Below, piece by piece: positions 1 through 64,000 of a DNA stretch of 64,000 nucleotides. Both the position numbers and the translations under genes were made by a program. Position 1 is the stretch's first letter. The number at the start of each line of letters is the position of its first letter. The notes beneath the pieces were generated by a model that searched no databases, was not told the DNA's origin, and saw nothing but the letters and a program-made list of their open reading frames with translations. Origin of the DNA: Bacillota bacterium (GTDB lineage Bacteria; Bacillota; Clostridia; Oscillospirales; Oscillospiraceae); NCBI GenBank assembly GCA_030535235.1, contig JAUNCL010000005.1:1-64000 (forward strand), in the 5' to 3' direction.

Positions 1-94
1 TCAGTTCATTATAAAAATCTTAGATTTTTGTCTTGACAACTGAGCCACTATACTGGCTGAGTAAGCAAGGACAATCAATCAGCAACACACCAGC

Positions 95-131
95 AAGGCG
101 GTGGAAGAATTCAATTTCTTCCACCGCCTTT
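95..131. terminator. Perfect 15-bp hairpin at the left edge
   Basis: A perfect 15-bp stem (95-109 with 116-130, loop of 6) is followed by a short T-containing tract. It looks like a factor-independent terminator for whatever gene lies to the left of the window. No gene could be assigned in positions 1-232. Confidence 0.6.
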
Positions 132-158
132 GTATTCTCACCTTTTGGTGACAACAAA

Positions 159-196
159 AAAATCACCCTTTTGCCGTTACGCAAAAAGGTGATTTT
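159..196. terminator. Hairpin matching the one between integrase and yebC
   Basis: The arms 159-174 and 181-196 pair almost perfectly. On the minus strand the 3' arm is followed by a run of T. A closely similar hairpin with similar flanking sequence lies at 17060-17097, so this is either a yebC terminator or part of an integrative-element end. Confidence 0.6.
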
Positions 197-232
197 GATA
201 GTAGGGTTTGAGGTTGGTAAAACCTTGTCGTA

Positions 233-382
233 ATCCCGTGCTTACTCCTGCTCCCAGTTGTGGTACACGTTCTGCACGTCGTCGTTATCTTCCAGGAAGT
301 CGATGAGCTTTTCCATGTTCTTGATATCGGCGGGGTCGGTCAGGGTGACGTAGTTCTGGGGAACCATCTCCACCTGGGCGGA
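233..382 (-). repeat. Left 150-bp attachment repeat (yebC 3' end fragment)
   Basis: This segment matches 17227-17376 over 150 bp with one mismatch (position 362 against 17356). It holds the last 47 codons and stop of yebC but no other part of the gene. Flanking duplication of a gene 3' end is the usual footprint of tyrosine-integrase insertion. The recombination core must lie within the repeat, but its exact position cannot be read from the sequence. Confidence 0.9.
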
Positions 383-782
383 AAAATCGTCCGTTTTTAC
401 CGAAACACAGGGGATTTTTTCATTACGTCTATGTTGTACTTAGGCCAAAAAATCACACATTTTGCGTCTGTATGTCACAGCTTAGCCGTGTTTTTAACCA
501 TAGTTGTACTATACCCGAAATTTTATGGGTTGTCAATGCTGGACTATGGTATACGTTTTGGTTTTTTATTTTATTAAGATAGTAAATCAAAATCCACACC
601 CATGATTCGGGCACGGCTGAGGTTTTTGTCGTTGGCCATCCAGCGCTTCAAGCAAAGTCAATCGGGGGATGAGCTGCTGTGCAGCGAAGCCCCAAGGTGC
701 GCTTTTCAGAGCAACGCTCTGAAAGTGCAGCTCTTCCGGCGAGATGTACGCCGAAGGCTACATTGAAGCCTACAGTCCAGGG
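383..782. other. Gene-poor left arm of the island
   Basis: These 400 bases hold no convincing gene. A 21-codon frame on the minus strand at 574-639 could be the tail of a decayed gene, since in-frame stops lie just upstream. A perfect 9-bp hairpin (704-712 with 716-724) and several AT-rich promoter-like tracts are visible. Nothing here could be assigned a function. Confidence 0.4.
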
Positions 783-832
783 GGGGGGATTATTTCTCTC
801 ATTCTATATAGATTAGGATGCTTTTTCCCCCT
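783..832 (+). repeat. Left copy of a 50-bp cargo-flanking repeat
   Basis: The segment starts with a G run, has TATATAGA in the centre and ends CCCCCT. An equally long, similarly built segment in the same orientation lies at 16097-16146. The two copies are diverged but share end blocks, central octamer and spacing. They bracket the cargo between the left arm and the integrase. Confidence 0.5.
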
Positions 833-833
833 T

Positions 834-2630
834 TTATTCGGCTGGAACAAGGAGAAGGTTTTTATACCTAGGTTTTTTGGGGTCTTTCCCAGCTCGTTTA
901 AACTTGTAATCACAAAATTTTTTCATTAAAACATTGATATTTGACAAAGTTGTATCAAAAATTTTGTTTAAATCCTGAATAATGACATGAACGTCATCGT
1001 CAGTGTAAATCCGAGCGGAATCCGTCTTAATCAGGTTCTCGATGTACGCCAGTGCTTCCTGTTTCTGCTGATCTTCCCGGGACACAAAAGGATGAACTAA
1101 AGACTCTGGAAACCATTCCTGGAACATCGTCTGGTACTTGGTGTGATCATCCTCTGCTTCCTGGAAGAGCTTCTCATTATCCATCTGGTACTCTTCTCCG
1201 TCTAGTTTCAAGTAGTAGGAAGAAAACACGTTGCGAAAATAATCATATCTAATATATGGGAATTTTTCGTGAATATAGGTGACGTAAGCCTTGACCTTCT
1301 CTGCGCCCTTGCTGTTGATGGTCACATTTGCTTCTCGGTTGTCGTAGAAATCTTCTAGCTTACACTCTTTGCAAAGCTGCTCCAGGAACTGATTTACTCT
1401 GTCTATGGTCTTTTTACCGTTGTCATTAGGGGCCAGCATGTAGTCCCAGGAGAATCGTCGATCGATCTCTTTGGCAGTGCTTTTGCTCTGAAATCCGATT
1501 GAATCGGTTATTACAAAAAGATTTTCTGCCCCGCATCTGACGCGTCCGGCCATCTGGATGATGTCGCTGCGGTTGTGGGATTCTACATAGATGTGCTGGA
1601 TATCTTCGTCCTTAATGTTGATGCCTTCCTTGTTCCTTGACGTGCTGATCAGCAGCCGGACATCCTGAGGGATGAGGCAGGTCTCACGGATTGCCTGCTC
1701 TACTGCCTCCATCTTTTTCAAGTCTTCTTCGTTCATTGTGGTGCGGCGTTCTGGTTTACTGAATGACGATGCAACCATAGACGGGTCGATGGAGGTGTCA
1801 GTGCAAAACTCTTCGGGAAGAATGGTGTGATTGGAGAAGTACAGAATACGTTCGCCCCGATTGAGCTGTGATTCAATCTGCTTTTTTACTGAGGCCATCT
1901 CGATGAACCGGATGTTTTGGGGAACAACGTTCCGACACTGGTCTACTATATCCAGCTTGACCGACACATTTGGGGGAACACTCATCCTCTTTATCGGTTC
2001 CGGAGAGCCCGTCATCAGCACGATGTTTTTGCACTGAGGACGGGGAGATTCTTTGTCGATGTCAGCTTGTTTGTGTCGGCGTAAAATCTCATTTACCAGC
2101 TTGTGGATGTAGAAGGGAGCGCTTTGGTACGTTGCATCCATGATCACAGAATGAACCTCGTCAATGACGATCATGTCGAAGAGATTCCAGAGGTGACTGG
2201 TCGGAACTTGTGGATTGTACTGGTGCTGTAGGTACTTCTCGATGAATGCGTTGGTACAAACTGCACTCGTCTGATATATTCTGGATTCGCCCCAAATGCC
2301 CGAGATTATTCTGACGTGGTCTTCGTACTCTCCGGGATTGCCATTCTCCATAGCTTCAGCCAAAACCTTGTGCATGTTGCCCCACTTACCGATGCTCTTG
2401 GAAAGATTCTCTGCGTCTTCATCTGTCAGCTGGTACTCGTCAACTTTGGCTCTCCTTGAGGTGATTAGGAGTACGGTCATTTTAGGGATGTCGTACTTCT
2501 CATCTCCTGTGAAAAACCTCTCGATGAAGTAGTTCTTGCCGCTGCCTACTCCTGCGTAAATCTGGATGAAGCGCTTGTCCTCCATGTCCCTCTTGTAGCT
2601 GATCACATCTGCCACGGTCTTATCAGTCAT
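834..2630 (-). CDS. SF2 DEAD/DEAH-like helicase (putative defence protein)
   Basis: The product is about 598 aa. It has a Walker A box GVGSGKN near residues 27-33, a DEVH box at 157-160, a TGSPEP segment (about 207) resembling helicase motif III, and a motif VI-like QMAGRVR at about 359-365, which together mark a superfamily 2 nucleic-acid ATPase. The C-terminal 200 residues are not recognised. The frame is open further upstream, but the ATG at 2630 is preferred: it overlaps the stop of the upstream small gene (ATGACTGA), implying translational coupling. Substrate and partner are unknown. Its position in a defence-rich island suggests an anti-phage role, which is inference. Confidence 0.75.
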   Translation of the reverse strand: MTDKTVADVISYKRDMEDKRFIQIYAGVGSGKNYFIERFFTGDEKYDIPKMTVLLITSRRAKVDEYQLTDEDAENLSKSIGKWGNMHKVLAEAMENGNPGEYEDHVRIISGIWGESRIYQTSAVCTNAFIEKYLQHQYNPQVPTSHLWNLFDMIVIDEVHSVIMDATYQSAPFYIHKLVNEILRRHKQADIDKESPRPQCKNIVLMTGSPEPIKRMSVPPNVSVKLDIVDQCRNVVPQNIRFIEMASVKKQIESQLNRGERILYFSNHTILPEEFCTDTSIDPSMVASSFSKPERRTTMNEEDLKKMEAVEQAIRETCLIPQDVRLLISTSRNKEGINIKDEDIQHIYVESHNRSDIIQMAGRVRCGAENLFVITDSIGFQSKSTAKEIDRRFSWDYMLAPNDNGKKTIDRVNQFLEQLCKECKLEDFYDNREANVTINSKGAEKVKAYVTYIHEKFPYIRYDYFRNVFSSYYLKLDGEEYQMDNEKLFQEAEDDHTKYQTMFQEWFPESLVHPFVSREDQQKQEALAYIENLIKTDSARIYTDDDVHVIIQDLNKIFDTTLSNINVLMKKFCDYKFKRAGKDPKKPRYKNLLLVPAE

Positions 2631-2916
2631 AAGTCTCTTCATCTGGTACAACGTATACGGTTTCGTACTCCTTTGGGATAGTGGCCCTCTCGACCACGCG
2701 GAGAATGGGATCCACTGCCCACATTGGCTCACCTGCAATCCTGTTGGCTTCTCTACAAATGAAATAGGCAAGTGGTTGGTATGCGTCCCAGAAGGCACCG
2801 AGAAAGCGCGCCTCGTCATGCTTATCCAGGCCGAAAGAGTCCTCGCTCAGAAAAATATCCTCCATACGTACATTGTGCATCTTAATCTGTTCGTTAATGG
2901 AACTGTTGTTGATCAT
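2623..2916 (-). CDS. Small protein coupled to the helicase
   Basis: This is a 97-aa acidic protein with a strong ribosome binding site (AAAGGAGGG, 8 nt before ATG). It has no signal peptide or membrane segment and no family was recognised. Its stop overlaps the helicase start, so the two are made from one message and may work together, for example as regulator or adaptor plus ATPase. That pairing is inference. Confidence 0.65.
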   Translation of the reverse strand: MINNSSINEQIKMHNVRMEDIFLSEDSFGLDKHDEARFLGAFWDAYQPLAYFICREANRIAGEPMWAVDPILRVVERATIPKEYETVYVVPDEETYD

Positions 2917-3045
2917 GGGTAAAACCCTCCTTTTTAATGAGCTTGACTCCGGAATCAGCTTGTGTTATTGTTATGCCATAGAACGACCGAAAAATCAACC
3001 CAATATGAATGACTTGTAAAAATTATCAACAATCCAGGAGGGCAT
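2917..3045. promoter_or_regulatory. Divergent promoter region, helicase operon and XRE gene
   Basis: This 129-bp AT-rich gap separates divergently read genes. A plus-strand candidate is TTGACT (2943-2948), 17 bp, TATTGT (2966-2971). The minus strand has a TTGATT-17-CATAAC candidate. The adjoining XRE protein is the obvious candidate to bind here, but no clean operator palindrome was found. Confidence 0.4.
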
Positions 3046-3846
3046 ATGGCACGGAAGAAAAAAGAAATTGACAAAAACGGGCCTTTTCAGACCCGGTTAC
3101 GGGACCTTTACACCAAGGATGGCAGAACCCACGAAGCGCTGGCAACCCTCTTGGACGTATCCCGTCCCACGTTTACCGGCTGGCTCGACGGGAATTCTGT
3201 CCCCGATATTCTCATCCTGGAGAAAATGGCCCGGCTGTTTGGTGTCTCCGCTGACTACTTGCTGGGCCTCAGTGACACGGCAGTTCCGGATGTTACGGCA
3301 AGAGCTGCTGTCGAGTATACAGGTCTGTCTGTGGAGGCGGTGGAGCAGCTGCACAACGGTCTTGACGATTTCGACTATGATGATACCGGGGACACAAAAG
3401 ATAAGAAGGAGAGGAACTTAAATATAGCATCGGCCCTAATCCAGAGTGAATTCTTTGCAAGAATAGTACATAATCTTAGTAAGGTTGCAAAAAATGCTTA
3501 TCTTGAAAGAACTTTGATGATTTTAGACTCACAGTATTTTCCACTTGATTCCGAAAAGAAAAATCCTGATTTTCACTTTGCAAGCGAGGAAGAGCGCAAC
3601 GTTGTCAAATCCAACCTGCTCCACGTGTTTAATACTATTGACCCGAGGGGGGAAGAACTTTTTTCATATGCCGTGTGGGCAATGGATGATGGCGCACTTT
3701 CAACTAATGTGTATGGATCACTGATCAAGACCCTAGAGAGCAATCAACTCCATCAATTTCACGCCACCAAGGCATTTACAGCCTATCTTGATCAGCTGAT
3801 ACAAGACAATTATAAGAGGGCTGAGGATCGGTTTAAGGTAAAGTAA
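3046..3846 (+). CDS. XRE-family HTH transcriptional regulator
   Basis: The product is 266 aa. Residues about 14-68 form a Cro/C1-type helix-turn-helix, including the typical ALATLLDVSRPTFTGWLDG recognition region and the following FGVSADYLLG. The C-terminal 190 residues are not recognised and may bind a ligand or partner. The ribosome binding site AGGAGGG lies close to the ATG. It is divergent from the helicase operon and convergent with hsdR, so it may regulate one of them or itself. Confidence 0.8.
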   Translation: MARKKKEIDKNGPFQTRLRDLYTKDGRTHEALATLLDVSRPTFTGWLDGNSVPDILILEKMARLFGVSADYLLGLSDTAVPDVTARAAVEYTGLSVEAVEQLHNGLDDFDYDDTGDTKDKKERNLNIASALIQSEFFARIVHNLSKVAKNAYLERTLMILDSQYFPLDSEKKNPDFHFASEEERNVVKSNLLHVFNTIDPRGEELFSYAVWAMDDGALSTNVYGSLIKTLESNQLHQFHATKAFTAYLDQLIQDNYKRAEDRFKVK

Positions 3847-3910
3847 TCCTGCTCCAATTTCCTTACAACACACAAGGAAATTCGAGCGGAAACGGGCACT
3901 TCTCAGGAGC

Positions 3911-3929
3911 GGTATCCTTACCCTCCCCA
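3911..3929 (+). repeat. Left repeat flanking the R-M operon
   Basis: GGTATCCTTACCCT followed by CCCCA is repeated in the same orientation at 11329-11348, one base longer. The two copies lie just outside the two ends of the hsd operon, as expected for the edges of an exchangeable cassette. Confidence 0.5.
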
Positions 3930-3976
3930 ACCCCAAAGTGCACTCCTAGGTTCAAAAATGCCCAGTACAAGCAACA

Positions 3977-4008
3977 AAAAGAGGACAGGATCGCTCCTGC
4001 CCTCTTTT
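3977..4008. terminator. Bidirectional terminator between XRE gene and hsdR
   Basis: The stem 3977-3990 with 3995-4008 has one mismatch, a 4-nt loop, and A and T runs at its two ends. It can therefore serve both convergent genes. Confidence 0.75.
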
Positions 4009-4040
4009 CTGTTTGAAGCTGCATATTCAATTGGGGGTGC

Positions 4041-7000
4041 TCAGTCCTTGCGTAGGGCCTTGTACAGCTCGTCCGCCATGGCATCCTGCACCTTCTGATA
4101 GAAGTCCGGGTCGTTGAACAGCTTGGAGAAGGACTCGTTGTTGTCCAGGAAGCACTGGGTCACAATGTCTTTGAACTTGTCCGGGAACAGGGACTTGACG
4201 AACATCTCGGTGCTGTTGTCCTTGGCGTACTTCTTGAACTTTTTGACCTCGGAGTCCTTCATAAACATCTGGTAAATGCCCTCGATGATGACCCGGTCGG
4301 CATCGGTAAAGTTGCCGGTGAACCGCTCGTTCACCTTGTCGATGATGCTCTGCAGGGTGTCCTTCTTCTTGTTGGGCACCTTGGGAGCCGTACCACCAAC
4401 AGGGGTAAACACGGGTGGCTTCTCATCCAGGATGATAGCCCCTTTGAAAGTCTCAGTCAGGGAAGCGTACTCCAGCTTGATCTTATCCTCGATGTCCACA
4501 AACTCGTCGCCTCCGGTTCTGGGCAGGAGTTTGATCAGATGCTGGGTGTACTGGTACTCGTTGAACAAATCCTTGTCGTGGAGCCGCACCAACTGGGTGA
4601 CATAGGCGTAGGCCTTATTGAACTTGCGCACATAGTCCCGAGCGGTAAAGCGCTCATCCTCGCTCAAATCCATGTACCGGGCGATCACGGGACGGAACAT
4701 ACCGGCCAGTCTGCCCAGGGCTACGGGATCTTGAGGCTTGCCCGACTGGGATGCCATGAACTTGTTGAAGGTCTCCACGTCGTCATAGTTGTAGAGCATG
4801 AAATCACGGAGCTTATTCCGCAGGTCATAGACCCGGTTCACGTCGGTGTCACCCTCCAGGACGGCTGTCTCATAGTACGGCAGGAAGGAGTTCTTGATGT
4901 CCTCCTCACTGTTTTCGAAGTCCAGAACAAAGGTGCTGTTCTTCCCGCCGGAGGTTCGGTTGAGTCGAGACAGAGTCTGCACGGCAGTTACGTCCCGCAG
5001 CTTTTTGTCCACATACATGGAGTGAAGCAGAGGCTCATCGAAGCCGGTCTGGTACTTGTTGGCTACGACCAGAATGTTGTACTGGCTGCTGTGGAAAGCC
5101 TTGCGGAACTTCTTGTCCGTGGTAATGTACTTGCCGTTCTCATCCAGATTCATGGTCGCCTCGGTGAAGGGCTTCTCGCTGGGATAATCCTCCAGGGTGA
5201 CCTCGCCGGAGAATGCGATCATGACATCACTGCCTGCACATTCCTGGGGATGTTCCTTCAGGTATCTCTTGATGGCCAGATAGTAACGGACGGCGTTGGC
5301 ACGGCTGTCTGCCACCACCATGGCCTTGCCCTTGCCGCCAATCTGATACCGGCAGTTCTCCAGGAAGTTGGTCATGATCATCTCTGTCTTCTGGGCGATG
5401 GTATAGCCATGCTGCTTGTAGTACTTGAAGAGGGCGCGGGATGCCTGCCCTTCGATCAGTTCAGGGTTGTCCTCGGACACACGGATCAGCTTGAAAGCCT
5501 CACGGACGGTAGTGTAGTTGGCCAGCACATCCAGGATGAACTTCTCCTCGATGGCCTGGCGCATGGAGTACACATGGAAGGGAGCTTTGATGTCCTCTCC
5601 CTCGGCATTGGTTCCCACCACGGTGCCAAAGGTCTCCAGAGTCTGGCCCTTGGGGGTAGCAGTAAAGGCGAAGAAGGACTGGTTATCGTGTCTGCCCTGA
5701 CCGATGACTGCGTTGATGTACTCGTTGGACAGATCCACCTCTTCCTCTTCGATGCCAGCCTCTTCAGCGTATTCCTTGACGGCAACGCCGATGTCGATCA
5801 GACTGCGCCGCAGGGCCTTTGCGCTCTCGCCGTTCTGTCCCTGGTGGGCCTCGTCAATGATGATGGCAAACTTACGTCCCCGGAAATTCTCCATGTCCTT
5901 CCGGGCAAAGAGGAACTTCTGGATGGTGCAAATGATGATACGCTTTTTATCGTTGATGGCTTCCGCAAGGCTGCGGGAGTTCTTCTTATCATCAATGGCT
6001 TCCACCAGACCGACCTGGTGTTCAAAGCTGTTGATGGTATCCTGCAGCTGGCTGTCCAGCACTACACGGTTGGTGACCACGATAACGGAGTCAAACAGGC
6101 CGTTGTTTTCTGCATCATGGACAGAGGCAAGACGGTATGCGATCCATGCAATGGAGTTGGATTTGCCGGAACCTGCGGAGTGTTGAATCAAATAGTTGTG
6201 ACCAGCACCCTTCTGCTTCACATCGGCCATGATCTTACGCACCACATCGTACTGGTGGTAGCGGGGGAAGATCATCCTTTCCTTGGTGACAGTTTTCGTA
6301 ACACCATTCTTGATCACTTCCTCTTTTTCCTTCACAAAGGAAATGAAGCGATGGATCAGATCGAGCAGGCTGTCACGCTGCAGAACTTCTTCCCACAGAT
6401 AGCTTGTGGCATAGCCGTTGGGGTTCTGGGGATTGCCCGCTCCGCCAGTAACACCGGCACCGTTGGAACCCTGATTGAAGGGCATAAAACGGGTGCTACC
6501 ATCTGCCAACTGGGTGGTCATCCAGGCCTCATAAAGGTCAACGGCAAAGTAAACCAGGAACCGGTGGTTCATTCGGAAGGCAAACTCCTTGGAGCTGCGG
6601 TCGTTCTTGAACTGGTTGATGGCACAGACATAGTCCTGTCCAGTGAGCTGGTTCTTCAGTTCCAGAGCCACCACGGGGATGCCGTTCACGGACAGCACCA
6701 TGTCGATGGTGTTGGCATTGTCGGTGGAGTAACGGAACTGCCTGGTGCAGCCCAGGATATTGGCCTCATAGCGTTCGGCATCCAGAGGATTCAGGTCGGA
6801 CTCCGGCTTGAAGAAGCAGACCTTCAGCTTAGTACCCATATCCTCGATGCCGTTGCGCAGGACATACAGCAGACCCTGGTTGGAGATTGTGGTCTCCAGG
6901 CGGTGGTACAGCTTGTCCGGGGCCTTGTCCCCGTAGTACTTAGTGTACTTGGACCATTCCTTGGGCTGGGTCTTGGCGATGAACTCACAGAGAACATCCA

Positions 7001-7145
7001 TGTAGATGCACTTGGAAATATCGTGCTGACGCGCATGCACCCAGTTGCCCTCGGCGTCCTGCCCGCTAAACTGCGTATAGCCGCCCGCCGGGGAGATCAG
7101 GAAGGACTCGATATCCCGCTCGAAGCGCTTTTCGCTTTTGTCCAT
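4041..7145 (-). CDS. hsdR: Type I restriction enzyme, R subunit
   Basis: HsdR (1034 aa) is the DNA-translocating and cleaving subunit of a type I restriction-modification complex. An N-terminal PD-(D/E)xK nuclease is visible (D148, E162, K164). The SF2 translocase has Walker A HSAGSGKS (about 322-329), DEAH (431-434), FAFTATP and a motif VI QTLSRLNR. Its start overlaps the stop of the preceding 83-aa gene (TAATG). It is the last gene of an hsdM-hsdS-membrane protein-small protein-hsdR operon on the minus strand. Length and motifs look intact. Confidence 0.95.
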   Translation of the reverse strand: MDKSEKRFERDIESFLISPAGGYTQFSGQDAEGNWVHARQHDISKCIYMDVLCEFIAKTQPKEWSKYTKYYGDKAPDKLYHRLETTISNQGLLYVLRNGIEDMGTKLKVCFFKPESDLNPLDAERYEANILGCTRQFRYSTDNANTIDMVLSVNGIPVVALELKNQLTGQDYVCAINQFKNDRSSKEFAFRMNHRFLVYFAVDLYEAWMTTQLADGSTRFMPFNQGSNGAGVTGGAGNPQNPNGYATSYLWEEVLQRDSLLDLIHRFISFVKEKEEVIKNGVTKTVTKERMIFPRYHQYDVVRKIMADVKQKGAGHNYLIQHSAGSGKSNSIAWIAYRLASVHDAENNGLFDSVIVVTNRVVLDSQLQDTINSFEHQVGLVEAIDDKKNSRSLAEAINDKKRIIICTIQKFLFARKDMENFRGRKFAIIIDEAHQGQNGESAKALRRSLIDIGVAVKEYAEEAGIEEEEVDLSNEYINAVIGQGRHDNQSFFAFTATPKGQTLETFGTVVGTNAEGEDIKAPFHVYSMRQAIEEKFILDVLANYTTVREAFKLIRVSEDNPELIEGQASRALFKYYKQHGYTIAQKTEMIMTNFLENCRYQIGGKGKAMVVADSRANAVRYYLAIKRYLKEHPQECAGSDVMIAFSGEVTLEDYPSEKPFTEATMNLDENGKYITTDKKFRKAFHSSQYNILVVANKYQTGFDEPLLHSMYVDKKLRDVTAVQTLSRLNRTSGGKNSTFVLDFENSEEDIKNSFLPYYETAVLEGDTDVNRVYDLRNKLRDFMLYNYDDVETFNKFMASQSGKPQDPVALGRLAGMFRPVIARYMDLSEDERFTARDYVRKFNKAYAYVTQLVRLHDKDLFNEYQYTQHLIKLLPRTGGDEFVDIEDKIKLEYASLTETFKGAIILDEKPPVFTPVGGTAPKVPNKKKDTLQSIIDKVNERFTGNFTDADRVIIEGIYQMFMKDSEVKKFKKYAKDNSTEMFVKSLFPDKFKDIVTQCFLDNNESFSKLFNDPDFYQKVQDAMADELYKALRKD

Positions 7146-7396
7146 TATGATACCTCCCCTTGATCGTCCTTGGTGTACTTAGTTGGGCGAGCACTGTACA
7201 CAAAGTCTTCCGCAACATCAAGATCATATTTCCGCAGAAGAGCTCTGATAAAGCAAATGCAGTCGTAAGCAGAGTAACCGGTGCTAATGTAAATTCCCGC
7301 ATCCTTTTTCAGTTCTACTGGATTCCTGACACCGGTTTCTTCGTAAGAGAATACAGGGTTCAGCCACGTCGGGAATTTCTCATGATTCTTAGCCAT
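7145..7396 (-). CDS. 83-aa unknown protein inside the R-M operon
   Basis: The ATG at 7396 is chosen because it overlaps the stop of the upstream membrane-protein gene (ATGGCTAA); an upstream in-frame start would only add residues inside that gene. The product is a small soluble protein without recognised domain. Its own stop overlaps the hsdR start. Its place in the operon suggests a role with the restriction complex or the neighbouring membrane protein, which is inference. Confidence 0.6.
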   Translation of the reverse strand: MAKNHEKFPTWLNPVFSYEETGVRNPVELKKDAGIYISTGYSAYDCICFIRALLRKYDLDVAEDFVYSARPTKYTKDDQGEVS

Positions 7397-8084
7397 ATTT
7401 TGACTCTTGAAATTCTGGCAAATCAGAACCATTGCCATAGTCAAGTTTGTATATCTTGCGGGGATGATGGGACAACGATCCTTTCACACGGATTACCTCT
7501 TTTAATGTTCTATACACACTATCCTTGAGTGTGTATACGGTTGCCTCGCCCATGTGAGACACCATTCTGGGTTCACTCTCATTTGCGAAACGAACCAAAT
7601 ACTGCGGCGATTCTTCATATGCCGTTGTTTTGTAGAACAGTTTGTCTTCCATGGCATAACTAAAAATAGAAACTTCCGGTCCTCCACATCGATATTCCCA
7701 TGTCTTATATGGCCGTTTGTTTTCCGTGACCATAAAATACATGATGATGGAGTATTCTTCGTCCGAGATTTTATCAAAGAAGCAGCGCCACTGTTCAACC
7801 GTTTCTTTGGCTTCCTCTTCGATAATTTCTTGATACTTTTTCTTCAGCTTCTTCCGTGAGCTTCGATTTCCCACACACCATGTGACAAAATACAATACGA
7901 GGAACAAAACTATTGCGATAGCTACAAATCCAACAATCACATTGATTTTTGAGTCGAACGGAAGCTTATCAAACAGTTCCGCAGGCACAAACACGGAAAC
8001 AACGACACTTATCACAAAGGACAGAAGTGTGATGATCCAGTTTTTGGCAAGAAGCGTATCAGCAATCTTTTCTAGCAAACTCAT
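7389..8084 (-). CDS. Membrane protein, superinfection-exclusion B (SieB)-like
   Basis: The product is 231 aa. Two hydrophobic helices lie at about residues 15-32 and 45-70, followed by a basic, coiled-coil-like stretch (RSSRKKLKKKYQEIIEEEAK) and a cytosolic domain of about 150 residues. Two N-terminal helices plus one soluble domain match the layout of SieB-type superinfection-exclusion proteins. That match is by layout and remembered sequence style, so it is tentative. It overlaps hsdS by 4 bp and the 83-aa gene by 8 bp, so it is translationally tied to the R-M genes. Confidence 0.55.
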   Translation of the reverse strand: MSLLEKIADTLLAKNWIITLLSFVISVVVSVFVPAELFDKLPFDSKINVIVGFVAIAIVLFLVLYFVTWCVGNRSSRKKLKKKYQEIIEEEAKETVEQWRCFFDKISDEEYSIIMYFMVTENKRPYKTWEYRCGGPEVSIFSYAMEDKLFYKTTAYEESPQYLVRFANESEPRMVSHMGEATVYTLKDSVYRTLKEVIRVKGSLSHHPRKIYKLDYGNGSDLPEFQESKYG

Positions 8085-9367
8085 ACTGATACCTCCCGCT
8101 TTCCGGTGACATATTCATAAATGAGGGAACGCTTGTACTGTTCCAGTTTTTCGATTTTGGCTTGCTTGAGGGCAATTAAGTGGTCAATCTCCATGCATTT
8201 TCGGTCGAGCAAACAACAGAGCTGGTTTTGAATTTCCGTTGGTGGCAACACCAACCAAATATCACGCAACCCCTCGCCACTGATGGTAAACTGGCCAGCG
8301 GAGGTGCTTGTGTGATGCTCGATTTCTGTTTTACCAGCTACCGAAAGAAGATAGTATTGGAAAAATTTTTTGCTACAAAGGTCGTTAATTCTCACTCGAA
8401 TAATATGATCGTTGTACGCAGTAACTTCTCCTGTATCCGCGTAAATTGCACATTTTCCAACAAGACTTTTGCTACCATTTACGCGGACAAAGAGGAAATC
8501 CCCGTCTTGTAAAGAATAGGTTGCTAATTCTTTCTCCGTAAGTTCAATCCGGTTGATGTACGAATAGTCAATACTACCATCAGTCGAAATATTTTTTAGC
8601 TTCAAGACAATTTGGCCTTTCGATTCTGCTAGATCTCGCCGAGTCATTCCGTTTTGAGTGCTCGCAACTATTCTCCGAGCCTTTGCCACATTCCACTGCT
8701 CTGGAATGTCCCCAATCCACTCAACGCCGCTGTCCTTCATCGGCATGGTGGGGTCAAGCCCCTTGGTGACAACCTCGGTAATCAGGCTTTGCTTGTAGGC
8801 TTTCAGCTTTTCAATCTGCATCTGGACATTGGCAATGAGGGTGTCGATCTTAACCGTCTGTGCAGAAATAGCATCCAGTATTTGCTGCTGTTCCTCTATA
8901 GATGGAACAGGCAGAAGAATGCTTTTCATTTCCTGCCAGCGGGTAGTCCATAAATCAGCAACAATTCCGTGCCCCCAACGATAGAATTCTTCTGCGAAGC
9001 CATAGTTCTTCAGGAGATAGTTCAAGTATGCTGGAATGACGGGGGCACCTTGCGCAGGATACAGCACCGTGTTTATCAGCGAGACAGAGCCATCTAGCGG
9101 AGAAACACCACAGGACTGTTTTCTGTCCGAACGGGAGTTAATAACAAAATCATTCTGGAGTACCATCTTGCGGTTATCATTGGCATCGGTTTTTGCCACA
9201 TTTTCCATCTGCGGCACAATTCCGCCTTTGGTCACAGACAGAGGTGGATAATCGGTATCGTTCACTTTTTCGTTTCGCACCTTGAACAAAGAGCCAATGG
9301 TCAGAGTCTGCCAAGATGCAGGAACACTGCCAATCCATTCCACGCCACTATCTTTCATATTACGCAT
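8081..9367 (-). CDS. hsdS: Type I restriction enzyme, specificity subunit
   Basis: HsdS (428 aa) has two target-recognition halves. Each opens with the same phrase, KDSGVEWIG..P..W (about residues 5 and 212), and each ends in the conserved coiled-coil spacer (KIDTLIANVQMQIEKLKAYKQ and the matching C-terminal segment). It directs both methylation and restriction to a bipartite site that cannot be predicted by eye. Its ATG overlaps the hsdM stop (ATGCGTAA). Confidence 0.95.
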   Translation of the reverse strand: MRNMKDSGVEWIGSVPASWQTLTIGSLFKVRNEKVNDTDYPPLSVTKGGIVPQMENVAKTDANDNRKMVLQNDFVINSRSDRKQSCGVSPLDGSVSLINTVLYPAQGAPVIPAYLNYLLKNYGFAEEFYRWGHGIVADLWTTRWQEMKSILLPVPSIEEQQQILDAISAQTVKIDTLIANVQMQIEKLKAYKQSLITEVVTKGLDPTMPMKDSGVEWIGDIPEQWNVAKARRIVASTQNGMTRRDLAESKGQIVLKLKNISTDGSIDYSYINRIELTEKELATYSLQDGDFLFVRVNGSKSLVGKCAIYADTGEVTAYNDHIIRVRINDLCSKKFFQYYLLSVAGKTEIEHHTSTSAGQFTISGEGLRDIWLVLPPTEIQNQLCCLLDRKCMEIDHLIALKQAKIEKLEQYKRSLIYEYVTGKREVSV

Positions 9368-11138
9368 GGCCGAACAACTCCTTCATCAGGATGGATTCCT
9401 CTGCCTCCAAGGATTTGATCTCCTCGAAGATAGAATCAGAGGACGCAGGGGCCACGAACTTGTAGAACAGGCGTGTAAAGGGTACCTCATAGCCAATCTT
9501 GTCCTTCTTGGGGTCAATGTAGGCCAGAGGATTATAGGGCAGGACGTTCTTCTCCATATAGGTATCCACGTCCTCAGAGAGGGGGATAATCTCTGTGTCA
9601 GACGCTCCCTTCACCGGCTGCATCTTGCCCTTTTTCAGGATGGGCTTGCCGTCCTTGTCGGCCTGGGCCGTTTCCACGGTCACCTTGGTGAAGCCGAAGA
9701 AGCTGTTGTCAAAGACCTTGGACTCCACCGCCAAGCCGTTTTCCTCGTATGTCTCGTTGCCGAAGTCCTCGTAGGCCCGGAGGATCAGGTCGATACAGGT
9801 GTCGTCCAGGTCAACTCGCTTGGAACCGATGTTCTTGCGGCGCTTCACATAGCACTTGCTGGCATCAATGAGCTGAACCTTGCCGCTGCGGTGCATGGCC
9901 TTGCCCTTGGTCAGAACCCAGATGTAGGTAGAGATGCCAGTGTTGTAGAAGAGGTCGGTGGGTAGCTGAACGATGGCCTCCACCATATCCTCCGTGATGA
10001 CATAACGGCGAATCTCGGAGGCACCACTTCCGGCATCCCCCGTAAACAAGGAGGAGCCATTCTGGATGATGGTCATACGACCGGAACCTTCCTTCAGTTT
10101 TTTCACGCCATTGAGCATGAACAGCATCTGGCCGTCAGAGATGGCAGGAAGACCGGGGCCAAAACGCCCCTCATAGCCACGCTTGGCCTCTGCCTCCACT
10201 TCGGTCTTTTCACGCTTCCAGTCGATGCCAAAAGGCGGGTTGGAGATGATGTAGTCGAACTCATACCCACTGAACGCATCGTCACTCAGGGTGTCGCCGT
10301 ACTTCATGCCGGATGCGTTGCCGCCCTTGATGAGCATATCCGCCTTTGCAATGGCATAGGTTTCGGGGTTGAACTCCTGGCCGAAACAGGTCAGTGCAGC
10401 ATCCTCGCTGATGGCCTGGAGCCGCTCGGTGAGACAGCCCAGCATCTGAGAGGTGCCCATGGCCATATCATAGGCCGTCTTGGTGCAGCCTTCCTCCATG
10501 ATCTCAGCCTTTTCGGGAGCAACCAGTAGCTCAGTCATCAGGTAAATGATGTCCCGGCTGGTGAAGTGAGCACCGGCTTGCTCGTCATAGGATTCGGAGA
10601 ATTTCCGGATCAGTTCCTCAAAGATGTAGCCCATGTCGGCAGAGGTGATCTTCTCCGGGGACATGTCGGCCTTAGTGGAGTTGAACTCCTGGAGGGTCAC
10701 AAACAGAACGCCGCCCTTGACCATCAGCTTGACGGTGTTGGCGAAGTCGAAGTTCTCGATGATGTCCTTAATATTAGAGGAGAACCCCTGTAGATAGGCA
10801 TCGAAGTTGCTCTCCACGTTGTCGGGGTCGGCGATCAGCTTAGCGAAGTCATAGTTGCTGGTATTGTAGAAGTCATAGCCGGACACACGGCAGAGGATAC
10901 CGTCACGAGCGGCACCCTCGATGTGCTGGGCATCCAGCTTTTTTGCCATCTCCACCACAGCAGCTTTGGTGGGCTTCAGCGCCTCGTCAAAACGCTTCAG
11001 CACCGTCATGGGCAGGATCACCTTGCCGTATTCATGGGGCTTGAACAGGCCAACCAGATGGGTGGCAATTTCCCAGATGAGGTTGGCCTTGGCCTGTATA
11101 TTCGCGTTGGTCTGCTTCTGCAGCTCGTTCATGGACAT
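9360..11138 (-). CDS. hsdM: Type I restriction enzyme, methyltransferase subunit
   Basis: HsdM (592 aa) is an N6-adenine DNA methyltransferase. The catalytic NPPF lies at residues 300-303 and an AdoMet-binding motif I region (YDMAMGTSQML) at about 223-233. The latter is a variant of the usual DPxxGTGG. An N-terminal helical domain precedes the catalytic domain. It is the first gene of the operon, with an AGGAGG ribosome binding site and a strong promoter about 90 bp upstream. Confidence 0.95.
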   Translation of the reverse strand: MSMNELQKQTNANIQAKANLIWEIATHLVGLFKPHEYGKVILPMTVLKRFDEALKPTKAAVVEMAKKLDAQHIEGAARDGILCRVSGYDFYNTSNYDFAKLIADPDNVESNFDAYLQGFSSNIKDIIENFDFANTVKLMVKGGVLFVTLQEFNSTKADMSPEKITSADMGYIFEELIRKFSESYDEQAGAHFTSRDIIYLMTELLVAPEKAEIMEEGCTKTAYDMAMGTSQMLGCLTERLQAISEDAALTCFGQEFNPETYAIAKADMLIKGGNASGMKYGDTLSDDAFSGYEFDYIISNPPFGIDWKREKTEVEAEAKRGYEGRFGPGLPAISDGQMLFMLNGVKKLKEGSGRMTIIQNGSSLFTGDAGSGASEIRRYVITEDMVEAIVQLPTDLFYNTGISTYIWVLTKGKAMHRSGKVQLIDASKCYVKRRKNIGSKRVDLDDTCIDLILRAYEDFGNETYEENGLAVESKVFDNSFFGFTKVTVETAQADKDGKPILKKGKMQPVKGASDTEIIPLSEDVDTYMEKNVLPYNPLAYIDPKKDKIGYEVPFTRLFYKFVAPASSDSIFEEIKSLEAEESILMKELFGHA

Positions 11139-11229
11139 AGTCTTGTCTCCTCCTATCGATCAAAAGAGGGGCAGTTCCCACGGGTCATTGATGACACCAA
11201 GGACGCTTTTGAATATAATTTTTCAATTT

Positions 11230-11258
11230 ATTATACGTCTCTTTCCGACAGATGACAA
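11230..11258 (-). promoter_or_regulatory. Promoter of the hsd operon
   Basis: On the minus strand, TTGTCA (11253-11258), a 17-bp spacer and a perfect TATAAT (11230-11235) lie about 90 bp upstream of the hsdM start. Confidence 0.75.
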
Positions 11259-11328
11259 GATAGTTCATGCCCGGAAAACAATGTATTCCATTGGAAATCT
11301 GAGCTAGGACGACGTTTTCATACAGGGA

Positions 11329-11348
11329 GGTATCCTTACCCTTCCCCA
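11329..11348 (+). repeat. Right repeat flanking the R-M operon
   Basis: The copy of the 3911 repeat, GGTATCCTTACCCTTCCCCA, is in the same orientation and lies upstream of the hsd promoter. Confidence 0.5.
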
Positions 11349-11393
11349 GAGCTAAAAGCGATTCTGGGGTAAAAAAGCCTGTAAATACATTAA

Positions 11394-11424
11394 GACGGTG
11401 CACCGACCGAAGTGATGCACCGTC
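11394..11424 (-). terminator. Hairpin downstream of the MBL-operon
   Basis: A perfect 9-bp stem (11394-11402 with 11416-11424) lies 39 bp after the last gene of the three-gene operon. The T tract is weak, so it is a likely but not certain terminator. Confidence 0.45.
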
Positions 11425-11462
11425 CAATATTATATAGTGTGGATTAAAGGATTCGTTATGGC

Positions 11463-11960
11463 TTAGTTCTTGAATTCCAGGGCTTTTTCTACGTGCTCAC
11501 GCACATATGCTGTCTGCTTTCTGTAGGAGAAAAGGAACAGAATCCCCAGACCCAGAACAAGGAGTCCATTCCGGTGCGCTCCCCAAAAGGGGCAAATCCC
11601 AGTCAGTAGCCTTACTCCCCATACGACAGGAATGCAAACCGTGGCAGTCAAAAGACTCCTGAAGTGGTTGTTCATCCCCGATAAGTCCTGTATCTTGGAA
11701 TCCAGCCCGCTTGCCTCTATAAAGTCTGATGGGGGCGCAAATTTCACAAACCCTATCCGCTTTAAAAAAGGCTCTGTTATAAACGAACCCAACCGACTGA
11801 TGACTAAGCCAGCAAAATAGTAGAGAACTATTTCTTCAGCTATACCCTTAACCGGGAATTCAATGCCCAAGACATATCTTAGGCCCACAACGAAAAATGC
11901 CCCTGGGAGAAGGTTTGTCAGGATGTTGTAAGAGTCCAGCTTTTCAAGTATGCCGTCCAT
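11463..11960 (-). CDS. Four-helix membrane protein of the MBL operon
   Basis: The product is 165 aa with hydrophobic segments at about residues 12-32, 43-62, 102-120 and 128-145, and a charged C-terminal tail. No enzymatic motif is visible. It starts 2 bp after the stop of the 177-aa gene, so the three genes form one tight operon. Similar short multi-helix proteins often act as membrane-damaging effectors in phage-defence operons, but here that is only inference from layout. Confidence 0.65.
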   Translation of the reverse strand: MDGILEKLDSYNILTNLLPGAFFVVGLRYVLGIEFPVKGIAEEIVLYYFAGLVISRLGSFITEPFLKRIGFVKFAPPSDFIEASGLDSKIQDLSGMNNHFRSLLTATVCIPVVWGVRLLTGICPFWGAHRNGLLVLGLGILFLFSYRKQTAYVREHVEKALEFKN

Positions 11961-11962
11961 GC

Positions 11963-12496
11963 TTACCTCCTTTTGGTTCTGGGTAGGCCGAGCGGAACCC
12001 GCTCAAACGCCGTCTGTACAGCTGGCATAAAGCCGTTTCTTCGTAGGCGGAACAACTTGCGCTCGGACAGAGATGTCCGGAATCCAAAGGTACCCAGGTC
12101 GTTGATTTCGACTGTCCTACTCGGGCTGTCAGTGTAGTCCCCTGGTAGGCCCTGTCTGGCATAATACAGATCAATCTGGGGATTCTTCCTCTTCAGGAAC
12201 CAGAGGAGGTCTTGGTCTCTGTACTCTTTCAAAACACAGGTGTTAGCCACAACAAATTCTCCTCGAACTACCTCTGCCCTCTTGCAGAGGAGAAGAACCT
12301 CATGAGCATGGGCCGTGATAAAGGTTCCATCGATCCCGTTGTTTGAGGTGCACATGAGGAACGGCTGCGATTTTACTCGCAGCTGTTCCCACTCGGACAC
12401 ATCTGTCCCGGTTAATTGGTGGATGAATTCCCTCCGAGCTTCCAGGTTCGTCGTATCACCGGAGATCTCCGGATCAGTGCTTACAATCCAGCGCAC
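11963..12496 (-). CDS. 177-aa unknown middle protein of the MBL operon
   Basis: This is a soluble protein with no signal peptide or membrane segment and a very basic C-terminus (PLGLPRTKRR). Notable segments are ITAHAHEVLLLC (about residues 60-71) and LSERKLFRLRRNGF (about 142-155). No family was recognised. Its start lies 23 bp inside the end of the MBL gene. Confidence 0.6.
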   Translation of the reverse strand: MRWIVSTDPEISGDTTNLEARREFIHQLTGTDVSEWEQLRVKSQPFLMCTSNNGIDGTFITAHAHEVLLLCKRAEVVRGEFVVANTCVLKEYRDQDLLWFLKRKNPQIDLYYARQGLPGDYTDSPSRTVEINDLGTFGFRTSLSERKLFRLRRNGFMPAVQTAFERVPLGLPRTKRR

Positions 12497-13409
12497 CGAG
12501 GATCACCCCTCTCGAACCACGTACCTTCTCTTTGGGCAGGATCACCACTCCGTTCTGTGTGTTCAGCGCCTTGGAGTAGCATTCTTTGTCCATAAAAGTT
12601 TTGAGCTTGTCCGAACCACCGCTTGTTTTTCCAGATCCTGTGTTGTCCGAGATGAAGAAGGTTTTTGTATCTGGGTCCCAAAGGTCGTCGAAGATGGCCT
12701 GTGCACTTTGCAACTGACCGTGATGGGGTAATTGGATGATGTCATAGGTGTCCAGGTCATTCATGTAGAGGGGTGTGGCATCTCCACAAAGGAGAACATG
12801 CTCACCGTTTTCCAACGTGCACTTGAGCTGGACACTGGCAGCGTTCATGACGGTTTCGCCCTCTTTACTCCCACCAATATGATCGCCGACTCGGTTATCT
12901 ACAGCTTGGGCAGCCACATCGGTGAACTCGTCAATCGTGGGGCCGACAATCTCACACGTTCCTACCTTTGTACCTGGAAGAGCCTCAATAGCCTCAAATT
13001 CTAGCTTTTCTGCGGTTTCAATAACGGCTCTTATGTTATCGAACTCTGCTAGCAAGGCCTCATTCATGCTCTCTTGACTTTTCCTCCTACCGCCGGCTAC
13101 CTTTTTAAGGATATCGTCGGTGTATTTTAAGTACTGGTGCGTGTACACCCAGACGTTGTACCCACCTTCGGAGGACAGCCACTCCAGCAACGGACATACC
13201 CCATCGGTGTGGTCGCTATCATTATGTGAGACAACGATATGAACCTGAGAAATTGCCGGATGGGCTAAGAGGAACCTCTTCACCTCTTCGGTGTGTCTCT
13301 CGTGTCCACAATCGTAGACCACTAGCGACCTGCCATCGTGTAACAGGATGCAGTCGCCAAAACGGGTGTCGGTGTCGCCATCATAGTGGCTCAGAGCTTT
13401 AAATCTCAA
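12474..13409 (-). CDS. ComEC-type metallo-beta-lactamase-fold hydrolase
   Basis: The product is 311 aa. The metal-binding signature SHNDSDHTDG (H62, D64, D66, H67) is the HxDxDH version seen in the extracellular/C-terminal domain of ComEC and in related stand-alone proteins. Further metal ligands are suggested by LLCGDAT and LPHHG. There is no signal peptide or membrane segment, so this is a soluble enzyme, perhaps a nuclease or phosphodiesterase. The start is TTG at 13409, supported by a GGAAGGAG ribosome binding site 7 nt upstream. It is first in a three-gene operon with its own near-consensus promoter. Confidence 0.8.
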   Translation of the reverse strand: MRFKALSHYDGDTDTRFGDCILLHDGRSLVVYDCGHERHTEEVKRFLLAHPAISQVHIVVSHNDSDHTDGVCPLLEWLSSEGGYNVWVYTHQYLKYTDDILKKVAGGRRKSQESMNEALLAEFDNIRAVIETAEKLEFEAIEALPGTKVGTCEIVGPTIDEFTDVAAQAVDNRVGDHIGGSKEGETVMNAASVQLKCTLENGEHVLLCGDATPLYMNDLDTYDIIQLPHHGQLQSAQAIFDDLWDPDTKTFFISDNTGSGKTSGGSDKLKTFMDKECYSKALNTQNGVVILPKEKVRGSRGVILGALDCKH

Positions 13410-13527
13410 ATAAGTACTCCTTCCTGCAAGCCTCTCTTGAGCTTGCTGTCACAAAAATTTTTCTCCGCTAAATGCGAAGTGCTTCCTCTTAGCACTCTCC
13501 CGGGCCGAGTGCCAGAGTTTACGGGCT

Positions 13528-13556
13528 ATCATAGCATGTGTTTCCTCAGTTGTCAA
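13528..13556 (-). promoter_or_regulatory. Near-consensus promoter of the MBL operon
   Basis: On the minus strand TTGACA (13551-13556), 17 bp and TATGAT (13528-13533) are present. The message would start near 13521, giving a leader of about 110 nt with two small hairpins ahead of the TTG start. Confidence 0.85.
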
Positions 13557-13662
13557 GTCGGAGTTTCGCTATTTTGAGACCGTGTGGGACACAAAACGGA
13601 CACTTCTTAACTAGGAGGATTTTTTGTTCAGTTCTAATAGGCGTAAGCTGAAAATCTCCCCC

Positions 13663-14271
13663 TTAGGTTATCCCATCCTGCTTGGCAAACCCATAAAACG
13701 TCCCTCGTTTCAATCCTGTCTGTCTCATGGCCTCTACTGCCGTAATTTCCCCGGCTCTCCATCTCTGGGTTACTTCCTCCCAATTGTCGGGTTTTACGAC
13801 TTTGGGCCGTCCCAAGTGCTTACCCTTGGACTTGGCTGCCTTGATCCCCTCGGCCTGTCTCTGCCGGGTTGTCTCCCGTTCCTGCTGAGCTATCGTTCCC
13901 AGGACTTCGATCAGGATGTTATTGACCATGTCCATGACCCATTCCTGACCTTCTGGGCAGTCCATCAAAGTTGTGGGTAAATCCAGCACCTTGACTCGGA
14001 TGCCGTTGTCCCGGTAGTATTGCAGCTCGTTCTTGATGTCGGCTTTGTTTCGGCTCAGTCTGTCCAGGGATTTGACCACAAGGGTATCTCCTCTTCTCAG
14101 CAGGGTAGTACGCAGGGCCATATATCCCGCTCGTTCCAAGTCCTTGCCGGATTGCTTGTCTGTTACGATGTCCCGCTCTGTAGCTCCCATGGCCTTAAAT
14201 GCCTCGATTTGTCGGTCAAGGTTCTGCTCCTGACTGCTCACTCTGGCATAGTAAAATGTTCTGCTCTCCAT
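13663..14271 (-). CDS. Serine recombinase, resolvase/invertase family
   Basis: The product is 202 aa. The N-terminal catalytic domain opens FYYARVSSQEQ with the nucleophile serine at about residue 12, followed by DKQSGKDLERAGY and the SLDRLSRNKAD motif. A C-terminal helix-turn-helix is preceded by KGKHLGRPK. The start at 14271 has AGGAG 6 nt upstream; the frame extends further upstream but only through the end of the SprT-like gene. The size fits small resolvases or invertases rather than large serine integrases. It may resolve or invert parts of the island. Confidence 0.9.
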   Translation of the reverse strand: MESRTFYYARVSSQEQNLDRQIEAFKAMGATERDIVTDKQSGKDLERAGYMALRTTLLRRGDTLVVKSLDRLSRNKADIKNELQYYRDNGIRVKVLDLPTTLMDCPEGQEWVMDMVNNILIEVLGTIAQQERETTRQRQAEGIKAAKSKGKHLGRPKVVKPDNWEEVTQRWRAGEITAVEAMRQTGLKRGTFYGFAKQDGIT

Positions 14272-14401
14272 CGTTGTCTCCTGTTCTGTCCAGAAAGGCC
14301 CCTGGGTTTTCGGATATGTCCAAATACTCGCAGGGAACCTTTCTGGATGCTGTTCTGACTTCTTCTTCGCTGTGTCGTAAAGGTGTACCTTTATGGAGGT
14401 A

Positions 14402-15076
14402 TCACCCTGCAAGCACCAGCGGTTCGTTACAGTCCATGCACATGACACGGACTGTCTTGGTGGCCCGGACACTCATACCGCAACAGGGACAGAGGTATTT
14501 CCTCGTGCTGGACTTCTTCCGAGCGGGCCCTTCTTCTACGCCACTGTGGGTACCGGTGCCGGGAATCTGAAATCCTGCGTACTCGTTCCGGTTAATCAGA
14601 ATGTCGGTAAGGCCATTCTCCAGCACAAAGTCAAGAAGAGCATCTCCAGGGGATGTGTGCGACCATCCGTACTTGTCACTGCGCTCTACGATAAGCCCTC
14701 TGGATTCGGCTGCTTCCTTGAACCGTTTGTTGTGGTAGGTGCCGCTCCGGCTGCAATCCTGGATACCCTGCTCGTAGTTGTAGTAGTGGATCATCTCATG
14801 GAGCAAAGTAGCGGTGACAGACTCGATGGGACGGGCCAGAGTCCCCGCCCCGATGTTGATCTCGTGGCTGGCTCCCAGTTTAGAGATCCAGGTATCTTCT
14901 CGCAGGGAAAAGTGCCCGTAAGCTCGGGGGGTGGACTGGATGGTGATGGTGGGTCTTGAAAGTGCATTTTTGAAAAATTCTTCATTCAGCAGGTCGAAAA
15001 TCTTGTTCAGATATCCGGCCACTCGGTTATACGAAGTAAGGGGTTTCACAGCATTTTTCTCCTTCCTGTTTGACAA
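14402..15076 (-). CDS. SprT-like zinc metalloprotease
   Basis: The product is 224 aa. The zinc motif LLHEMIHYYN (HEMIH at 93-97) lies in the middle, and a C-terminal zinc ribbon (CPCCG and CMDC) follows, the arrangement of SprT/Spartan-like proteins. Family members in mobile elements are common and their targets are mostly unknown; eukaryotic relatives digest DNA-protein crosslinks. The ribosome binding site AAGGAG precedes the ATG. It lies downstream of the 91-aa gene on the same strand. Confidence 0.85.
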   Translation of the reverse strand: MSNRKEKNAVKPLTSYNRVAGYLNKIFDLLNEEFFKNALSRPTITIQSTPRAYGHFSLREDTWISKLGASHEINIGAGTLARPIESVTATLLHEMIHYYNYEQGIQDCSRSGTYHNKRFKEAAESRGLIVERSDKYGWSHTSPGDALLDFVLENGLTDILINRNEYAGFQIPGTGTHSGVEEGPARKKSSTRKYLCPCCGMSVRATKTVRVMCMDCNEPLVLAG

Positions 15077-15098
15077 GAGGGAGTGGATACTTTATAAT
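15070..15098 (+). promoter_or_regulatory. Perfect consensus promoter pointing away from the SprT gene
   Basis: On the plus strand, TTGACA (15070-15075), exactly 17 bp, and TATAAT (15093-15098). It overlaps the SprT-like gene start on the other strand and drives no coding region, only the short stretch ending at the terminator at 15134-15182. Confidence 0.85.
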
Positions 15099-15104
15099 GG
15101 TCGT

Positions 15105-15183
15105 ACCCACTCCCCTTTGGGTTAGTGGCTTGGGCTCTTTGCGTGTCTACTTTGGTCGGTGTTCACGCAAGGGGCTTTTTTTA
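15105..15183 (+). ncRNA. Candidate antisense small RNA of about 79 nt
   Basis: A consensus promoter starts transcription near 15105, and a strong factor-independent terminator (12-bp stem 15134-15145 with 15164-15175, then seven T) ends it near 15182. No reading frame with a ribosome binding site lies between. The RNA would be antisense to the spacer between the 91-aa gene and the SprT-like gene and would touch the stop codon of the former. A role in controlling that message is inference. Confidence 0.7.
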
Positions 15184-15456
15184 TGCAATGGAAAATCTCC
15201 GGCTGGTGGTCTGCTTGGTGAACTGCTTGTACAGGTCATTGTGCTCCTTCTTAAAGGCGGTGGTGTCAAAGCGGTTGCTGAGAACGGAAGTCCAGCGGAC
15301 AATAAAGGTATCAGCTTCCAGCTCTTCCACCTGCCGGGCGGACATTTCGGCCTTGATGCTGTCCTTAATGGCCTCTGCTTCGGCCTGGGCCTCGGCAATG
15401 ACCTCTTCCCATTCCTTGAGGGCTCTGATCTTCTCGCTGATTTCGATGCTTGACAT
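15181..15456 (-). CDS. 91-aa conserved mobile-element protein
   Basis: The start at 15456 has AAAGGAG 9 nt upstream. The N-terminal half is a long acidic helix rich in Glu and Ala, and the C-terminal half (FDTTAFKKEHNDLYKQFTKQTTSRRF) resembles a type of small protein common in Clostridia phages and plasmids. Its function is unknown; resemblance to Gp157-like or host-nuclease-inhibitor-like proteins is only suggestive. It is transcribed from a promoter shared, in divergent layout, with the RHH gene. Confidence 0.7.
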   Translation of the reverse strand: MSSIEISEKIRALKEWEEVIAEAQAEAEAIKDSIKAEMSARQVEELEADTFIVRWTSVLSNRFDTTAFKKEHNDLYKQFTKQTTSRRFSIA

Positions 15457-15585
15457 ATCGTTTTGCTCCTTTTCTATGATGTGGTGAGAGTGCCAGTTGT
15501 TCAGACCCTTCTCTCTCGTGGCCCATGTCCGTGTCACTGGCTGCGGGTTTTGTCGTCAGGTTTTCTCCCTCATCTCTATGGTCTT

Positions 15586-15692
15586 ATTATAATATATCGT
15601 ACCCAATATATCAATGAGCATAGTTAACAAATATAGGGTACGATATATGTACAAGGTGTATATTGTACCCGATATCCCGAAAATGATATACT
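15586..15692. promoter_or_regulatory. Divergent promoters with three 12-bp operators
   Basis: The motif GGGTACRATATA occurs three times: reverse at 15593-15604, forward at 15636-15647, reverse at 15659-15670. The minus-strand promoter TTGATA (15609-15614), 17 bp, TATAAT (15586-15591) has the first copy in its spacer. The plus-strand promoter TTGTAC (15663-15668), 18 bp, TATACT (15687-15692) overlaps the third. The neighbouring RHH protein is the likely repressor. Confidence 0.75.
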
Positions 15693-15728
15693 GGATAAAA
15701 ATATTTCCTATTGAAGGGGGAAATGGCC

Positions 15729-15944
15729 ATGCCTGCATCCAAAGCCCAACAGAAAGCCGTCAGTAAATATATGAAAGCAAATTATGATGAAATCAAGGTG
15801 CGAGTCCCCAAAGGGCAAAAAGAAGCTATTCAGACCCATGCTGCTACCCGTGGTGAGTCTGTAAATGGCTTTATCAACAGAGTCATTTCGGAGGCCATTG
15901 AACGAGAGTCCGCAGAAATGAACGAAACCACCCCGGAGACTTAA
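15729..15944 (+). CDS. Ribbon-helix-helix DNA-binding protein
   Basis: The product is 71 aa. A short strand (EIKVRVPKGQKEAIQTHAA) and two helices (GESVNGFINRVISEAIERE) give an Arc/MetJ-type fold with an acidic tail. The start at 15729 is chosen because GAAGGGGG lies 8 nt upstream; an ATG six bases earlier is too close. It probably represses its own promoter and that of the divergent 91-aa/SprT operon through the three GGGTACRATATA sites. Confidence 0.8.
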   Translation: MPASKAQQKAVSKYMKANYDEIKVRVPKGQKEAIQTHAATRGESVNGFINRVISEAIERESAEMNETTPET

Positions 15945-15968
15945 AACGCTCCGAGGTGGTCTTCTTTT
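15927..15968 (+). terminator. Terminator of the RHH gene
   Basis: The near-perfect 12-bp stem 15927-15938 with 15949-15960 is followed by a T-rich tract. The stem begins inside the last codons of the gene. Confidence 0.8.
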
Positions 15969-16096
15969 TGCCCTATTGAGATGGGTGGCAATCTCTCAAA
16001 CTGACTCCAAACGACACGATGATTTCTTGCGCATGAACCCCAGAAAAATCCAGCAATTTCCTGGCTCTTTCGATAATTTTAGAGCTGGTATCCCGA

Positions 16097-16146
16097 GGGG
16101 GGAATTATTGGCTCGTTGTATATAGACCAGGACAAAATATCCCCCT
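16097..16146 (+). repeat. Right copy of the 50-bp cargo-flanking repeat
   Basis: A G run, central TATATAGA and terminal CCCCCT have the same spacing and orientation as at 783-832. It ends on the stop codon of the integrase. Confidence 0.5.
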
Positions 16147-17057
16147 CATAGTTTTAGGTTTGACAAGGGACTGGACTGAACCGCCAGACTTACAATGCTC
16201 TCATCTTGGATGGACTGTAAGTACCGCTTGGTGATATTGATGTTCTCATGGCCCAGCAGCCGAGACAAGGAATACACGTCCAGACCATTTCTCAGGTTGC
16301 ACTGTGCGTAATAATGCCGTGCCGTGTGGGGAGAACAACGAACCGTGTCCCTCACCTTCGCCTTTTCGTTGGCCTTGGTAAAGACATGCTCCAGAGCTTC
16401 CGTGGTCAGGGGCCTCCCTGTCCTGGATAGCAGATAGTTACCATAGTTCAGGGGCTTGTCCAGAAAATACTCTTTCCGCAGCCGTTCATATTTCAGCATC
16501 AGCTTTTTGAGATACGGTGTCAGTGGCACACACCGCTCCTTGTTCCCCTTCCCATGAATCAGAATGACATTGTCCCGGATATCCTGACAGCCCAGTCCAC
16601 ATATTTCAGCGTTCCTTGCTCCCGTATCAAAGGCAATGGCCAGAATCAGTTTATTCCGAGCGGATAGATAGGTCTTGCAGTTGAAAGCCCCAATCATCCT
16701 CTCTACTTCCCGATCTGTAAAGGTGTTGATCAGAACCTTTCCTTCCTTCTGCCAGCGCACCTTTAGAGCAGGGTTTGACGTTAAATACCCCTCTTCCACC
16801 GCATATTTGAAGAATGCCCGCACCCCTTTCAGGATACCGTTGCCATAGGAAGAGGAAAGGCCCTGCCCGATGAGTTCCTGAAAATAACGTTTCAAATGGG
16901 GCGGTTTGATCTCTTCCATTTCATAGATGCCATACTGCCGCTCCAGATAGGTTAGACACCGGGCATTGTTGTTGTAGTACCCCTTGATCGTCCGCTTGCT
17001 CAGTCTGCGCAGTTCACAGTCCAACTTGAACTCTGATAAACATTCCTTTGCCAACAT
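16146..17057 (-). CDS. Tyrosine recombinase / integrase
   Basis: The product is 303 aa with a complete phage-integrase-type catalytic set: R148 in FDTGARNAEICGLG, a beta-hairpin lysine region near 169-173 (HGKGNKERC), HTAR (H244, R247), H270 in LLGHENI and nucleophile Y279. An N-terminal SAM-like core-binding domain is present (about 5-95). It lies against the yebC attachment site and is the obvious enzyme for insertion of this element. Its ribosome binding sequence lies inside the hairpin at 17060-17097. Confidence 0.95.
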   Translation of the reverse strand: MLAKECLSEFKLDCELRRLSKRTIKGYYNNNARCLTYLERQYGIYEMEEIKPPHLKRYFQELIGQGLSSSYGNGILKGVRAFFKYAVEEGYLTSNPALKVRWQKEGKVLINTFTDREVERMIGAFNCKTYLSARNKLILAIAFDTGARNAEICGLGCQDIRDNVILIHGKGNKERCVPLTPYLKKLMLKYERLRKEYFLDKPLNYGNYLLSRTGRPLTTEALEHVFTKANEKAKVRDTVRCSPHTARHYYAQCNLRNGLDVYSLSRLLGHENINITKRYLQSIQDESIVSLAVQSSPLSNLKL

Positions 17058-17059
17058 AA

Positions 17060-17097
17060 AAAATCACCCTTTCGCAATGACGCAAAAAGGTGATTTT
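17060..17097 (-). promoter_or_regulatory. Hairpin covering the integrase ribosome binding site
   Basis: Arms 17060-17075 and 17082-17097 pair almost completely. Read from yebC toward the integrase it is followed by a T run, so it can act as a terminator. Its 3' arm contains AAAGGGTGA, the only plausible ribosome binding site for the integrase ATG at 17057. Read-through from yebC and translation are therefore both likely to be limited. Confidence 0.65.
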
Positions 17098-17226
17098 GGT
17101 GGTAGGTTTTGAGGTCGGTAAAACCTTGACGTATATCATTGTTCCCCGGAATTTTCCCGCATCTCTCAGACAAAACGAGCGAAAAAGTTAAGAAATACTA
17201 TCTAAAACAAGGGAAACGCAAAGAAT

Positions 17227-17376
17227 ATCCCGTGCTTACTCCTGCTCCCAGTTGTGGTACACGTTCTGCACGTCGTCGTTATCTTCCAGGAAGTCGATGA
17301 GCTTTTCCATGTTCTTGATATCGGCGGGGTCGGTCAGGGTGACGTAGTTCTGGGGGACCATCTCCACCTGGGCGGA
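17227..17376 (-). repeat. Right 150-bp attachment repeat (in intact yebC)
   Basis: This is the copy of 233-382 within the 3' end of the complete yebC gene. See the left repeat for the comparison. Confidence 0.9.
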
Positions 17377-17970
17377 GGCGAAGACATAGCCCTTGGCTTC
17401 CATAGCAGAGGCCACGGAGCCGCAGTCGTCGGGCTCGGTGTAGATGGTGAAGCACTCTTCCTCGGGCTCGATGTCGGAAGCGCCGCAGTCCAGGGCGTCC
17501 ATCATGACGGTATCCTCATCCAGGTCGCCGTCCTCGTTGGCCAGGATGATAACGCCCTTGCGGTCGAAGGACCAGGACACGCAGCCGGTGGCGCCCAGGC
17601 CCTTGCCGTACTTGTCCAGCAGGTGGCGGACTTCGGGCGCGGTGCGCTGGCGGTTGTCGGTCAGAGCCTCCACGATGACGGCCACGCCGCTGGGACCGTA
17701 GCCCTCGTAGACCACGGACTCGTAGTTGTCGGTGTTGTTGGCGCCCAGGGCCTTGTCGATGGTGCGCTTGATGTTGTCGTTGGGCATGTTGGCAGACTTT
17801 GCCTTGGCAATGACAGTGGCCAGACGGGAGTTGTTGGCAGGGTCGCCGGAGCCGCCGGTCTTGACGGCCACGATGATCTCCTTGGCGATCTTGGTGAATG
17901 CGGCGCTGCGCTTTGCGTCGGCTGCGCCCTTGGTCTTCTGAATATTATGCCACTTGGAATGTCCGGACAT
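17236..17970 (-). CDS. yebC: YebC/PmpR family protein
   Basis: The product is 244 aa and begins with the family signature MSGHSKWHNIQKTKGAADAK. Members are cytosolic proteins described as transcriptional regulators and, more recently, as translation factors at proline-rich stretches. The frame is intact although its last 47 codons are part of the element-associated repeat, so insertion did not inactivate the gene. It is transcribed from its own promoter at 18052-18080. Confidence 0.95.
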   Translation of the reverse strand: MSGHSKWHNIQKTKGAADAKRSAAFTKIAKEIIVAVKTGGSGDPANNSRLATVIAKAKSANMPNDNIKRTIDKALGANNTDNYESVVYEGYGPSGVAVIVEALTDNRQRTAPEVRHLLDKYGKGLGATGCVSWSFDRKGVIILANEDGDLDEDTVMMDALDCGASDIEPEEECFTIYTEPDDCGSVASAMEAKGYVFASAQVEMVPQNYVTLTDPADIKNMEKLIDFLEDNDDVQNVYHNWEQE

Positions 17971-18051
17971 AGGTATCGTTCCCTTCCTAACTTTATAAAA
18001 TATTCGCGGGACAGTTCTCGCAGCCTGTCCTGCGCAGTCTTTAACCGAGTA

Positions 18052-18080
18052 ATTCTATCACAGAACGAGGCCCTTGACAA
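18052..18080 (-). promoter_or_regulatory. Promoter of yebC
   Basis: On the minus strand, TTGTCA (18075-18080), 17 bp and TAGAAT (18052-18057). Confidence 0.7.
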
Positions 18081-18090
18081 GGGTTCTCCC

Positions 18091-18888
18091 TCAGAAATAT
18101 GTGAAAACCTCCCCCTGATGGGCGGCGATCTCCACCTCCAGGCCGGGGAAGGCCGCCTCCAGCCATCCCTTTACCACGGGACAGACCACGGTCTCGGTGG
18201 AGTAGTGGCCGGCGTCCAGGAGATTGATCCCCAGGTTCCCGGCCTCCAGGTAGAGGTCGTGCTTCAGATCGGAGGTCAGGAAGGTGTCGCAGCCCTGGGC
18301 CTTGACCAGGGGGAGCATGCTGCCGCAGGCGCCGCCCCCTACCGCCACCTTGCGGACGGGGACCCCCGCGTCCATGACCCGGACCCCGTCCAGATTCAGA
18401 ACGTTTTTCACATGGCGGGCAAAGTCTCCCAGGGACAGGGAGCCGCCGGACAGCAGGCCCACCCGGCCAATGCCGTAGGCCCTGCCGGTTTCGTCCTCGC
18501 CCTCCACCTCCAGGGGGACCGGATCCTCCAGGCCCACCAGCCGGGCCAGCTCGGAATTCACGCCCCCCTCGGCGGCGTCCAGGTTGGTGTGGGCGCAGAT
18601 GGCGGCGATGTTGTTCTCTATCAGGGCCAGGAGCTTCCGGCCGGTGGAGGTCTCGTCGGTGACCTGGCCGATCTGGCCCCAGATGACCGGGTGGTGGGCC
18701 ACGATGAGCTGGCAGTCCTTCTCCACGGCTTCCCCGATGACCTCGGGGGTGATGTCCAGGGCCACCAGGACTTTGGTGACCGCCCGGTCCCCCCGGCCCA
18801 CCAGGAATCCCGCGTTGTCAAAGCCCGCCTGATACCGGAAGGGGGCCTTTTGGTCCATCAGTTCGTAGATCTCTCTTACCGTTGCCAT
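18091..18888 (-). CDS. Nif3-like dinuclear metal-centre protein
   Basis: The product is 265 aa. Conserved metal-ligand segments IVAHHPVIWG (about residue 60), AHTNLDAAEGGVN (about 97-109) and GHYSTE near the C-terminus mark the NIF3/YqfO family. Proposed roles include GTP cyclohydrolase I type 2 activity, but the true function is unsettled. The start at 18888 lies 13 bp inside the end of trmK. The pairing trmK-nif3 is a known neighbourhood in Firmicutes. Confidence 0.9.
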   Translation of the reverse strand: MATVREIYELMDQKAPFRYQAGFDNAGFLVGRGDRAVTKVLVALDITPEVIGEAVEKDCQLIVAHHPVIWGQIGQVTDETSTGRKLLALIENNIAAICAHTNLDAAEGGVNSELARLVGLEDPVPLEVEGEDETGRAYGIGRVGLLSGGSLSLGDFARHVKNVLNLDGVRVMDAGVPVRKVAVGGGACGSMLPLVKAQGCDTFLTSDLKHDLYLEAGNLGINLLDAGHYSTETVVCPVVKGWLEAAFPGLEVEIAAHQGEVFTYF

Positions 18889-19580
18889 GCGCTCCACTCC
18901 TTTTCCATGTCCCTGAGTCCGGCCAGGAGGGCCTCCTCCCGGTCCAGCGTTTCCTGATCCAGATTGCCCTGGCGCATCCCCGCCAAGGCCCGCTCCCGCC
19001 GGCGGATCTGATCGGCCAGGTATTCCCCCCGATCGGGGTTGTCCTCCTCCGGGGCCTGACGGCCGGCCCAAAGCTCCGCCGGGGTATAGGGGATGGTATT
19101 CTCCCCGCCGGTGGCCGTGAGGAGCACATAATACTTCTCCCCCTCCTTCACCACCCGCTCCCGCCGGATGACATAGCCGTGGTCCAGCAGCCACCGGCGC
19201 AGCTCCGGCTGGGAACTCATAGGCTGAAGGAGGAGAAGGGCATCCCTGGTCCAGGGGGCCTGGTCCAGGATCCGGGCGATGAGCTCGCCCCCCATGCCGC
19301 AGATGGCTACGGTATCCGCCTGGTCTGGGCCTACCGACGCCAGACCATCGCAGCGGTAAAAGGCCATCCTGTCCTCCACCCCGTAGGTCCGGGCGGTCTC
19401 CCGTCCCCGCTGGAGGGGACCTTCGTTCACGTCGGTGGCCACCGCCCGGGCAATGGTCCCCGTCAGCAGCAGGTGGACCGGCAGGTAGGCGTGGTCGGTG
19501 CCCACGTCGGCCAGACGGGCCCCCTCCGGGACCTGGGCGGCAATGGCGGCCAGACGGGGAGACAGTTCCAGTTTGTTCAT
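18876..19580 (-). CDS. trmK: tRNA (adenine22-N1)-methyltransferase
   Basis: The product is 234 aa. An AdoMet-binding Rossmann fold opens at ARLADVGTDHAYLPVHLL (about 21-38), with CGMGGELI further on, typical of TrmK (YqfN), which methylates A22 in the D-arm of tRNA. The start at 19580 has an AAAGGA ribosome binding site. It is followed directly by the nif3 gene. Confidence 0.9.
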   Translation of the reverse strand: MNKLELSPRLAAIAAQVPEGARLADVGTDHAYLPVHLLLTGTIARAVATDVNEGPLQRGRETARTYGVEDRMAFYRCDGLASVGPDQADTVAICGMGGELIARILDQAPWTRDALLLLQPMSSQPELRRWLLDHGYVIRRERVVKEGEKYYVLLTATGGENTIPYTPAELWAGRQAPEEDNPDRGEYLADQIRRRERALAGMRQGNLDQETLDREEALLAGLRDMEKEWSAWQR

Positions 19581-19602
19581 GGCAAATCCTTTCTTCCCAC
19601 AA

Positions 19603-19629
19603 AAAAGGGGCGGGAAACCCGCCCCTTTT
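19603..19629. terminator. Bidirectional terminator before trmK
   Basis: The perfect 12-bp stem 19603-19614 with 19618-19629 has a 3-nt loop and A/T runs at both ends. It ends the DUF1858 gene and isolates the trmK-nif3 pair. Confidence 0.85.
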
Positions 19630-19638
19630 GTCAGCTTA

Positions 19639-19848
19639 TTACTTCTTGCTGGCCGCGATGATGTCGTTGAGCTCCTGAACCAGGTCCTCAACAGAGGTGT
19701 TGTGAACCATGCAGGCCTCCTCCACGGTCTCATTCCGGGACGCGGGGCAGCCCAGGCAGTGCATGCCGATGTTCAGGAAAGCGGGTGCGGCCTCGGGGGC
19801 GATGTCCAGGATATCGCCTACGATGGTATCTTTGGTGATGGTAGCCAT
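19639..19848 (-). CDS. DUF1858 domain protein
   Basis: The product is 69 aa. The whole protein is one DUF1858 domain with the central MHCLGCPASRNETVEEAC segment whose paired cysteines suggest a redox or metal role. The start at 19848 has GGAGG 8 nt upstream. Such proteins are common single-domain proteins in anaerobic Firmicutes; the exact function is unknown. Confidence 0.85.
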   Translation of the reverse strand: MATITKDTIVGDILDIAPEAAPAFLNIGMHCLGCPASRNETVEEACMVHNTSVEDLVQELNDIIAASKK

Positions 19849-19991
19849 GGTGTGTCCTCCATTCATGGGGGTGGACTTCCTGCCGGAAAACCACCCTTTG
19901 ATTTTTTGAGAAAAAGAGGGACCAGCCATACGGCAGTCCCCCTTTCTTCATTCTGTGTTTCTGCCGCAGAAGTTATTCCAGGTTTGACGAA

Positions 19992-21947
19992 TTACTCTTC
20001 GTCCTCGGCCTCTTCGTCGGCAGCGTCGTTCAGCAGGGCGCGGATGGACAGGGAGACCTTCTTGCGCTCCTCGTCGATGTCGGTGATCTTCACGTCCACG
20101 ATCTGGCCCTCTTCCAGGACGTCGCCGGGCTTCTCGATGCGGTGATCGGCGATCTGGGAAATGTGGATCAGGCCGTCCACGCCGGGAACGATCTCGGCAA
20201 AGGCGCCGAAGGTCATCAGCTTGACCACACGGACGCTGGCCACGGAGCCGACCTCATAGGTGGAGGTGAACTTCTCCCAGGGATCCTGGCTGCGGTCCTT
20301 CATGCCCAGAGAGATCTTCTTCTTCTCGGGGTCGAAGGCGATGACATAGACGGAGACAGCATCGCCCACGGAGACGACCTCTGCGGGGTTCTTGATGCGG
20401 CTCCAGGACAGCTCGGAAACGTGAACCATGCCGTCCACGCCGCCGATGTCCACGAATGCGCCGTAGGAAGTCAGGGACTTCACGGTGCCCTCGTATCTCT
20501 TGCCAACCTCGATGTTCTCCCAGACCTCAGCGGCCTTGGCGGCACGGGCCTCAGCGGCCACGGCGCGGATGGAGCCCACCACGCGGCGGCGGGAGCGGTT
20601 GACCTCGGTGATGCGCAGCTGGACGCGCTCCTTGATCATCTCGGACAGATCGGCGCCGCGGGGCATACCGGTCTGGGAAGCGGGCACGAAGACCCGGATG
20701 CCCTTGACGTTGACCACGATGCCGCCCTTGTTGTCCTCGGTGACGACGCCTTCCATGACGGTCTTGTCCTCCACGGCGGCCTCGATGGCATCCCAGTTCT
20801 TCACGGTGTCCAGACGCTTCTTGGACAGGGTGGCGACGCCCTCCATGTCGTTGACGCGCATGACATAGGTCTCGATCTCGTCGCCGATCTTCACGATGTC
20901 CTCCACCTTCACAGAGGGGTCGTCGGACAGCTCGGAAATCGGAATGTAACCGGCGTGCTTGGTGCCCAGGTCCACGTTGACCTCGGTAGCGGTGATGCCG
21001 GTGACGACACCAGTGACCTTATCTCCAGTATTTAAAGTTTTGATGGATCTCTCCAGCATGTCTGCGAAAGACTCTTCGATCTCCATAACGTTGTTCTGCT
21101 CGTCGCTCATTTTGTTTTTGACCTCCTTTATTATCCACCCCGGCGTAGACGCACCGGCGGTGATTCCCACAGAAGCTACCCCGCTCACCATACTCCGGTC
21201 AAGCTCCTCAGCCCGGCTGATGTGGAGTACCAGCGGGCAGTGCGCCCGGCATAACTCAGCAAGACGGTTCGTGTTGGAGCTTTTTCGGTCGCCGATCACG
21301 ATCATTGCGCCGCAGTGCTCCGCCAGACGCTGTGCTTCTGATTGCCGCTTACACGTAGCATCACATATTGTATCAAAAATTTCTGCGTTTGTACACTCTT
21401 TTTTTACTTTTTCTCTGCATGGAGTCCAAATTTTATCCGTAGATGTAGTTTGGGAAACCAGGGTAATGGGTTTTTGTGGAATTTCGTTGTCCTCTTCGAG
21501 GAAAATCGACAGTTCCTCCACATTCCGGAAGACCTTTGCCCCCTGGCACCAGCCGGCGATGGCCTTGACCTCGGGGTGCTCCGGGGCGCCGATGATGATG
21601 ACCTGCCGGCCCCGGTCGCCGGCCTCCTTCACAATCTCGTGGATCCGGGAGACATTGACGCAGGTGGCGTCGGCGATGGGACAGCCCATCTCCTCCAGCC
21701 GGTCGTAGACCGCCTTTCCCTCCCCGTGGGAACGGATGATGACCCCGCAGCCCGGGGGGACCTGGTCGATGGAGTCCACGCAGCTCACTCCCTGGGCGGT
21801 CAGCTCCTCGATGACGTTGTCGTTGTGGATGACCGGCCCCAGCATGACGTAGGGCTGTCTGCTTTCAGCGATCCTCTGGGCCAGCTCCACCGCCCGGCGG
21901 ACGCCGAAACAGAAGCCGGCGGACTTGGCCAGGATGACTTCTCTCAT
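19992..21947 (-). CDS. ispH: IspH - ribosomal protein S1 fusion
   Basis: The product is 651 aa. Residues 1-280 are 4-hydroxy-3-methylbut-2-enyl diphosphate reductase, the last step of the MEP isoprenoid pathway, with FeS-cluster cysteines in SAGFCFGVRRA (C13), DATCVN (about 96) and ICDATCKRQ (about 190). Residues from about 300 carry four S1 RNA-binding repeats (e.g. GVVTGITATEVNVDLGTKHA, GTVKSLTSYGAFVDIGGVDG) and an acidic tail. This fusion is characteristic of many Clostridia. The start at 21947 has GGGAGG upstream and overlaps the plsC stop by 4 bp. Confidence 0.93.
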   Translation of the reverse strand: MREVILAKSAGFCFGVRRAVELAQRIAESRQPYVMLGPVIHNDNVIEELTAQGVSCVDSIDQVPPGCGVIIRSHGEGKAVYDRLEEMGCPIADATCVNVSRIHEIVKEAGDRGRQVIIIGAPEHPEVKAIAGWCQGAKVFRNVEELSIFLEEDNEIPQKPITLVSQTTSTDKIWTPCREKVKKECTNAEIFDTICDATCKRQSEAQRLAEHCGAMIVIGDRKSSNTNRLAELCRAHCPLVLHISRAEELDRSMVSGVASVGITAGASTPGWIIKEVKNKMSDEQNNVMEIEESFADMLERSIKTLNTGDKVTGVVTGITATEVNVDLGTKHAGYIPISELSDDPSVKVEDIVKIGDEIETYVMRVNDMEGVATLSKKRLDTVKNWDAIEAAVEDKTVMEGVVTEDNKGGIVVNVKGIRVFVPASQTGMPRGADLSEMIKERVQLRITEVNRSRRRVVGSIRAVAAEARAAKAAEVWENIEVGKRYEGTVKSLTSYGAFVDIGGVDGMVHVSELSWSRIKNPAEVVSVGDAVSVYVIAFDPEKKKISLGMKDRSQDPWEKFTSTYEVGSVASVRVVKLMTFGAFAEIVPGVDGLIHISQIADHRIEKPGDVLEEGQIVDVKITDIDEERKKVSLSIRALLNDAADEEAEDEE

Positions 21948-22555
21948 GGCAGGGCCTCCCGGCGGTCTTCCTCGCCCAGGGCCCGGATCTTCTCCATCAG
22001 CGCATCGGTGGCCCTCTGGTAGTCCTCGGCGGTGGCCTTCCGGTCCTCGGTAAAGGGCAGGTAGGGCTGACCGATGCGGACCTTCACCCGGGTGAGGAAC
22101 CCCCGCTCCCCGGAGATGTGGACCGGCAGGATGGGCACCTTGGCCCGGATGGCCATCATGGCCGCCCCGGTCTTGCCCTCCCCCAGTTCCTCGTTGCGGG
22201 TACCCTCGGGGAAGATGAGGAGCTTTTCGCCCCCCTTCAGGGCCTTCAGGGCGGACTTCACCGCCCCCACGTCGGACTTGCCCCGCTTGACCCAGATCAG
22301 AAAGCCGAACCAGCTCAGCAGGGGACCCACCACCGGCCAGTGGCTGATCTCCTCCTTGGCCATGATCCACACCCGGTCCCGCCGGGGGAAGGAGGTGACG
22401 ATATAGAAGGGGTCGCTGTTGTGAACGTGGTTGGCACAGATAAGGGCCGGCCCTTCCGGGAAGTTCTCCAGGCCGTAGACTTTGGTGGGCTTCCAGAAGC
22501 TGGCCAGCCCAATGATGATCTGCCCCAGGGTGTAGGCAATGTCGTACTTTCTCAA
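21944..22555 (-). CDS. plsC: 1-acyl-sn-glycerol-3-phosphate acyltransferase
   Basis: The product is 203 aa. The acyltransferase motif NHVHNSDPF (block I) and FPEGTRN (block III) are both present, along with an amphipathic or hydrophobic N-terminus. It makes phosphatidic acid at the membrane. It overlaps cmk upstream and ispH-S1 downstream by 4 bp each, forming a cmk-plsC-ispH/S1 operon that is conserved in Firmicutes. Confidence 0.92.
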   Translation of the reverse strand: MRKYDIAYTLGQIIIGLASFWKPTKVYGLENFPEGPALICANHVHNSDPFYIVTSFPRRDRVWIMAKEEISHWPVVGPLLSWFGFLIWVKRGKSDVGAVKSALKALKGGEKLLIFPEGTRNEELGEGKTGAAMMAIRAKVPILPVHISGERGFLTRVKVRIGQPYLPFTEDRKATAEDYQRATDALMEKIRALGEEDRREALP

Positions 22556-23229
22556 CGGTTCAGCCTCTCTTTCACGATGGTCTCCAGGAGGGCCAGGCTC
22601 TCCTCCAGGTCCAGGTGGGAGGTGTCCGCCACCACGGCGTCCACCGCCTGCTTCAGGGGGGCCGCCGCCCGGTGGGTGTCTGCGTAGTCCCGCTGGATGA
22701 TCTCCTCCTTCACCTGCTCCAGGGAGATCTCCTGACCCTTTTCCACCAGCTCCTTATGGCGGCGGGCGGCCCGGGCCTCCACCGAGGCGGTGAGGAAAAT
22801 TTTCACGTCGGCGTCGGGCAGCACCACGGTGCCGATGTCCCGGCCGTCCATGATGACGTTGTGCTCCCGGGCCATAGCCCGCTGCATCTCCAGAAGAAAG
22901 GCCCGGACCCCGGGGATGGGGGAGACCTGAGAGGCATACCGGGAGACCTCGTTCCGCCGGATGTCGGCGGTGACGTCCTCCCCGTTGAGGACCATGTGCT
23001 GGAGGCCGTCCTCTCCGTAGGCCATGGCGATCTGAATGGTCTCCAGGCAAGGCAGGACGTCCTCTTCCTTGGCGCAGTCCCCGCCCTGGCGGGCCACATA
23101 GAGGCCCACGGTGCGGTAGATGGCCCCGGTGTCCACATACAGGAAGCCCAGCCGGGCGGCCAGGGCCTTGGCCAGAGTGCTCTTCCCCGCCCCGGAGGGG
23201 CCGTCGATGGCAATGCTGCAGGTCTTCAT
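22552..23229 (-). CDS. cmk: Cytidylate kinase
   Basis: The product is 225 aa. The P-loop is IDGPSGAGKST near the N-terminus, with VDTGAIYRT and the NMP-binding insert of bacterial Cmk including VIMDGRDIGTVVLPDADVK. It phosphorylates CMP and dCMP. The start at 23229 overlaps the preceding flavoprotein gene by 4 bp. Confidence 0.94.
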   Translation of the reverse strand: MKTCSIAIDGPSGAGKSTLAKALAARLGFLYVDTGAIYRTVGLYVARQGGDCAKEEDVLPCLETIQIAMAYGEDGLQHMVLNGEDVTADIRRNEVSRYASQVSPIPGVRAFLLEMQRAMAREHNVIMDGRDIGTVVLPDADVKIFLTASVEARAARRHKELVEKGQEISLEQVKEEIIQRDYADTHRAAAPLKQAVDAVVADTSHLDLEESLALLETIVKERLNR

Positions 23230-24479
23230 GGGTTCTCCTCCTTGACATATCGGGCGGCGCTCTCCCCTGCCGCCCGGCCGGTGCACCAGGCGATCTGCAG
23301 GTTGAAGCCGCCGGTATAAGCGTCCACATCGATGACCTCTCCCGCCAGGAAGAGGCCCCGGGTCTTTTTGGACATCATGGTGCCGGGGTCGATCTCCCCG
23401 GTCTTGACCCCACCGGCGGTGATGATGGCCTCCTTCACCGGCCGGGTGCCGGCCAGGGGGATGGTAAACTGCTTCATGGTCTCCATAAGCCGGCGGCGCT
23501 GGCCCTTGGTCATGGCGTTTACGGGCAGGTCCGGGGAGATGTCCGCCTTCTCGCACAGCACCGGGACCATAAGCCGGGGGGCCAGACCCTCCAGGAAGTT
23601 ATGAAAGGCCTTATTGGGGGCCTCGGATACATCCCGGAGGATGCGGGCCTCCAGCTTGGCCTCGTCCAGGGCGGGTTTTAAGTCGATGATGGCGGTGTAG
23701 GTGTCCTTCTCCCAGTCCCCGTGGGCGCTGGCGCTGAGGACCAGGGGCCCGGAAATACCAAAGTGGGTGAAGAGCATCTCCCCCTGCTCCTGAAAGACCA
23801 CCTTTTTCTTCCGGTTCTTCACGGTGAGGGTCACGTTTTTCAGGGACAGACCCTGCATCCGGGCGCAGGTATCCCCAATCTCCACCAGGGGGACCAGGGA
23901 AGCCCGGGGGGGCACGATGGTGTGTCCGGCCTCCCGGGCAAAGCGGTAACCGTCCCCGGTGGAGCCGGTCCCCGGATAGGAGACACCGCCGGTGGCCAGG
24001 ATGACCGCCCCGGCGGAGAGACAAGTCCCCTCCTCCAGCTTCACGCCGGTGACCCGGCCGTCCTCCAGCTCCAGCCCGGTGGCCCTGGCCCGGCGGAGGG
24101 TGACTTTTTCCTTTTTCAGGGCAAAAAACAAGGCGTCGATCACGTCGGCCGCCTGATCCGAGCAGGGAAAAACCCGTCCCCCCCGCTCGGTCTTGAGGGG
24201 GACGCCCAGGGCTTCAAAGTACTCCATCACAGCCGCCGGCGGGAATCGGGTCACCGCGCTGTAGAGGAAACGGCTGTTCCGGGGTACGTTGTTCAGCACC
24301 CCCTCGGGGGTGGTGTTGTTGGTCAGGTTACACCGGCCCTTGCCGGTGATGTAGAGCTTCCGGCCCAGCTTTTCGTTGGGCTCCAGCAGGGTCACGGCGG
24401 CCCCCGCCCGCCGGGCGGAGAGGGCGGCCATCATGCCGGCCGCGCCGCCGCCGATGACCGCCACCTGGGTCTGTGTCAT
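23226..24479 (-). CDS. NAD(P)/FAD-dependent oxidoreductase (HI0933/YhiN type)
   Basis: The product is 417 aa. An N-terminal FAD dinucleotide fold VIGGGAAGMMAALSARRAG is followed by the family hallmark KLGRKLYITGKGRCNLTNN. A second nucleotide-binding strand AVILATGGVSYPGTGSTGDG and the C-terminal GLFLAGEVIDVDAYTGGFNLQ complete the family pattern. Members include BaiN-type flavoproteins in gut Clostridia, but the substrate here cannot be read from sequence. It overlaps the genes on both sides by 4 bp. Confidence 0.9.
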   Translation of the reverse strand: MTQTQVAVIGGGAAGMMAALSARRAGAAVTLLEPNEKLGRKLYITGKGRCNLTNNTTPEGVLNNVPRNSRFLYSAVTRFPPAAVMEYFEALGVPLKTERGGRVFPCSDQAADVIDALFFALKKEKVTLRRARATGLELEDGRVTGVKLEEGTCLSAGAVILATGGVSYPGTGSTGDGYRFAREAGHTIVPPRASLVPLVEIGDTCARMQGLSLKNVTLTVKNRKKKVVFQEQGEMLFTHFGISGPLVLSASAHGDWEKDTYTAIIDLKPALDEAKLEARILRDVSEAPNKAFHNFLEGLAPRLMVPVLCEKADISPDLPVNAMTKGQRRRLMETMKQFTIPLAGTRPVKEAIITAGGVKTGEIDPGTMMSKKTRGLFLAGEVIDVDAYTGGFNLQIAWCTGRAAGESAARYVKEENP

Positions 24480-25345
24480 TGGTTCTCTTCCTCCATGCTG
24501 ACAAAAATACCGTGCTCCTCCCAGATGTGCTCCAGGCGCTCGAAGTGCTCCACCACGTCGGACTTACTCCGGGCGATGGCCACCAGCAGGGCGTTGATGA
24601 GGCTCAGAGGGGCCACCAGGGAGTCCACGAAAGAGGCCATGTCACTCTTGGCCAGCAGGACGTAATCCGCCGCCTTGGCCATGGAGTTGGAGGCGCTGTC
24701 GGTGATGGCGATGACCTTGGACCCCCGCTCGTGGGCGAAGTCGATGGCCCGGACGGTCCGGCGGGAGTACCGGGGGAAGGACAGGCCGATGGTCACGTCC
24801 CCCTCCCCCACCTGGACGATCTGGTCAAAGATCTCCTGGTTGGCGCTCTCGCCCACATGGACCACGTTGTCGAACATGAGGCCGAAATAGAAGGACATAA
24901 ACCCTGCCAGGGAGCCGGAGGACCGGGTGCCCAGAATATAGATCTTCTTGGCGTTGACGATGGCATCCACCGCCGCGTCGAAGCTCTCCCGGTCCAGCTC
25001 CTCCATGGTCAGGCGGATCTTTTCCATGTCCGACTGCATCACGTTGGAGACCACATCCTGGTTGCCGATGAGGTCGTTGGAGACCTCAATGCGCTGGATG
25101 GAGGTCAGCTTGTTGCGGATCATCTCCTGCAGGGCCTTCTGCATGGCGGGATATCCATCGTATTTCAGTTCTGAGGCAAAGCGCACCACCGTGGATTCAC
25201 TGACGTGGACGGTCTTGCCCAGCTTGCTGGCCGTCATGAAGGCGGCCTTGTCGTAGGAATTCAGGATGTAATTTGCGATGAGTTTCTGTCCCTTGGAAAA
25301 CGTGTTCATCTTGCTGCTGATCAGCGCTAAAATATCTTTCGCCAT
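24476..25345 (-). CDS. RpiR/MurR family transcriptional regulator
   Basis: The product is 289 aa. The N-terminal HTH_6 domain (ANYILNSYDKAAFMTASKLG, then VSESTVVRFASELKYDGYP) is followed by a SIS sugar-phosphate-binding domain (KIYILGTRSSGSLAGFM and VIAITDSASNSMAK). The start at 25345 has CGGAGG upstream. Such regulators sense phosphosugars. The overlap with the flavoprotein gene suggests co-transcription rather than a regulatory pairing. Confidence 0.9.
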   Translation of the reverse strand: MAKDILALISSKMNTFSKGQKLIANYILNSYDKAAFMTASKLGKTVHVSESTVVRFASELKYDGYPAMQKALQEMIRNKLTSIQRIEVSNDLIGNQDVVSNVMQSDMEKIRLTMEELDRESFDAAVDAIVNAKKIYILGTRSSGSLAGFMSFYFGLMFDNVVHVGESANQEIFDQIVQVGEGDVTIGLSFPRYSRRTVRAIDFAHERGSKVIAITDSASNSMAKAADYVLLAKSDMASFVDSLVAPLSLINALLVAIARSKSDVVEHFERLEHIWEEHGIFVSMEEENQ

Positions 25346-25527
25346 GGAATCGTCCTCCGATGTCGCGGTCGGGCGCCGCGTTCTTTTTTCTACCGAATCT
25401 CCAAAACACTGGATTTTGGCCCGGGCGGATCGCCGTTTTCGGCTTTTTCCCGTCATCTTTCCCGAATATTATAGCGCAGCCGGGATATTTTTGCAAGAAA
25501 AAAATCGCATTCTTGCAGAAAGAAAAC

Positions 25528-26235
25528 TTATTTTAATAGTAGGGCCGTCTCTTCTCCGGTCAGATGACGCCACTGCCCGGGCCGGAGGGCGGGGTCCAGG
25601 GTCAGCGCCCCCTCCCGCACCCGTTTGAGCCGCCGGACGGTCATGCCGCAGGCGGCGCACATCCGGCGGACCTGGCGGTTTTTTCCCTCGTGGATGACCA
25701 CCGACAGGCGGGCTCGCTCCTCCTCCCGGCGGAGACAGCGGACCTTGGCCGGGCGCAGGGCCTGGCCGTCCAGAGTCATGGGCTGGGCCAGCCGCCGAAG
25801 GCCCTCCGGAGTAAAGCCCTCCACCCACACCAGGTACTCCTTCTCCACCTCATGGCGGGGGTGGATCAGGGTGTTGGTCAGGTCCCCGTCATCGGTGAGA
25901 AGGAGAAGGCCCTCGGAGTCCATGTCCAGCCGCCCTACAGGCCACACCCGGGCGGGACAGTCCCTGACCAGGTCGGCCACGGTCTTCCGTCCCTTCTCGT
26001 CGGAGAGGGTGGTCACCACCCCCCGGGGCTTGTAGAGCATGAGGACGGTGCGGCTCCCGGTCCGGGGGATGGTCCGTCCGTCCAGAGCGATGACGTCCCG
26101 GTCCGGGTCGGCCCGGTGGCCAAGGGAGGTAGGGACCCCATTCACCGTCACCCGGCCGGCGGTGATGTATTCCTCGGCCTTCCGGCGGGAGCAGACTCCC
26201 GCCGCCGAGAGGATCTTTTGCAGTCGATCTTCCAT
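25528..26235 (-). CDS. 23S rRNA pseudouridine synthase, RluB/RsuA type
   Basis: The product is 235 aa. An N-terminal S4 domain (MEDRLQKILSAAGVCSRRKAEEYI region) precedes the pseudouridine synthase core with catalytic aspartate in VGRLDMDSEGLLLLTDDGDL and the late motif HEGKNRQVRRM. It acts on 23S (or 16S) rRNA; RluB is the usual assignment in Firmicutes. Confidence 0.92.
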   Translation of the reverse strand: MEDRLQKILSAAGVCSRRKAEEYITAGRVTVNGVPTSLGHRADPDRDVIALDGRTIPRTGSRTVLMLYKPRGVVTTLSDEKGRKTVADLVRDCPARVWPVGRLDMDSEGLLLLTDDGDLTNTLIHPRHEVEKEYLVWVEGFTPEGLRRLAQPMTLDGQALRPAKVRCLRREEERARLSVVIHEGKNRQVRRMCAACGMTVRRLKRVREGALTLDPALRPGQWRHLTGEETALLLK

Positions 26236-26267
26236 GACCGCCTCCTTGTTTTCTTCACGTTATGTAG

Positions 26268-26391
26268 GGCGGGGCCTTGGTCCCGCCGTGATCCGAAGGC
26301 TATGAACCACGCTCATCCAGTGGGCGCATACCACATAGAGGGTATCCACAGCGTTGCAGGCGGAACGGGCATGCCCGTTCCCTACATGGGG
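26268..26391. repeat. Two palindromic intergenic repeats
   Basis: The gap between dacF and rluB holds a hairpin at 26268-26287 preceded by GTAG and a perfect palindrome at 26362-26381 followed by CTACATGGGG. The second, 30 bp in all, recurs exactly in inverse orientation at 56201-56230. Confidence 0.75.
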
Positions 26392-26419
26392 TCGTCAAGG
26401 CCCTTGCACGACTGGTGAC

Positions 26420-27541
26420 TCACCCTTCCCCCGACAAGTTCCGCAGCATCCCCAGGGGGGAGTGAGGGGACTCGGTGCTGAGCACATCCCGGCCGGCGGA
26501 TTTTCCCCAGACCAGGTAGGTCGTCCCCACCATCCGATCCCCCCGGTAAAAGGTCACCTGGCCGGCGATCTCCCCCTGGGTCACCGGAGCCCGGGCAGTA
26601 CGGGGCAGCTCCACCCGGGCGGTGACCCGCTCCCCTTCGCCCACAGGGGCGGCCACGGTCTCCCGGGCCACCACGGGGATCTGCCGCAGCAGGCTCTCGT
26701 CCACCGGCAGCCGGCGGAGGGTCTCTCCCTCCCGGATCAGCACCCGCCGGGGGTAGGTCTCGAAGCCGTAGTCCAGCAGCGCCTTGTGGTCAGCCCAGTC
26801 GTTTCCGTCGTTGAGGGTCACGCAGACCAGCTTCTGGCCCTCCCGCTCCGCGCTGGACACCAGGGTCCGCCCCGCCTGCCGGGTGTACCCGGTCTTCATG
26901 CCGGTGCAGCCCTCGTACTGCCACAGGAGCTTGTTGTGGTTGGTGAAGTTCCGCCCCTCCAGGGTGATGCTCCGGGTGGAGACGATCTCCGCCACCACCG
27001 GGTTCTTCAGGCAGGCTGCTCCCAGCCGGGCCATGTCCAGGGCGGTCGAATAATGATTCTCGTCCCCCAGGCCGTTGGGGTCGGAAAAGTGGGTCCCCGC
27101 CATCCCCAGGTCGGCGGCCCGCTGGTTCATCCAGCCCACAAAGGTCTCCACATCCCCGGCACAGTGGGCGGCCAAAGCCACCGCCGCGTCGTTGCCCGAG
27201 TGGAGAAGGAGGCCGTAAAGGAGGGTTTTCACGGAGATCTCCTCCCCGCCCTTCAGGTAGAGGGAGGTCCCCTCGATGCCCGTCCACTCCCGGCGGATGG
27301 TGACGGTCTCCGACAGGTCGTCCAGGTATTCTGCCGCCACCAGAGCGGTCATGAGCTTGGTGATGCTGGCGATGGCCCGCTTTTCGTACTCGTTCCGGGC
27401 GTAGAGGACCCGGCCGGAGTCCGCATCCAGCAAAACAGCGGAGGACGCGGCCACCGCCGGCGCCTCCGCCGCCATGGTATGGACCGGGAGCCCCGGCAGA
27501 AGGGCCAGCAGAGCCAGCAGGGCGATGCACTTTCTTCCCAC
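26420..27541 (-). CDS. dacF: D-alanyl-D-alanine carboxypeptidase (PBP5-like)
   Basis: The product is 373 aa. The signal peptide ends near residue 25 (HTMAAEA). The penicillin-binding motifs are SITK (about 59-62), SGN (about 114-116) and KTGYT (about 215), followed by the C-terminal beta domain of PBP5-type enzymes. It trims peptidoglycan stem peptides outside the membrane. The start is GTG at 27541 with GGAGG 7 nt upstream. A perfect inverted repeat lies just upstream of the ribosome binding site. Confidence 0.92.
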   Translation of the reverse strand: MGRKCIALLALLALLPGLPVHTMAAEAPAVAASSAVLLDADSGRVLYARNEYEKRAIASITKLMTALVAAEYLDDLSETVTIRREWTGIEGTSLYLKGGEEISVKTLLYGLLLHSGNDAAVALAAHCAGDVETFVGWMNQRAADLGMAGTHFSDPNGLGDENHYSTALDMARLGAACLKNPVVAEIVSTRSITLEGRNFTNHNKLLWQYEGCTGMKTGYTRQAGRTLVSSAEREGQKLVCVTLNDGNDWADHKALLDYGFETYPRRVLIREGETLRRLPVDESLLRQIPVVARETVAAPVGEGERVTARVELPRTARAPVTQGEIAGQVTFYRGDRMVGTTYLVWGKSAGRDVLSTESPHSPLGMLRNLSGEG

Positions 27542-27552
27542 GGTCTTTCCTC

Positions 27553-27581
27553 CATACTAACAATAGAATACTGTTAGTATG
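27553..27581. promoter_or_regulatory. 10-bp inverted repeat upstream of dacF
   Basis: CATACTAACA (27553-27562) and its exact complement (27572-27581) are spaced by 9 bp, directly upstream of the dacF ribosome binding site and after the ytfJ stop. It could be a repressor operator or a small hairpin between the genes. Confidence 0.45.
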
Positions 27582-27591
27582 GCGCGTTTCT

Positions 27592-27987
27592 TCACTGGCT
27601 ATCCCCGGTTTTGCCCTTCTTTTTGTCCTTAAAGTCGGTAATCATGGTCATGATCTCAGGAATTTTCTCCACGATGCGGTCCACGCTGTTCTCGGCGGGG
27701 GCCGCCATAGGCAGGACCTTCACCTGGCCGCCGCTGACCACCAGGAAGCACACGGGGATCACCTTCACCCCGGCTCCGCCGCCGCCGCCGAAGGGGCTGT
27801 TCTTATCGGCCTTGGCGGGAAGCTCCGTGCCGCCGGTTCCAAAGCCGAAGGAGATCCTGGACACGGGGATGATGGTGACGCCGTCCACCTGGATGGGCTC
27901 CCCCACCACCGTGTTGGCGTCCACCGTCTCGCGGATCTTCTGGATGGTGCTGGCCATCAGTTCATTGACAGGATGATTGTTTTCCAT
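27592..27987 (-). CDS. ytfJ: GerW family sporulation protein YtfJ
   Basis: The product is 131 aa. The family core VDGVTIIPVSRISFGFGTGG and the Gly-rich GGGGGAGVKVIPVCFLVV are clear. YtfJ/GerW is a forespore protein linked to spore germination in Bacillus. It overlaps the DUF2953 gene upstream, its usual partner, which supports a spore-forming host. Confidence 0.93.
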   Translation of the reverse strand: MENNHPVNELMASTIQKIRETVDANTVVGEPIQVDGVTIIPVSRISFGFGTGGTELPAKADKNSPFGGGGGAGVKVIPVCFLVVSGGQVKVLPMAAPAENSVDRIVEKIPEIMTMITDFKDKKKGKTGDSQ

Positions 27988-28657
27988 GGTTGGCTTCCCC
28001 TTTCTTTTCTTGCCTCTTTGGTCTGGCCGGTTTGATGGTGTGCCGGTGGTCCCACAGGACCTTCAGGGCCCTGACCCCCGCCGGCAGCGCGATGCCCAGG
28101 AGCTGGGCCGGGGTCATGGACAGGCCCGCCCGGACATAGATCCGGGGTTTTTCGGTCAGGAAGTCCGCATAGAGGGCCACCTGCCGGTTTTTGATGGTAA
28201 AGTTGGCCTCCAGAAAGGCCAGAAGGGCCTCGATGACCGCCCAGCCCTGGCCGTAGTGTATCCCCGTGTCGGCGGGGTCCTCCTCCGCCCAGGTCACTTG
28301 CAGGGTCAGGTCGTCGATCCGGAGCTTGTGCCGGAAGCGACTGGCCGCCTCTGCCACCACCGGCAGAAGGTCCCAGATGAGCTCCAGCAGCCCCCCAATG
28401 TCCCGCTCAACCGGCTCCTTCGGGGGCTTGTCCCCCTGCTTTGCGGCTTTCTGGGCGTCCTTGGCCGCTTTTTTCTGTTTCTTTTTGGCCTCCCTGTCCG
28501 GGTCCTTTCGGATGGGAAACACCTGGATGTACCGGGGGCCGAGCCGCAGCTTCACCCAGGGCCCGTCCCCGTCATAGCAGGCCAGGACCCCCAGCCGGAG
28601 AACCAGGCTCAGGAGGATCAGCAGGGCCAACAGGGCCAGAAGGATCCATCCGATCAT
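27962..28657 (-). CDS. DUF2953 protein (YtfI-like)
   Basis: The product is 231 aa. An N-terminal transmembrane helix (ILLALLALLILLSLVLRLGVLACYDGDG) is followed by a Lys-rich linker and a domain typical of YtfI (DUF2953), the usual upstream partner of ytfJ in spore formers. Function is unknown; membrane location is predicted. It overlaps ytfJ by 26 bp. Confidence 0.85.
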   Translation of the reverse strand: MIGWILLALLALLILLSLVLRLGVLACYDGDGPWVKLRLGPRYIQVFPIRKDPDREAKKKQKKAAKDAQKAAKQGDKPPKEPVERDIGGLLELIWDLLPVVAEAASRFRHKLRIDDLTLQVTWAEEDPADTGIHYGQGWAVIEALLAFLEANFTIKNRQVALYADFLTEKPRIYVRAGLSMTPAQLLGIALPAGVRALKVLWDHRHTIKPARPKRQEKKGEANHGKQSSCQ

Positions 28658-28738
28658 AGCCCCTCCCCTCCTTTCCTCTCTCCCCAGGGCTCCACGCCGG
28701 GTCTCATGGTTTCACGTTCCAAGGCCACCCCTCCTTTT

Positions 28739-29419
28739 TCACAGAAAGCCGAGCAGGCCGTAAAAGACAAACTCGGACCCGGTGAACATCAGGTTGGTCA
28801 AAGCCGTCCGGGCAGCGCCCAGGAACCCATCCAGCCAGCCGAACCAGAGGACGGCCATGAGGAGAATCATGCCGTACCGCTCCAGCTGCATCCAGCGGAT
28901 GTACAGTCGGTCAGGCAGGAACATGGCCACCACCTTGGAGCCGTCCAGGGGCGGGAAGGGGATCAGGTTAAAGACCCCCAGGCCGATGTTCAGCAGCACC
29001 AGCAGATAGCAAAACTGGAAGGCCATGGAGACCCCGGCGGTCTCCCCCCGGGCCGTCATCACCGCCGCCAGGGCGTTGGCCCCCAGGGCGGCCAGGTAGG
29101 CCAGGACGAAGTTGGACGCCGGGCCGGCCAGGGCGGTAATGGCCATGCCCTGCTTGGGCTTTTTGAAGTACCGGGGGTCCACCGGCACGGGCTTGGCCCA
29201 GCCAAAGCCCACAGTGACCATCATCAGCAGGCCGAACACGTCCAGATGGTGGAGGGGATTCAGAGATAGCCGATGGCTCATTTTCGCGGTGGGGTCCCCC
29301 AGCTTCCAGGCCGCCAGACCGTGGCAGACCTCGTGGACCACCAGGCAGAGCAGGATGGCCGCAATGCGCAGAACCATGGTACCCATTCCCTGCCAGTCGA
29401 TCCCGTGGATAAGACTCAT
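28739..29419 (-). CDS. Site-2 protease family (M50) membrane metalloprotease
   Basis: The product is 226 aa. The zinc motif HEVCH lies in an N-terminal membrane helix (LLCLVVHEVCHGLAAW) and the third ligand region is NLIPFPPLDGSKV, typical of rhomboid-unrelated site-2 proteases of the YwhC/YydF-like short type. About five hydrophobic segments are visible. The start at 29419 has GGAG upstream. Confidence 0.88.
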   Translation of the reverse strand: MSLIHGIDWQGMGTMVLRIAAILLCLVVHEVCHGLAAWKLGDPTAKMSHRLSLNPLHHLDVFGLLMMVTVGFGWAKPVPVDPRYFKKPKQGMAITALAGPASNFVLAYLAALGANALAAVMTARGETAGVSMAFQFCYLLVLLNIGLGVFNLIPFPPLDGSKVVAMFLPDRLYIRWMQLERYGMILLMAVLWFGWLDGFLGAARTALTNLMFTGSEFVFYGLLGFL

Positions 29420-29550
29420 AATGGTTTTTCTCCTCTCACCAGTATGGCTGAAACTTTCCAATTTTACACAGGGCCAGCGCCTGGATAAACATTTGATATC
29501 AAATTATACCAAAAAAGTCTCCCCGTGGCAAGGAAAAGGGCGGGGCTGTT

Positions 29551-30159
29551 TCACCCCGCCGCATTTTGTTTTCCTTCCCCCAGTCCCCGGCAGAGGAGCC
29601 AGCCGCCGCAGAGGGCCAGGAGGAAATTCCCTGTTTTGGACAGGACCCACAGCCCCGCCCCCAGAAGGAGTCCCCCCAGGATACGGGTCAGGATGCCCTC
29701 CAGCCGGTCCCCCCAGTCCGGCCCCGCCGCCAGGGAGAAGGCCGCCCGAACGGCCCGCCCTCCGTCCAGAGGCTCGGCGGGCAGGAGGTTGAAGAGCCCC
29801 AGGACCAGACTCAGGCCGGTGAGCAGATAGGCGTCCTCGCTCCCCAGCCAGCGGCCCCAGCACCCCGCCGCCAGGGCCAGGAGAAGGCTGGCTGCCGGCC
29901 CGGCCAGGGCCACCAGGCACTCCTCCCGGTAGGAGAAGAACCTGCTCCGGGCGGGAAAGATGACCGCCCCCACCCCGGTAAGGCGGAAGTCCGCCACCCG
30001 TCCCCCCAGGGCGCGGATGGCGGCCCAGTGGCCCAGCTCGTGGACCAGACAGGCTGCCAGAAACCAGAACAGAAGCCGAAGGGAGGCCGCCAGCAGCAGC
30101 CCGCCCAAAACCAGCCAAAAGCCGCCGGTGCTATGTACCCTGGGCCGCGCCGTCCTCAC
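29551..30159 (-). CDS. SpoIVFB-like site-2 protease
   Basis: About 202 aa from a GTG at 30159; the true start is uncertain because no strong ribosome binding site is visible. The zinc motif HELGH sits in a membrane helix (LAACLVHELGHWAAI), and NLLPAEPLDGGRA supplies the third ligand. It follows, with overlap, a small single-pass protein as spoIVFB follows spoIVFA. In sporulation SpoIVFB cleaves pro-sigma-K; this assignment is by family and neighbourhood. Confidence 0.75.
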   Translation of the reverse strand: MRTARPRVHSTGGFWLVLGGLLLAASLRLLFWFLAACLVHELGHWAAIRALGGRVADFRLTGVGAVIFPARSRFFSYREECLVALAGPAASLLLALAAGCWGRWLGSEDAYLLTGLSLVLGLFNLLPAEPLDGGRAVRAAFSLAAGPDWGDRLEGILTRILGGLLLGAGLWVLSKTGNFLLALCGGWLLCRGLGEGKQNAAG

Positions 30160-30496
30160 CTCCCGTGTTGGTCCGCTCCTCCTCCCGGGGACTGCCCCGG
30201 TCCGTGTCCTTCTTATTTCCCGGGAAGACCGAGCTCCACAGGGCACCGAAGGTCTCCACCGCCTCTCCCTGGGAGAAGGACTCCCCCATCCGGGCAAAGA
30301 CCGCCTGGAAATCCGTGTCCGACCGGACCAGGTCGCTCACCGCCGAGGTCACCCGGGAGACAGGTCCCAGGTCCACCCCCCGGCCCACGAACACAAGTCC
30401 GAAGAGGACCACGCAGACGATCAACTGCCGCAGACGCCGCCGCTCCCCCTTGGAGAGGGGTTCCTTCTTCCGCTTTCTTGTCCCTTTCTCTGCCAT
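30131..30496 (-). CDS. Single-pass membrane protein, possible SpoIVFA-like
   Basis: The product is 121 aa. A very basic N-terminus, one transmembrane helix (LIVCVVLFGLVFVGRG) and an acidic, hydrophilic extracytoplasmic part. It lacks the M23 peptidase-like domain of full SpoIVFA. The start at 30496 has AAAGGGGG 8 nt upstream. The SpoIVFA call rests on its place upstream of the SpoIVFB-like protease. Confidence 0.5.
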   Translation of the reverse strand: MAEKGTRKRKKEPLSKGERRRLRQLIVCVVLFGLVFVGRGVDLGPVSRVTSAVSDLVRSDTDFQAVFARMGESFSQGEAVETFGALWSSVFPGNKKDTDRGSPREEERTNTGGEDGAAQGT

Positions 30497-30578
30497 CACG
30501 CACGCCCCCTTTCCGTGGTTTCCTGCTCTATGTCTATGGGCGGCAGCGGCGGAATATGCGGGAGAAAAAAATCTTTCC

Positions 30579-30607
30579 TTGACTTTCTCCTGTCGGTCGA
30601 GTATAAT
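30579..30607 (+). promoter_or_regulatory. Promoter of tRNA-Pro
   Basis: TTGACT (30579-30584), 17 bp and TATAAT (30602-30607) lie 28 bp upstream of the tRNA 5' end. Confidence 0.85.
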
Positions 30608-30635
30608 AGGATAGCTTAATTCAGGATAGCACTAT

Positions 30636-30712
30636 CCGGGTGTGGCGAAGCTTGGTATCGCGCTTGGTTCGGGTCCAAGAGGCCGTGGGTTCGAATCCCG
30701 CCACTCGGACCA
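30636..30712 (+). tRNA. tRNA-Pro (CGG)
   Basis: The cloverleaf is complete: acceptor CCGGGTG pairs with CACTCGG (one G-T), the anticodon loop is TTCGGGT with anticodon CGG, the T-arm has GGTTCGAATCC, and CCA is encoded. Confidence 0.95.
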
Positions 30713-30750
30713 AAACGACGTTTGCAGAAATGCAGACGTCGTTTTTCTTT
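30712..30750 (+). terminator. Terminator of tRNA-Pro
   Basis: The perfect 10-bp stem 30712-30721 with 30736-30745 is followed by a T-rich tract. Confidence 0.85.
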
Positions 30751-30778
30751 TCCACCGTCAGACAATCCCCACCCTCAT

Positions 30779-30804
30779 GTAGGGGCCGATAACCACATCG
30801 GCCC
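30779..30804. repeat. Palindromic repeat with GTAGGGG end
   Basis: This is the inverse copy, with one mismatch, of the hairpin at 56265-56290. Confidence 0.7.
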
Positions 30805-30879
30805 AATCCACGGCAAAGGGATCCCCAGTTCCCGAAGGAGCGGGGATCCCCTTTTTCACATTCTGACCTCTCTCTGGTG

Positions 30880-31740
30880 TTATCGGAAGCTCTTGGATGT
30901 GCTCTGTTTCCCGGTAAAAGCCGTGTCGGCAGGGGTGCAGTCCGCGCAGATGTTCGTGCTGCTGACTTCGCCGCACTGGACGCTGGGCGTCCCCGCCACG
31001 GCCCGGGCGCCGAACTCCACAGGGACGGCGACACAGATCTGCTGGCTGATGGTGAAGCGGCAGACTCCGCCGTTTCGGGGACAGACATCCCCCGCCGTGA
31101 CGACGGGGGCGCCGCAGCAGCTGGTGATGGGCGTACCCACCCGGGCAAAGGGCGTCACCGTCACCGGTACGCAGACGGTGGAGCGCTGATATCCGATCGC
31201 CGGGCAGTCCCCGGTCTGCTTTTCACAGGTGGGACCACAGATCCTCAGTCCCTCCGCAATCGTGCTGCCGCCGAACAGGCAGACATCGATCCCTGCTACC
31301 TCCCGGGCCACCGTCAGTTCAATGCAGATTCGCATCCTCCCATAGACCTTATCCAGCGCGAAATCAAATTTCAGGCCGGGGCATCCGGTGGGAGGATCGG
31401 GGTTTTCATCGGTGCGCAGCTCCACGTTGCCGCCCTCCCCGAACACCACCTCCTGGGGCACATCATTGATGACGACGGTGATATTCACGATCTCCTCTGC
31501 CGGTATCCCGTCGCAAATCCCCAGCACCAGATGGCTCAGATCGGCATACAGCGAACTGTCTTCGCCAACGGCCACAACGTCATAGCAGAACCGCTGATTC
31601 TCGCCGACCGCCGGGGAGAGGATGGAGTCGGTCAAATTGAGGGAGATCTGAAACGGCAGAATCCGCTCCCCCGGAACCGTCGAGTAGTCGATTTCCTGAT
31701 TGCATACGGGAACCCGTGCCTGATTGCACAAACAAGACAT
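30880..31740 (-). CDS. Cysteine-rich protein of unknown function
   Basis: The product is 286 aa with no signal peptide or membrane helix. The C-terminal third is rich in Cys and carries CCGAPVVTAGDVCPRNGG and CRFTISQQICVAVPVEFGA, a pattern seen in hypothetical proteins of spore-forming Clostridia. It could be a spore-surface or other structural protein; this is a guess from composition and host type. It stands alone between tRNA-Pro and the cupin gene. Confidence 0.7.
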   Translation of the reverse strand: MSCLCNQARVPVCNQEIDYSTVPGERILPFQISLNLTDSILSPAVGENQRFCYDVVAVGEDSSLYADLSHLVLGICDGIPAEEIVNITVVINDVPQEVVFGEGGNVELRTDENPDPPTGCPGLKFDFALDKVYGRMRICIELTVAREVAGIDVCLFGGSTIAEGLRICGPTCEKQTGDCPAIGYQRSTVCVPVTVTPFARVGTPITSCCGAPVVTAGDVCPRNGGVCRFTISQQICVAVPVEFGARAVAGTPSVQCGEVSSTNICADCTPADTAFTGKQSTSKSFR

Positions 31741-31824
31741 GGTCCAAATACACGCTCCTCTTTGTCGATTTTTGTCGGCAGGAGGCCGACCATCTCATCC
31801 TATGCCCCGGGGGTGAGATAGGTG

Positions 31825-32271
31825 TCAGTGCTCCTCCTTGTCCGCCTCCGCCTTGGTGTGGTGGACCGTCCCGTGGGGGTGGTTCGGCGGCCCATAGATG
31901 GAGGACACCTTCAGGGGGCAATTTCCGGCGTTGACAACGTTGTGCCAGGTCCCCTTGGGCACAAAGACCGCATCCCCCGGGGCAAGGCGGCATTGGAAGT
32001 TCAGGGATTCTTTGCCCTCTCCCATGCGGACAAGGCCCTGTCCCTCTTCTACCCGGATGATCTGATCGGTGTCAGGGTGCATCTCCACCCCGATTTCCCC
32101 CCAGTGGGGAATGCTCATCAGGGTCATCTGCAAGTGGCACCCCGTCCAAAAGGCCGTGCGAAAATTGCTGTTTTGCCGGGATGCCCGCAGGATATTCCTG
32201 ACAAAGGGCTTGGGGCCGTAGTCGGTCTCCTGGCCGTCACGGCCGCACCCCGTCGGATGATAAAATTCCAT
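31825..32271 (-). CDS. Cupin domain protein
   Basis: The product is 148 aa. A single cupin barrel is evident from EIGVEMHPDTDQIIRVEEGQG (metal-site motif 1, with H and E ligands) and PGDAVFVPKGTWHNVVN (motif 2). The start at 32271 has AAAGGAG 9 nt upstream. Substrate is unknown; relatives include mannose-6-phosphate isomerase-like cupins. Confidence 0.85.
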   Translation of the reverse strand: MEFYHPTGCGRDGQETDYGPKPFVRNILRASRQNSNFRTAFWTGCHLQMTLMSIPHWGEIGVEMHPDTDQIIRVEEGQGLVRMGEGKESLNFQCRLAPGDAVFVPKGTWHNVVNAGNCPLKVSSIYGPPNHPHGTVHHTKAEADKEEH

Positions 32272-32472
32272 GCTCTCCGCTCCTTTCCATGGCTGACTCA
32301 TCCTATGCAGCTCCGGTGGCCGGGTGAACCCTCCAGCCCCATCTTCATAGAATAGCGTGGAGGTGAGGCGCATCCCCCCTGCCGCCCCCGAAAAATCCGC
32401 AAAAAGGAATCTTTTCTTCGGAATCTATTTGTAATTTCTCCCGCTGTGTAGTAGAATGAGATGATTTTGACT

Positions 32473-32496
32473 GCGGCCTTCCCTCGGGAAGGCCGC
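32473..32496 (+). promoter_or_regulatory. Hairpin in the leader of the cysteine synthase gene
   Basis: A perfect 11-bp stem (32473-32483 with 32486-32496) lies 21 bp upstream of the TTG start and 7 bp before the GGGAGG ribosome binding site. It is not followed by a T run, so it is a leader structure rather than a terminator. Its role is unknown. Confidence 0.4.
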
Positions 32497-32517
32497 AACA
32501 CTGGGAGGTCACTCACC

Positions 32518-33447
32518 TTGGTCTATGAAAATGTACTGGAAGCTCTGGGCGGCACGCCCCTCATCCGCCTCTCCCGCATCGTCCCCGAGGGCTCGGCCGA
32601 TGTGCTGGTCAAATACGAGGGGCTCAACATCGGCGGCTCCATCAAAACCCGCACGGCTTACAACATGATCCTGGACGCGGAGGAGAGGGGCCTCCTGACC
32701 CCGGACACCGTCATTGTGGAGCCCACCAGCGGCAACCAGGGGATCGGCCTGGCTCTGGTGGGGGCGGTGAAGGGCTACCGGGTCCGTATCATCATGCCCG
32801 ACTCGGTAAGTGAGGAGCGGCGGAAGCTCATCCGGGCCTACGGCGCAGAGCTGGTCCTCATCCACGACGAGGGGGACATCGGCGCCTGCATCCAGGCCTG
32901 CCTGGACACCGCCAACCGGATTGCCCGGGAGGAGAACAACGTCTGGGTCCCCCAGCAGTTTGAAAACCCCGCCAACCCCGCCGTCCACCGGAACCAGACC
33001 GCCCGGGAGATTCTGGAGCAGGTGGAGGGGGAGATCCACGGCTTCTGCTCCGGCGTGGGCACCGGCGGCACCCTCTCCGGCGTGGGAGCCGCCCTGAAAG
33101 AGCACTTCCCCCACATGAAGATCTGGGCGGCAGAGCCTCAGAACGCCGCCATTCTCTCCCGGGGCCACATCGGCTCTCACCTGCAGATGGGCATCGGCGA
33201 CGGCCTCATCCCCGACAACCTGGACCTGACTATTTTTGACAACGTGTCCATCGTCACCGACGAGGAGGCCATCGAAACCGCCCGGCGGCTCATGCAGGAG
33301 GAGGGCATCCTCTGCGGCATCTCCAGCGGGTCCAACGTCACCGTGGCCCTCCGCATGGCTAAGGAACTGGGGCCGGGCAAGACCGTGGTCACCATTCTCC
33401 CCGACACCGGCGAGCGGTATTTCAGCACCGAACTTTTTGAAGATTGA
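32518..33447 (+). CDS. cysK: PLP-dependent cysteine synthase family protein
   Basis: The product is 309 aa. The PLP lysine lies in LNIGGSIKTRTAYNM, the substrate loop is PTSGNQGIGLAL, and the phosphate-binding loop is GVGTGGTLSGVG. The usual SVKDR is SIKTR here, so it is a variant branch; O-acetylserine sulfhydrylase is the most likely activity. The start is TTG at 32518, with GGGAGG 9 nt upstream. A strong terminator follows. Confidence 0.88.
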   Translation: MVYENVLEALGGTPLIRLSRIVPEGSADVLVKYEGLNIGGSIKTRTAYNMILDAEERGLLTPDTVIVEPTSGNQGIGLALVGAVKGYRVRIIMPDSVSEERRKLIRAYGAELVLIHDEGDIGACIQACLDTANRIAREENNVWVPQQFENPANPAVHRNQTAREILEQVEGEIHGFCSGVGTGGTLSGVGAALKEHFPHMKIWAAEPQNAAILSRGHIGSHLQMGIGDGLIPDNLDLTIFDNVSIVTDEEAIETARRLMQEEGILCGISSGSNVTVALRMAKELGPGKTVVTILPDTGERYFSTELFED

Positions 33448-33454
33448 TAAAATT

Positions 33455-33483
33455 CGCCCGGGACGGCAATGCCGTCCCGGGCG
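33455..33483. terminator. Terminator between cysK and the DAHP synthase gene
   Basis: A perfect 13-bp stem with a 3-nt loop lies between convergent genes. Confidence 0.75.
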
Positions 33484-33503
33484 TGGTTATATCCGTATCG
33501 TTG

Positions 33504-34535
33504 TCAAATCAGCTCTGCAATGTCCTGGACCAGGCGCTCGGTGGCGGCCCAGCCGATGCAGGGGTCGGTGATGGACTTGCCGTAGACGCCCTCGCCGATC
33601 TTCTGGCTGCCCTCCTCCAGGTAGGACTCGATCATGAAGCCCTTGACCATGGACTTGATGTTGTCGGAGTGGCGGCAGGAGTGGAGGACCTCCTTGCAGA
33701 TCCGGGGCTGCTCCCAGAATTTCTTGGCAGAGTTGGAGTGGTTGGCATCCACCACCAGGGCGATGTTATCCAGCCCCTTGGCCTCATAGGCGTTGTAGAG
33801 GTGCTCCATCTCCTCAAAGTGATAGTTGGGCATGGCCTCGCCGTGGCGGTTCACATAGCCCCGGAGGATGGCGTGGGTCAGCTCGTTGCCGGCGGTCTCC
33901 ACCTCCCATCCCCGGTAGATGAAAGTGTGCTGCCGCTGGGCGGCCAGGATGGAGTTGAGCATGACGGAAATGTCGCCGCTGGTGGGGTTCTTCATGCCCA
34001 CCGGCACGGCGATGCCGCTGGCGGTGAGCCGGTGTTCCTGGTTTTCCACGCTCCGGGCGCCCACAGCCACATAGGCCAGCAGGTCGGAGAGGTAGCGGTA
34101 GTTATCGGGATAGAGCATCTCATCGGCGGTGGACAGGCCGGTCTCGGCCAGCACGTTGGTGTGGAGCCGGCGGATGGCGATGACCCCCTCCAGCATGTCG
34201 GCGTCCTTCTCCGGGTTGGGCTGGTGGAGCAGACCCTTGTAGCCCTCGCCGGTGGTCCGAGGCTTGTTGGTATAGACCCGGGGGATGAGGATCAGCTTGT
34301 CCGCCACCTTCTCCTGGAGCCGGGCCAGACGGCCGCAGTAGTCCAGCACCGCGTCCTCCCGGTCGGCGGAGCAGGGACCAATGACCAGCACCAGCTTGTC
34401 GCTCTTTCCGGTAAACACATCGGCGATGACGGCGTCCCGCTCCTGCTTGATCCGGGCCAGCTCCGCCGTCAGGGGATATTGCTCCTTGATCTCCTTGGGC
34501 ACCGGCAGCTTCCGTTTGAAATGCATGTTCTTCAT
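33504..34535 (-). CDS. aroF: 3-deoxy-7-phosphoheptulonate (DAHP) synthase
   Basis: The product is 343 aa, type I DAHP synthase of the AroF/G/H group, the first step of the shikimate pathway. Signature segments: LVIGPCSADRED, IPRVYTNKPRTTGEGYKGL, VGARSVENQEHR, VGMKNPTSGDI, VVDANHSNSAKK and GVYGKSITDPCIGW. A promoter-like TTGAAA-17-TAAAGT precedes it on the minus strand. The isozyme letter is nominal. Confidence 0.94.
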   Translation of the reverse strand: MKNMHFKRKLPVPKEIKEQYPLTAELARIKQERDAVIADVFTGKSDKLVLVIGPCSADREDAVLDYCGRLARLQEKVADKLILIPRVYTNKPRTTGEGYKGLLHQPNPEKDADMLEGVIAIRRLHTNVLAETGLSTADEMLYPDNYRYLSDLLAYVAVGARSVENQEHRLTASGIAVPVGMKNPTSGDISVMLNSILAAQRQHTFIYRGWEVETAGNELTHAILRGYVNRHGEAMPNYHFEEMEHLYNAYEAKGLDNIALVVDANHSNSAKKFWEQPRICKEVLHSCRHSDNIKSMVKGFMIESYLEEGSQKIGEGVYGKSITDPCIGWAATERLVQDIAELI

Positions 34536-34679
34536 ATCGTAAAACCTCTCAGTTCATCATCAAATTACAGCTATACTTTAACACTTTAAAGGTTGAATTT
34601 CAAGCTGTGATTTTGACGAAGAATCCCTCCGCAGTCCCGCCGCTTTTCGCCAATTCGTCCCAAGCCAGCCGTCCTTTTT

Positions 34680-34708
34680 TTGACTTTGTCCCGGGGGGAT
34701 GGTATGAT
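34680..34708 (+). promoter_or_regulatory. Promoter of the DUF169-guaD operon
   Basis: TTGACT (34680-34685), 17 bp and TATGAT (34703-34708) lie about 30 bp before the first gene. Confidence 0.8.
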
Positions 34709-34740
34709 ACAGGCAACAAGATATGTCAGGAGGAATCGTC

Positions 34741-35481
34741 ATGAAAAGCCAGATCGCAGAGGCCATCCGCCTCTCCCTGCAGCCCGTCGCCGTCTACCGC
34801 AGCCCCGTCTGCCCGGAGGGCGCCCTCCAGTTCCGGGAGGGGGTGTGGGCCTGCGTGGTCTCCATGCTGACGGCCGCCGCCCGGGGCCGGACCACCGCCT
34901 TCTCCCGGGACACCGTGGCCTGTCAGGGGGGCAAGGTGGGCCTGGGCCTGGACACCTTCCAACCGGGCTTCATCGAATACTTTCTCTCCGTGGGGGGTGT
35001 CGGCCCCAAGCCCGGAGAACACTATAAGGAGACCCCCGACCTGGCCTGGGCCTATGTCCAGAGTCTCCCCCACTGCCCCAGCCCGGACTATGTGATCTTC
35101 CAGCCCCTGGACCAGGTGACGGAGGCCCAGCCGGAGGCTGTGGTCTTTCTGGTCAACCCCGACCAGCTCTCCGGCCTGGCCACCCTGGCCAACTACGACA
35201 GCCCGGAGCAGGACAACGTCCGGCTCCTCTTCGGGTCCGGCTGCGCCCAGAGTATCCTGTACGGTCTGGCGGAGAACGGCAAGGAGGGCAAGACCTGCTT
35301 CCTGGGGCTCACCGATCCCTCCGGCCGGAAGCACATGGACAAGGACCTGCTCTCCTTCACCATCCCCTACCGGCGGTTTCTGGAGATGGAGGCCAACGCC
35401 GCCCACTGCTTCTTCCAGACCGAGACCTGGGCGGTCATCGCCCGGCGGATCGCCGCCGGGGAAAAGGAGGCCCAGCCATGA
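34741..35481 (+). CDS. DUF169 family protein
   Basis: The product is 246 aa. Segments such as TAFSRDTVACQGGKVGLGLD and FGSGCAQSILYGL, with conserved cysteines, fit DUF169 (ArCR-like) proteins, whose function is unknown. The ribosome binding site AGGAGG precedes the ATG. It overlaps guaD by 4 bp, so it may take part in purine use, which is inference. Confidence 0.8.
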   Translation: MKSQIAEAIRLSLQPVAVYRSPVCPEGALQFREGVWACVVSMLTAAARGRTTAFSRDTVACQGGKVGLGLDTFQPGFIEYFLSVGGVGPKPGEHYKETPDLAWAYVQSLPHCPSPDYVIFQPLDQVTEAQPEAVVFLVNPDQLSGLATLANYDSPEQDNVRLLFGSGCAQSILYGLAENGKEGKTCFLGLTDPSGRKHMDKDLLSFTIPYRRFLEMEANAAHCFFQTETWAVIARRIAAGEKEAQP

Positions 35482-36770
35482 GCGATTCCTTTGTTTTGAA
35501 GGGGACGGTCTGCTACAGCCGCAGTTTCACCGAGATCGCCGTTCACCCGGCCGCCTATGTGGTCTGTGAGGAGGGAGTCTGCCGAGGTGTGTTCGACGCC
35601 CTGCCGGCGGTCTATGAGGCCCTGTCCCTGACCGACTTCGGGGAGCGTTTCATCCTCCCCGGTCTGGTGGACCTCCACATCCACGCCCCCCAGTATCCCT
35701 TCCGGGGGACCGGCATGGATCTGGAGCTCATCGACTGGCTGGAAACCCGGGCCTTTCCCGAGGAAGCCAAGTACAGCGACCCGGACTACGCTGAAACGGC
35801 CTACCGCCAGTTCGTGGACCACCTGACCAGAAGCGCCACCACCCGGGCCTGCATCTTCGCCACCCGGCACCGGGAATCCACGGAACTGCTGATGGACCTG
35901 CTGGAGGAGAGCGGGCTGGTGACCTGTGTGGGAAAAGTGAACATGGACCGGAACGCCCCCGAACCCCTGCGGGAGGCGTCTGCAGCCCTCTCCGCCCGGG
36001 AGACCCGCCTGTGGTTGGAGGAGACGGCGGGACGCTATCAACGAACCAAGCCCATCCTGACCCCCCGCTTCATCCCCTCCTGCACCGATGCGCTGCTGGA
36101 GGAATTGCAAACCATCCGCCAGGACTGGAACCTGCCCGTTCAGTCCCACCTGTCGGAAAACCCCGGGGAGATCCGCTGGGTGCAGGACCTCTGTCCCGAA
36201 GCGGATTTTTATGGGGACGCCTATGACCGCCGGGGACTCTTTGGCCGGGACCGCCGGGGGCAGTCCTTCCCCACCGTCATGGCCCACTGCGTCTGGTCCC
36301 CGCCGGAGGAGGTGGCCCGGATGAAGGAAAATGGGGTTTTTGTTGCCCACTGCCCCGCCTCCAACACCAACCTGGCCTCGGGGATCGCCCCGGTGCGGCG
36401 CTATCTGGAGGCCGGCCTGAAGGTGGGCCTGGGCAGCGATGTGGCCGGGGGCCACACCGAGTCCCTCTTCCGGGCCATGACCGACGCTGTCCAGGTCTCC
36501 AAGCTCTACTGGCGTCTGGTGGACCCGGAGGCAAAGCCCATCACCTTCCCCGAGGCCTTCTATCTGGCCACCAGGGGAGGCGGGGCCTTTTTCGGGAACG
36601 TGGGCAGCTTTGAGCCGGGGTATGAATTTGACGCCATCGTCCTGGACGACAGCCTGCTGCCCCATCCCCAGCCCATGACCGCCCTCCAGCGGCTGGAGCG
36701 GGCAGCCTATCTCTCCCTGGACCTGCTGGGCCTGCACGCCAAGTACGCGGCAGGCCGGCGGATCTTCTGA
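35478..36770 (+). CDS. guaD: Guanine deaminase
   Basis: The product is 430 aa. The amidohydrolase metal site HIHAPQYPFRGTGMD (about 66-80) is the guanine deaminase version of the HxH motif; VQSHLSENPGE, MAHCVW and GSDVAGGHTESLF supply further ligands and substrate contacts. It converts guanine to xanthine in the cytosol. It overlaps the DUF169 gene. Confidence 0.93.
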   Translation: MSDSFVLKGTVCYSRSFTEIAVHPAAYVVCEEGVCRGVFDALPAVYEALSLTDFGERFILPGLVDLHIHAPQYPFRGTGMDLELIDWLETRAFPEEAKYSDPDYAETAYRQFVDHLTRSATTRACIFATRHRESTELLMDLLEESGLVTCVGKVNMDRNAPEPLREASAALSARETRLWLEETAGRYQRTKPILTPRFIPSCTDALLEELQTIRQDWNLPVQSHLSENPGEIRWVQDLCPEADFYGDAYDRRGLFGRDRRGQSFPTVMAHCVWSPPEEVARMKENGVFVAHCPASNTNLASGIAPVRRYLEAGLKVGLGSDVAGGHTESLFRAMTDAVQVSKLYWRLVDPEAKPITFPEAFYLATRGGGAFFGNVGSFEPGYEFDAIVLDDSLLPHPQPMTALQRLERAAYLSLDLLGLHAKYAAGRRIF

Positions 36771-36782
36771 CCGGAGACAGGG

Positions 36783-38000
36783 TCAGGGGGCCTCTCTCCC
36801 CTTCCGGCGGCTGTAGAACTCGGCGGTGGCCGTGAAGAGGACGTCGGAGGAGGAGTTCAGGGCGGTCTCGCAGGAGTCCTGAACCACCCCCAGGATGAAG
36901 CCGATGCCCACCACCTCCATGGCGGCGTCGGCGGGGATGCCAAAGAGGCCGCAGGCCATGGGAATGAGGAGGAGGGAGCCGCCGGCCACCCCCGAGGCTC
37001 CGCAGGCCGACACAGCGGCCACCAGACTCAGCAGGAGGGCGGTGGGAAAGTCCACGTCGATCCCCAGGGTGTTGGCCGCCGCCAGGGTAAGCACCGAGAT
37101 GGTCACCGAGCCCCCTGCCATGTTGATGGTAGCCCCCAGAGGGATGGAGACGGAATACTTGTCCCGGTCCAGCCCCAGCTTCTCGCAGAGAGCCAGGTTT
37201 ACGGGGATGTTGGCCGCCGAGCTGCGGGTGAAAAAGGCCAGGACGCCGCTGCTCCGCAGGCACCGGAACACCAGGGGGTAGGGATTCTTGCGGATGCAGA
37301 GGAAGACCAGGAGGGGGTTCATCACCAGGGCCACAAAGACCATGGTTCCCACCAGGACGGCCATCACATGGAGGTAGGTCCCCAGGGCCTTCAGGCCGGT
37401 GGAGGAGACCGCACCGTACACCAGACCTAAGATGCCCAGGGGCGCCCAGCGGATGACCCAGCCAATGGCAGTGGACAGGGCGTCGGCGGCGCCGGAGAGG
37501 ACCTCCCGGACAGCGGTGGGTGCCTTTCTTAATGCCAGACCCAGGATCACCGCCCACACCAGGACCCCGATGAAGTTGGCCTCGGCCATAGAGGCCACGG
37601 GGTTGCTCACGGCATTCATCAGCAGGGTGCGCAGGACCTCTCCCACCCCGGCAGGGGGCGACAGGTCCAGGGTTCCCCCGGTGAGAACCAGGGCGGAAGG
37701 GAAAAGAAAGCTGGCCGCCACCCCGGAGAGGGCTGCCAGAAAGGTCCCCAGCAGGTAGAGGAGGAGGACGGTTTTCATGTTGGTCCGCTGGCCCTCCCGG
37801 TGGTGGGCCAAGGAGCTCATCACCAGGAAAAAGACCAGGACGGGGGCCAGGGCCTTCAAGGCCCCCACAAAGAGGTCTCCAGGCAGGGCGAGAACCTGGG
37901 CCCAGGGCAGGGCCACCCCCAGGATGGCCCCCAGGACCAGGCCGACGGCGATCCGCTGCACCAGACCGGCGCGCTTCCAGGCGTTCCATAGCGTTTGCAC
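36783..38000 (-). CDS. sstT: Serine/threonine:sodium symporter SstT
   Basis: The product is 405 aa with eight or more membrane helices of the dicarboxylate/amino acid:cation symporter fold. The re-entrant loop 1 [22 protein letters not shown] and the segment [28 protein letters not shown] are characteristic of SstT. It takes up serine and threonine with sodium. It is convergent with guaD. Confidence 0.92.
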
Positions 38001-38144
38001 AATGATCTTCCTTTCTGTTGGGGTCTGTTCTCCCTCTCAGTATGGACAGATCATGGTTTTTTTGCATCCACGGCAGGAACAGGCACCCATTTCCAGCCTC
38101 CGACATAGATTGGGGTACATCTCAATCAGATTGGAGGTATCTCT

Positions 38145-38378
38145 ATGAATTCCTGCGACCACGAGCTGGTCTCCATGAAAGCCTGCGTCAAGCAGGTCTG
38201 CCCCTGCCATCTGGTGGTGTGCGACCTGTGCAACAACCAGGAGGTCCTGGTCCACACGGACAAAGCCTGCTGCTTCCGGGTAGGAGACTGCGTCTGCATC
38301 GAGTACAACGGGGCCATGACCATGAGTCTGCCCCCCCATATCACCGCCGAGGAAATCTGCTGCGCCACCGGCTGCTGA
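38145..38378 (+). CDS. Small cysteine-rich protein
   Basis: The product is 77 aa with 13 cysteines in pairs and triplets (e.g. CPCHLVVCDLC, ACCFRVGDCVC). The ribosome binding site GGAGG is well placed. Cysteine spacing suggests metal binding or a disulfide-rich spore protein; no family was recognised. It stands alone and divergent from sstT. Confidence 0.75.
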   Translation: MNSCDHELVSMKACVKQVCPCHLVVCDLCNNQEVLVHTDKACCFRVGDCVCIEYNGAMTMSLPPHITAEEICCATGC

Positions 38379-38431
38379 ACCCTTTCCGCCTGCCTTCGGG
38401 CAGGCTTTACATAAACCTCCCCAAAATTACA

Positions 38432-38469
38432 AAAACCAGAGGCCATGCGAGCTCACGGCCTCTGGTTTT
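38432..38469. terminator. Bidirectional terminator
   Basis: The perfect 13-bp stem 38432-38444 with 38457-38469 lies between convergent genes, with A and T runs at its ends. Confidence 0.8.
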
Positions 38470-38473
38470 CTTA

Positions 38474-38965
38474 TCAGGATGGGCGCAGATCCTTGCGCAT
38501 GTAGATGGTTTCGTCGATAGGGCTGTGGGTATAGCTGGGAATTTCATAAAAGCCCAGGTCCCGGTAGAGCCGAAGGGCCTTCCCCAGGAATGGGAAAGTG
38601 TCCAGCACCATGGCCTCGTAGCCGTCCTTCCGGGCGTCGGCCAGGAGCATCTCCACCAGCTGGCGGGCGAGACCCTGTCCCCGGAAGGCGGGGCGGATAT
38701 ACAGCCGCTTCATCTCGCAGCGGGTCTCGTCCAGCCGCTTCATGGCAATGCAGCCGGCGGCCGCCCCATCCACCCGCACCAGGTACAGCCGCCCTCCGGG
38801 CTGGCCGTACTTCTCGTCCGGGCGGCGCAGTTCGGCATCAAACCGTTGGAGTTTTAAATAATCCATATACTCCGGGTCGTTGGCCACCACCATGGCGGCG
38901 TATTCCGATAACAGCTCCTGAATGGCCTCCAGCTCCTGGTAGGCCGGCTTGATGGTGATCTCCAC
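38474..38965 (-). CDS. GNAT family N-acetyltransferase
   Basis: The product is 163 aa. The acetyl-CoA loop RPAFRGQGLARQLVE and the flanking strands are typical of GNAT enzymes; the C-terminal YRDLGFYEIPSYTHSPIDETIYM is also standard. Substrate is unknown. Confidence 0.88.
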   Translation of the reverse strand: MEITIKPAYQELEAIQELLSEYAAMVVANDPEYMDYLKLQRFDAELRRPDEKYGQPGGRLYLVRVDGAAAGCIAMKRLDETRCEMKRLYIRPAFRGQGLARQLVEMLLADARKDGYEAMVLDTFPFLGKALRLYRDLGFYEIPSYTHSPIDETIYMRKDLRPS

Positions 38966-39035
38966 GGGCTCCCCTCCCTTTCCCCCTCTTTTCGTAATTC
39001 GCGCCCTGCCCGACGGGCAGGGCGCGGATGGTTTT

Positions 39036-39344
39036 TTATGCTTCGGGTTCAGAGGGTTCCTCGGTCACAGCGGGGGCCTCTGCCGCGTCCTCCGCAGCCC
39101 CTTCGGCGTCCACGAAATCGCCCTCAGCGACCTCCTCTTCCTTGTCCATGGGGTGGACCACGATGTCGTCGTCCAGGTCGGCGGAGTAGAAGCCATCCTC
39201 CTCCCGGGCGCCCAGCTTGTCCGCGATGCTCTCCACGGTCTGCCGGATGGTCTCACGGTTCAGGTAGGCAGCCACACCGCCGCCCACAGCAGCGGCCACA
39301 GCGCCCACGGCCAGCACAGTGCCGAGGCCAAACTTCTTTGCCAT
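39036..39344 (-). CDS. Acidic single-pass membrane protein
   Basis: The product is 102 aa. An N-terminal hydrophobic helix (GTVLAVGAVAAAVGGGVAAYL) is followed by a very acidic, Ala/Glu-rich tail. No domain was recognised. A perfect palindrome (39001-39025) lies downstream. It has a good ribosome binding site (AGGAGG region at 39352). Confidence 0.7.
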   Translation of the reverse strand: MAKKFGLGTVLAVGAVAAAVGGGVAAYLNRETIRQTVESIADKLGAREEDGFYSADLDDDIVVHPMDKEEEVAEGDFVDAEGAAEDAAEAPAVTEEPSEPEA

Positions 39345-39418
39345 TGCAATTCCTCCTTTTCTTCAAAAAACGGGATTTCTATATTTTACCGATTTCTTCC
39401 TGATTTGTCAATCCGTCC

Positions 39419-40159
39419 TCACCGGTAGGAGACCACGGAGATCCCGTGCTCTGCTGCCATGGCCTGCCAGCAGTCCATCTGGGCCTGGGTGGGGATACCA
39501 AAGGCCGGGTCGGGCAGGGGCAGACCCAGCTGGCGGTATTTCTCCTCCCCGAACCTGTGGTAGGGCAGCAGCTCCAGCGCAGCCCCGGGGGCCCGGTCCC
39601 GGAGGAACCGGAAGGCGGCCTGTAGTACCTCGTCCTCCCCGTTGACTCCCAGGATCACCGGGATCCGCACCACCAGGGGGATCCCGGACCGGGCTGCGCG
39701 CTGGATATTCTCTAAAATCCGGCAGTTGTCCCGTCCGGTGAACCGTCGGTGGGCCGCCGGGTCCGGGTGCTTCAGGTCCATAAAAATCTGATTCATCTTC
39801 CTCAGGGTAGGCTCCAGGCGGTCAAAGTCGAAGTCCCCGCAGGTCTCCAGGGCCAGATCGTACCCCTCGTCATAGAGGGCATCGGTGAGCTCTGCCAGAA
39901 AGTTTGGCTGGGCGGTGGCCTCCCCGCCGGTAAAGGTCACACCTCCCCCGGAGAACCGGTAAAAGACGGCCTGCCGGCGGATCTCCGCCAGAATCTCCTC
40001 GGTCTCCGCCCAGTGGCTCATGGGATTGTGCCGGGTCTGCCCCTCGGGGTTGGCGCACCAGGCGCACCGGAGGGGACAGCCCGCCAGAAATAGATTGGTT
40101 CGGATACCCTCCCCGTCGTTGACCGAGAAGTGCTGGAGCTGCATGATATATCCGCCCAT
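39419..40159 (-). CDS. Glycyl radical enzyme activase (radical SAM)
   Basis: The product is 246 aa. The radical SAM motif CPLRCAWC (CxxxCxxC) lies near residue 29, with TFTGGEATAQP and the C-terminal PYHRFGEEKY typical of PFL-activating-type enzymes. It has no inserted ferredoxin-like cysteine clusters. It starts 3 bp after the glycyl radical enzyme gene and must install its glycyl radical. Confidence 0.92.
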   Translation of the reverse strand: MGGYIMQLQHFSVNDGEGIRTNLFLAGCPLRCAWCANPEGQTRHNPMSHWAETEEILAEIRRQAVFYRFSGGGVTFTGGEATAQPNFLAELTDALYDEGYDLALETCGDFDFDRLEPTLRKMNQIFMDLKHPDPAAHRRFTGRDNCRILENIQRAARSGIPLVVRIPVILGVNGEDEVLQAAFRFLRDRAPGAALELLPYHRFGEEKYRQLGLPLPDPAFGIPTQAQMDCWQAMAAEHGISVVSYR

Positions 40160-40162
40160 GTG

Positions 40163-42529
40163 TCAGTAGCTGTGCTCCGTCCGGGCGATGATGGCGTCCT
40201 GCATAGACTTGGACAGATTCACAAATTGGGTGGAGTACCCCGCCACCCGGACCAGCAGGTCCTTGTAGTTCTCCGGGTGGGCCTGGGCATCCCGCAGGGT
40301 CTCCGAGGAGATGCAGTTGAACTGCACATGGAAGGCCCCCAGGGAGAAGAGGGTCTGGACCATAGCCCCCAAGTTGGCCTGCCCCCGCTTGGTGGCCACC
40401 AGTTCGGGGTTCAGGCGGAGGTTCAGCAGGGTGCCGCCGGAGTGGATCTCCTGGTTGAGTTTGGCGGCCGAGCGCATGGCAGCCAGAGGGGTGGAGGTAT
40501 CAGTGCCCACGAAGGGGGACACCCCCTCGCTGGAGGGCTCCCCGTGCTTCCGCCCGTCGGGGGTTGCCCCCAGGACCCGGCCCATGGGGATGTAGTTGGA
40601 GATACCCATGAAGGCAGTCAGGAAGGGGGACCCAAAGATATCCTTATACTGGTGGATCTCCCGGTAGAAGTGGTTGGCGATCTCCACCGCCAGGTCGTCT
40701 ACCTCGTCCTGGTCGTTGCCGTACTTGGGGCAGTCCCTGGCCTGCTGCCGGAGGTCCTCGTACCCCTCCCAGTTGGCCCGGAGGGCCTTCACCAGGGTCT
40801 CCATGGTGAAGACCTTGTCCTCAAAGACCAGCTTCTTCACGGCGGCCAGGGAGTTGGCGGTCACCGCCAGGCCGATGCCGGTGATGACCGGGCCGATGTT
40901 GTACTTGGCGCCTCCCTGGGAGAGGTCCTTACCGGACTCCATGCAGTGCTCGATGCAGGAGGACAGGAAGGGCCGGGGAACCATTTCCTTGTGGAGCCGC
41001 TGGGCCTCCACGGTGAGAATGATGGAGTGGCGGCAGAGGTTGTCGAACTGCCGGTAGAAGGCCGCCATGACCTCCTCAAAGGTCCCGAACTGCGCGGCGG
41101 GCTTTTCGGTCAGACCCATCTGCTCCCCGGTCATGAGGCTGGCCCCCTGGTTCAGGGCGTACTCCAGGGCGGAGCCGAAGTTCATGTTCACGGCGGCGGT
41201 CCACTCGCCGGTCTTGCGGAAGTGGGGCACCACGCAGCCGCAGTTGTTCCAGTCCCTGGCGTCCTCAGGCTCGTAGCCGGCGTTGAGGAGCATCTGATAG
41301 CCCACGCTGTCGCTGTGGATGGCGGGGAAGCCGGTGCCGGTGGACACCAGATGGGTCACAGCATCCAGAAATTCCCGGGGGCAGTCGGCCTGAACCCGGA
41401 CGGACAGACCGGGCTGGTGGGTCCTGACCTCCTCGGTGGCCTTCATGGCCATGAAGGTGACGGGGTTGGTGCCGTCGTGGCCGTCCCGCTTTTTGCCCCC
41501 CACGGTAAGGTTCTGGAACTGGTTGTATCCGGCAAAATAGTCAGCGGTGTTGGAGGAGATGGTCCACACCCACTCGGAGTATTTCAGCCACAGGGCCTCG
41601 ATCAGCTCCTGGGCAAAGTCCTCCGTAACGGCCCCCCGGGCCAAATCGGCCTCGTAGTAGGGGTCCATGTACTGGTCAAAGCGGCCGGGGTTCAGAGACA
41701 GGGGATTCTCCGACAGAATGCCCCCCACCTGGACGAACCACAGGAACTGGATGGCCTCATAAAAGCTCTCCGGGGGATGCTCCGGGACCCGGCGGCAGTT
41801 TTGGGCGATGGTCCGCAGCTCGGCAGCCCGGGTCTCATCGGTCTCCTGGCCGGCCAGACGCTCTGCCTCATCGGCGTAGCGGTTGGCATAGCGGATGATC
41901 CCCCGGGAGGTCCAGAGGACGGACTGATAGAACTCCTTCTTCTCCAGGTCGGCGGGGTCCGTGGGATTCAGGGCGGCGATGTGCTCCTCCGCCTCCCGGA
42001 TGATGCCGCCGAAGCCCTTTTTGAACAGGACGTCCTGGTAGTCGGGGGTGATTTCCCCCACCGCCTGCCGCCACTTGGAGTCGTTGTCCAGAATGCCCGT
42101 GTCCACACCGATGCGGCGGGTGTCCTCGGGCAGCCGGGCCAGAAAGGCCTCCTCAAGGGACTTACCCTTCCAGTAGGGAAAAATCTCCCGGCGGACAAAG
42201 TCCCGCTGCTCATCGGTCATGAGATAGGGGTCCTGGGGCCGGGTGGCAAAGGTGTCCATCTCCCGGTCCACCCACATCCAGGAGAACTCCGGGGTCAGGA
42301 TGCCGCACTTGCGGAACTCGCCGATGGCCCCCACCACCAGCTCTCCCTCAAAAATGTGGACCTCCAGCCGGTCGCAGCAGTCGTAAAAGGCCCTGGCCCG
42401 GCGGATGGCCACGGGCAGGCCCTCGGTCTCCTTGTGGGAGTCCGTCCAGATCTTCGCCCGCTGGCAGGAGATCTCCGGCTTGGCGTTGACATAGTTCTGT
42501 CGTATTGCTTCAATGCGTTGGGTGATCAC
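40163..42529 (-). CDS. Glycyl radical enzyme, PFL-like, unassigned substrate
   Basis: The product is 788 aa. The glycyl radical loop RVAGYSTQF places the radical Gly at about 764. The active-site cysteine lies in NNCGCVVPHF (C432). In dehydratases and lyases of this size class (glycerol dehydratase, CutC, HypD) the motif is C-x-E, but here residue 434 is Val; in formate-lyases it is CC. The length (788) matches the glycerol dehydratase/HypD size, and the start is ATG at 42529. It forms an operon with its activase. The reaction cannot be assigned. Confidence 0.9.
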   Translation of the reverse strand: MITQRIEAIRQNYVNAKPEISCQRAKIWTDSHKETEGLPVAIRRARAFYDCCDRLEVHIFEGELVVGAIGEFRKCGILTPEFSWMWVDREMDTFATRPQDPYLMTDEQRDFVRREIFPYWKGKSLEEAFLARLPEDTRRIGVDTGILDNDSKWRQAVGEITPDYQDVLFKKGFGGIIREAEEHIAALNPTDPADLEKKEFYQSVLWTSRGIIRYANRYADEAERLAGQETDETRAAELRTIAQNCRRVPEHPPESFYEAIQFLWFVQVGGILSENPLSLNPGRFDQYMDPYYEADLARGAVTEDFAQELIEALWLKYSEWVWTISSNTADYFAGYNQFQNLTVGGKKRDGHDGTNPVTFMAMKATEEVRTHQPGLSVRVQADCPREFLDAVTHLVSTGTGFPAIHSDSVGYQMLLNAGYEPEDARDWNNCGCVVPHFRKTGEWTAAVNMNFGSALEYALNQGASLMTGEQMGLTEKPAAQFGTFEEVMAAFYRQFDNLCRHSIILTVEAQRLHKEMVPRPFLSSCIEHCMESGKDLSQGGAKYNIGPVITGIGLAVTANSLAAVKKLVFEDKVFTMETLVKALRANWEGYEDLRQQARDCPKYGNDQDEVDDLAVEIANHFYREIHQYKDIFGSPFLTAFMGISNYIPMGRVLGATPDGRKHGEPSSEGVSPFVGTDTSTPLAAMRSAAKLNQEIHSGGTLLNLRLNPELVATKRGQANLGAMVQTLFSLGAFHVQFNCISSETLRDAQAHPENYKDLLVRVAGYSTQFVNLSKSMQDAIIARTEHSY

Positions 42530-42679
42530 AGCGCCTCACGCTCCTCACGTTTTCACAGTATCATGATCCACGAATGATTTCATAAGTTTTCATTGTTTTA
42601 CATGTTATCTTACTGCCGGGAGCGGGGTGGTGTCAACCCAAAATCCCTTTTCCGATTGGAGGTCCTATGTGCAGACAGC

Positions 42680-42938
42680 AAAAAAGTAACCCTTGACCGG
42701 TGGAATCTCACCACATCAGTCAAGGGTTACTCTGAACTCTTATTATCTAACATCAATTTAACCTCTCTTTCGTAGGATAGACACTGGCTTTTCATTCGAC
42801 TGAAACCTTGTTCCAAACACTTCTTACAATCTATATCAACCCTCATAAGTGAGGTAACCTTTATGTTGGAGCAGTTCTTCCGAAGGAAAGCGACTGTCGC
42901 GGGGTTAGCTGTACATGGGACTCATTCCTTTCTTGTGT
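42680..42938 (-). ncRNA. Candidate structured RNA of about 260 nt
   Basis: A good promoter starts the transcript near 42938 and a strong terminator (13-bp stem 42685-42697 with 42719-42731, then six T) ends it. The 5' part has several small hairpins, including ones at CCTCA/TGAGG and GCGA/TCGC, and does not lead into a downstream gene. It could be a Clostridia structured RNA such as the raiA-type or 6S RNA; the family was not established. A 39-codon frame lies in its 3' half. Confidence 0.5.
42727..42846 (-). CDS. Possible 39-aa Cys-containing small protein
   Basis: The ATG at 42846 opens a 39-codon frame with a CKKC motif near the N-terminus and a third cysteine, ending with TAA inside the terminator stem. 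The ribosome binding site is weak (AAAGG). It may be a real peptide or chance within a structured RNA. Confidence 0.3.
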   Translation of the reverse strand: MRVDIDCKKCLEQGFSRMKSQCLSYEREVKLMLDNKSSE

Positions 42939-42944
42939 GACTAT

Positions 42945-42973
42945 AATATAGCACAGATTTCCCCGTCCGACAA
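42945..42973 (-). promoter_or_regulatory. Promoter of the candidate RNA
   Basis: On the minus strand, TTGTCG (42968-42973), 17 bp and TATATT (42945-42950). Confidence 0.65.
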
Positions 42974-43089
42974 CCCCTGATTTTATACAAAATCACGGGC
43001 CCAAAACTGAACAAAACGCAGATTTTCCTCCGTCCCGGGACCATTCCATTGACATTCCCACCGTCCCTGTGGTATCGTAAATATATTGT

Positions 43090-43129
43090 GGGAGCGTCGC
43101 AGAACGAAAATTCTGCGGCGCTCCCTTTT
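43090..43129. terminator. 15-bp hairpin after the SIR2-like gene
   Basis: The stem 43090-43104 with 43111-43125 has one mismatch. The T run lies on the plus-strand side, but it abuts the stop of the minus-strand SIR2-like gene, so it may serve both. Confidence 0.55.
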
Positions 43130-44060
43130 ACCTTCTCTCGTTGACCATCCGGCCGATCTCCCGGACGGCTTTTTCATAAAAGCCCTGATACTCCTCGGGG
43201 TTGAGCTCCGCCATGCCCAGGGAAAGGTGTTCGGCCCGGTAGGCCCGGAGGAGGGCGATCTTGGTCACCGCCGACTTCCGGTCCGGCTCGATGAAATAGA
43301 GGGTCCCGTGGGGGGAGATCTCCCGCTTCTTCCGGCAGAGGAGCCACCACAGGTCCATCTCCGCCGTGTCGAAGCCGAAGCCCAGGCAGTAGACGTCCCC
43401 CAGAATGAAGTAGTCCAGCCAGCTCATCACCGGCAGGCCATCGGAGCCGTCGGGGGTGGGATAGCGGCGGTTTGGAGTCCGGTGGGTCAGGTAGTCGTCG
43501 TAGCAGAAGAGGAGGTTGCCGTAGAAATAGTGACCCAAAATCACCGAGTCAGGCTTCCGGGCCTCCCCGTGGACGTGAAAAAGGGGGACCTCCCCCCGCT
43601 GGGTAGGCAGGGAATAGTAGGTGTGGAGCATGAACCGCTTTTCCGCCCGCCGGACCGCCGGGGTGTGCCGCTGATACCTGCGGTACCGGCTCCGGACGTT
43701 CAGGAAATCCGGGTCGGCGGCGCACTCCAGCTCATAGGTGAAGTTGGGGGTCAGGATGCAGTCAAAGGGCATGGACAGCAGCTTTCTCAGTTGGCTGTTC
43801 AGCCAGGGGTGGAGCTCGCACCGGGTCAACTCCTGCCGGAGGTCCTTGAGGGATTCGTCCACATGGTCCTCACTGAGGAGGACGGCCTGCATGGGCAGGG
43901 GGATGGTCTTGACCTCCTCCGGGGTGAAGGCGGTGCGGTTGATCTTCTGGAGCAGCCCCGCCCAGGAGGCGCCGCCGTAGACCCGGTTCATGCCGTTGCC
44001 CAGGAGCAGAACCTGGGGCCGGGTGTGGCGCTGGATGGTGAGCTGCGAGGTCGTTTTCAT
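43128..44060 (-). CDS. SIR2-like domain protein
   Basis: The product is 310 aa. LLLGNGMNRVYGGASWAGLL (about 18-37) is the nucleotide-binding start of SIR2_2-type proteins, ILTPNFTYELE supplies the conserved Asn, HVHGEARKP the conserved His, and YCLGFGFDTAEMD the late Rossmann strand. Such domains can be NAD-degrading effectors in phage defence (ThsA, DSR) or of unknown role. It stands alone and upstream of a helicase on the opposite strand. Confidence 0.75.
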   Translation of the reverse strand: MKTTSQLTIQRHTRPQVLLLGNGMNRVYGGASWAGLLQKINRTAFTPEEVKTIPLPMQAVLLSEDHVDESLKDLRQELTRCELHPWLNSQLRKLLSMPFDCILTPNFTYELECAADPDFLNVRSRYRRYQRHTPAVRRAEKRFMLHTYYSLPTQRGEVPLFHVHGEARKPDSVILGHYFYGNLLFCYDDYLTHRTPNRRYPTPDGSDGLPVMSWLDYFILGDVYCLGFGFDTAEMDLWWLLCRKKREISPHGTLYFIEPDRKSAVTKIALLRAYRAEHLSLGMAELNPEEYQGFYEKAVREIGRMVNERR

Positions 44061-44223
44061 GGGGGTCCCTCCCTGGGAATGAATGTCAAATTCAGTATGG
44101 TCCCTTGCTTCCCAAAAGTCAAGGGACTTCTGCGTTGTAATCCTCTCTTTCCCAACGGGGCATACTATGGTACAATGCTTTTAAGAAATCGTCGAAAAAC
44201 CGCTCCCAGAAAGGAAACCGCGT

Positions 44224-46470
44224 ATGGCAAACCACAGTCAGGGAAAATACTGGTCCCCCTCCCTTCTGAAAGCCCGGGGCTGGACCAACGAACTGATCAG
44301 CGTCCTCCTGCCCAAGCCCCGGTACCGGCGGATCAACGGCCGCTCCCTGCCCCTGTGGCACCGGGACGATGTGCGGGCCGCCGAGGCCACCGAGACCTTT
44401 CGCCAAAAGGCCCGCACCCCCAAGCCCGCCGGGCAGGCCGCCGAGGCTGCCAGAGTGGCCGCCCAGCGAACCGCCCGGGTCCTGGAGGAGCTCTGGACCG
44501 CCTGCCCCCGGGAGGAGGGAAACCCCGCCTGGGTCCTGGCCGGGTACTATCACCAGGTCATCCTCCAGAGTCTGCCCGCCGCCGCCAAGAGCCGTCCCCT
44601 GCGGCTGACCCAGGTCTCCGGCTATCTGAGCCAGTTCCTGTCCCTGGAAAAGCGCTGCGACGGCAGCCAGCTCCCCGGGGACCTGACCCACTTCGTCCAG
44701 ACCGGGGTGTGGCTGGGGGATAACCTGTCCTCCCCTCTGGCAGGAGAGGTCAAGGCCCGCTATCCCCAGGTCCTTTCCGCCGCCGCAGCCCAGGCCATCC
44801 GGGAGTTTACCGAGGCCCAGCCCGAGGCCGACCTGGATGCCCTATTGGGGATGAAGGAGTTCCCGGTGAAGCAGCTCCTCTCCCGGCCCCTGGGCTACCT
44901 CTACTCGGTCTGCTATGTCCCTCAGGCCATCCGCACCAGTCTCCAGGTCCTCATGGCCCTGAACCCCAAGGACGAGTACCCCGAGGCCCGGGCCATGACC
45001 CGCCGCTTTGTCCTCCACATCGGCGGCACCAACACCGGCAAGACCTACGCCGGCTTCCAGCGGCTGAAGCAGGCCCGGACCGGGGTGTACCTGGCTCCCC
45101 TGCGGCTTCTGGCCCTGGAGGCCCAGGAAATTCTGCTGGAGGCCGGGGTAGACTGCAGCCTCACCACCGGCGAGGAGGAGGACCGCCGGGAGGAGGACAC
45201 CCATGTGGCCGCCACGGCGGAAAAGCTGGACCTGAAAAAGGTCTACGACGTGGCGGTCATCGACGAGTGCCAGATGATCGCCGACCGCCAGCGGGGGTAC
45301 GCCTGGACCCGGGCCATCTTAGGGGTCCAGGCCCCGGAGATCCACCTCTGCGCCGCCCCCGAGGCCAAGGACCTGCTCATCCGCCTCATCGAGAGCTGCG
45401 GTGACAGCTATGAGGTGGAGATCCACAACCGAAAGACCCCCCTGCTCTGCATGAACCACACGGTGGACTACACCCGGGTCCAGCCCGGGGACGCCCTCAT
45501 CACCTTCTCCAAGGTGGGGGTCCTCAGCGTGGCCGAGGACCTGCGCCAGGCCGGGAAGGAACCGGCCATCATCTACGGCGCCCTCCCCTACTCCACCCGC
45601 CGGAAGCAGATGGAGGGCTTTCTGGCCGGGGACATGGAGTATGTGGTGTCCACCGACGCCATCGGCATGGGTCTGAACCTGCCCATCCGCCGGATCATCT
45701 TCATGGACACGGAAAAGTTCGACGGTGTGGAGCGGCGGGAGCTGAAGCCGGAGGAGATCCAGCAGATCGCCGGCCGGGCGGGCCGCTACGGCATGTACGA
45801 CAAGGGCTATGTGGGGGCCACCCAGAACCTGGGGGCCATCCGCCAGGGCCTGAACACCGTGGTGCCCCCGCTCCAGCAGGCGGTGGCCGGGTTCTCCGAC
45901 CTGGTTCTCATGGTGGATTTTGACCTGCTGGAGGTCCTCACCGAGTGGAACCGGATGCCCACAGTGGAGCCCTATATCAAGCTGGATATCAGCCGCTACC
46001 TCACCATCATCTCCAAGATCCGGGAGATGGGCTTCGTCCTCACCAAGGACCAGGAGTTAAGAGCGGCCAACATCCCCTTTGACGAGACGGAAGAAGCCCT
46101 GCGGGACCTCTTTTTCCACTTCCTCCGGCTCTACCAGCAGGGGGAGGAGATCCAGCAGCCCGGCTTCCCGGAGGACCGCCAGCGAACCCTGCCGGAGCTG
46201 GAGCTTTATTGCCGGAAGCTGGACCTGTACTTCTCCTTCGCCAAGGCCTTCGGCTGCCCGGTGGACGAGGACGCGCTCTATGACAAGCGGGAGGAGGTGG
46301 CCGAGGAGATCAACGAAATTCTCCTCCACCGGCTGAAGAACAACATCCGCTTCTGCGCCCGGTGCGGGGCCGCCCTGCCCCTCCACCACCACGGCCGCCT
46401 GTGTGAGGCCTGCTTCCAGAAGCAGCGCCGGGCTGCCGGCGGCTTCCACAGACAAAACCGCGGGAGGTAA
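44224..46470 (+). CDS. SUV3-like RNA helicase with C-terminal zinc ribbon
   Basis: The product is 748 aa. Walker A IGGTNTGKTYAGF (about 268), DECQ box VAVIDECQMIADRQRG and motif VI QQIAGRAGRYG identify a SUV3-type SF2 helicase, a family best known from mitochondrial RNA decay. About 260 residues precede the helicase core. The C-terminus has CARCG...CEAC, a zinc ribbon. It is followed after 5 bp by a gene of unknown function. Confidence 0.88.
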   Translation: MANHSQGKYWSPSLLKARGWTNELISVLLPKPRYRRINGRSLPLWHRDDVRAAEATETFRQKARTPKPAGQAAEAARVAAQRTARVLEELWTACPREEGNPAWVLAGYYHQVILQSLPAAAKSRPLRLTQVSGYLSQFLSLEKRCDGSQLPGDLTHFVQTGVWLGDNLSSPLAGEVKARYPQVLSAAAAQAIREFTEAQPEADLDALLGMKEFPVKQLLSRPLGYLYSVCYVPQAIRTSLQVLMALNPKDEYPEARAMTRRFVLHIGGTNTGKTYAGFQRLKQARTGVYLAPLRLLALEAQEILLEAGVDCSLTTGEEEDRREEDTHVAATAEKLDLKKVYDVAVIDECQMIADRQRGYAWTRAILGVQAPEIHLCAAPEAKDLLIRLIESCGDSYEVEIHNRKTPLLCMNHTVDYTRVQPGDALITFSKVGVLSVAEDLRQAGKEPAIIYGALPYSTRRKQMEGFLAGDMEYVVSTDAIGMGLNLPIRRIIFMDTEKFDGVERRELKPEEIQQIAGRAGRYGMYDKGYVGATQNLGAIRQGLNTVVPPLQQAVAGFSDLVLMVDFDLLEVLTEWNRMPTVEPYIKLDISRYLTIISKIREMGFVLTKDQELRAANIPFDETEEALRDLFFHFLRLYQQGEEIQQPGFPEDRQRTLPELELYCRKLDLYFSFAKAFGCPVDEDALYDKREEVAEEINEILLHRLKNNIRFCARCGAALPLHHHGRLCEACFQKQRRAAGGFHRQNRGR

Positions 46471-46475
46471 GCACC

Positions 46476-47429
46476 ATGAATGGAATCGTGATCAAGCGCT
46501 CCCCCTGGCGGGTCACCTTCGACGGCAGCTTCTGGCATCACCCGCCCCGAGCCCGGTCGGGACAGGTTCTACCCCTGGAGAAAATCTTCTCCTGGGCGGG
46601 CAAAAAATGGGTTCTCCCTGCCGCCTACCTCTGCGGCCAGGGGGTGGTCCTGGACCTGTGCATGGAGGCGGTCCGGTCCTTTTTGGACAAATGGGGGCCG
46701 AAAGAATACCGGCTCACCAGCCTGGAGCTGACCTTGCTCCAGGCGGAGCACCCCCTGCACATGGACCTGTCCCCAAGTCTCACCGTCAACGGGAAGGTCC
46801 TCAAATACCAGGGCGGCATGGGCGTCGGCTGGTACCCTCACTGGGACCGGAACGACCAGGAGGCCCAGTGGCTCCTGGAGCACTATGGTCTGGACCCGGA
46901 CAAGGGCTGGTCCATCCACCGCTATGGTTTCCCCTGGGCCACCAAGCGGCGGCCCCGCCGCCTGTCCTCCCTGACCCTCACCCTGACCCCGGACCCGATT
47001 CCCCTTCCCGGTCCTTTGTTCACCGTGGATGGTCCCGGTCAGGAGATTTCCTTTGTCCAACCTGTTACCGGGCAGGCTCACACCCTCACCGTAGAGGAGT
47101 ATGAGCCCCAGGGCGAAGGGGACTGTCAGGAGGACAACGGCATGGTCTACCCCACCCGCTACATCACTCTGACCTACCGTCTGGACCCCGACCTGCCCCA
47201 GGAGGCAATCACCCTCCAGGACCGGGCCGAGGGGGACAGGCCCTACCCCAAGGAATCGGATCCCATGGCTCCCCAGGCCAGTTGCTCCACGACCCTCTTC
47301 ACGCTCCCCGAGGGACCCGGTCTCCACGCAACCGTCTCCTCCCTCTATTTTCAGCCCCCGAAGGAAGTCCAGTGGCAGATGCTGCTCTGGGAAAAGCGCT
47401 CTGATGACATTTCTATCCCCCTATTCTGA
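46476..47429 (+). CDS. 317-aa unknown protein linked to the SUV3-like helicase
   Basis: No signal peptide or membrane helix and no recognised domain. It is rich in Pro and Trp and appears to be made of beta-strand segments. It starts 5 bp after the helicase stop, so the two are probably co-expressed. A strong terminator follows. Confidence 0.65.
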   Translation: MNGIVIKRSPWRVTFDGSFWHHPPRARSGQVLPLEKIFSWAGKKWVLPAAYLCGQGVVLDLCMEAVRSFLDKWGPKEYRLTSLELTLLQAEHPLHMDLSPSLTVNGKVLKYQGGMGVGWYPHWDRNDQEAQWLLEHYGLDPDKGWSIHRYGFPWATKRRPRRLSSLTLTLTPDPIPLPGPLFTVDGPGQEISFVQPVTGQAHTLTVEEYEPQGEGDCQEDNGMVYPTRYITLTYRLDPDLPQEAITLQDRAEGDRPYPKESDPMAPQASCSTTLFTLPEGPGLHATVSSLYFQPPKEVQWQMLLWEKRSDDISIPLF

Positions 47430-47453
47430 CAGATACCCCCACAAATTGATGAA

Positions 47454-47481
47454 CACCCCGAGCGGCAAGCCGCTCGGGGTG
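47454..47481. terminator. Terminator between convergent genes
   Basis: A perfect 13-bp stem with a 2-nt centre (47454-47466 with 47469-47481). Confidence 0.7.
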
Positions 47482-47495
47482 CTGTCATTGGGGAT

Positions 47496-48029
47496 TCACT
47501 TGCAAAAATTCTCAATATAGTGGTCGATGGATTTTTTGATGATCTCTATGGCGGCGTTGCGGTCGTTCACGTCGCCGGCCACGGCCTCTCTGCCCTCCAG
47601 ATTTTTGTACACCGAGAAGAAATGGGCCATTTCATCAAAAATGTGGGCAGGCAGGTCGTAGATATCTTTATAGCCGTTATAGGTGGGGTCGGCAAAGGGG
47701 ATGGCGATGATCTTTTCGTCGTTCTTCCCGCCGTCCAGCATACTGATGTAGCCGATGGGGTAGCACCGGACCAGGGTCAGGGGATCCATGGCCTCGGAGC
47801 ACAGCACCAGCACGTCCAGGGGGTCTCCGTCGTCGCCGTAGGTCCGGGGGATAAACCCGTAGTTGGCGGGGTAGTGGGTGGAGGTAAACAGAACCCGGTC
47901 CAGGATGATGAGTCCGGTTTCCTTGTCCAGCTCGTACTTCTTCTTGCTGCCCTTGGGGATCTCCACCACGGCGATGAAGTCCTCGGGAGTAATGCGCTTG
48001 GGGTTGATATCATGCCAGATGTTGCTCAC
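47496..48029 (-). CDS. ppa: Inorganic pyrophosphatase, family I
   Basis: The product is 177 aa. VVEIPKGSKKKYELDKETG and the metal-binding signature DGDPLDVLVL (with aspartates of the active site) are diagnostic. The start is GTG at 48029 with AAGGAGG 8 nt upstream. It hydrolyses diphosphate in the cytosol. Confidence 0.93.
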   Translation of the reverse strand: MSNIWHDINPKRITPEDFIAVVEIPKGSKKKYELDKETGLIILDRVLFTSTHYPANYGFIPRTYGDDGDPLDVLVLCSEAMDPLTLVRCYPIGYISMLDGGKNDEKIIAIPFADPTYNGYKDIYDLPAHIFDEMAHFFSVYKNLEGREAVAGDVNDRNAAIEIIKKSIDHYIENFCK

Positions 48030-48061
48030 AGCGACGGCCTCCTTACTTATTATATTTTCGG

Positions 48062-48673
48062 TCAGATGCTCTCCAGATACTCCAGCACCGGGAAGGGGCG
48101 GACCTGCTCGTCCTTCCGCAGGTAGAGAGGGTGATGGGGATGGCCCTTCTTGGTCCGTTTTCCGGCGCACAGCCACCGGGCGTTGTAGGTCTGGCCGATG
48201 GCGGCCATGTCCCGGACGCAGTCCTTCAAATAGGGACGCTTCTCGATGATGGTTCCCCAGGCAGCCCAGACGGCGGGCCGAAAGCCCTCTCCCACCTGCT
48301 CCAGCACATAGCGGAAGGCCGCCAAGTTCTCCCGGTGAAGGGTCTGGTTGCAGACCACATCCATATCCTCGGGGCGGGTAGCCCGCTGGGCGTAGACATT
48401 GAACATCAGGAAGCTGTCGAACCCGTTGCCCAAGGCGATGCGTTCCACGGATTTCAGGGTGTTGTCCAGGTCCCCCGGGGCGGCGGTGGAGGGGTTGATC
48501 CCGATGCAGATCAGGGGGTTGACCCCCCGGGTGCCCAGCAGATACCGGTACTCCGCGTAGTGGTCGGGGATGTAGAGCCAGCGGTCCCGGTCGTAGTCAT
48601 TCCGGGTGGGGACCAGAGCCTGCTCAAAGGTGAGGACCTCCAGCTGCTGGGTCTGACAGAGGGGGATGTGCAT
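48062..48673 (-). CDS. DUF1643 domain protein
   Basis: The product is 203 aa. ICIGINPSTAAPGDLDNTLKSVERIA, MFNVYAQRAT and WAAWGTIIEKRPYL are typical of DUF1643 proteins. Function is unknown. Lies just upstream of ppa on the same strand (32 bp). Confidence 0.85.
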   Translation of the reverse strand: MHIPLCQTQQLEVLTFEQALVPTRNDYDRDRWLYIPDHYAEYRYLLGTRGVNPLICIGINPSTAAPGDLDNTLKSVERIALGNGFDSFLMFNVYAQRATRPEDMDVVCNQTLHRENLAAFRYVLEQVGEGFRPAVWAAWGTIIEKRPYLKDCVRDMAAIGQTYNARWLCAGKRTKKGHPHHPLYLRKDEQVRPFPVLEYLESI

Positions 48674-48884
48674 AGGGATACCTCCACGATTATTTTATGG
48701 AATAAGGGTACCACAAAACCTGCCATCTGTCGAGAGGGTCAGGAAGGGGGCAGGCAACAAAAAAACAGCGTGGATTTTTCCATAGAACGAATAAGAGCCT
48801 ATCATTTCGTATTCATGTCGCTTAGAAATAACATCTGCAAGAATTTCTCTATTTGCGATAGGGCAGAAAACCCGCTGCTCACCG

Positions 48885-49706
48885 GTGCAGCTCCAGCGGT
48901 ACTACAACGCCCTCCACGCCGGGGACAAGGACCACAAGCCCCTTTCTCCGAAGTCCATCCAGAATGTCCACGGCATCCTCCACAAAGCCCTGGAGCAAGC
49001 TGTGGTGGCCGGTGTACTGGTGAATAATCCGGCTGACCACATCCGCCTCCCCAAAATAAAAAAGCCCGAATTGCAGCCCATCATGGACGAAAACGTATCA
49101 AAGTTTCTGACAGCAATTAAGGGCAACGAGTTTGAACGGTTCTTTATCGTGGCTCTGTTCTCCGGTCTCCGGCAGTCCGAGCTGATCGGTTTACAGTGGG
49201 ATGACGTTGACTTTGAAAACAGGGCTCTTACCGTCCGCCGCCAGATTCAAAAGGACCACGATGGCCCCGGCTACCACTTCCTTGAAGAGACCAAGAACGG
49301 CAAGCAAAGAACCGCAGCTATTGCCCCCAGCATCGTGAGGGTCCTGAAAAGCCAGAGGGCCCAGCAGGCGGAATGGAGACTTGCAGCCGGTCCCCTTTGG
49401 GCCAACGACCGCAACCTTGTATTCACTGACCCGCTGGGGAACCACTTGAAGCACCGCACAATCAACAATCACTTCAAGAAAATTGTTGCGTCCATCGGTC
49501 TCCCTGACACCCGTTTCCACGATCTCAGGCACAGTTACGCCGTCAACGCCCTCCAGGCAGGCGACAGCGTGAAGGACGTGCAAGAGCAGCTCGGACACTA
49601 CTCCAGCGCATTTACTATGGACACTTACGCCGCCGTATCGGAAACCATGCGCAAAGCATCCCAGGCCAGAATGGAGGCCCTGATAAAGAGTGTTTCCGAT
49701 CTGTAA
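48885..49706 (+). pseudogene. 5'-truncated tyrosine integrase next to tmRNA
   Basis: The open part (273 aa from a GTG at 48885) has the catalytic residues (R in LFSGLRQSELIGLQW, HDLRHSYA, LGHYSS, Y in DTYAAVS), but the first 80-100 residues of the arm- and core-binding domain expected of this family are missing and upstream sequence is not codable. It lies beside the 3' end of ssrA, a classic integration site, and is probably the remnant of a lost element. Confidence 0.75.
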
Positions 49707-49784
49707 GGGGTAAAACGTGGGGTAAATCATCGAATCGAGAACCAAACATTCAACTTTTTGTGCCAAACTCTTAAATAATTGCAG

Positions 49785-49821
49785 AAAAATGCCCGGAAAT
49801 TTAACATTTCCAGGCATTTTT
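49785..49821 (-). terminator. Terminator of tmRNA
   Basis: A stem of about 14 bp with one mismatch, followed on the minus strand by five T, lies directly after the tmRNA 3' end. Confidence 0.8.
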
Positions 49822-49823
49822 CT

Positions 49824-50172
49824 TGGTGGAGGCGGGGGGAGTTGAACCCCCGTCCGAAAACACTTCCTCAGGAACTTCTCCGGGCGCAGACGGTTCTTTG
49901 CATTCCCTTACCATGACGCAAGCCGTCATGCTGCATGGCTCGGTAGCTTCATTGGTCATGCCGGGGGCAAAGCTTACCCCGGTCACGTGCACCACTCAGG
50001 TCACGCCCAAGCCCGGCTCGTGGTCCTTCCGGGGTGGACGGCCGCTATTTAAGCAGCGGCGAGAACAGTCTTATTGTTGTTCTTTAATTTATAAGTTGCC
50101 CGTTTTCAGGATGTCAGGCGCATCCGCCCGCTATTCCTGCCCCCATGTCCCCGTCGAAACCAGTACGCCCCC
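49824..50172 (-). ncRNA. ssrA: tmRNA (transfer-messenger RNA)
   Basis: The 5' end GGGGGCG (50166-50172) pairs with the 3' acceptor ending in CCA (49824-49826). The 5' part has TGGTTTCGACGGGG and the 3' T-arm GGTTCAACTCCC. The tag frame ends NNNKTVLAAA before a stop. It rescues stalled ribosomes together with SmpB, encoded 0.7 kb upstream. Confidence 0.95.
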
Positions 50173-50253
50173 AGATATCGGCGAAGCTGTTCGCTGCGGC
50201 GCACGGCCCGGAGGGCCGCACGCCTACAGACAGAGAACAGGATTCAATGAAAA

Positions 50254-50775
50254 TTACATCTTCTCAGGTTCGGGATATTCCACGCCGAAGGTCTCCACCG
50301 TGACCTTCTTCATCCGCTGGTCCTCCTTGGGCTTATCCATGCGGTCGGTCTTTACGGCGGCGATGGCATCCACCACATCCAGGCCCTCGGTGACCTTACC
50401 AAAGGCGGCATACTGGCCGTCCAGGAAGGGGCCGTCGGCGTGCATGATGAAGAACTGGCTGCCGGCGGAGTTGGGCATCTGGGCCCGGGCCATGGACAGA
50501 ACGCCGCGGCTGTGGCTCAGGTCGTTCTTCACGCCGTTGCCTGCGAACTCACCCTTGATGCTGTAGCCGGGGCCGCCGATGCCGATGCCCTGGGGATCGC
50601 CGCCCTGGATCATGAAGCCGGAGATCACCCGGTGGAAGATCAGGCCGTCATAAAAGCCCTTGCCGGCCAGGCTGATAAAGTTATTTACGGTGATGGGGGC
50701 CACCTCGGGATACAGCTCGGCAACGATCTTGCCGCCGTTTTCCATCTCGATGGTTACGATAGGATTCTGTGCCAT
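50254..50775 (-). CDS. Peptidyl-prolyl cis-trans isomerase, cyclophilin type
   Basis: The product is 173 aa without signal peptide. Cyclophilin signatures FHRVISGFMIQGGDP and GSQFFIMHAD and the AFGKVTEGLDVVD region are clear. It catalyses proline isomerisation in the cytosol. Confidence 0.94.
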   Translation of the reverse strand: MAQNPIVTIEMENGGKIVAELYPEVAPITVNNFISLAGKGFYDGLIFHRVISGFMIQGGDPQGIGIGGPGYSIKGEFAGNGVKNDLSHSRGVLSMARAQMPNSAGSQFFIMHADGPFLDGQYAAFGKVTEGLDVVDAIAAVKTDRMDKPKEDQRMKKVTVETFGVEYPEPEKM

Positions 50776-50829
50776 GGTTGTTTTCTCCTTTATAATTATG
50801 TAAGGTTATGTTTCATTTTAAACAGGAAA

Positions 50830-51288
50830 TTACCGCTGCTTGAGGGCGCGGTCCATTTCCCGCTTGGCGTCCCGCTTGGCAGCGGCCTCTCGCTTGTCGT
50901 AGAGCTTTTTGCCCTTGCACAGGCCGACCTCCACCTTCACCCGGGGGCCTTTGAAGTAGAGACTCAGGGGCACCAGGGTGTAGCCGTCCTGCTTGATCTT
51001 GGCAAAGAGTTTTAAAATCTCCCGCTTGTGCATCAGCAGACGCCGGGGCCGGCGGGGCTCCCGGTTGAAGATGTTGCCCTTCTCGTAGGGGCTGATGTGC
51101 ATGCCGTTGAGGGTCATCTGCCCGTCCTTAATGGTGCAGAAAGAGTCCTTCAGGTTCACGCCCCCCATGCGGATGGACTTGACCTCGGTGCCGGCCAGCT
51201 CGATGCCCGCCTCGTATTTCTCCTCCACGAAGTAGTCGTGAAAGGCCTTGCTGTTTTTCGCGATGACCTTACGGGTCTCTCCCGCCAT
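50830..51288 (-). CDS. smpB: SsrA-binding protein SmpB
   Basis: The product is 152 aa. Signature segments NSKAFHDYFVEEKYEAGIELAG (split), GTEVKSIRMG and LYFKGPRVKVEVGLCKGKKLYDKR are present, with the basic C-terminal tail. The ATG at 51288 is preferred over a GTG 9 bp upstream because AGGGGAGG lies 8 nt before it. It works with the ssrA RNA encoded nearby. Confidence 0.95.
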   Translation of the reverse strand: MAGETRKVIAKNSKAFHDYFVEEKYEAGIELAGTEVKSIRMGGVNLKDSFCTIKDGQMTLNGMHISPYEKGNIFNREPRRPRRLLMHKREILKLFAKIKQDGYTLVPLSLYFKGPRVKVEVGLCKGKKLYDKREAAAKRDAKREMDRALKQR

Positions 51289-51410
51289 GGCGGACACCTC
51301 CCCTCTCTGCCCATTCAGCGTGCCTATTATTATCCTTCATTATACCCCGTCTGTCAAGAGTCCAGACCGGTTTTCCCCCCACTGTTCAAACAATGTTTAC
51401 AGAAAAGAAA

Positions 51411-51439
51411 TTGACATCCCTCCCTGAGTGTGTTACAAT
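51411..51439 (+). promoter_or_regulatory. Promoter with structured leader
   Basis: TTGACA (51411-51416), 17 bp and TACAAT (51434-51439). Confidence 0.85.
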
Positions 51440-51455
51440 TTGGTTACATTTGTAT

Positions 51456-51510
51456 GCAGGGCACTTATACCCTGCCGACCATATTACGCCCGGTTCCGGG
51501 CGTTCGTTTT
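51456..51510 (+). promoter_or_regulatory. Two hairpins in the leader of the 96-aa gene
   Basis: A 6-bp hairpin (51456-51461 with 51470-51475) is followed by an 8-bp GC-rich hairpin (51486-51493 with 51496-51503) and TCGTTTTG. The second resembles a weak terminator in front of the gene, so attenuation is possible. Confidence 0.45.
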
Positions 51511-51542
51511 GATCGCAATTCTGAACAATGGAGGTTTACAAT

Positions 51543-51833
51543 ATGGCAAACGAAAAGACCCCTCTGATGTATAAAGGCCGTCCTCTGCGCCGCAAGGACA
51601 ACATCATCTACTATGGCGATATGTCCGACTCCCACATCATCATGCTCCAGATCCTGGAGACCAAGCCCGTGGGCGACATGAACGTGGCCAGCAAGGTCAG
51701 CGTTCAGCTGCAGCTCACCGCCGCCGACCTGAAGAGCCGGGACCGGGTGGTCAAGCGCAGCGAGAAAGACAGCCTGTACTCCGCCATCGACATCGCCACC
51801 ATCTGGCTGGAGCGCGCCCTGGCCGCCCGCTGA
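51543..51833 (+). CDS. Conserved 96-aa unknown protein
   Basis: The start at 51543 has GGAGG 9 nt upstream. A soluble protein with no recognised domain; MLQILETKPVGDMNVASKVS is notable. A consensus-like promoter and a structured leader suggest high or regulated expression. Followed after 17 bp by the NlpC/P60 gene. Confidence 0.75.
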   Translation: MANEKTPLMYKGRPLRRKDNIIYYGDMSDSHIIMLQILETKPVGDMNVASKVSVQLQLTAADLKSRDRVVKRSEKDSLYSAIDIATIWLERALAAR

Positions 51834-51850
51834 GCCCTGAGGTACGGTTT

Positions 51851-52759
51851 ATGAAACACACACGATTCACGGCGAGAGCTCTGGCCTCCGCCCTTCTGGT
51901 CACCTCTCTCCTGTCCGTCACCGCTTGGGCGGCTCCGTCGGACGCCAGCCCCACCGCCGTTCGGGTGAATAAGGGCTCCGCCACCCTCTCCTCTGTGGAG
52001 GCCGCCAACGGCACCCAGAGCCCCGTGGCGGTGACCCCCGACCACGCTGAGGGCAGCTTTACGGTCGTCTACCAGGACGAGAACGGCGGCGAAACCACCG
52101 CCACCGTCACCGCCATGGACCCGGAGACCCCCATCTACGGCTTTGTCTCCGCCCAGGGCAGCGGCCTGCGGGTCCGTCAGGGCCCCGGCACCAGCTACGC
52201 CATCCTGGCCACCGTCACCGACGGCAGCGTCTTCCCCATCACCGGTAAGACCAACGGCTGGTATCAGATTACCTACAATGGCCGCACCGGCTATGTCTCC
52301 GCCGACTATCTCCTGCAGCAAAACGGCGAGAACTGCGACGACAGCAGCAATGTGATTCACCCCATCCAGCCCCCCGCAAACTTCGACGGCAACCTGGCCC
52401 AGCGCATCGTGGACTACGCCCTGCAGTTCGAGGGCTACCCTTATGTGTGGGCCACCGCCGGTCCCGACACCTTTGACTGCTCCGGCTTTACGTCCTATGT
52501 CTACAAGCAGTTCGGCTACACCCTGAACCGCTCCTCCAAGGACCAGATCAATAACGGCGTGCCCGTGGCCAAGTCCGACCTGCAGCCTGCCGACCTGGTT
52601 CTCTTCTCCCGGAACGGCAGCTATGTGACCCATGTGGGTCTGTACATCGGCGACGGAAAGTTCATCCACGCCTCCACCTCCACCACCGGCGTCATCATCA
52701 GCGACCTGAGCATGACTTACTACGTCAACTGCTACTTCGCCGCCCGGCGGATCATCTGA
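51851..52759 (+). CDS. Secreted NlpC/P60 peptidoglycan hydrolase with SH3 domain
   Basis: The product is 302 aa. The signal peptide ends near TAWAA (about residue 28). A bacterial SH3 domain (GLRVRQGPGTSYAILATV through YVSADYL, about 105-155) precedes an NlpC/P60 domain with catalytic Cys in DTFDCSGFTSYVY (about 212) and His in YVTHVGLYIGDGKF. It cuts cell-wall peptides outside the membrane. Confidence 0.92.
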   Translation: MKHTRFTARALASALLVTSLLSVTAWAAPSDASPTAVRVNKGSATLSSVEAANGTQSPVAVTPDHAEGSFTVVYQDENGGETTATVTAMDPETPIYGFVSAQGSGLRVRQGPGTSYAILATVTDGSVFPITGKTNGWYQITYNGRTGYVSADYLLQQNGENCDDSSNVIHPIQPPANFDGNLAQRIVDYALQFEGYPYVWATAGPDTFDCSGFTSYVYKQFGYTLNRSSKDQINNGVPVAKSDLQPADLVLFSRNGSYVTHVGLYIGDGKFIHASTSTTGVIISDLSMTYYVNCYFAARRII

Positions 52760-52772
52760 GAAAAAAATCAAG

Positions 52773-52812
52773 ACGCGCGGCCAGCCCCAGGCGGGGTTGG
52801 CCGCGCGTTTTT
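52773..52812 (+). terminator. Terminator of the NlpC/P60 gene
   Basis: The perfect 11-bp outer stem 52773-52783 with 52798-52808 encloses a second GC-rich pairing and is followed by five T. Confidence 0.85.
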
Positions 52813-52829
52813 GCACGTGGGTTGTTGTC

Positions 52830-53312
52830 TCACAAAGCCTTTCTCCGATAGGTCACATAGGTGAAGGTCAGATTCTCGTGGGTATACGGCCCCTCCTCCT
52901 CCACCGCCTGCCAGGCGGGGTCCCGGTCCAGGTCAGGGAAATACCGGTCGGCCTCGAAGGCCTTTTGGATTTTGGTCACATAGGCGGTGTCGCACCGATC
53001 CAGAGCCGCCCGGTAGACCGACTCACCGCCGATGACAAAGGTGTCCGCCGGGGCGGCCTCCAGGGCATCCTCCAGGGTGTGAAAGACCTCCCCGCCCTGG
53101 GGCTGAAAATCCTCCCGGGTGGACAGGATCAGGTTTCGCCGGTTCTTCAGGGGACGGCCCCCGGGAAAGGTGGCCAGGGTCTTCCGGCCCAGAAGTACCG
53201 GGTGTCCGGTGGTGAGTCTCTGGAACCGCTTCAGATCGGCGGGGATGTAGCAGAGCTGGTCCCCGTCCCGGCCAATGGCCCAGTTTTCATCCACAGCAAC
53301 GATGACGTTCAT
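52830..53312 (-). CDS. folA: Dihydrofolate reductase
   Basis: The product is 160 aa. VAVDENWAIGRDGDQL, GRKTLATFPGGRPLKNRRN and VIGGESVYRAAL are the usual DHFR strands and cofactor loops. It supplies tetrahydrofolate and follows thyA 12 bp downstream, the classical pairing. Confidence 0.94.
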   Translation of the reverse strand: MNVIVAVDENWAIGRDGDQLCYIPADLKRFQRLTTGHPVLLGRKTLATFPGGRPLKNRRNLILSTREDFQPQGGEVFHTLEDALEAAPADTFVIGGESVYRAALDRCDTAYVTKIQKAFEADRYFPDLDRDPAWQAVEEEGPYTHENLTFTYVTYRRKAL

Positions 53313-53324
53313 AGGGCATCCTCC

Positions 53325-54155
53325 TCAAATGGCCACGGGGATCTTGGCGTCCAGCTCGTGGCACTGGTAGCCCTCCAGCTTGAGGCTGTCGGGGGTGAAG
53401 TCGTAAAAATCGGTGACGCCCGGGTCCAGGGCCAGCCTGGGGGCCTCGAAGGGCTTGCGGCTGATGATCTCCTCCACGATGGGCACGTGGCGGTCGTAGA
53501 TGTGGGCGTCGGCAATGACGTGGACCAGCTCCCCCGCCTCCAGGCCGGAGACCTGGGCCAGCATGTGGACCAGGGCGGCGTACTGCATCACGTTCCAGCC
53601 GTTGGCGGTGAGCATGTCCTGGGACCGCTGGTTGAGAATGGCGTTCAGGGTCCTGCCGCTGACATTAAACGTCATGGAGTAGGCGCAGGGGTACAGGGCC
53701 ATCTCGCTGAGGTCGTGGTGGTTATACAGGTTGGTCAGAATCCGCCGGGAGGCCGGGTTGTGCTTCAGGTCGTAGAGGACCCGGTCCACCTGGTCCATCT
53801 CCCCCTCGGGGTAGCGGTGCTTGACCCCCAGCTGGTAGCCGTAGGCCTTGCCGATGGAGCCGGTCTCGTCGGCCCAGGCATCCCAGATGTTGGCGCGCAG
53901 GTCGTGGATGTTGTTGGACTTCTTCTGCCAGATCCACAGCAGCTCGTCCACGGCGCTTTTCAGGTACATCCGGCGAATGGTCTGGATGGGGAACTCCGCC
54001 CGCAGGTCGTAGCGGTTGACGATCCCGAAGGCCTTCACCGTGTGGGCGGGGGCCCCGTCCTCCCACCGGGGGCGGACGTTCTGATCGGTGTCCCACACCC
54101 CGTTGGCCAAAATCTCCTTACAATTCTGAATAAACAGTTCGTCTGCTCTGCTCAT
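53325..54155 (-). CDS. thyA: Thymidylate synthase ThyA
   Basis: The product is 276 aa. The catalytic cysteine lies in MALYPCAYSMTF; the usual PCH is PCA here. RILTNLYNHHDL precedes it and QRSQDMLTANGWNVMQYA replaces the commoner RSxDxxLGxPFN, so it belongs to a variant ThyA branch. HVIADAHIYDRHV is conserved. The start at 54155 overlaps the mtaB stop by 4 bp and has GGAGG upstream. Confidence 0.9.
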   Translation of the reverse strand: MSRADELFIQNCKEILANGVWDTDQNVRPRWEDGAPAHTVKAFGIVNRYDLRAEFPIQTIRRMYLKSAVDELLWIWQKKSNNIHDLRANIWDAWADETGSIGKAYGYQLGVKHRYPEGEMDQVDRVLYDLKHNPASRRILTNLYNHHDLSEMALYPCAYSMTFNVSGRTLNAILNQRSQDMLTANGWNVMQYAALVHMLAQVSGLEAGELVHVIADAHIYDRHVPIVEEIISRKPFEAPRLALDPGVTDFYDFTPDSLKLEGYQCHELDAKIPVAI

Positions 54156-55456
54156 GGGTTCTCCTCCTCTATGATGGTCCCGAAGACCTGGTCCTCGCCC
54201 ACGGCGGTGACCTTGACCCGGCGGAGGACGTTGTGCAGGTTTTGTTGGCTCTTCCCTCTGACTTCCATATACTGGGGGGTGTAGCCCCGCCAAAAGCCCT
54301 CCTTCTCCTCCTCAAAGAGGACCTCCACGGTCTGGTTCAGCCAGCCGGTGAGCCAGCCCCGGCCCATGGCCCGGGCGGTTTCGGCCCCGCGATGGGCCCG
54401 CTGGGCCTTCTCGGCGTTGGACAGCTGGCCGGGCATGGCCGCCGCCGGGGTTCCCTGTCGGCGGGAGTAGGGGAAGATGTGCATCTGGGAAAATCCACAC
54501 TTTTGAATAAATGACAGGGTCTGGGCAAACTCCTCCTCGGTCTCCCCGGGGAAGCCCACGATCATGTCGGTGGTGATGCCGGGGCGGTCAAAGTGCTCCC
54601 GCAGCAGCTCCACCGACGCATAGTACCGGGCGGTGTCATACTTCCGCTTCATCCGGGCCAGGGTGGCGTCGCATCCGCTCTGCATGGACAGGTGGAAGTG
54701 GGGACACAGGTTGGGAAGTTTGGCCAGCCGCGCGCAGAATTCCTCGGTGACCGTCCGGGGCTCCAGGGAGCCCAGGCGCACCCGCATGGCCGGGACTGCC
54801 CGGCAGACGGTCTCGATGAGGTCGGTCAGGGTGGGACGGCCCTCCAGATCCCGGCCGTAGGAGGAGATCTCGATACCGGTGATGACCAGTTCCCGGTAGC
54901 CCAACTCCTCCAGTCGTCTGGCCTCGGCCTCCGCCTGGTCCAGGGGCAGGGAACGCACCGGCCCCCGGGCGTAGGGGATGATGCAGTAGGTGCAGAAGTT
55001 GGTGCAGCCGTCCTCCACCTTCAGCATGGCCCGGGTGCGGCCTTCCAGGCCCCCGGCGGGGAGCTGCTCAAAGGTCCGCCGCCGGAAGGCGTCGTCCACA
55101 GCTACGGTTTTTTGCCGGTCGGCCGCCATCTGCTCCAGCAGGTCCAGAAAGCCCATCCGGTCGCCGCTGCCGCCGATGAGGTCGGCGTCCAGCCTGGCGG
55201 CCTCCTCCGGGGAGACCTGGGGATAGCAGCCGCACAGGGCCACGATGGCCCCGGGGGCCCGCTTCCGGGCCTGGCGGACGGTCTGGCGGGACTTCTTGTC
55301 GCTGACCGCCGTGACGGTGCAGCTGTTTATAATGTATACGTCGGCCTCCCCCTCAAAGGGGGCCAGGGTGTGGCCCCGGGACAGGAGGATCTCCTCCATG
55401 GCCTGGGTCTCGTACTGATTCACTTTGCAGCCTAGGGTGTGGAAGGCAAAAACCAT
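54152..55456 (-). CDS. mtaB: tRNA ms2t6A37 methylthiotransferase MtaB
   Basis: The product is 434 aa. An N-terminal UPF0004 domain (LGCKVNQYETQAMEE), radical SAM motif CTNFCTYCIIPYARG (CxxxCxxC) and a C-terminal TRAM-like domain identify the MiaB/MtaB family; HTLGCKVNQYET is typical for MtaB, which acts on tRNAs reading ANN codons. It precedes thyA with a 4-bp overlap. Confidence 0.93.
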   Translation of the reverse strand: MVFAFHTLGCKVNQYETQAMEEILLSRGHTLAPFEGEADVYIINSCTVTAVSDKKSRQTVRQARKRAPGAIVALCGCYPQVSPEEAARLDADLIGGSGDRMGFLDLLEQMAADRQKTVAVDDAFRRRTFEQLPAGGLEGRTRAMLKVEDGCTNFCTYCIIPYARGPVRSLPLDQAEAEARRLEELGYRELVITGIEISSYGRDLEGRPTLTDLIETVCRAVPAMRVRLGSLEPRTVTEEFCARLAKLPNLCPHFHLSMQSGCDATLARMKRKYDTARYYASVELLREHFDRPGITTDMIVGFPGETEEEFAQTLSFIQKCGFSQMHIFPYSRRQGTPAAAMPGQLSNAEKAQRAHRGAETARAMGRGWLTGWLNQTVEVLFEEEKEGFWRGYTPQYMEVRGKSQQNLHNVLRRVKVTAVGEDQVFGTIIEEENP

Positions 55457-55599
55457 AGGGATACTCCTCGAAAGTTCTTTTCTTTTTCTTCCTGTTCTGG
55501 TATAATATTTTGCAACTTTACGCAGCAGGGGGCGTAGATCCTTTTCTTTAATCTATCACATCCCCGCCGTAAAATCCATAAGTTTTGGAGACTTTCCCT

Positions 55600-56178
55600 A
55601 TGTCCTACTCCTTTTTCGCCTATATCGCCCGGATGAAATACATCGGCCGGTGGGGCCTCATGCGCAGCACCGTCCCGGAGAATATCCAGGAGCACTCCCA
55701 CATGGTGGCCGTTCTGGCCCACGCCCTGGCGGTCATCCGCCGGGACAAGTTCGGGGGAACCGTGGACCCCGGCCACGTGGCCGCCGTGGCCCTCTACCAC
55801 GACGCCCCGGAGATCTTCACCGGCGACCTGCCCACCCCCGTCAAGTACGCCAACCCCGCCATCCGGGATGCCTACAAGGCCGTGGAGGAAAACGCCGCCC
55901 AGCGTCTGGTGGCCATGCTCCCCCAGGAGCTGCGCCCGGCCTTCGGCCAGCTCCTCTCCGAGACCGACCCCGAGGTCCTGTCGCTGGTGAAGGCGGCGGA
56001 CAAGCTCTCGGCCTATCTGAAGTGCCAGGAGGAGTTAAAAGCGGGCAACCGGGAGTTCCAGTCCGCGGCAGAACAGACCCTGGAGGCCCTGCGCTCCTAC
56101 CGCCTGCCGGAGCTGAAGTACTTCATGGAGGACTTCCTCCCCGCCTTCCAGCTGACCCTGGACGAGCTGCAGGGGTGA
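55600..56178 (+). CDS. yfbR: YfbR-like 5'-deoxynucleotidase (HD domain)
   Basis: The product is 192 aa. HD residues are in IQEHSHMVAVLAHAL and ALYHDAPEIFTGDLPTPVK, and the late Asp in VKAADKLSAYLKC. Relatives dephosphorylate deoxynucleoside monophosphates. The start at 55600 is preferred over a TTG 15 bp upstream because GGAG is well placed. Divergent from mtaB. Confidence 0.9.
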   Translation: MSYSFFAYIARMKYIGRWGLMRSTVPENIQEHSHMVAVLAHALAVIRRDKFGGTVDPGHVAAVALYHDAPEIFTGDLPTPVKYANPAIRDAYKAVEENAAQRLVAMLPQELRPAFGQLLSETDPEVLSLVKAADKLSAYLKCQEELKAGNREFQSAAEQTLEALRSYRLPELKYFMEDFLPAFQLTLDELQG

Positions 56179-56200
56179 GGGGCGTTGCGAGACACCCCAC

Positions 56201-56290
56201 CCCCATGTAGGGAACGGGCATGCCCGTTCCGTTGAAAACGCTGCGGAGATCCGCCGCGTTGATCGGGCCGATGTGGTCATCGGCCCCTAC
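56201..56290. repeat. Compound palindromic repeat
   Basis: The first 30 bp (56201-56230) are the exact inverse of 26362-26391. A second hairpin (56265-56286) followed by CCTAC is shared with 61468-61489 (22-bp exact) and, with one mismatch, with 30779-30804. Confidence 0.8.
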
Positions 56291-56345
56291 AGGTTACTTA
56301 AATACAGATAAATACAGAAAACAGAAAAGAGAGAGGTACAACATC

Positions 56346-56618
56346 ATGCGCGCAGTCATCACCGTTATCGGCAACAACCGCGTCGGCATCATCGCCGCCG
56401 TGTCCCAGGAGCTGGCCCAGCAGAATGTGGACATCCTGGACATCACCCAGACCATCCTGCTCACCGACATGTTCACCATGACCCTGCTGGTGGAAACCAC
56501 CCACTGCAAACTCCCCTTCGGCGACCTGGCCGACCGGCTGTCCGACCTGGGCAAGGGCATGGGCCTGTCCATCCACGCCCAGCGGGAGGACACCTTCGAC
56601 GCCATGCACCGCATCTGA
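56346..56618 (+). CDS. ACT domain protein (UPF0237)
   Basis: The product is 90 aa, a single ACT domain (VIGNNRVGIIAAVSQELAQ). The usual neighbour is the UPF0210 gene, as here (18 bp downstream). Likely binds an amino acid and regulates its partner; the ligand is unknown. Confidence 0.92.
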   Translation: MRAVITVIGNNRVGIIAAVSQELAQQNVDILDITQTILLTDMFTMTLLVETTHCKLPFGDLADRLSDLGKGMGLSIHAQREDTFDAMHRI

Positions 56619-56636
56619 GAAAGGAGGACCCCCTTC

Positions 56637-57995
56637 ATGATCAATTCCTCCGAGGTCTTTCAGACCATCGACATGTTCGACCGGCAGAATCTGGATATCC
56701 GCACCATCACCATGGGCATCTCCCTGCTGGACTGCGCCGACATCAGCCAGAAGGCTGCCTGCCGGAAAATCTATGATAAAATCTGCCGCCGGGCGGAAAA
56801 ACTGGTCTCCACCGGCCAGTCCATCGAGAAAGAGTTCGGCATCCCCATCGTCAACAAGCGGGTGTCCGTGACCCCCATCTCCCTGGTGGCCTCCGCCAGC
56901 GACTGCACCGACTACGTCCCCTTCGCCCAGGCCCTGGACAACGCCGCCAAGGCCGTGGGCATCAACTTCATCGGCGGCTTCTCCGCCCTGGTCCAGAAGG
57001 GCTTCACCCAGTCCGACCGGAAACTCATCGCCTCCATCCCCGAGGCCCTGGCCGCCACCGACCTGGTGTGCTCCTCGGTGAACGTAGGCTCCACCAAGGC
57101 CGGCATCAACATGGACGCCGTGGCCGAGATGGGCCGGGTCATCAAGAAAACCGCCGACCTCACCGCCGATACCTTCGGCTTCGGCTGCGCCAAGCTGGTC
57201 ATCTTCGCCAACGCCGTGGAGGACAACCCCTTCATGGCCGGCGCCTTCCACGGGGTGGGCGAGCCGGAGTGCGTCATCAACGTGGGCATCTCCGGTCCCG
57301 GCGTGGTCCACCACGCCCTCCGGCAGGTGAAGGGCCAGCCCTTCGACGTGGTGGCCGAGACCATCAAAAAGACCGCCTTCCGCATCACCCGCATGGGCCA
57401 GCTGGTGGCCCGGGAGGCCTCCGCCCGCCTGGACGTCCCCTTCGGCATTGTGGACCTCTCCCTGGCCCCCACCCCCGCCATCGGAGACTCCGTAGCCCGC
57501 ATTCTGGAGGAGATGGGCCTGGAGGTCTGCGGCACCCACGGCACCACCGCCGCCCTGGCCCTGCTGAACGACGCTGTGAAGAAGGGCGGCGTCATGGCCT
57601 CCAACCACGTGGGCGGCCTCTCCGGCGCCTTCATCCCCGTCAGTGAGGACGAGGGCATGATCGCCGCCGCCCGGCAGGGCGCTCTCCAGCTGGACAAGCT
57701 GGAGGCCATGACCTGCGTGTGCTCCGTGGGCCTGGACATGATCGCCGTCCCCGGCGACACCTCCGCCGAGACCCTCTCGGCCATTATCGCCGACGAGGCC
57801 GCCATCGGCATGGTCAACGCCAAGACCACCGCCGTCCGCCTCATCCCCGCCCCCGGCAAAAAGGTGGGAGATATGATCGAGTTCGGCGGCCTGCTGGGCT
57901 CCGCCCCCGTGATGCCCGTCCATCCCTTCTCCAGCGCCGCCTTCGTCCAGCGGGGTGGCCGCATCCCTGCTCCTATGCAGAGTTTGAAAAACTAA
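56637..57995 (+). CDS. UPF0210 (DUF711/PFL_2-like) protein
   Basis: The product is 452 aa. [15 protein letters not shown] near the start, [14 protein letters not shown] and [22 protein letters not shown] near the end mark the UPF0210 family, with folds related to glycyl radical-type barrels but no glycyl loop. Function is unknown. Strong AGAAAGGAGG ribosome binding site. Its last codons are part of a 52-bp duplication. Confidence 0.92.
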
Positions 57996-58007
57996 GCGGC
58001 CGCCGGG
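57956..58007 (+). repeat. 52-bp duplication, copy 1 (end of UPF0210 gene)
   Basis: It matches 58142-58193 with one mismatch (A at 57994, G at 58180), which turns TAA into TGA in the copy. Confidence 0.9.
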
Positions 58008-58140
58008 GCCCCATCCCAGATGGGGCGGTGCTCTGCACCGGACAAGCGTTTTGCGCAGCAAGACCTTGGCGCAGGGCCAATTCACTTGGCCCGAGCATGT
58101 TTTGTCTTCTCGGGGCCCCCATCGAACCTGTTCGATGGGG
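58005..58140. repeat. Cluster of four small hairpins
   Basis: Between the two 52-bp copies lie four consecutive palindromes: CCCCATC/GATGGGG, CGGTGC/GCACCG, GGGCCAA/TTGGCCC and CCCATCGAA/TTCGATGGG. No gene is visible here. Confidence 0.7.
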
Positions 58141-58141
58141 A

Positions 58142-58214
58142 TGGCCGCATCCCTGCTCCTATGCAGAGTTTGAAAAACTGAGCGGCCGCCGGGCGATTCG
58201 TGAATCGCCCCTAC
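58142..58214 (+). repeat. 52-bp duplication, copy 2, with a CCTAC hairpin
   Basis: Copy 2 runs 58142-58193. It is joined to a hairpin (58191-58209) followed by CCTAC, a member of the dispersed palindromic family. Confidence 0.85.
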
Positions 58215-58231
58215 GAACGGAGGTATGTACC

Positions 58232-59557
58232 ATGCTTCAATTTGACGTTTCCCAGGCCCTTCCCTTTTTGCCCAAAAACTGGCTCTCCTCCCGCCTGGAC
58301 GGCCTCACCGACTCCAGAGCCCTTCTGGAAAAGGGCAACGGCCTGGGGGGCGAATTCACCGGCTGGGTCCGGCTGCCGGAAAACTACGACAGAGCGGAGC
58401 TGGCCCGCATCCTCCAGACCGCCCGGATCATCCGGGACCAGTCCCAGGTCCTCATCGTGGTGGGCATCGGCGGCTCCTACCTGGGGGCCCGGGCCGTGCT
58501 GGAGCTGGTGACCTCCCCCAACTATAACCTCTTCTGCAAGGGGCCCCAGGTCTTTTTCACCGGCAACACCCTCTCCTCCGACGCCCTCAACGAGCTGCTG
58601 GACTACGTGCGGGACAAGGACTTCTCCATCAACGTGATCTCCAAGTCCGGCACCACCACCGAGTCCTCCATCGCCTTCCTCCTCTTCCGGCAGCTGCTGG
58701 AACAGAAGTACGGCAGAGCCGGCGCCCGGGACCGGATCTTCGCCACCACCGACTGGCACAAGGGGACCCTCCGGGCCCTGGCCAACCAGGAGGGCTACGC
58801 CACCTTCTCCGTCCCCGATTCCATCGGCGGGCGGTACTCCGTCCTCACCGCCGCCGGCCTGCTGCCTCTGGCCGTGGCGGGGATCGATGTGGAGGCCCTT
58901 CTGGCCGGCGCCGCCGACGCCATGGTCCGCCTGCGGCAGCCCGGCCAGGACAACCCTGCCTGGCAGTATGCCGCCGCCCGCCACGCCCTCTACACCGAAG
59001 GGAAAAACATCGAGCTGCTGGCCTGCTACGAGCCCTCCTTCCGGTTCTTCGGGGAGTGGTGGAAGCAGCTCTTCGGGGAGAGCGAGGGCAAGGACGGCCA
59101 GGGCATCTTCCCCGCCAGCGTGGAGTTCACCGCCGACCTCCACTCCATGGGCCAGTATATTCAGGAGGGAGAACGGGATCTCTTCGAGACGGTGGTGCGG
59201 TTCACCCTCCCCGCCTCCACCTGCACCCTGACCCCCACCCCCGGGGATCACTCGGGGCTGGACTTCCTCCGGGGGAAGGACCTGCGGTATGTGAACGAGC
59301 AGGCCCGCCGGGGCACCGCCCTGGCCCATGTGGACGGCGGCGTGCCCAACCTGCTGCTGTCTGTGGAGGAGCGGACGGCCTACTGGGTGGGTCAGCTCAT
59401 CTATTTCTTTGAATACGCCTGCGGCCTGTCGGGCTACCTGCTGGGGGTCAATCCCTTCAACCAGCCCGGGGTGGAGGCATACAAGGAAAATATGTTCGCC
59501 TTGCTGGGTAAGCCGGGCTACGAGGAAAAGCAAAAAAATTTGGAATCCCGCTGTTAA
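58232..59557 (+). CDS. pgi: Glucose-6-phosphate isomerase
   Basis: The product is 441 aa, the short bacterial Pgi. VVGIGGSYLGARAVLEL, VISKSGTTTESSIAF, GIFPASVEFTADLHSMGQ and the C-terminal NPFNQPGVEAYKENM are diagnostic. It interconverts glucose-6-phosphate and fructose-6-phosphate. The start at 58232 has CGGAGG 8 nt upstream. Confidence 0.95.
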   Translation: MLQFDVSQALPFLPKNWLSSRLDGLTDSRALLEKGNGLGGEFTGWVRLPENYDRAELARILQTARIIRDQSQVLIVVGIGGSYLGARAVLELVTSPNYNLFCKGPQVFFTGNTLSSDALNELLDYVRDKDFSINVISKSGTTTESSIAFLLFRQLLEQKYGRAGARDRIFATTDWHKGTLRALANQEGYATFSVPDSIGGRYSVLTAAGLLPLAVAGIDVEALLAGAADAMVRLRQPGQDNPAWQYAAARHALYTEGKNIELLACYEPSFRFFGEWWKQLFGESEGKDGQGIFPASVEFTADLHSMGQYIQEGERDLFETVVRFTLPASTCTLTPTPGDHSGLDFLRGKDLRYVNEQARRGTALAHVDGGVPNLLLSVEERTAYWVGQLIYFFEYACGLSGYLLGVNPFNQPGVEAYKENMFALLGKPGYEEKQKNLESRC

Positions 59558-59668
59558 TTTTTCGTGAAATTCTCGCAATCCCATTGCTTTTTTTTCAGCG
59601 GGATGGTAACATGTTCCCAACAGAAAAATAATTGTTATCTTTTCTGGATCAAGAAGGAGTGATTACTT

Positions 59669-60082
59669 ATGGTTAGAGTGATTATGGGCGCAAAGGGCAC
59701 TGGTAAGACCAAGCAGCTCATTGATATGATCAACTACGCCGCTGAGAACGAGAGCGGCAACGTCGTCTGCGTGGAGATGGGCAAGAAGCTGGTCTTTGAC
59801 GTCAGCCCCGCCGTCCGTCTGGTGGAGTCCAGCGACTTCGCCGCAGACAACTTTACGTTCTTCAAGGGCTTCATCAGCGGTATGTACGCCTCCAACTACG
59901 ACCTGACCCACGTGTTCGTGGACAGCCTGTGCAAGATCATCCCCTCCGAGCCTGATTCCGCCGAGGTAGAGGAGTTCCTGGCCTGGCTGGACCGGTTCTC
60001 CGAGCAGAACCAGGTGAAGTTCACCATCACCATCAGCGCAGACATCGCCCTGGCCACCGAGGCCCTGAAGGCATATTTCTGA
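59669..60082 (+). CDS. Small P-loop protein of unknown function
   Basis: The product is 137 aa. A Walker A motif MGAKGTGKTK lies at residues 6-15 and THVFVDSLCKII may supply the Walker B strand. Too short for a full PilT or kinase. Followed after 37 bp by the zinc-ribbon gene, probably in one operon. Function unknown. Confidence 0.8.
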   Translation: MVRVIMGAKGTGKTKQLIDMINYAAENESGNVVCVEMGKKLVFDVSPAVRLVESSDFAADNFTFFKGFISGMYASNYDLTHVFVDSLCKIIPSEPDSAEVEEFLAWLDRFSEQNQVKFTITISADIALATEALKAYF

Positions 60083-60119
60083 TTCCATTCCCACTGCCTG
60101 TATCGAGGAGGAATGACCC

Positions 60120-60626
60120 ATGGCACTGCTGGACAAACTCAACGACCTGGCCGCTGTCGCCACCACCAAGGCAAACAGCGCCATAGAAACCGGAAAGCTC
60201 AACCTGAAGATCGCCGCCGAGGAGAAGAAAATCTCCGAGTTCACCCTGAACATCGGCGACCTGATGGTGGATAAGCTGGATGCCGGCGAGACCTTTGACG
60301 ATGAGATCATGGCCCTCTACGCCTCCATCCAGGCGTGCCGGGAGGTCATGGCTGCCGCCAGAGAGGAGCTCAACAGCAACCGTCCGGCAGCAAATGGCCG
60401 CACCTGCGCCAACTGCGGCGCAGAGCTGGCAGAGAGCGCCAAGTTCTGCCCCACCTGCGGCACCAAGGTGGAGGAGCCCGCCCCCGAGGTTATCGAGGTG
60501 GAAGTGGTTCCCTCCGTCTGCCCCCAGTGCGGCGCGGAGCTGGAGCCTGACGCCAAGTTCTGCACCCAGTGCGGCGGCAAGACAGACGTTCCCCCGGAGG
60601 TCCCGGTGGAAGAGCCTGCCGAATAA
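60120..60626 (+). CDS. Double zinc-ribbon protein
   Basis: The product is 168 aa. The N-terminal 90 residues are helical and charged. Two zinc ribbons follow: CANCGAELAESAKFCPTCG and CPQCGAELEPDAKFCTQCGG. Cytosolic, role unknown; such proteins often act as adaptors. Downstream of the P-loop gene. Confidence 0.85.
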   Translation: MALLDKLNDLAAVATTKANSAIETGKLNLKIAAEEKKISEFTLNIGDLMVDKLDAGETFDDEIMALYASIQACREVMAAAREELNSNRPAANGRTCANCGAELAESAKFCPTCGTKVEEPAPEVIEVEVVPSVCPQCGAELEPDAKFCTQCGGKTDVPPEVPVEEPAE

Positions 60627-60639
60627 CCCCAAAACAAAG

Positions 60640-60668
60640 ACCGGTTCCCGTACGGGAACCGGTTTTTT
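60640..60668 (+). terminator. Terminator of the P-loop/zinc-ribbon operon
   Basis: The 24-bp perfect palindrome 60640-60663 is followed by six T (60663-60668). Confidence 0.85.
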
Positions 60669-60680
60669 GTTTTGTCCTGT
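60663..60680 (+). repeat. 18-bp direct repeat left of the toxin-antitoxin pair
   Basis: TTTTTTGTTTTGTCCTGT, repeated exactly at 61448-61465. Confidence 0.8.
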
Positions 60681-60718
60681 GGAACAGGGGATTTACCAAA
60701 CACAGTATGAGGTTGTGA

Positions 60719-61042
60719 TTACCATTCCATGCTTTCACTCAGTTGACGGCTGATATCTCTGCCGCCGTACAGGATACGGGCAATAAAAACGCTATCTTCC
60801 GCAGGATTGACGGTGTAAAAAATCAGGGAATTCTTCACCGGCAGGAATCGGACACCCTGGCTATACCACGGCTCCTCTTTGTACAGAGGGTTCCGCTCTG
60901 GCATGACTTCCAGTGTTCTGACTCCCTGAAGGATTCTCTCCGTCATCTTCTGTGCGGTATCAGGAACCAGCAGCGTGTACGCAATGTACTCATAAATATC
61001 GCGCAAGTCCTGTCTCGCCTTCCATGTGTAGACGTTTTTCAT
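60719..61042 (-). CDS. ParE/RelE family toxin
   Basis: The product is 107 aa. WKARQDLRDIYEYIAYTL, EVMPERNPLY and the C-terminal IARILYGGRDISRQL are typical of the ParE/RelE superfamily (the last as in YafQ/RelE-type toxins acting on ribosome-bound mRNA, or ParE on gyrase). It overlaps the antitoxin stop by 4 bp. Confidence 0.9.
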   Translation of the reverse strand: MKNVYTWKARQDLRDIYEYIAYTLLVPDTAQKMTERILQGVRTLEVMPERNPLYKEEPWYSQGVRFLPVKNSLIFYTVNPAEDSVFIARILYGGRDISRQLSESMEW

Positions 61043-61356
61043 ACACCGTACAGTCTCCTCATTTCTGCTTCGACCTCATCCGCGGAAACAACCCGACCGG
61101 CGGCAATGTCATCCATCCCCAGCTGCAGTTCCGTATCAAACTGCTCTTTGGTCAGTCCGCCAACTGCAACAGGCATTGCTCTCGGCAGCTTCATCTCAAA
61201 CGGTATCCCTCGCTGGATGACAACCTGCTTTAAAAACATGCCAATGGCATTCGACATGGGGATCCCAAGCTGGTTGAGAATACGCTCTGCCTGCTCTTTG
61301 GTGTCGGGATCAACGCGCGTGTATACGTTTGCTGTTCTTGTCGCTTCTCTTGCCAT
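61039..61356 (-). CDS. RelB/DinJ family antitoxin
   Basis: The product is 105 aa. The N-terminal ribbon-helix-helix ANVYTRVDPDTKEQAERIL and LGIPMSNAIGMFLKQVVIQ with IPFEMKLP are diagnostic of RelB/DinJ. The start at 61356 is chosen for its ribosome binding site; it binds the toxin and normally represses its own operon. Confidence 0.92.
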   Translation of the reverse strand: MAREATRTANVYTRVDPDTKEQAERILNQLGIPMSNAIGMFLKQVVIQRGIPFEMKLPRAMPVAVGGLTKEQFDTELQLGMDDIAAGRVVSADEVEAEMRRLYGV

Positions 61357-61447
61357 GATGAGAACCTCGCTTCCTCGAAGATTGCTGAGGATAGCATACC
61401 ACATTTGATTGCTGAAAGCAATCTATCAGCAACGTTTTTAGGGGCCG

Positions 61448-61465
61448 TTTTTTGTTTTGTCCTGT
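61448..61465 (+). repeat. 18-bp direct repeat right of the toxin-antitoxin pair
   Basis: The exact copy of 60663-60680. Immediately followed by a dispersed palindrome (61468-61489). Confidence 0.8.
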
Positions 61466-61505
61466 CTGGGCCGATGTGGTCATCGGCCCAGGCAGAGGAT
61501 TATTT

Positions 61506-62678
61506 TTACTTGTAGGACTCGGTATAGATCTTCACCAGGTCCTCGTCGGAGAGCTGGATGCGGTCCATCTTGAACAGGATTCCCATGGTGCTCCGGGCGT
61601 TGGCCACGAAGGTGGGGAACTCCTCGGGGGTGATGCCGTAGTCGGACATCTTCAGCTCGTCCACGCCGCAGGCCTTTTGCAGGTCCACCAGGGCGGTGAC
61701 AAAGTCCATGGCCTCGGCGGCGTCCTCCTTGCCCAGGGCCTTGGCCATGTCCACAAAGCGGTCCTTCAGCTCGGGGCAGTTCTGGGCCATGTGGGTGTAA
61801 TAGGCACGGCTGATCATGATGAGGCCGGCGCCGTGGGCGATTTCAGGATGGTAGGCGGACAGGGGGTGCTCCAGGGAGTGCTCAGAGCACAGGTTGTCCA
61901 CGCTCATCACCAGGCCGCCCAGGCTGCTGCCGAAAGCCACCTGCTCCCGGGCCTTCACGTTGCCGCCGTCGGTGCAGGCGGTGGCCAGGTTCCGGCCCAC
62001 GCACTCGATGGCCTTCAGCGCGATCATGTCCCGCATCAGGTTGTTGGTCTTGTTGATGTAGGACTCGGCGGAGTGGAAGAGAGCGTCAAAGCCCTGGTAG
62101 GCGGTGAACCTGGGGGGCACGGACAGCATGAAGTCCGGGTCCACGATGGCCAGAACGGGGAAGGTGTTCTTGTTGCCGCCGCTCATCTTCTCGTTGGTCT
62201 CCTCGTTGGTGATGATGGTCCAGGCGTCCAGCTCGGTGCCGGTGCCGGCGGTGGTGGGGATGGCCACGATGGGCAGGGGCTTGTTCTTCATTCTCTGGCC
62301 GCCGCCGGTGCCACCGTAGATGTAATCCCAATAGTTGCCCTCGTTGGGGATCATCATGGCGATAGCCTTGGCCGCGTCGATGGAGCTGCCGCCCCCCAGA
62401 CCAATGACGAAGTCACAGCCGTTCTCCCGGCCGAAGACCGCGCCGTCCATCACGTTGGCGATGACGGGGTTGGCCAGGATCTTGTCAAAGACGGCGTACT
62501 CCACCCCGGCCTGGGTCAGCTGGTCCTGGACGGTGTCCAGATAGCCGTTGGCCCGGGTGGACTTGCCGTTGGAAATGACGATCATCGCCTTCTTGCCGGG
62601 CAGCCGCTGCTTGTGCAGCTTCTGAATGGCACCCTGGCCGAAGACAAAATTGGTGGGGACATGGAAAGAAAAGCTCAC
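61506..62678 (-). CDS. Iron-containing alcohol dehydrogenase
   Basis: The product is 390 aa. NAD(P)-binding VIGLGGGSSIDAAKAIA, AIPTTAGTGTELDAWTII and the metal-ligand region EHSLEHPLSAYHPEIAHGAGL are those of the Fe-ADH (butanol dehydrogenase-like) family. The alcohol substrate cannot be assigned. It has its own gap of 150 bp from the toxin-antitoxin pair. Confidence 0.92.
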   Translation of the reverse strand: MSFSFHVPTNFVFGQGAIQKLHKQRLPGKKAMIVISNGKSTRANGYLDTVQDQLTQAGVEYAVFDKILANPVIANVMDGAVFGRENGCDFVIGLGGGSSIDAAKAIAMMIPNEGNYWDYIYGGTGGGQRMKNKPLPIVAIPTTAGTGTELDAWTIITNEETNEKMSGGNKNTFPVLAIVDPDFMLSVPPRFTAYQGFDALFHSAESYINKTNNLMRDMIALKAIECVGRNLATACTDGGNVKAREQVAFGSSLGGLVMSVDNLCSEHSLEHPLSAYHPEIAHGAGLIMISRAYYTHMAQNCPELKDRFVDMAKALGKEDAAEAMDFVTALVDLQKACGVDELKMSDYGITPEEFPTFVANARSTMGILFKMDRIQLSDEDLVKIYTESYK

Positions 62679-62713
62679 GGTGATAGTCTCCTTTCAGATT
62701 GAATCGGTACGAA

Positions 62714-62747
62714 AAAAACCTGAGACCCAACAGGGTCTCAGGTTTTT
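62714..62747 (-). terminator. Terminator of tRNA-Arg
   Basis: The perfect 15-bp stem 62714-62728 with 62733-62747 ends, on the minus strand, in a run of T. Confidence 0.85.
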
Positions 62748-62749
62748 CT

Positions 62750-62825
62750 TGGCACGCCAGAAGGGACTCGAACCCCCAACCCTCAGAACCGGAATCTGAT
62801 GCGCTATCCATTACGCTACTGGCGC
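62750..62825 (-). tRNA. tRNA-Arg (CCG)
   Basis: The acceptor GCGCCAG pairs with CTGGCGT (first pair G-T), the anticodon loop is TTCCGGT with anticodon CCG, the T-arm contains GGTTCGAGTCC, and CCA is encoded. Confidence 0.95.
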
Positions 62826-62846
62826 GTACCGCTTGATTACCAAAGG

Positions 62847-62875
62847 ATTATAGCATCTGAATGCCAAAATGTAAA
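62847..62875 (-). promoter_or_regulatory. Promoter of tRNA-Arg
   Basis: On the minus strand, TTTACA (62870-62875), 17 bp and TATAAT (62847-62852). Confidence 0.85.
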
Positions 62876-62923
62876 GGGCTTTTTTCAAATCTTCCTACAT
62901 TTTTTCCCGCAGTCCCCATTCGA

Positions 62924-62952
62924 TTGACCCCGCTTTGGGACTGTGATACACT
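62924..62952 (+). promoter_or_regulatory. Promoter of the CNNM/CBS gene
   Basis: TTGACC (62924-62929), 17 bp and TACACT (62947-62952). Confidence 0.7.
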
Positions 62953-62979
62953 GAGACCATCTGAGGAGGGATGCCCCCT

Positions 62980-64000
62980 ATGCGCACCATCATATTTTTT
63001 ATTCTGCTTCAAGTGTTCCTGATTTTTCTCAACGGAGTCTTTGCCTGCGCGGAGATCGCCATTGTCACCGTCAACGACAACCGTCTGGCCCTGCTGGCGG
63101 CCCAGGGCGACAAGCGGGCCCTCCGTCTGACCCGGCTCACCGAGCGTCCCGCCCGCTTCCTGGCCACCATTCAGATCGCCATCACCCTCTCCGGCTTCCT
63201 GGGCAGCGCCTTCGCCGCCGATCACTTCTCCGATCCCCTGACCGCCCTCCTGCTGGGCCTGGGAATCCCCCTTCCGGAGAAGACCTTAGACACCCTGGTG
63301 GTGGTTCTCATCACCCTCCTGCTCTCCTTCTTCACCCTGGTTTTCGGCGAGCTGGTCCCCAAGCGCATCGGGATGCAGAGGGCCGAGCCCCTGGCGCTGG
63401 CCCTATCCGGTCTCATCACCGGCATCTCCCGGGTCTTCGCCCCCATCGTGGCCGTCCTCACCACCTCCACCAACGACATCCTCCGTCTTCTGGGTATCGA
63501 CCCCAACGCCCACGACGAAGAGGTCAGCGAGGAGGAGATCAAGATGATGGTGGACCGGGGCAGCGAAAAGGGCGTCTTCGACCGGGACACCAAGGACTTC
63601 ATCACCAACGTCTTTGAATTCGATGACACCACCGTGGGGGAATTCGCCACCCACCGCACCGACCTCGACCTGCTGTGGACCCACCAGACCACCCGGGAGT
63701 GGGCCGACATCATCCTGTCCACCCGGCACACCCGCTATCCGGTCTGCCGGGAGACTGTGGACCAGGTGGTGGGCATCCTGGACGCCCGGGACTTTTTCTC
63801 CATGCAGACCGCCGCCGTGCCGGAGATCCTGGAGACCCTGGTAAAGCCCGCCTTCTTCGTGCCGGAGACCGTCAAGGCCGACGTACTGTTCCGGCAGATG
63901 AAGACCCGCCGGAGCTATTACGCCGTGGTCCTGGACGAATACGGCGGCTTCCTCGGGGTGGTCACCATCCGGGATCTGCTGGAGCAGTTAGTCGGGGACA
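62980..64000 (+). CDS. Hemolysin-family CNNM/CBS transporter-like protein (partial)
   Basis: At least 340 aa, cut by the window end. Four hydrophobic segments form the DUF21/CNNM domain (FFILLQVFLIFLNGVFACAEIAI... FGELVPKRIG), followed by EEEIKMMVDRGSEKGVF and CBS domains (TRHTRYPVCRE, YYAVVLDEYGGFLGVVTIRDLL). The expected CorC/HlyC C-terminal domain lies outside. Proposed to move or regulate Mg2+/Co2+. The start at 62980 has GAGGAGGG 9 nt upstream. Confidence 0.93.
   Translation, partial: MRTIIFFILLQVFLIFLNGVFACAEIAIVTVNDNRLALLAAQGDKRALRLTRLTERPARFLATIQIAITLSGFLGSAFAADHFSDPLTALLLGLGIPLPEKTLDTLVVVLITLLLSFFTLVFGELVPKRIGMQRAEPLALALSGLITGISRVFAPIVAVLTTSTNDILRLLGIDPNAHDEEVSEEEIKMMVDRGSEKGVFDRDTKDFITNVFEFDDTTVGEFATHRTDLDLLWTHQTTREWADIILSTRHTRYPVCRETVDQVVGILDARDFFSMQTAAVPEILETLVKPAFFVPETVKADVLFRQMKTRRSYYAVVLDEYGGFLGVVTIRDLLEQLVGD

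Follow-up and report, generated by a model that had tools for sequence, protein, structure and literature searches.

Three genes on the minus strand, encoding an MBL-fold protein, a middle protein and a four-helix membrane protein, lie together in the window, by which we mean the whole 64,000-nucleotide stretch of DNA analyzed here (Table 1). The initial annotation had placed them in one operon between a restriction-modification (R-M) system and recombination genes, and the ORF coordinates confirm this layout: the MBL and middle ORFs overlap by 23 bp (12474-12496), the middle and membrane-protein ORFs are separated by 2 bp (11961-11962), a Shine-Dalgarno-like stretch lies 5' of each of the three starts, and the neighbors are type I R-M genes and a serine recombinase. 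That the operon is more than a chance arrangement follows from the identical three-gene order found elsewhere. The near-consensus promoter described for it stands in part. The site, TTGACA-17-TATGAT with TG before the second hexamer, lies about 120 bp 5' of the MBL start and agrees with the consensus at 11 of 12 positions, but the scanned stretch holds four such sites as against 2.5 (sd 1.7) in shuffled sequence, which is not above chance, so that only its place argues for it.

Table 1. Features of the three-gene operon and of the putative element that carries it, in window coordinates.
Feature	Position	Strand	Basis or remark
Direct repeat of 150 bp at the left edge of the putative element, duplicating the 3' end of yebC	233-382		99% identical to 17227-17376
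Four-helix membrane protein, PDC-M48A	11463-11960	minus	ORF of 165 aa, ATG start
Middle protein	11963-12496	minus	ORF of 177 aa, GTG start
MBL-fold protein, ComEC-type hydrolase	12474-13409	minus	ORF of 311 aa, TTG start
SDNTGSGKTSGGS, signature of the middle-gene-bearing MBL clade, codons 254-266	12612-12650	minus	window MBL
HNDSDH metal motif of the MBL, codons 62-67	13209-13226	minus	invariant in 7-row alignment
Promoter-like site	13528-13556	minus	consensus match only, 11/12
Right-hand direct repeat of 150 bp, yebC 3' end	17227-17376		repeat comparison

The operon sits in a putative integrative element of about 17 kb (233-17376) at the 3' end of ORF 17236-17970, which we take to be yebC. 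Direct repeats mark its two ends, and at its edge lies an ORF (16146-17057, minus strand) that is presumably a tyrosine-recombinase-like integrase gene. Besides the trio it carries type I R-M genes, a helicase-like ORF and genes for a serine recombinase and an SprT-like protein. GC content ranges from 0.43 to 0.55 over the first 17 kb and from 0.58 to 0.66 between 18 and 24 kb. The repeat occurs a second time in two of 16 genomes of the genus, the source genome and G006 (78%, about 10 kb from yebC); the weaker second repeat of G006 suggests that the yebC site may be reused. A comparison of plus-strand matches did not show a clean empty site. Also within these bounds, the ORF list reads as a helicase-like ORF at 834-2819 with a divergent 266-aa HTH-type ORF at 3046-3846, and a 231-aa membrane-type protein (7389-8084) lies between hsdS and hsdR; its Pfam matches to SieB (0.0013) and SLATT_4 (0.012) fall below the threshold.

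The first gene product had been read as a ComEC-type MBL-fold enzyme with an HxDxDH motif, and this assignment holds. The protein matches Pfam Lactamase_B (1.9e-6), and it keeps the ComEC-type metal ligands HxDxDH, GD and HHG as SHNDSDH, CGD and PHHG. Because these ligands are kept, the window MBL is likely to be an active hydrolase. ComEC proteins carry an HP motif near the C terminus; in the clade to which the window MBL belongs, SDNxG..GGS replaces this motif, and so the substrate may differ. The top PADLOC model is PDC-M48B (PDLC04676; 5.1e-14, best stretch residues 28-167), a weak match that nonetheless comes ahead of RTasMBL (4.8e-9), LmuA (2.8e-7) and Avs1a.

The SDNxG..GGS signature, which follows HHG, occurs in 7 of 85 MBL ORFs and is absent from the other 78, in a set of ORFs of at least 200 aa (84 distinct) from which the duplicate loci L001-L007, L009 and L010 were dropped. 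A middle ORF adjoins six of the seven, and the seventh (L097) is at the end of its contig. The window and L108 lie outside the set, and both have the signature MBL plus the middle gene. A tree of 75 MBL rows groups the eight of the middle-gene kind in a single clade with support of 100; the tool warned of possibly false long-branched joins elsewhere in that tree. A tree of 75 membrane-protein rows, whose bootstrap had not settled, requires three label changes for the six partners, and well supported branches make two of these unavoidable. (Both trees leave out L001-L010, L018, L032, L053, L071, L084, L091 and L093, membrane proteins shorter than 150 aa, and MBL ORFs shorter than 240 aa or farther off than 2.5 kb.) The MBL and the middle gene thus seem, from these trees, to have stayed together while being paired with new membrane proteins; it is also possible that other lineages lost the middle gene.

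Searches of Pfam, PADLOC, NCBIfam and PHROGs at E up to 1 gave no match to the middle protein, and we infer that it is a small alpha/beta protein. Of the profile searches of its family against the PDB, one returned two rows, the best at E 0.67, and another returned none. The basic tail ascribed to it was not observed in the aligned relatives, one of which (L096) is cut by its contig end. A trypsin-like reading was dropped with no family match, and so was a caspase/CHAT reading: profile comparison of seven middle proteins with 24 CHAT proteins (26 loci tried) and 15 C14 proteins (of 16) gave a probability of 0.1 each, as against 65 and 87 for the positive control, CHAT versus C14. Across seven aligned rows, Cys87, Phe139 and Phe164 (window numbering) are present in all seven, and Arg21, His63, Thr86 and Glu145 in six. 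The near-invariant polar residues Arg21, His63, Cys87 and Glu145 would leave room for an enzyme activity of its own.

Besides the window, the middle gene is found in seven other loci. The order MBL, middle, membrane protein recurs in G082 (L009), with identities of 62, 44 and 45%, respectively, and with the same genes in Clostridium sp. D33t1_170424_F3 (L030); it is also found in G346 (L011), in G1048 (L108) and, among uncultured Clostridia, at the three loci L083, L084 and L085, the first two of which are close copies. Two viral contigs are cut short, L096 after MBL and middle genes and L097 after the MBL gene. A middle-family profile run over 2992 ORFs of 97 loci matched 12 loci, which are copies of seven (the window, L030, L096, L083, L084, L085 and L011), and found no further loci at E up to 1. 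We did not count G152, in which stops break the matched frame, or G970 and G990, in which weak matches (5e-4) lie inside frames of 778 and 504 aa. The family is rare: the middle protein turned up in two of 99 relatives and, across the order, in two of 394 genomes, its own genome counted, and searches of plasmids and phages gave no match. Scans of viral contigs with it yielded one contig, the same one found through its MBL, and other scans yielded none.

The members of this family fall into two halves that profiles join unevenly. A profile of the L083 and L085 proteins reaches L108 at 8e-8 and, with L108 added, L011 at 5e-6. With the window-group profile, L085 scores 1e-3 and L083 no better than 0.45, and L011 and L108 are absent among the matches listed; the reverse profile reaches L030 at 0.046 and L096 at 0.17. 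Comparison of the two halves as profiles gave 81% over 142 columns in one direction and 13% over 137 columns in the reverse direction. On these scores, helped by the gene order and the MBL clade, homology of the window-group proteins with the other middle proteins is likely, if not beyond doubt.

The third gene product was correctly described as a small polytopic membrane protein, its family having four hydrophobic stretches on average. It matches the PADLOC model PDC-M48A (PDLC04670) at 2.2e-46 over residues 1-160 and phrog_11864 at 4.5e-30. Among 77 sequences, the positions of at least 80% identity all lie within residues 1-23, 45-66, 77-102 and 142-156, and helix 3 (about 103-120) and the loops at 31-43 and 120-132 have no position at 80%. 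The positive-inside rule relates the topology of membrane proteins to their charged residues, and by it we would place the conserved segments, helix 2 apart, in the cytoplasm.

A genome scan with the membrane protein returned 73 loci from many phyla, near-copies such as L018/L019 and L024/L071 included. The linkage to an MBL gene, which the initial annotation had put forward as a check, is conserved, and the trio order recurs: an MBL ORF lies within 3 kb in 65 of the 73 loci and within 150 bp in 50 (48 on the same strand, 2 on the opposite). Among the eight loci with no MBL match, L060 has an MBL-like ORF with HADDDH, and some contigs end early. An E2-E1-JAB-like ORF of at least 300 aa was detected by profile in 15 of the 73 loci, the weakest match being L062 (1.5e-6). 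In eight loci (L019, L024, L026, L042, L047, L071, L076 and L088) this protein lies between the MBL and the membrane protein, a count in which L024 and L071 are near-copies and from which the weak match L062 and L018 and L060, which lack an MBL match, are left out. Pfam finds E2, ThiF and JAB domains in the proteins of L019, L024, L026, L042 and L046, and ThiF only in that of L076. The middle gene of the window occupies the same slot as the E2-E1-JAB-like protein in those eight loci. Two further arrangements were seen in the scan: in L012 (6045-8828) one membrane protein is flanked by two different MBL genes beside ORFs that read like type I R-M genes, and in L038 (3602-5956) a 784-aa protein of no clear family, with a weak match to HATPase_c_3 (0.02), lies upstream of the membrane protein and MBL.

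The surroundings of the pair and of the trio are of a defense type. Four phage records, two of them of one phage, partially match the membrane protein, and in the one of these that was opened an MBL gene then follows convergently near the end of the record; the convergent two-gene arrangement is found in P2-like phages and two plasmids. Among 5426 E. coli genomes, 44 carry the pair, 21 at no less than 99% identity and 23 at 60-80%. The one E. coli context that was opened has the pair between the replication endonuclease and portal genes of a P2-type prophage, the region that has been described as the P2 defense hotspot of old and tin (Rousset, 2022; PMC9122126). The hotspot text of that paper does not name the pair, and the accessible main text contains none of the words 'metallo', 'ComEC' and 'lactamase'. 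Near the trio itself, type I R-M genes are found in the window and in L011, and ATPases whose best PADLOC match is AbiLi in L030, L011 and L096. L108 has a similar-looking ORF of 445 aa, and a DpnII-type restriction gene lies downstream of the trio in L084. Relatives of capH and capP lie divergently, directly upstream of the trio, in L083, L084 and L085. CapH and CapP are reported to control adjacent immune operons after DNA damage, and also to accompany Bub operons, for which phage protection was not shown and a stress-response role is possible, according to the part of the report consulted (PMC13373217). Because they also adjoin Bub operons, these neighbors are no proof of defense.

The combination of the three genes had been taken as not recognized, and this claim has to be given up on two counts. 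The membrane protein matches PDC-M48A strongly and the MBL matches PDC-M48B weakly, and a related operon of MBL and E2-E1-JAB has been in print since 2006 (PMC1779556). What survives of the claim that the system is undescribed is the middle gene, which no PADLOC model matches, together with the placement of the window MBL in a separate clade. Judged by sequence, then, the pair resembles a listed phage-defense candidate and the trio with its middle gene is not listed; unlisted here is the middle gene family, which appears in one MBL clade wherever the contig reaches far enough. PDC systems in PADLOC are candidates only, and the term 'PDC-M48' occurs in no paper of the open-access PMC literature. 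Nor was the pair of MBL and four-helix protein found as a tested defense system in the accessible part of that literature.

Comparison with described systems places the trio among several partial likenesses. Operon type 6a couples an E2-E1-JAB triple protein with an MBL (Iyer et al., 2006; PMC1779556), as do some of the membrane-protein loci, whereas the three window proteins have no E2, E1 or JAB match, a 177-aa protein fills that slot, and the 2006 description, in the portion available to us, mentions no membrane protein. HamM, the ComEC-like MBL of Hachiman, is a DNase once cleaved by a protease; mutation and cleavage data for the Avs MBL point the same way, and the MBL relatives of canu systems are protease-activated, as described in the sections of the source that we could draw on (PMC12799240). 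The window MBL shares the DNA-uptake type of MBL with these pro-nucleases of Hachiman, Avs1, Lamassu, DRT and canu, and weakly matches Avs1a, LmuA and RTasMBL, but it has a membrane partner and no recognized protease neighbor. SNIPE is a single membrane-bound nuclease with GIY-YIG and DUF4041 domains, by the accessible text of its description (PMC13190303). The likeness to it would be DNA cleavage at the membrane during entry; the difference is that in Pfam neither GIY-YIG nor DUF4041 matched the window proteins.

We propose, tentatively and as the best available explanation rather than a probable one, that the trio is a phage-defense operon, a variant of PDC-M48, in which a ComEC-type nuclease is held at the membrane and the middle protein acts as its controller. 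The proposal starts from the gene order, the families, the conserved linkage, the clade-specific co-occurrence and the defense-type neighborhood observed at these loci, and adds to them nuclease activity, anchoring, control by the middle protein and a trigger. The MBL protein would be a ComEC-type metal-dependent nuclease, which the four-helix protein would hold on the inner side of the membrane by means of its conserved segments in the cytoplasm. The middle protein, specific to this clade, would act as a controller and hold the nuclease inactive until infection, at which point the complex would cut DNA, most simply that of the incoming phage.

A rather doubtful alternative, although the closest rival, is abortive infection with the membrane protein as killing effector: it would open or depolarize the membrane, the MBL would make, destroy or relay a signal, and the middle protein would be the sensor. 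Transmembrane proteins of known systems are believed to be cell-suicide effectors, at least in the text seen of PMC9122126, and the capH/capP-like control in L083-L085 would suit a toxic product. Set against this, the conserved residues cluster in helix 2 and in the segments read as cytoplasmic, and helix 3 is variable. This pattern would fit docking, with the membrane protein as a platform for the MBL, better than the lining of a pore, but is not decisive. We rank the membrane-held nuclease first and the pore effector second on this conservation, on the analogy with HamM, on the kept metal ligands and on the failed caspase reading.

It is unlikely that the genes form an addiction or exclusion module of mobile elements, with the MBL and membrane protein as toxin and partner and any phage effect secondary. 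The occurrence of these genes on the putative integrative element, on plasmids and in phage records would suit such a module, as would the convergent arrangement in P2-like phages and two plasmids; the position in a hotspot of tested defense genes, as the available text of PMC9122126 has it, speaks against it, and so do the trio's neighbors (R-M genes, AbiLi-like ATPases and relatives of capH and capP). Ordinary DNA-uptake or housekeeping genes are a highly improbable reading: the E. coli MBL bears the RefSeq name 'ComEC/Rec2 family competence protein', but the middle protein is patchy in its distribution, as counted above, and lies on a putative mobile element. Least probable of all, barely worth retaining, is that the middle protein works as a minimal caspase/CHAT-like protease and activates an MBL pro-nuclease as in the canu loci, whose MBL relatives are protease-activated in the excerpted account of PMC12799240: one Cys shared by all seven aligned proteins and one His shared by six (Lys in L083) would allow it, but family libraries and profiles gave no protease family match of the kind expected of such a partner, the CHAT and C14 comparisons failed beside their positive control, and the alignment shows a short His-Cys spacing, 24 for the window protein and 14 for those of L108 and L085.

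Returning to the membrane-held nuclease, we consider possible, if on balance doubtful, a wider reading in which the MBL and membrane protein would be a general membrane effector with plug-in controllers: E2-E1-JAB, none visible, or the new small family of this clade, which would have co-evolved with the GGS MBL and swapped membrane partners. If this reading is true, it would be a new way of switching a membrane-held nuclease.

Overall, the operon appears to be a rare, previously unlabelled version of a widespread candidate virus-defense system. The shared membrane protein links PDC-M48, the E2-E1-JAB and MBL operon of 2006 and the pair in the P2-phage hotspot, and the trio adds to them an unlisted third family. 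Should the MBL indeed be a membrane-held nuclease, ComEC chemistry would join entry-stage defense, and the pair would be directly testable in E. coli.
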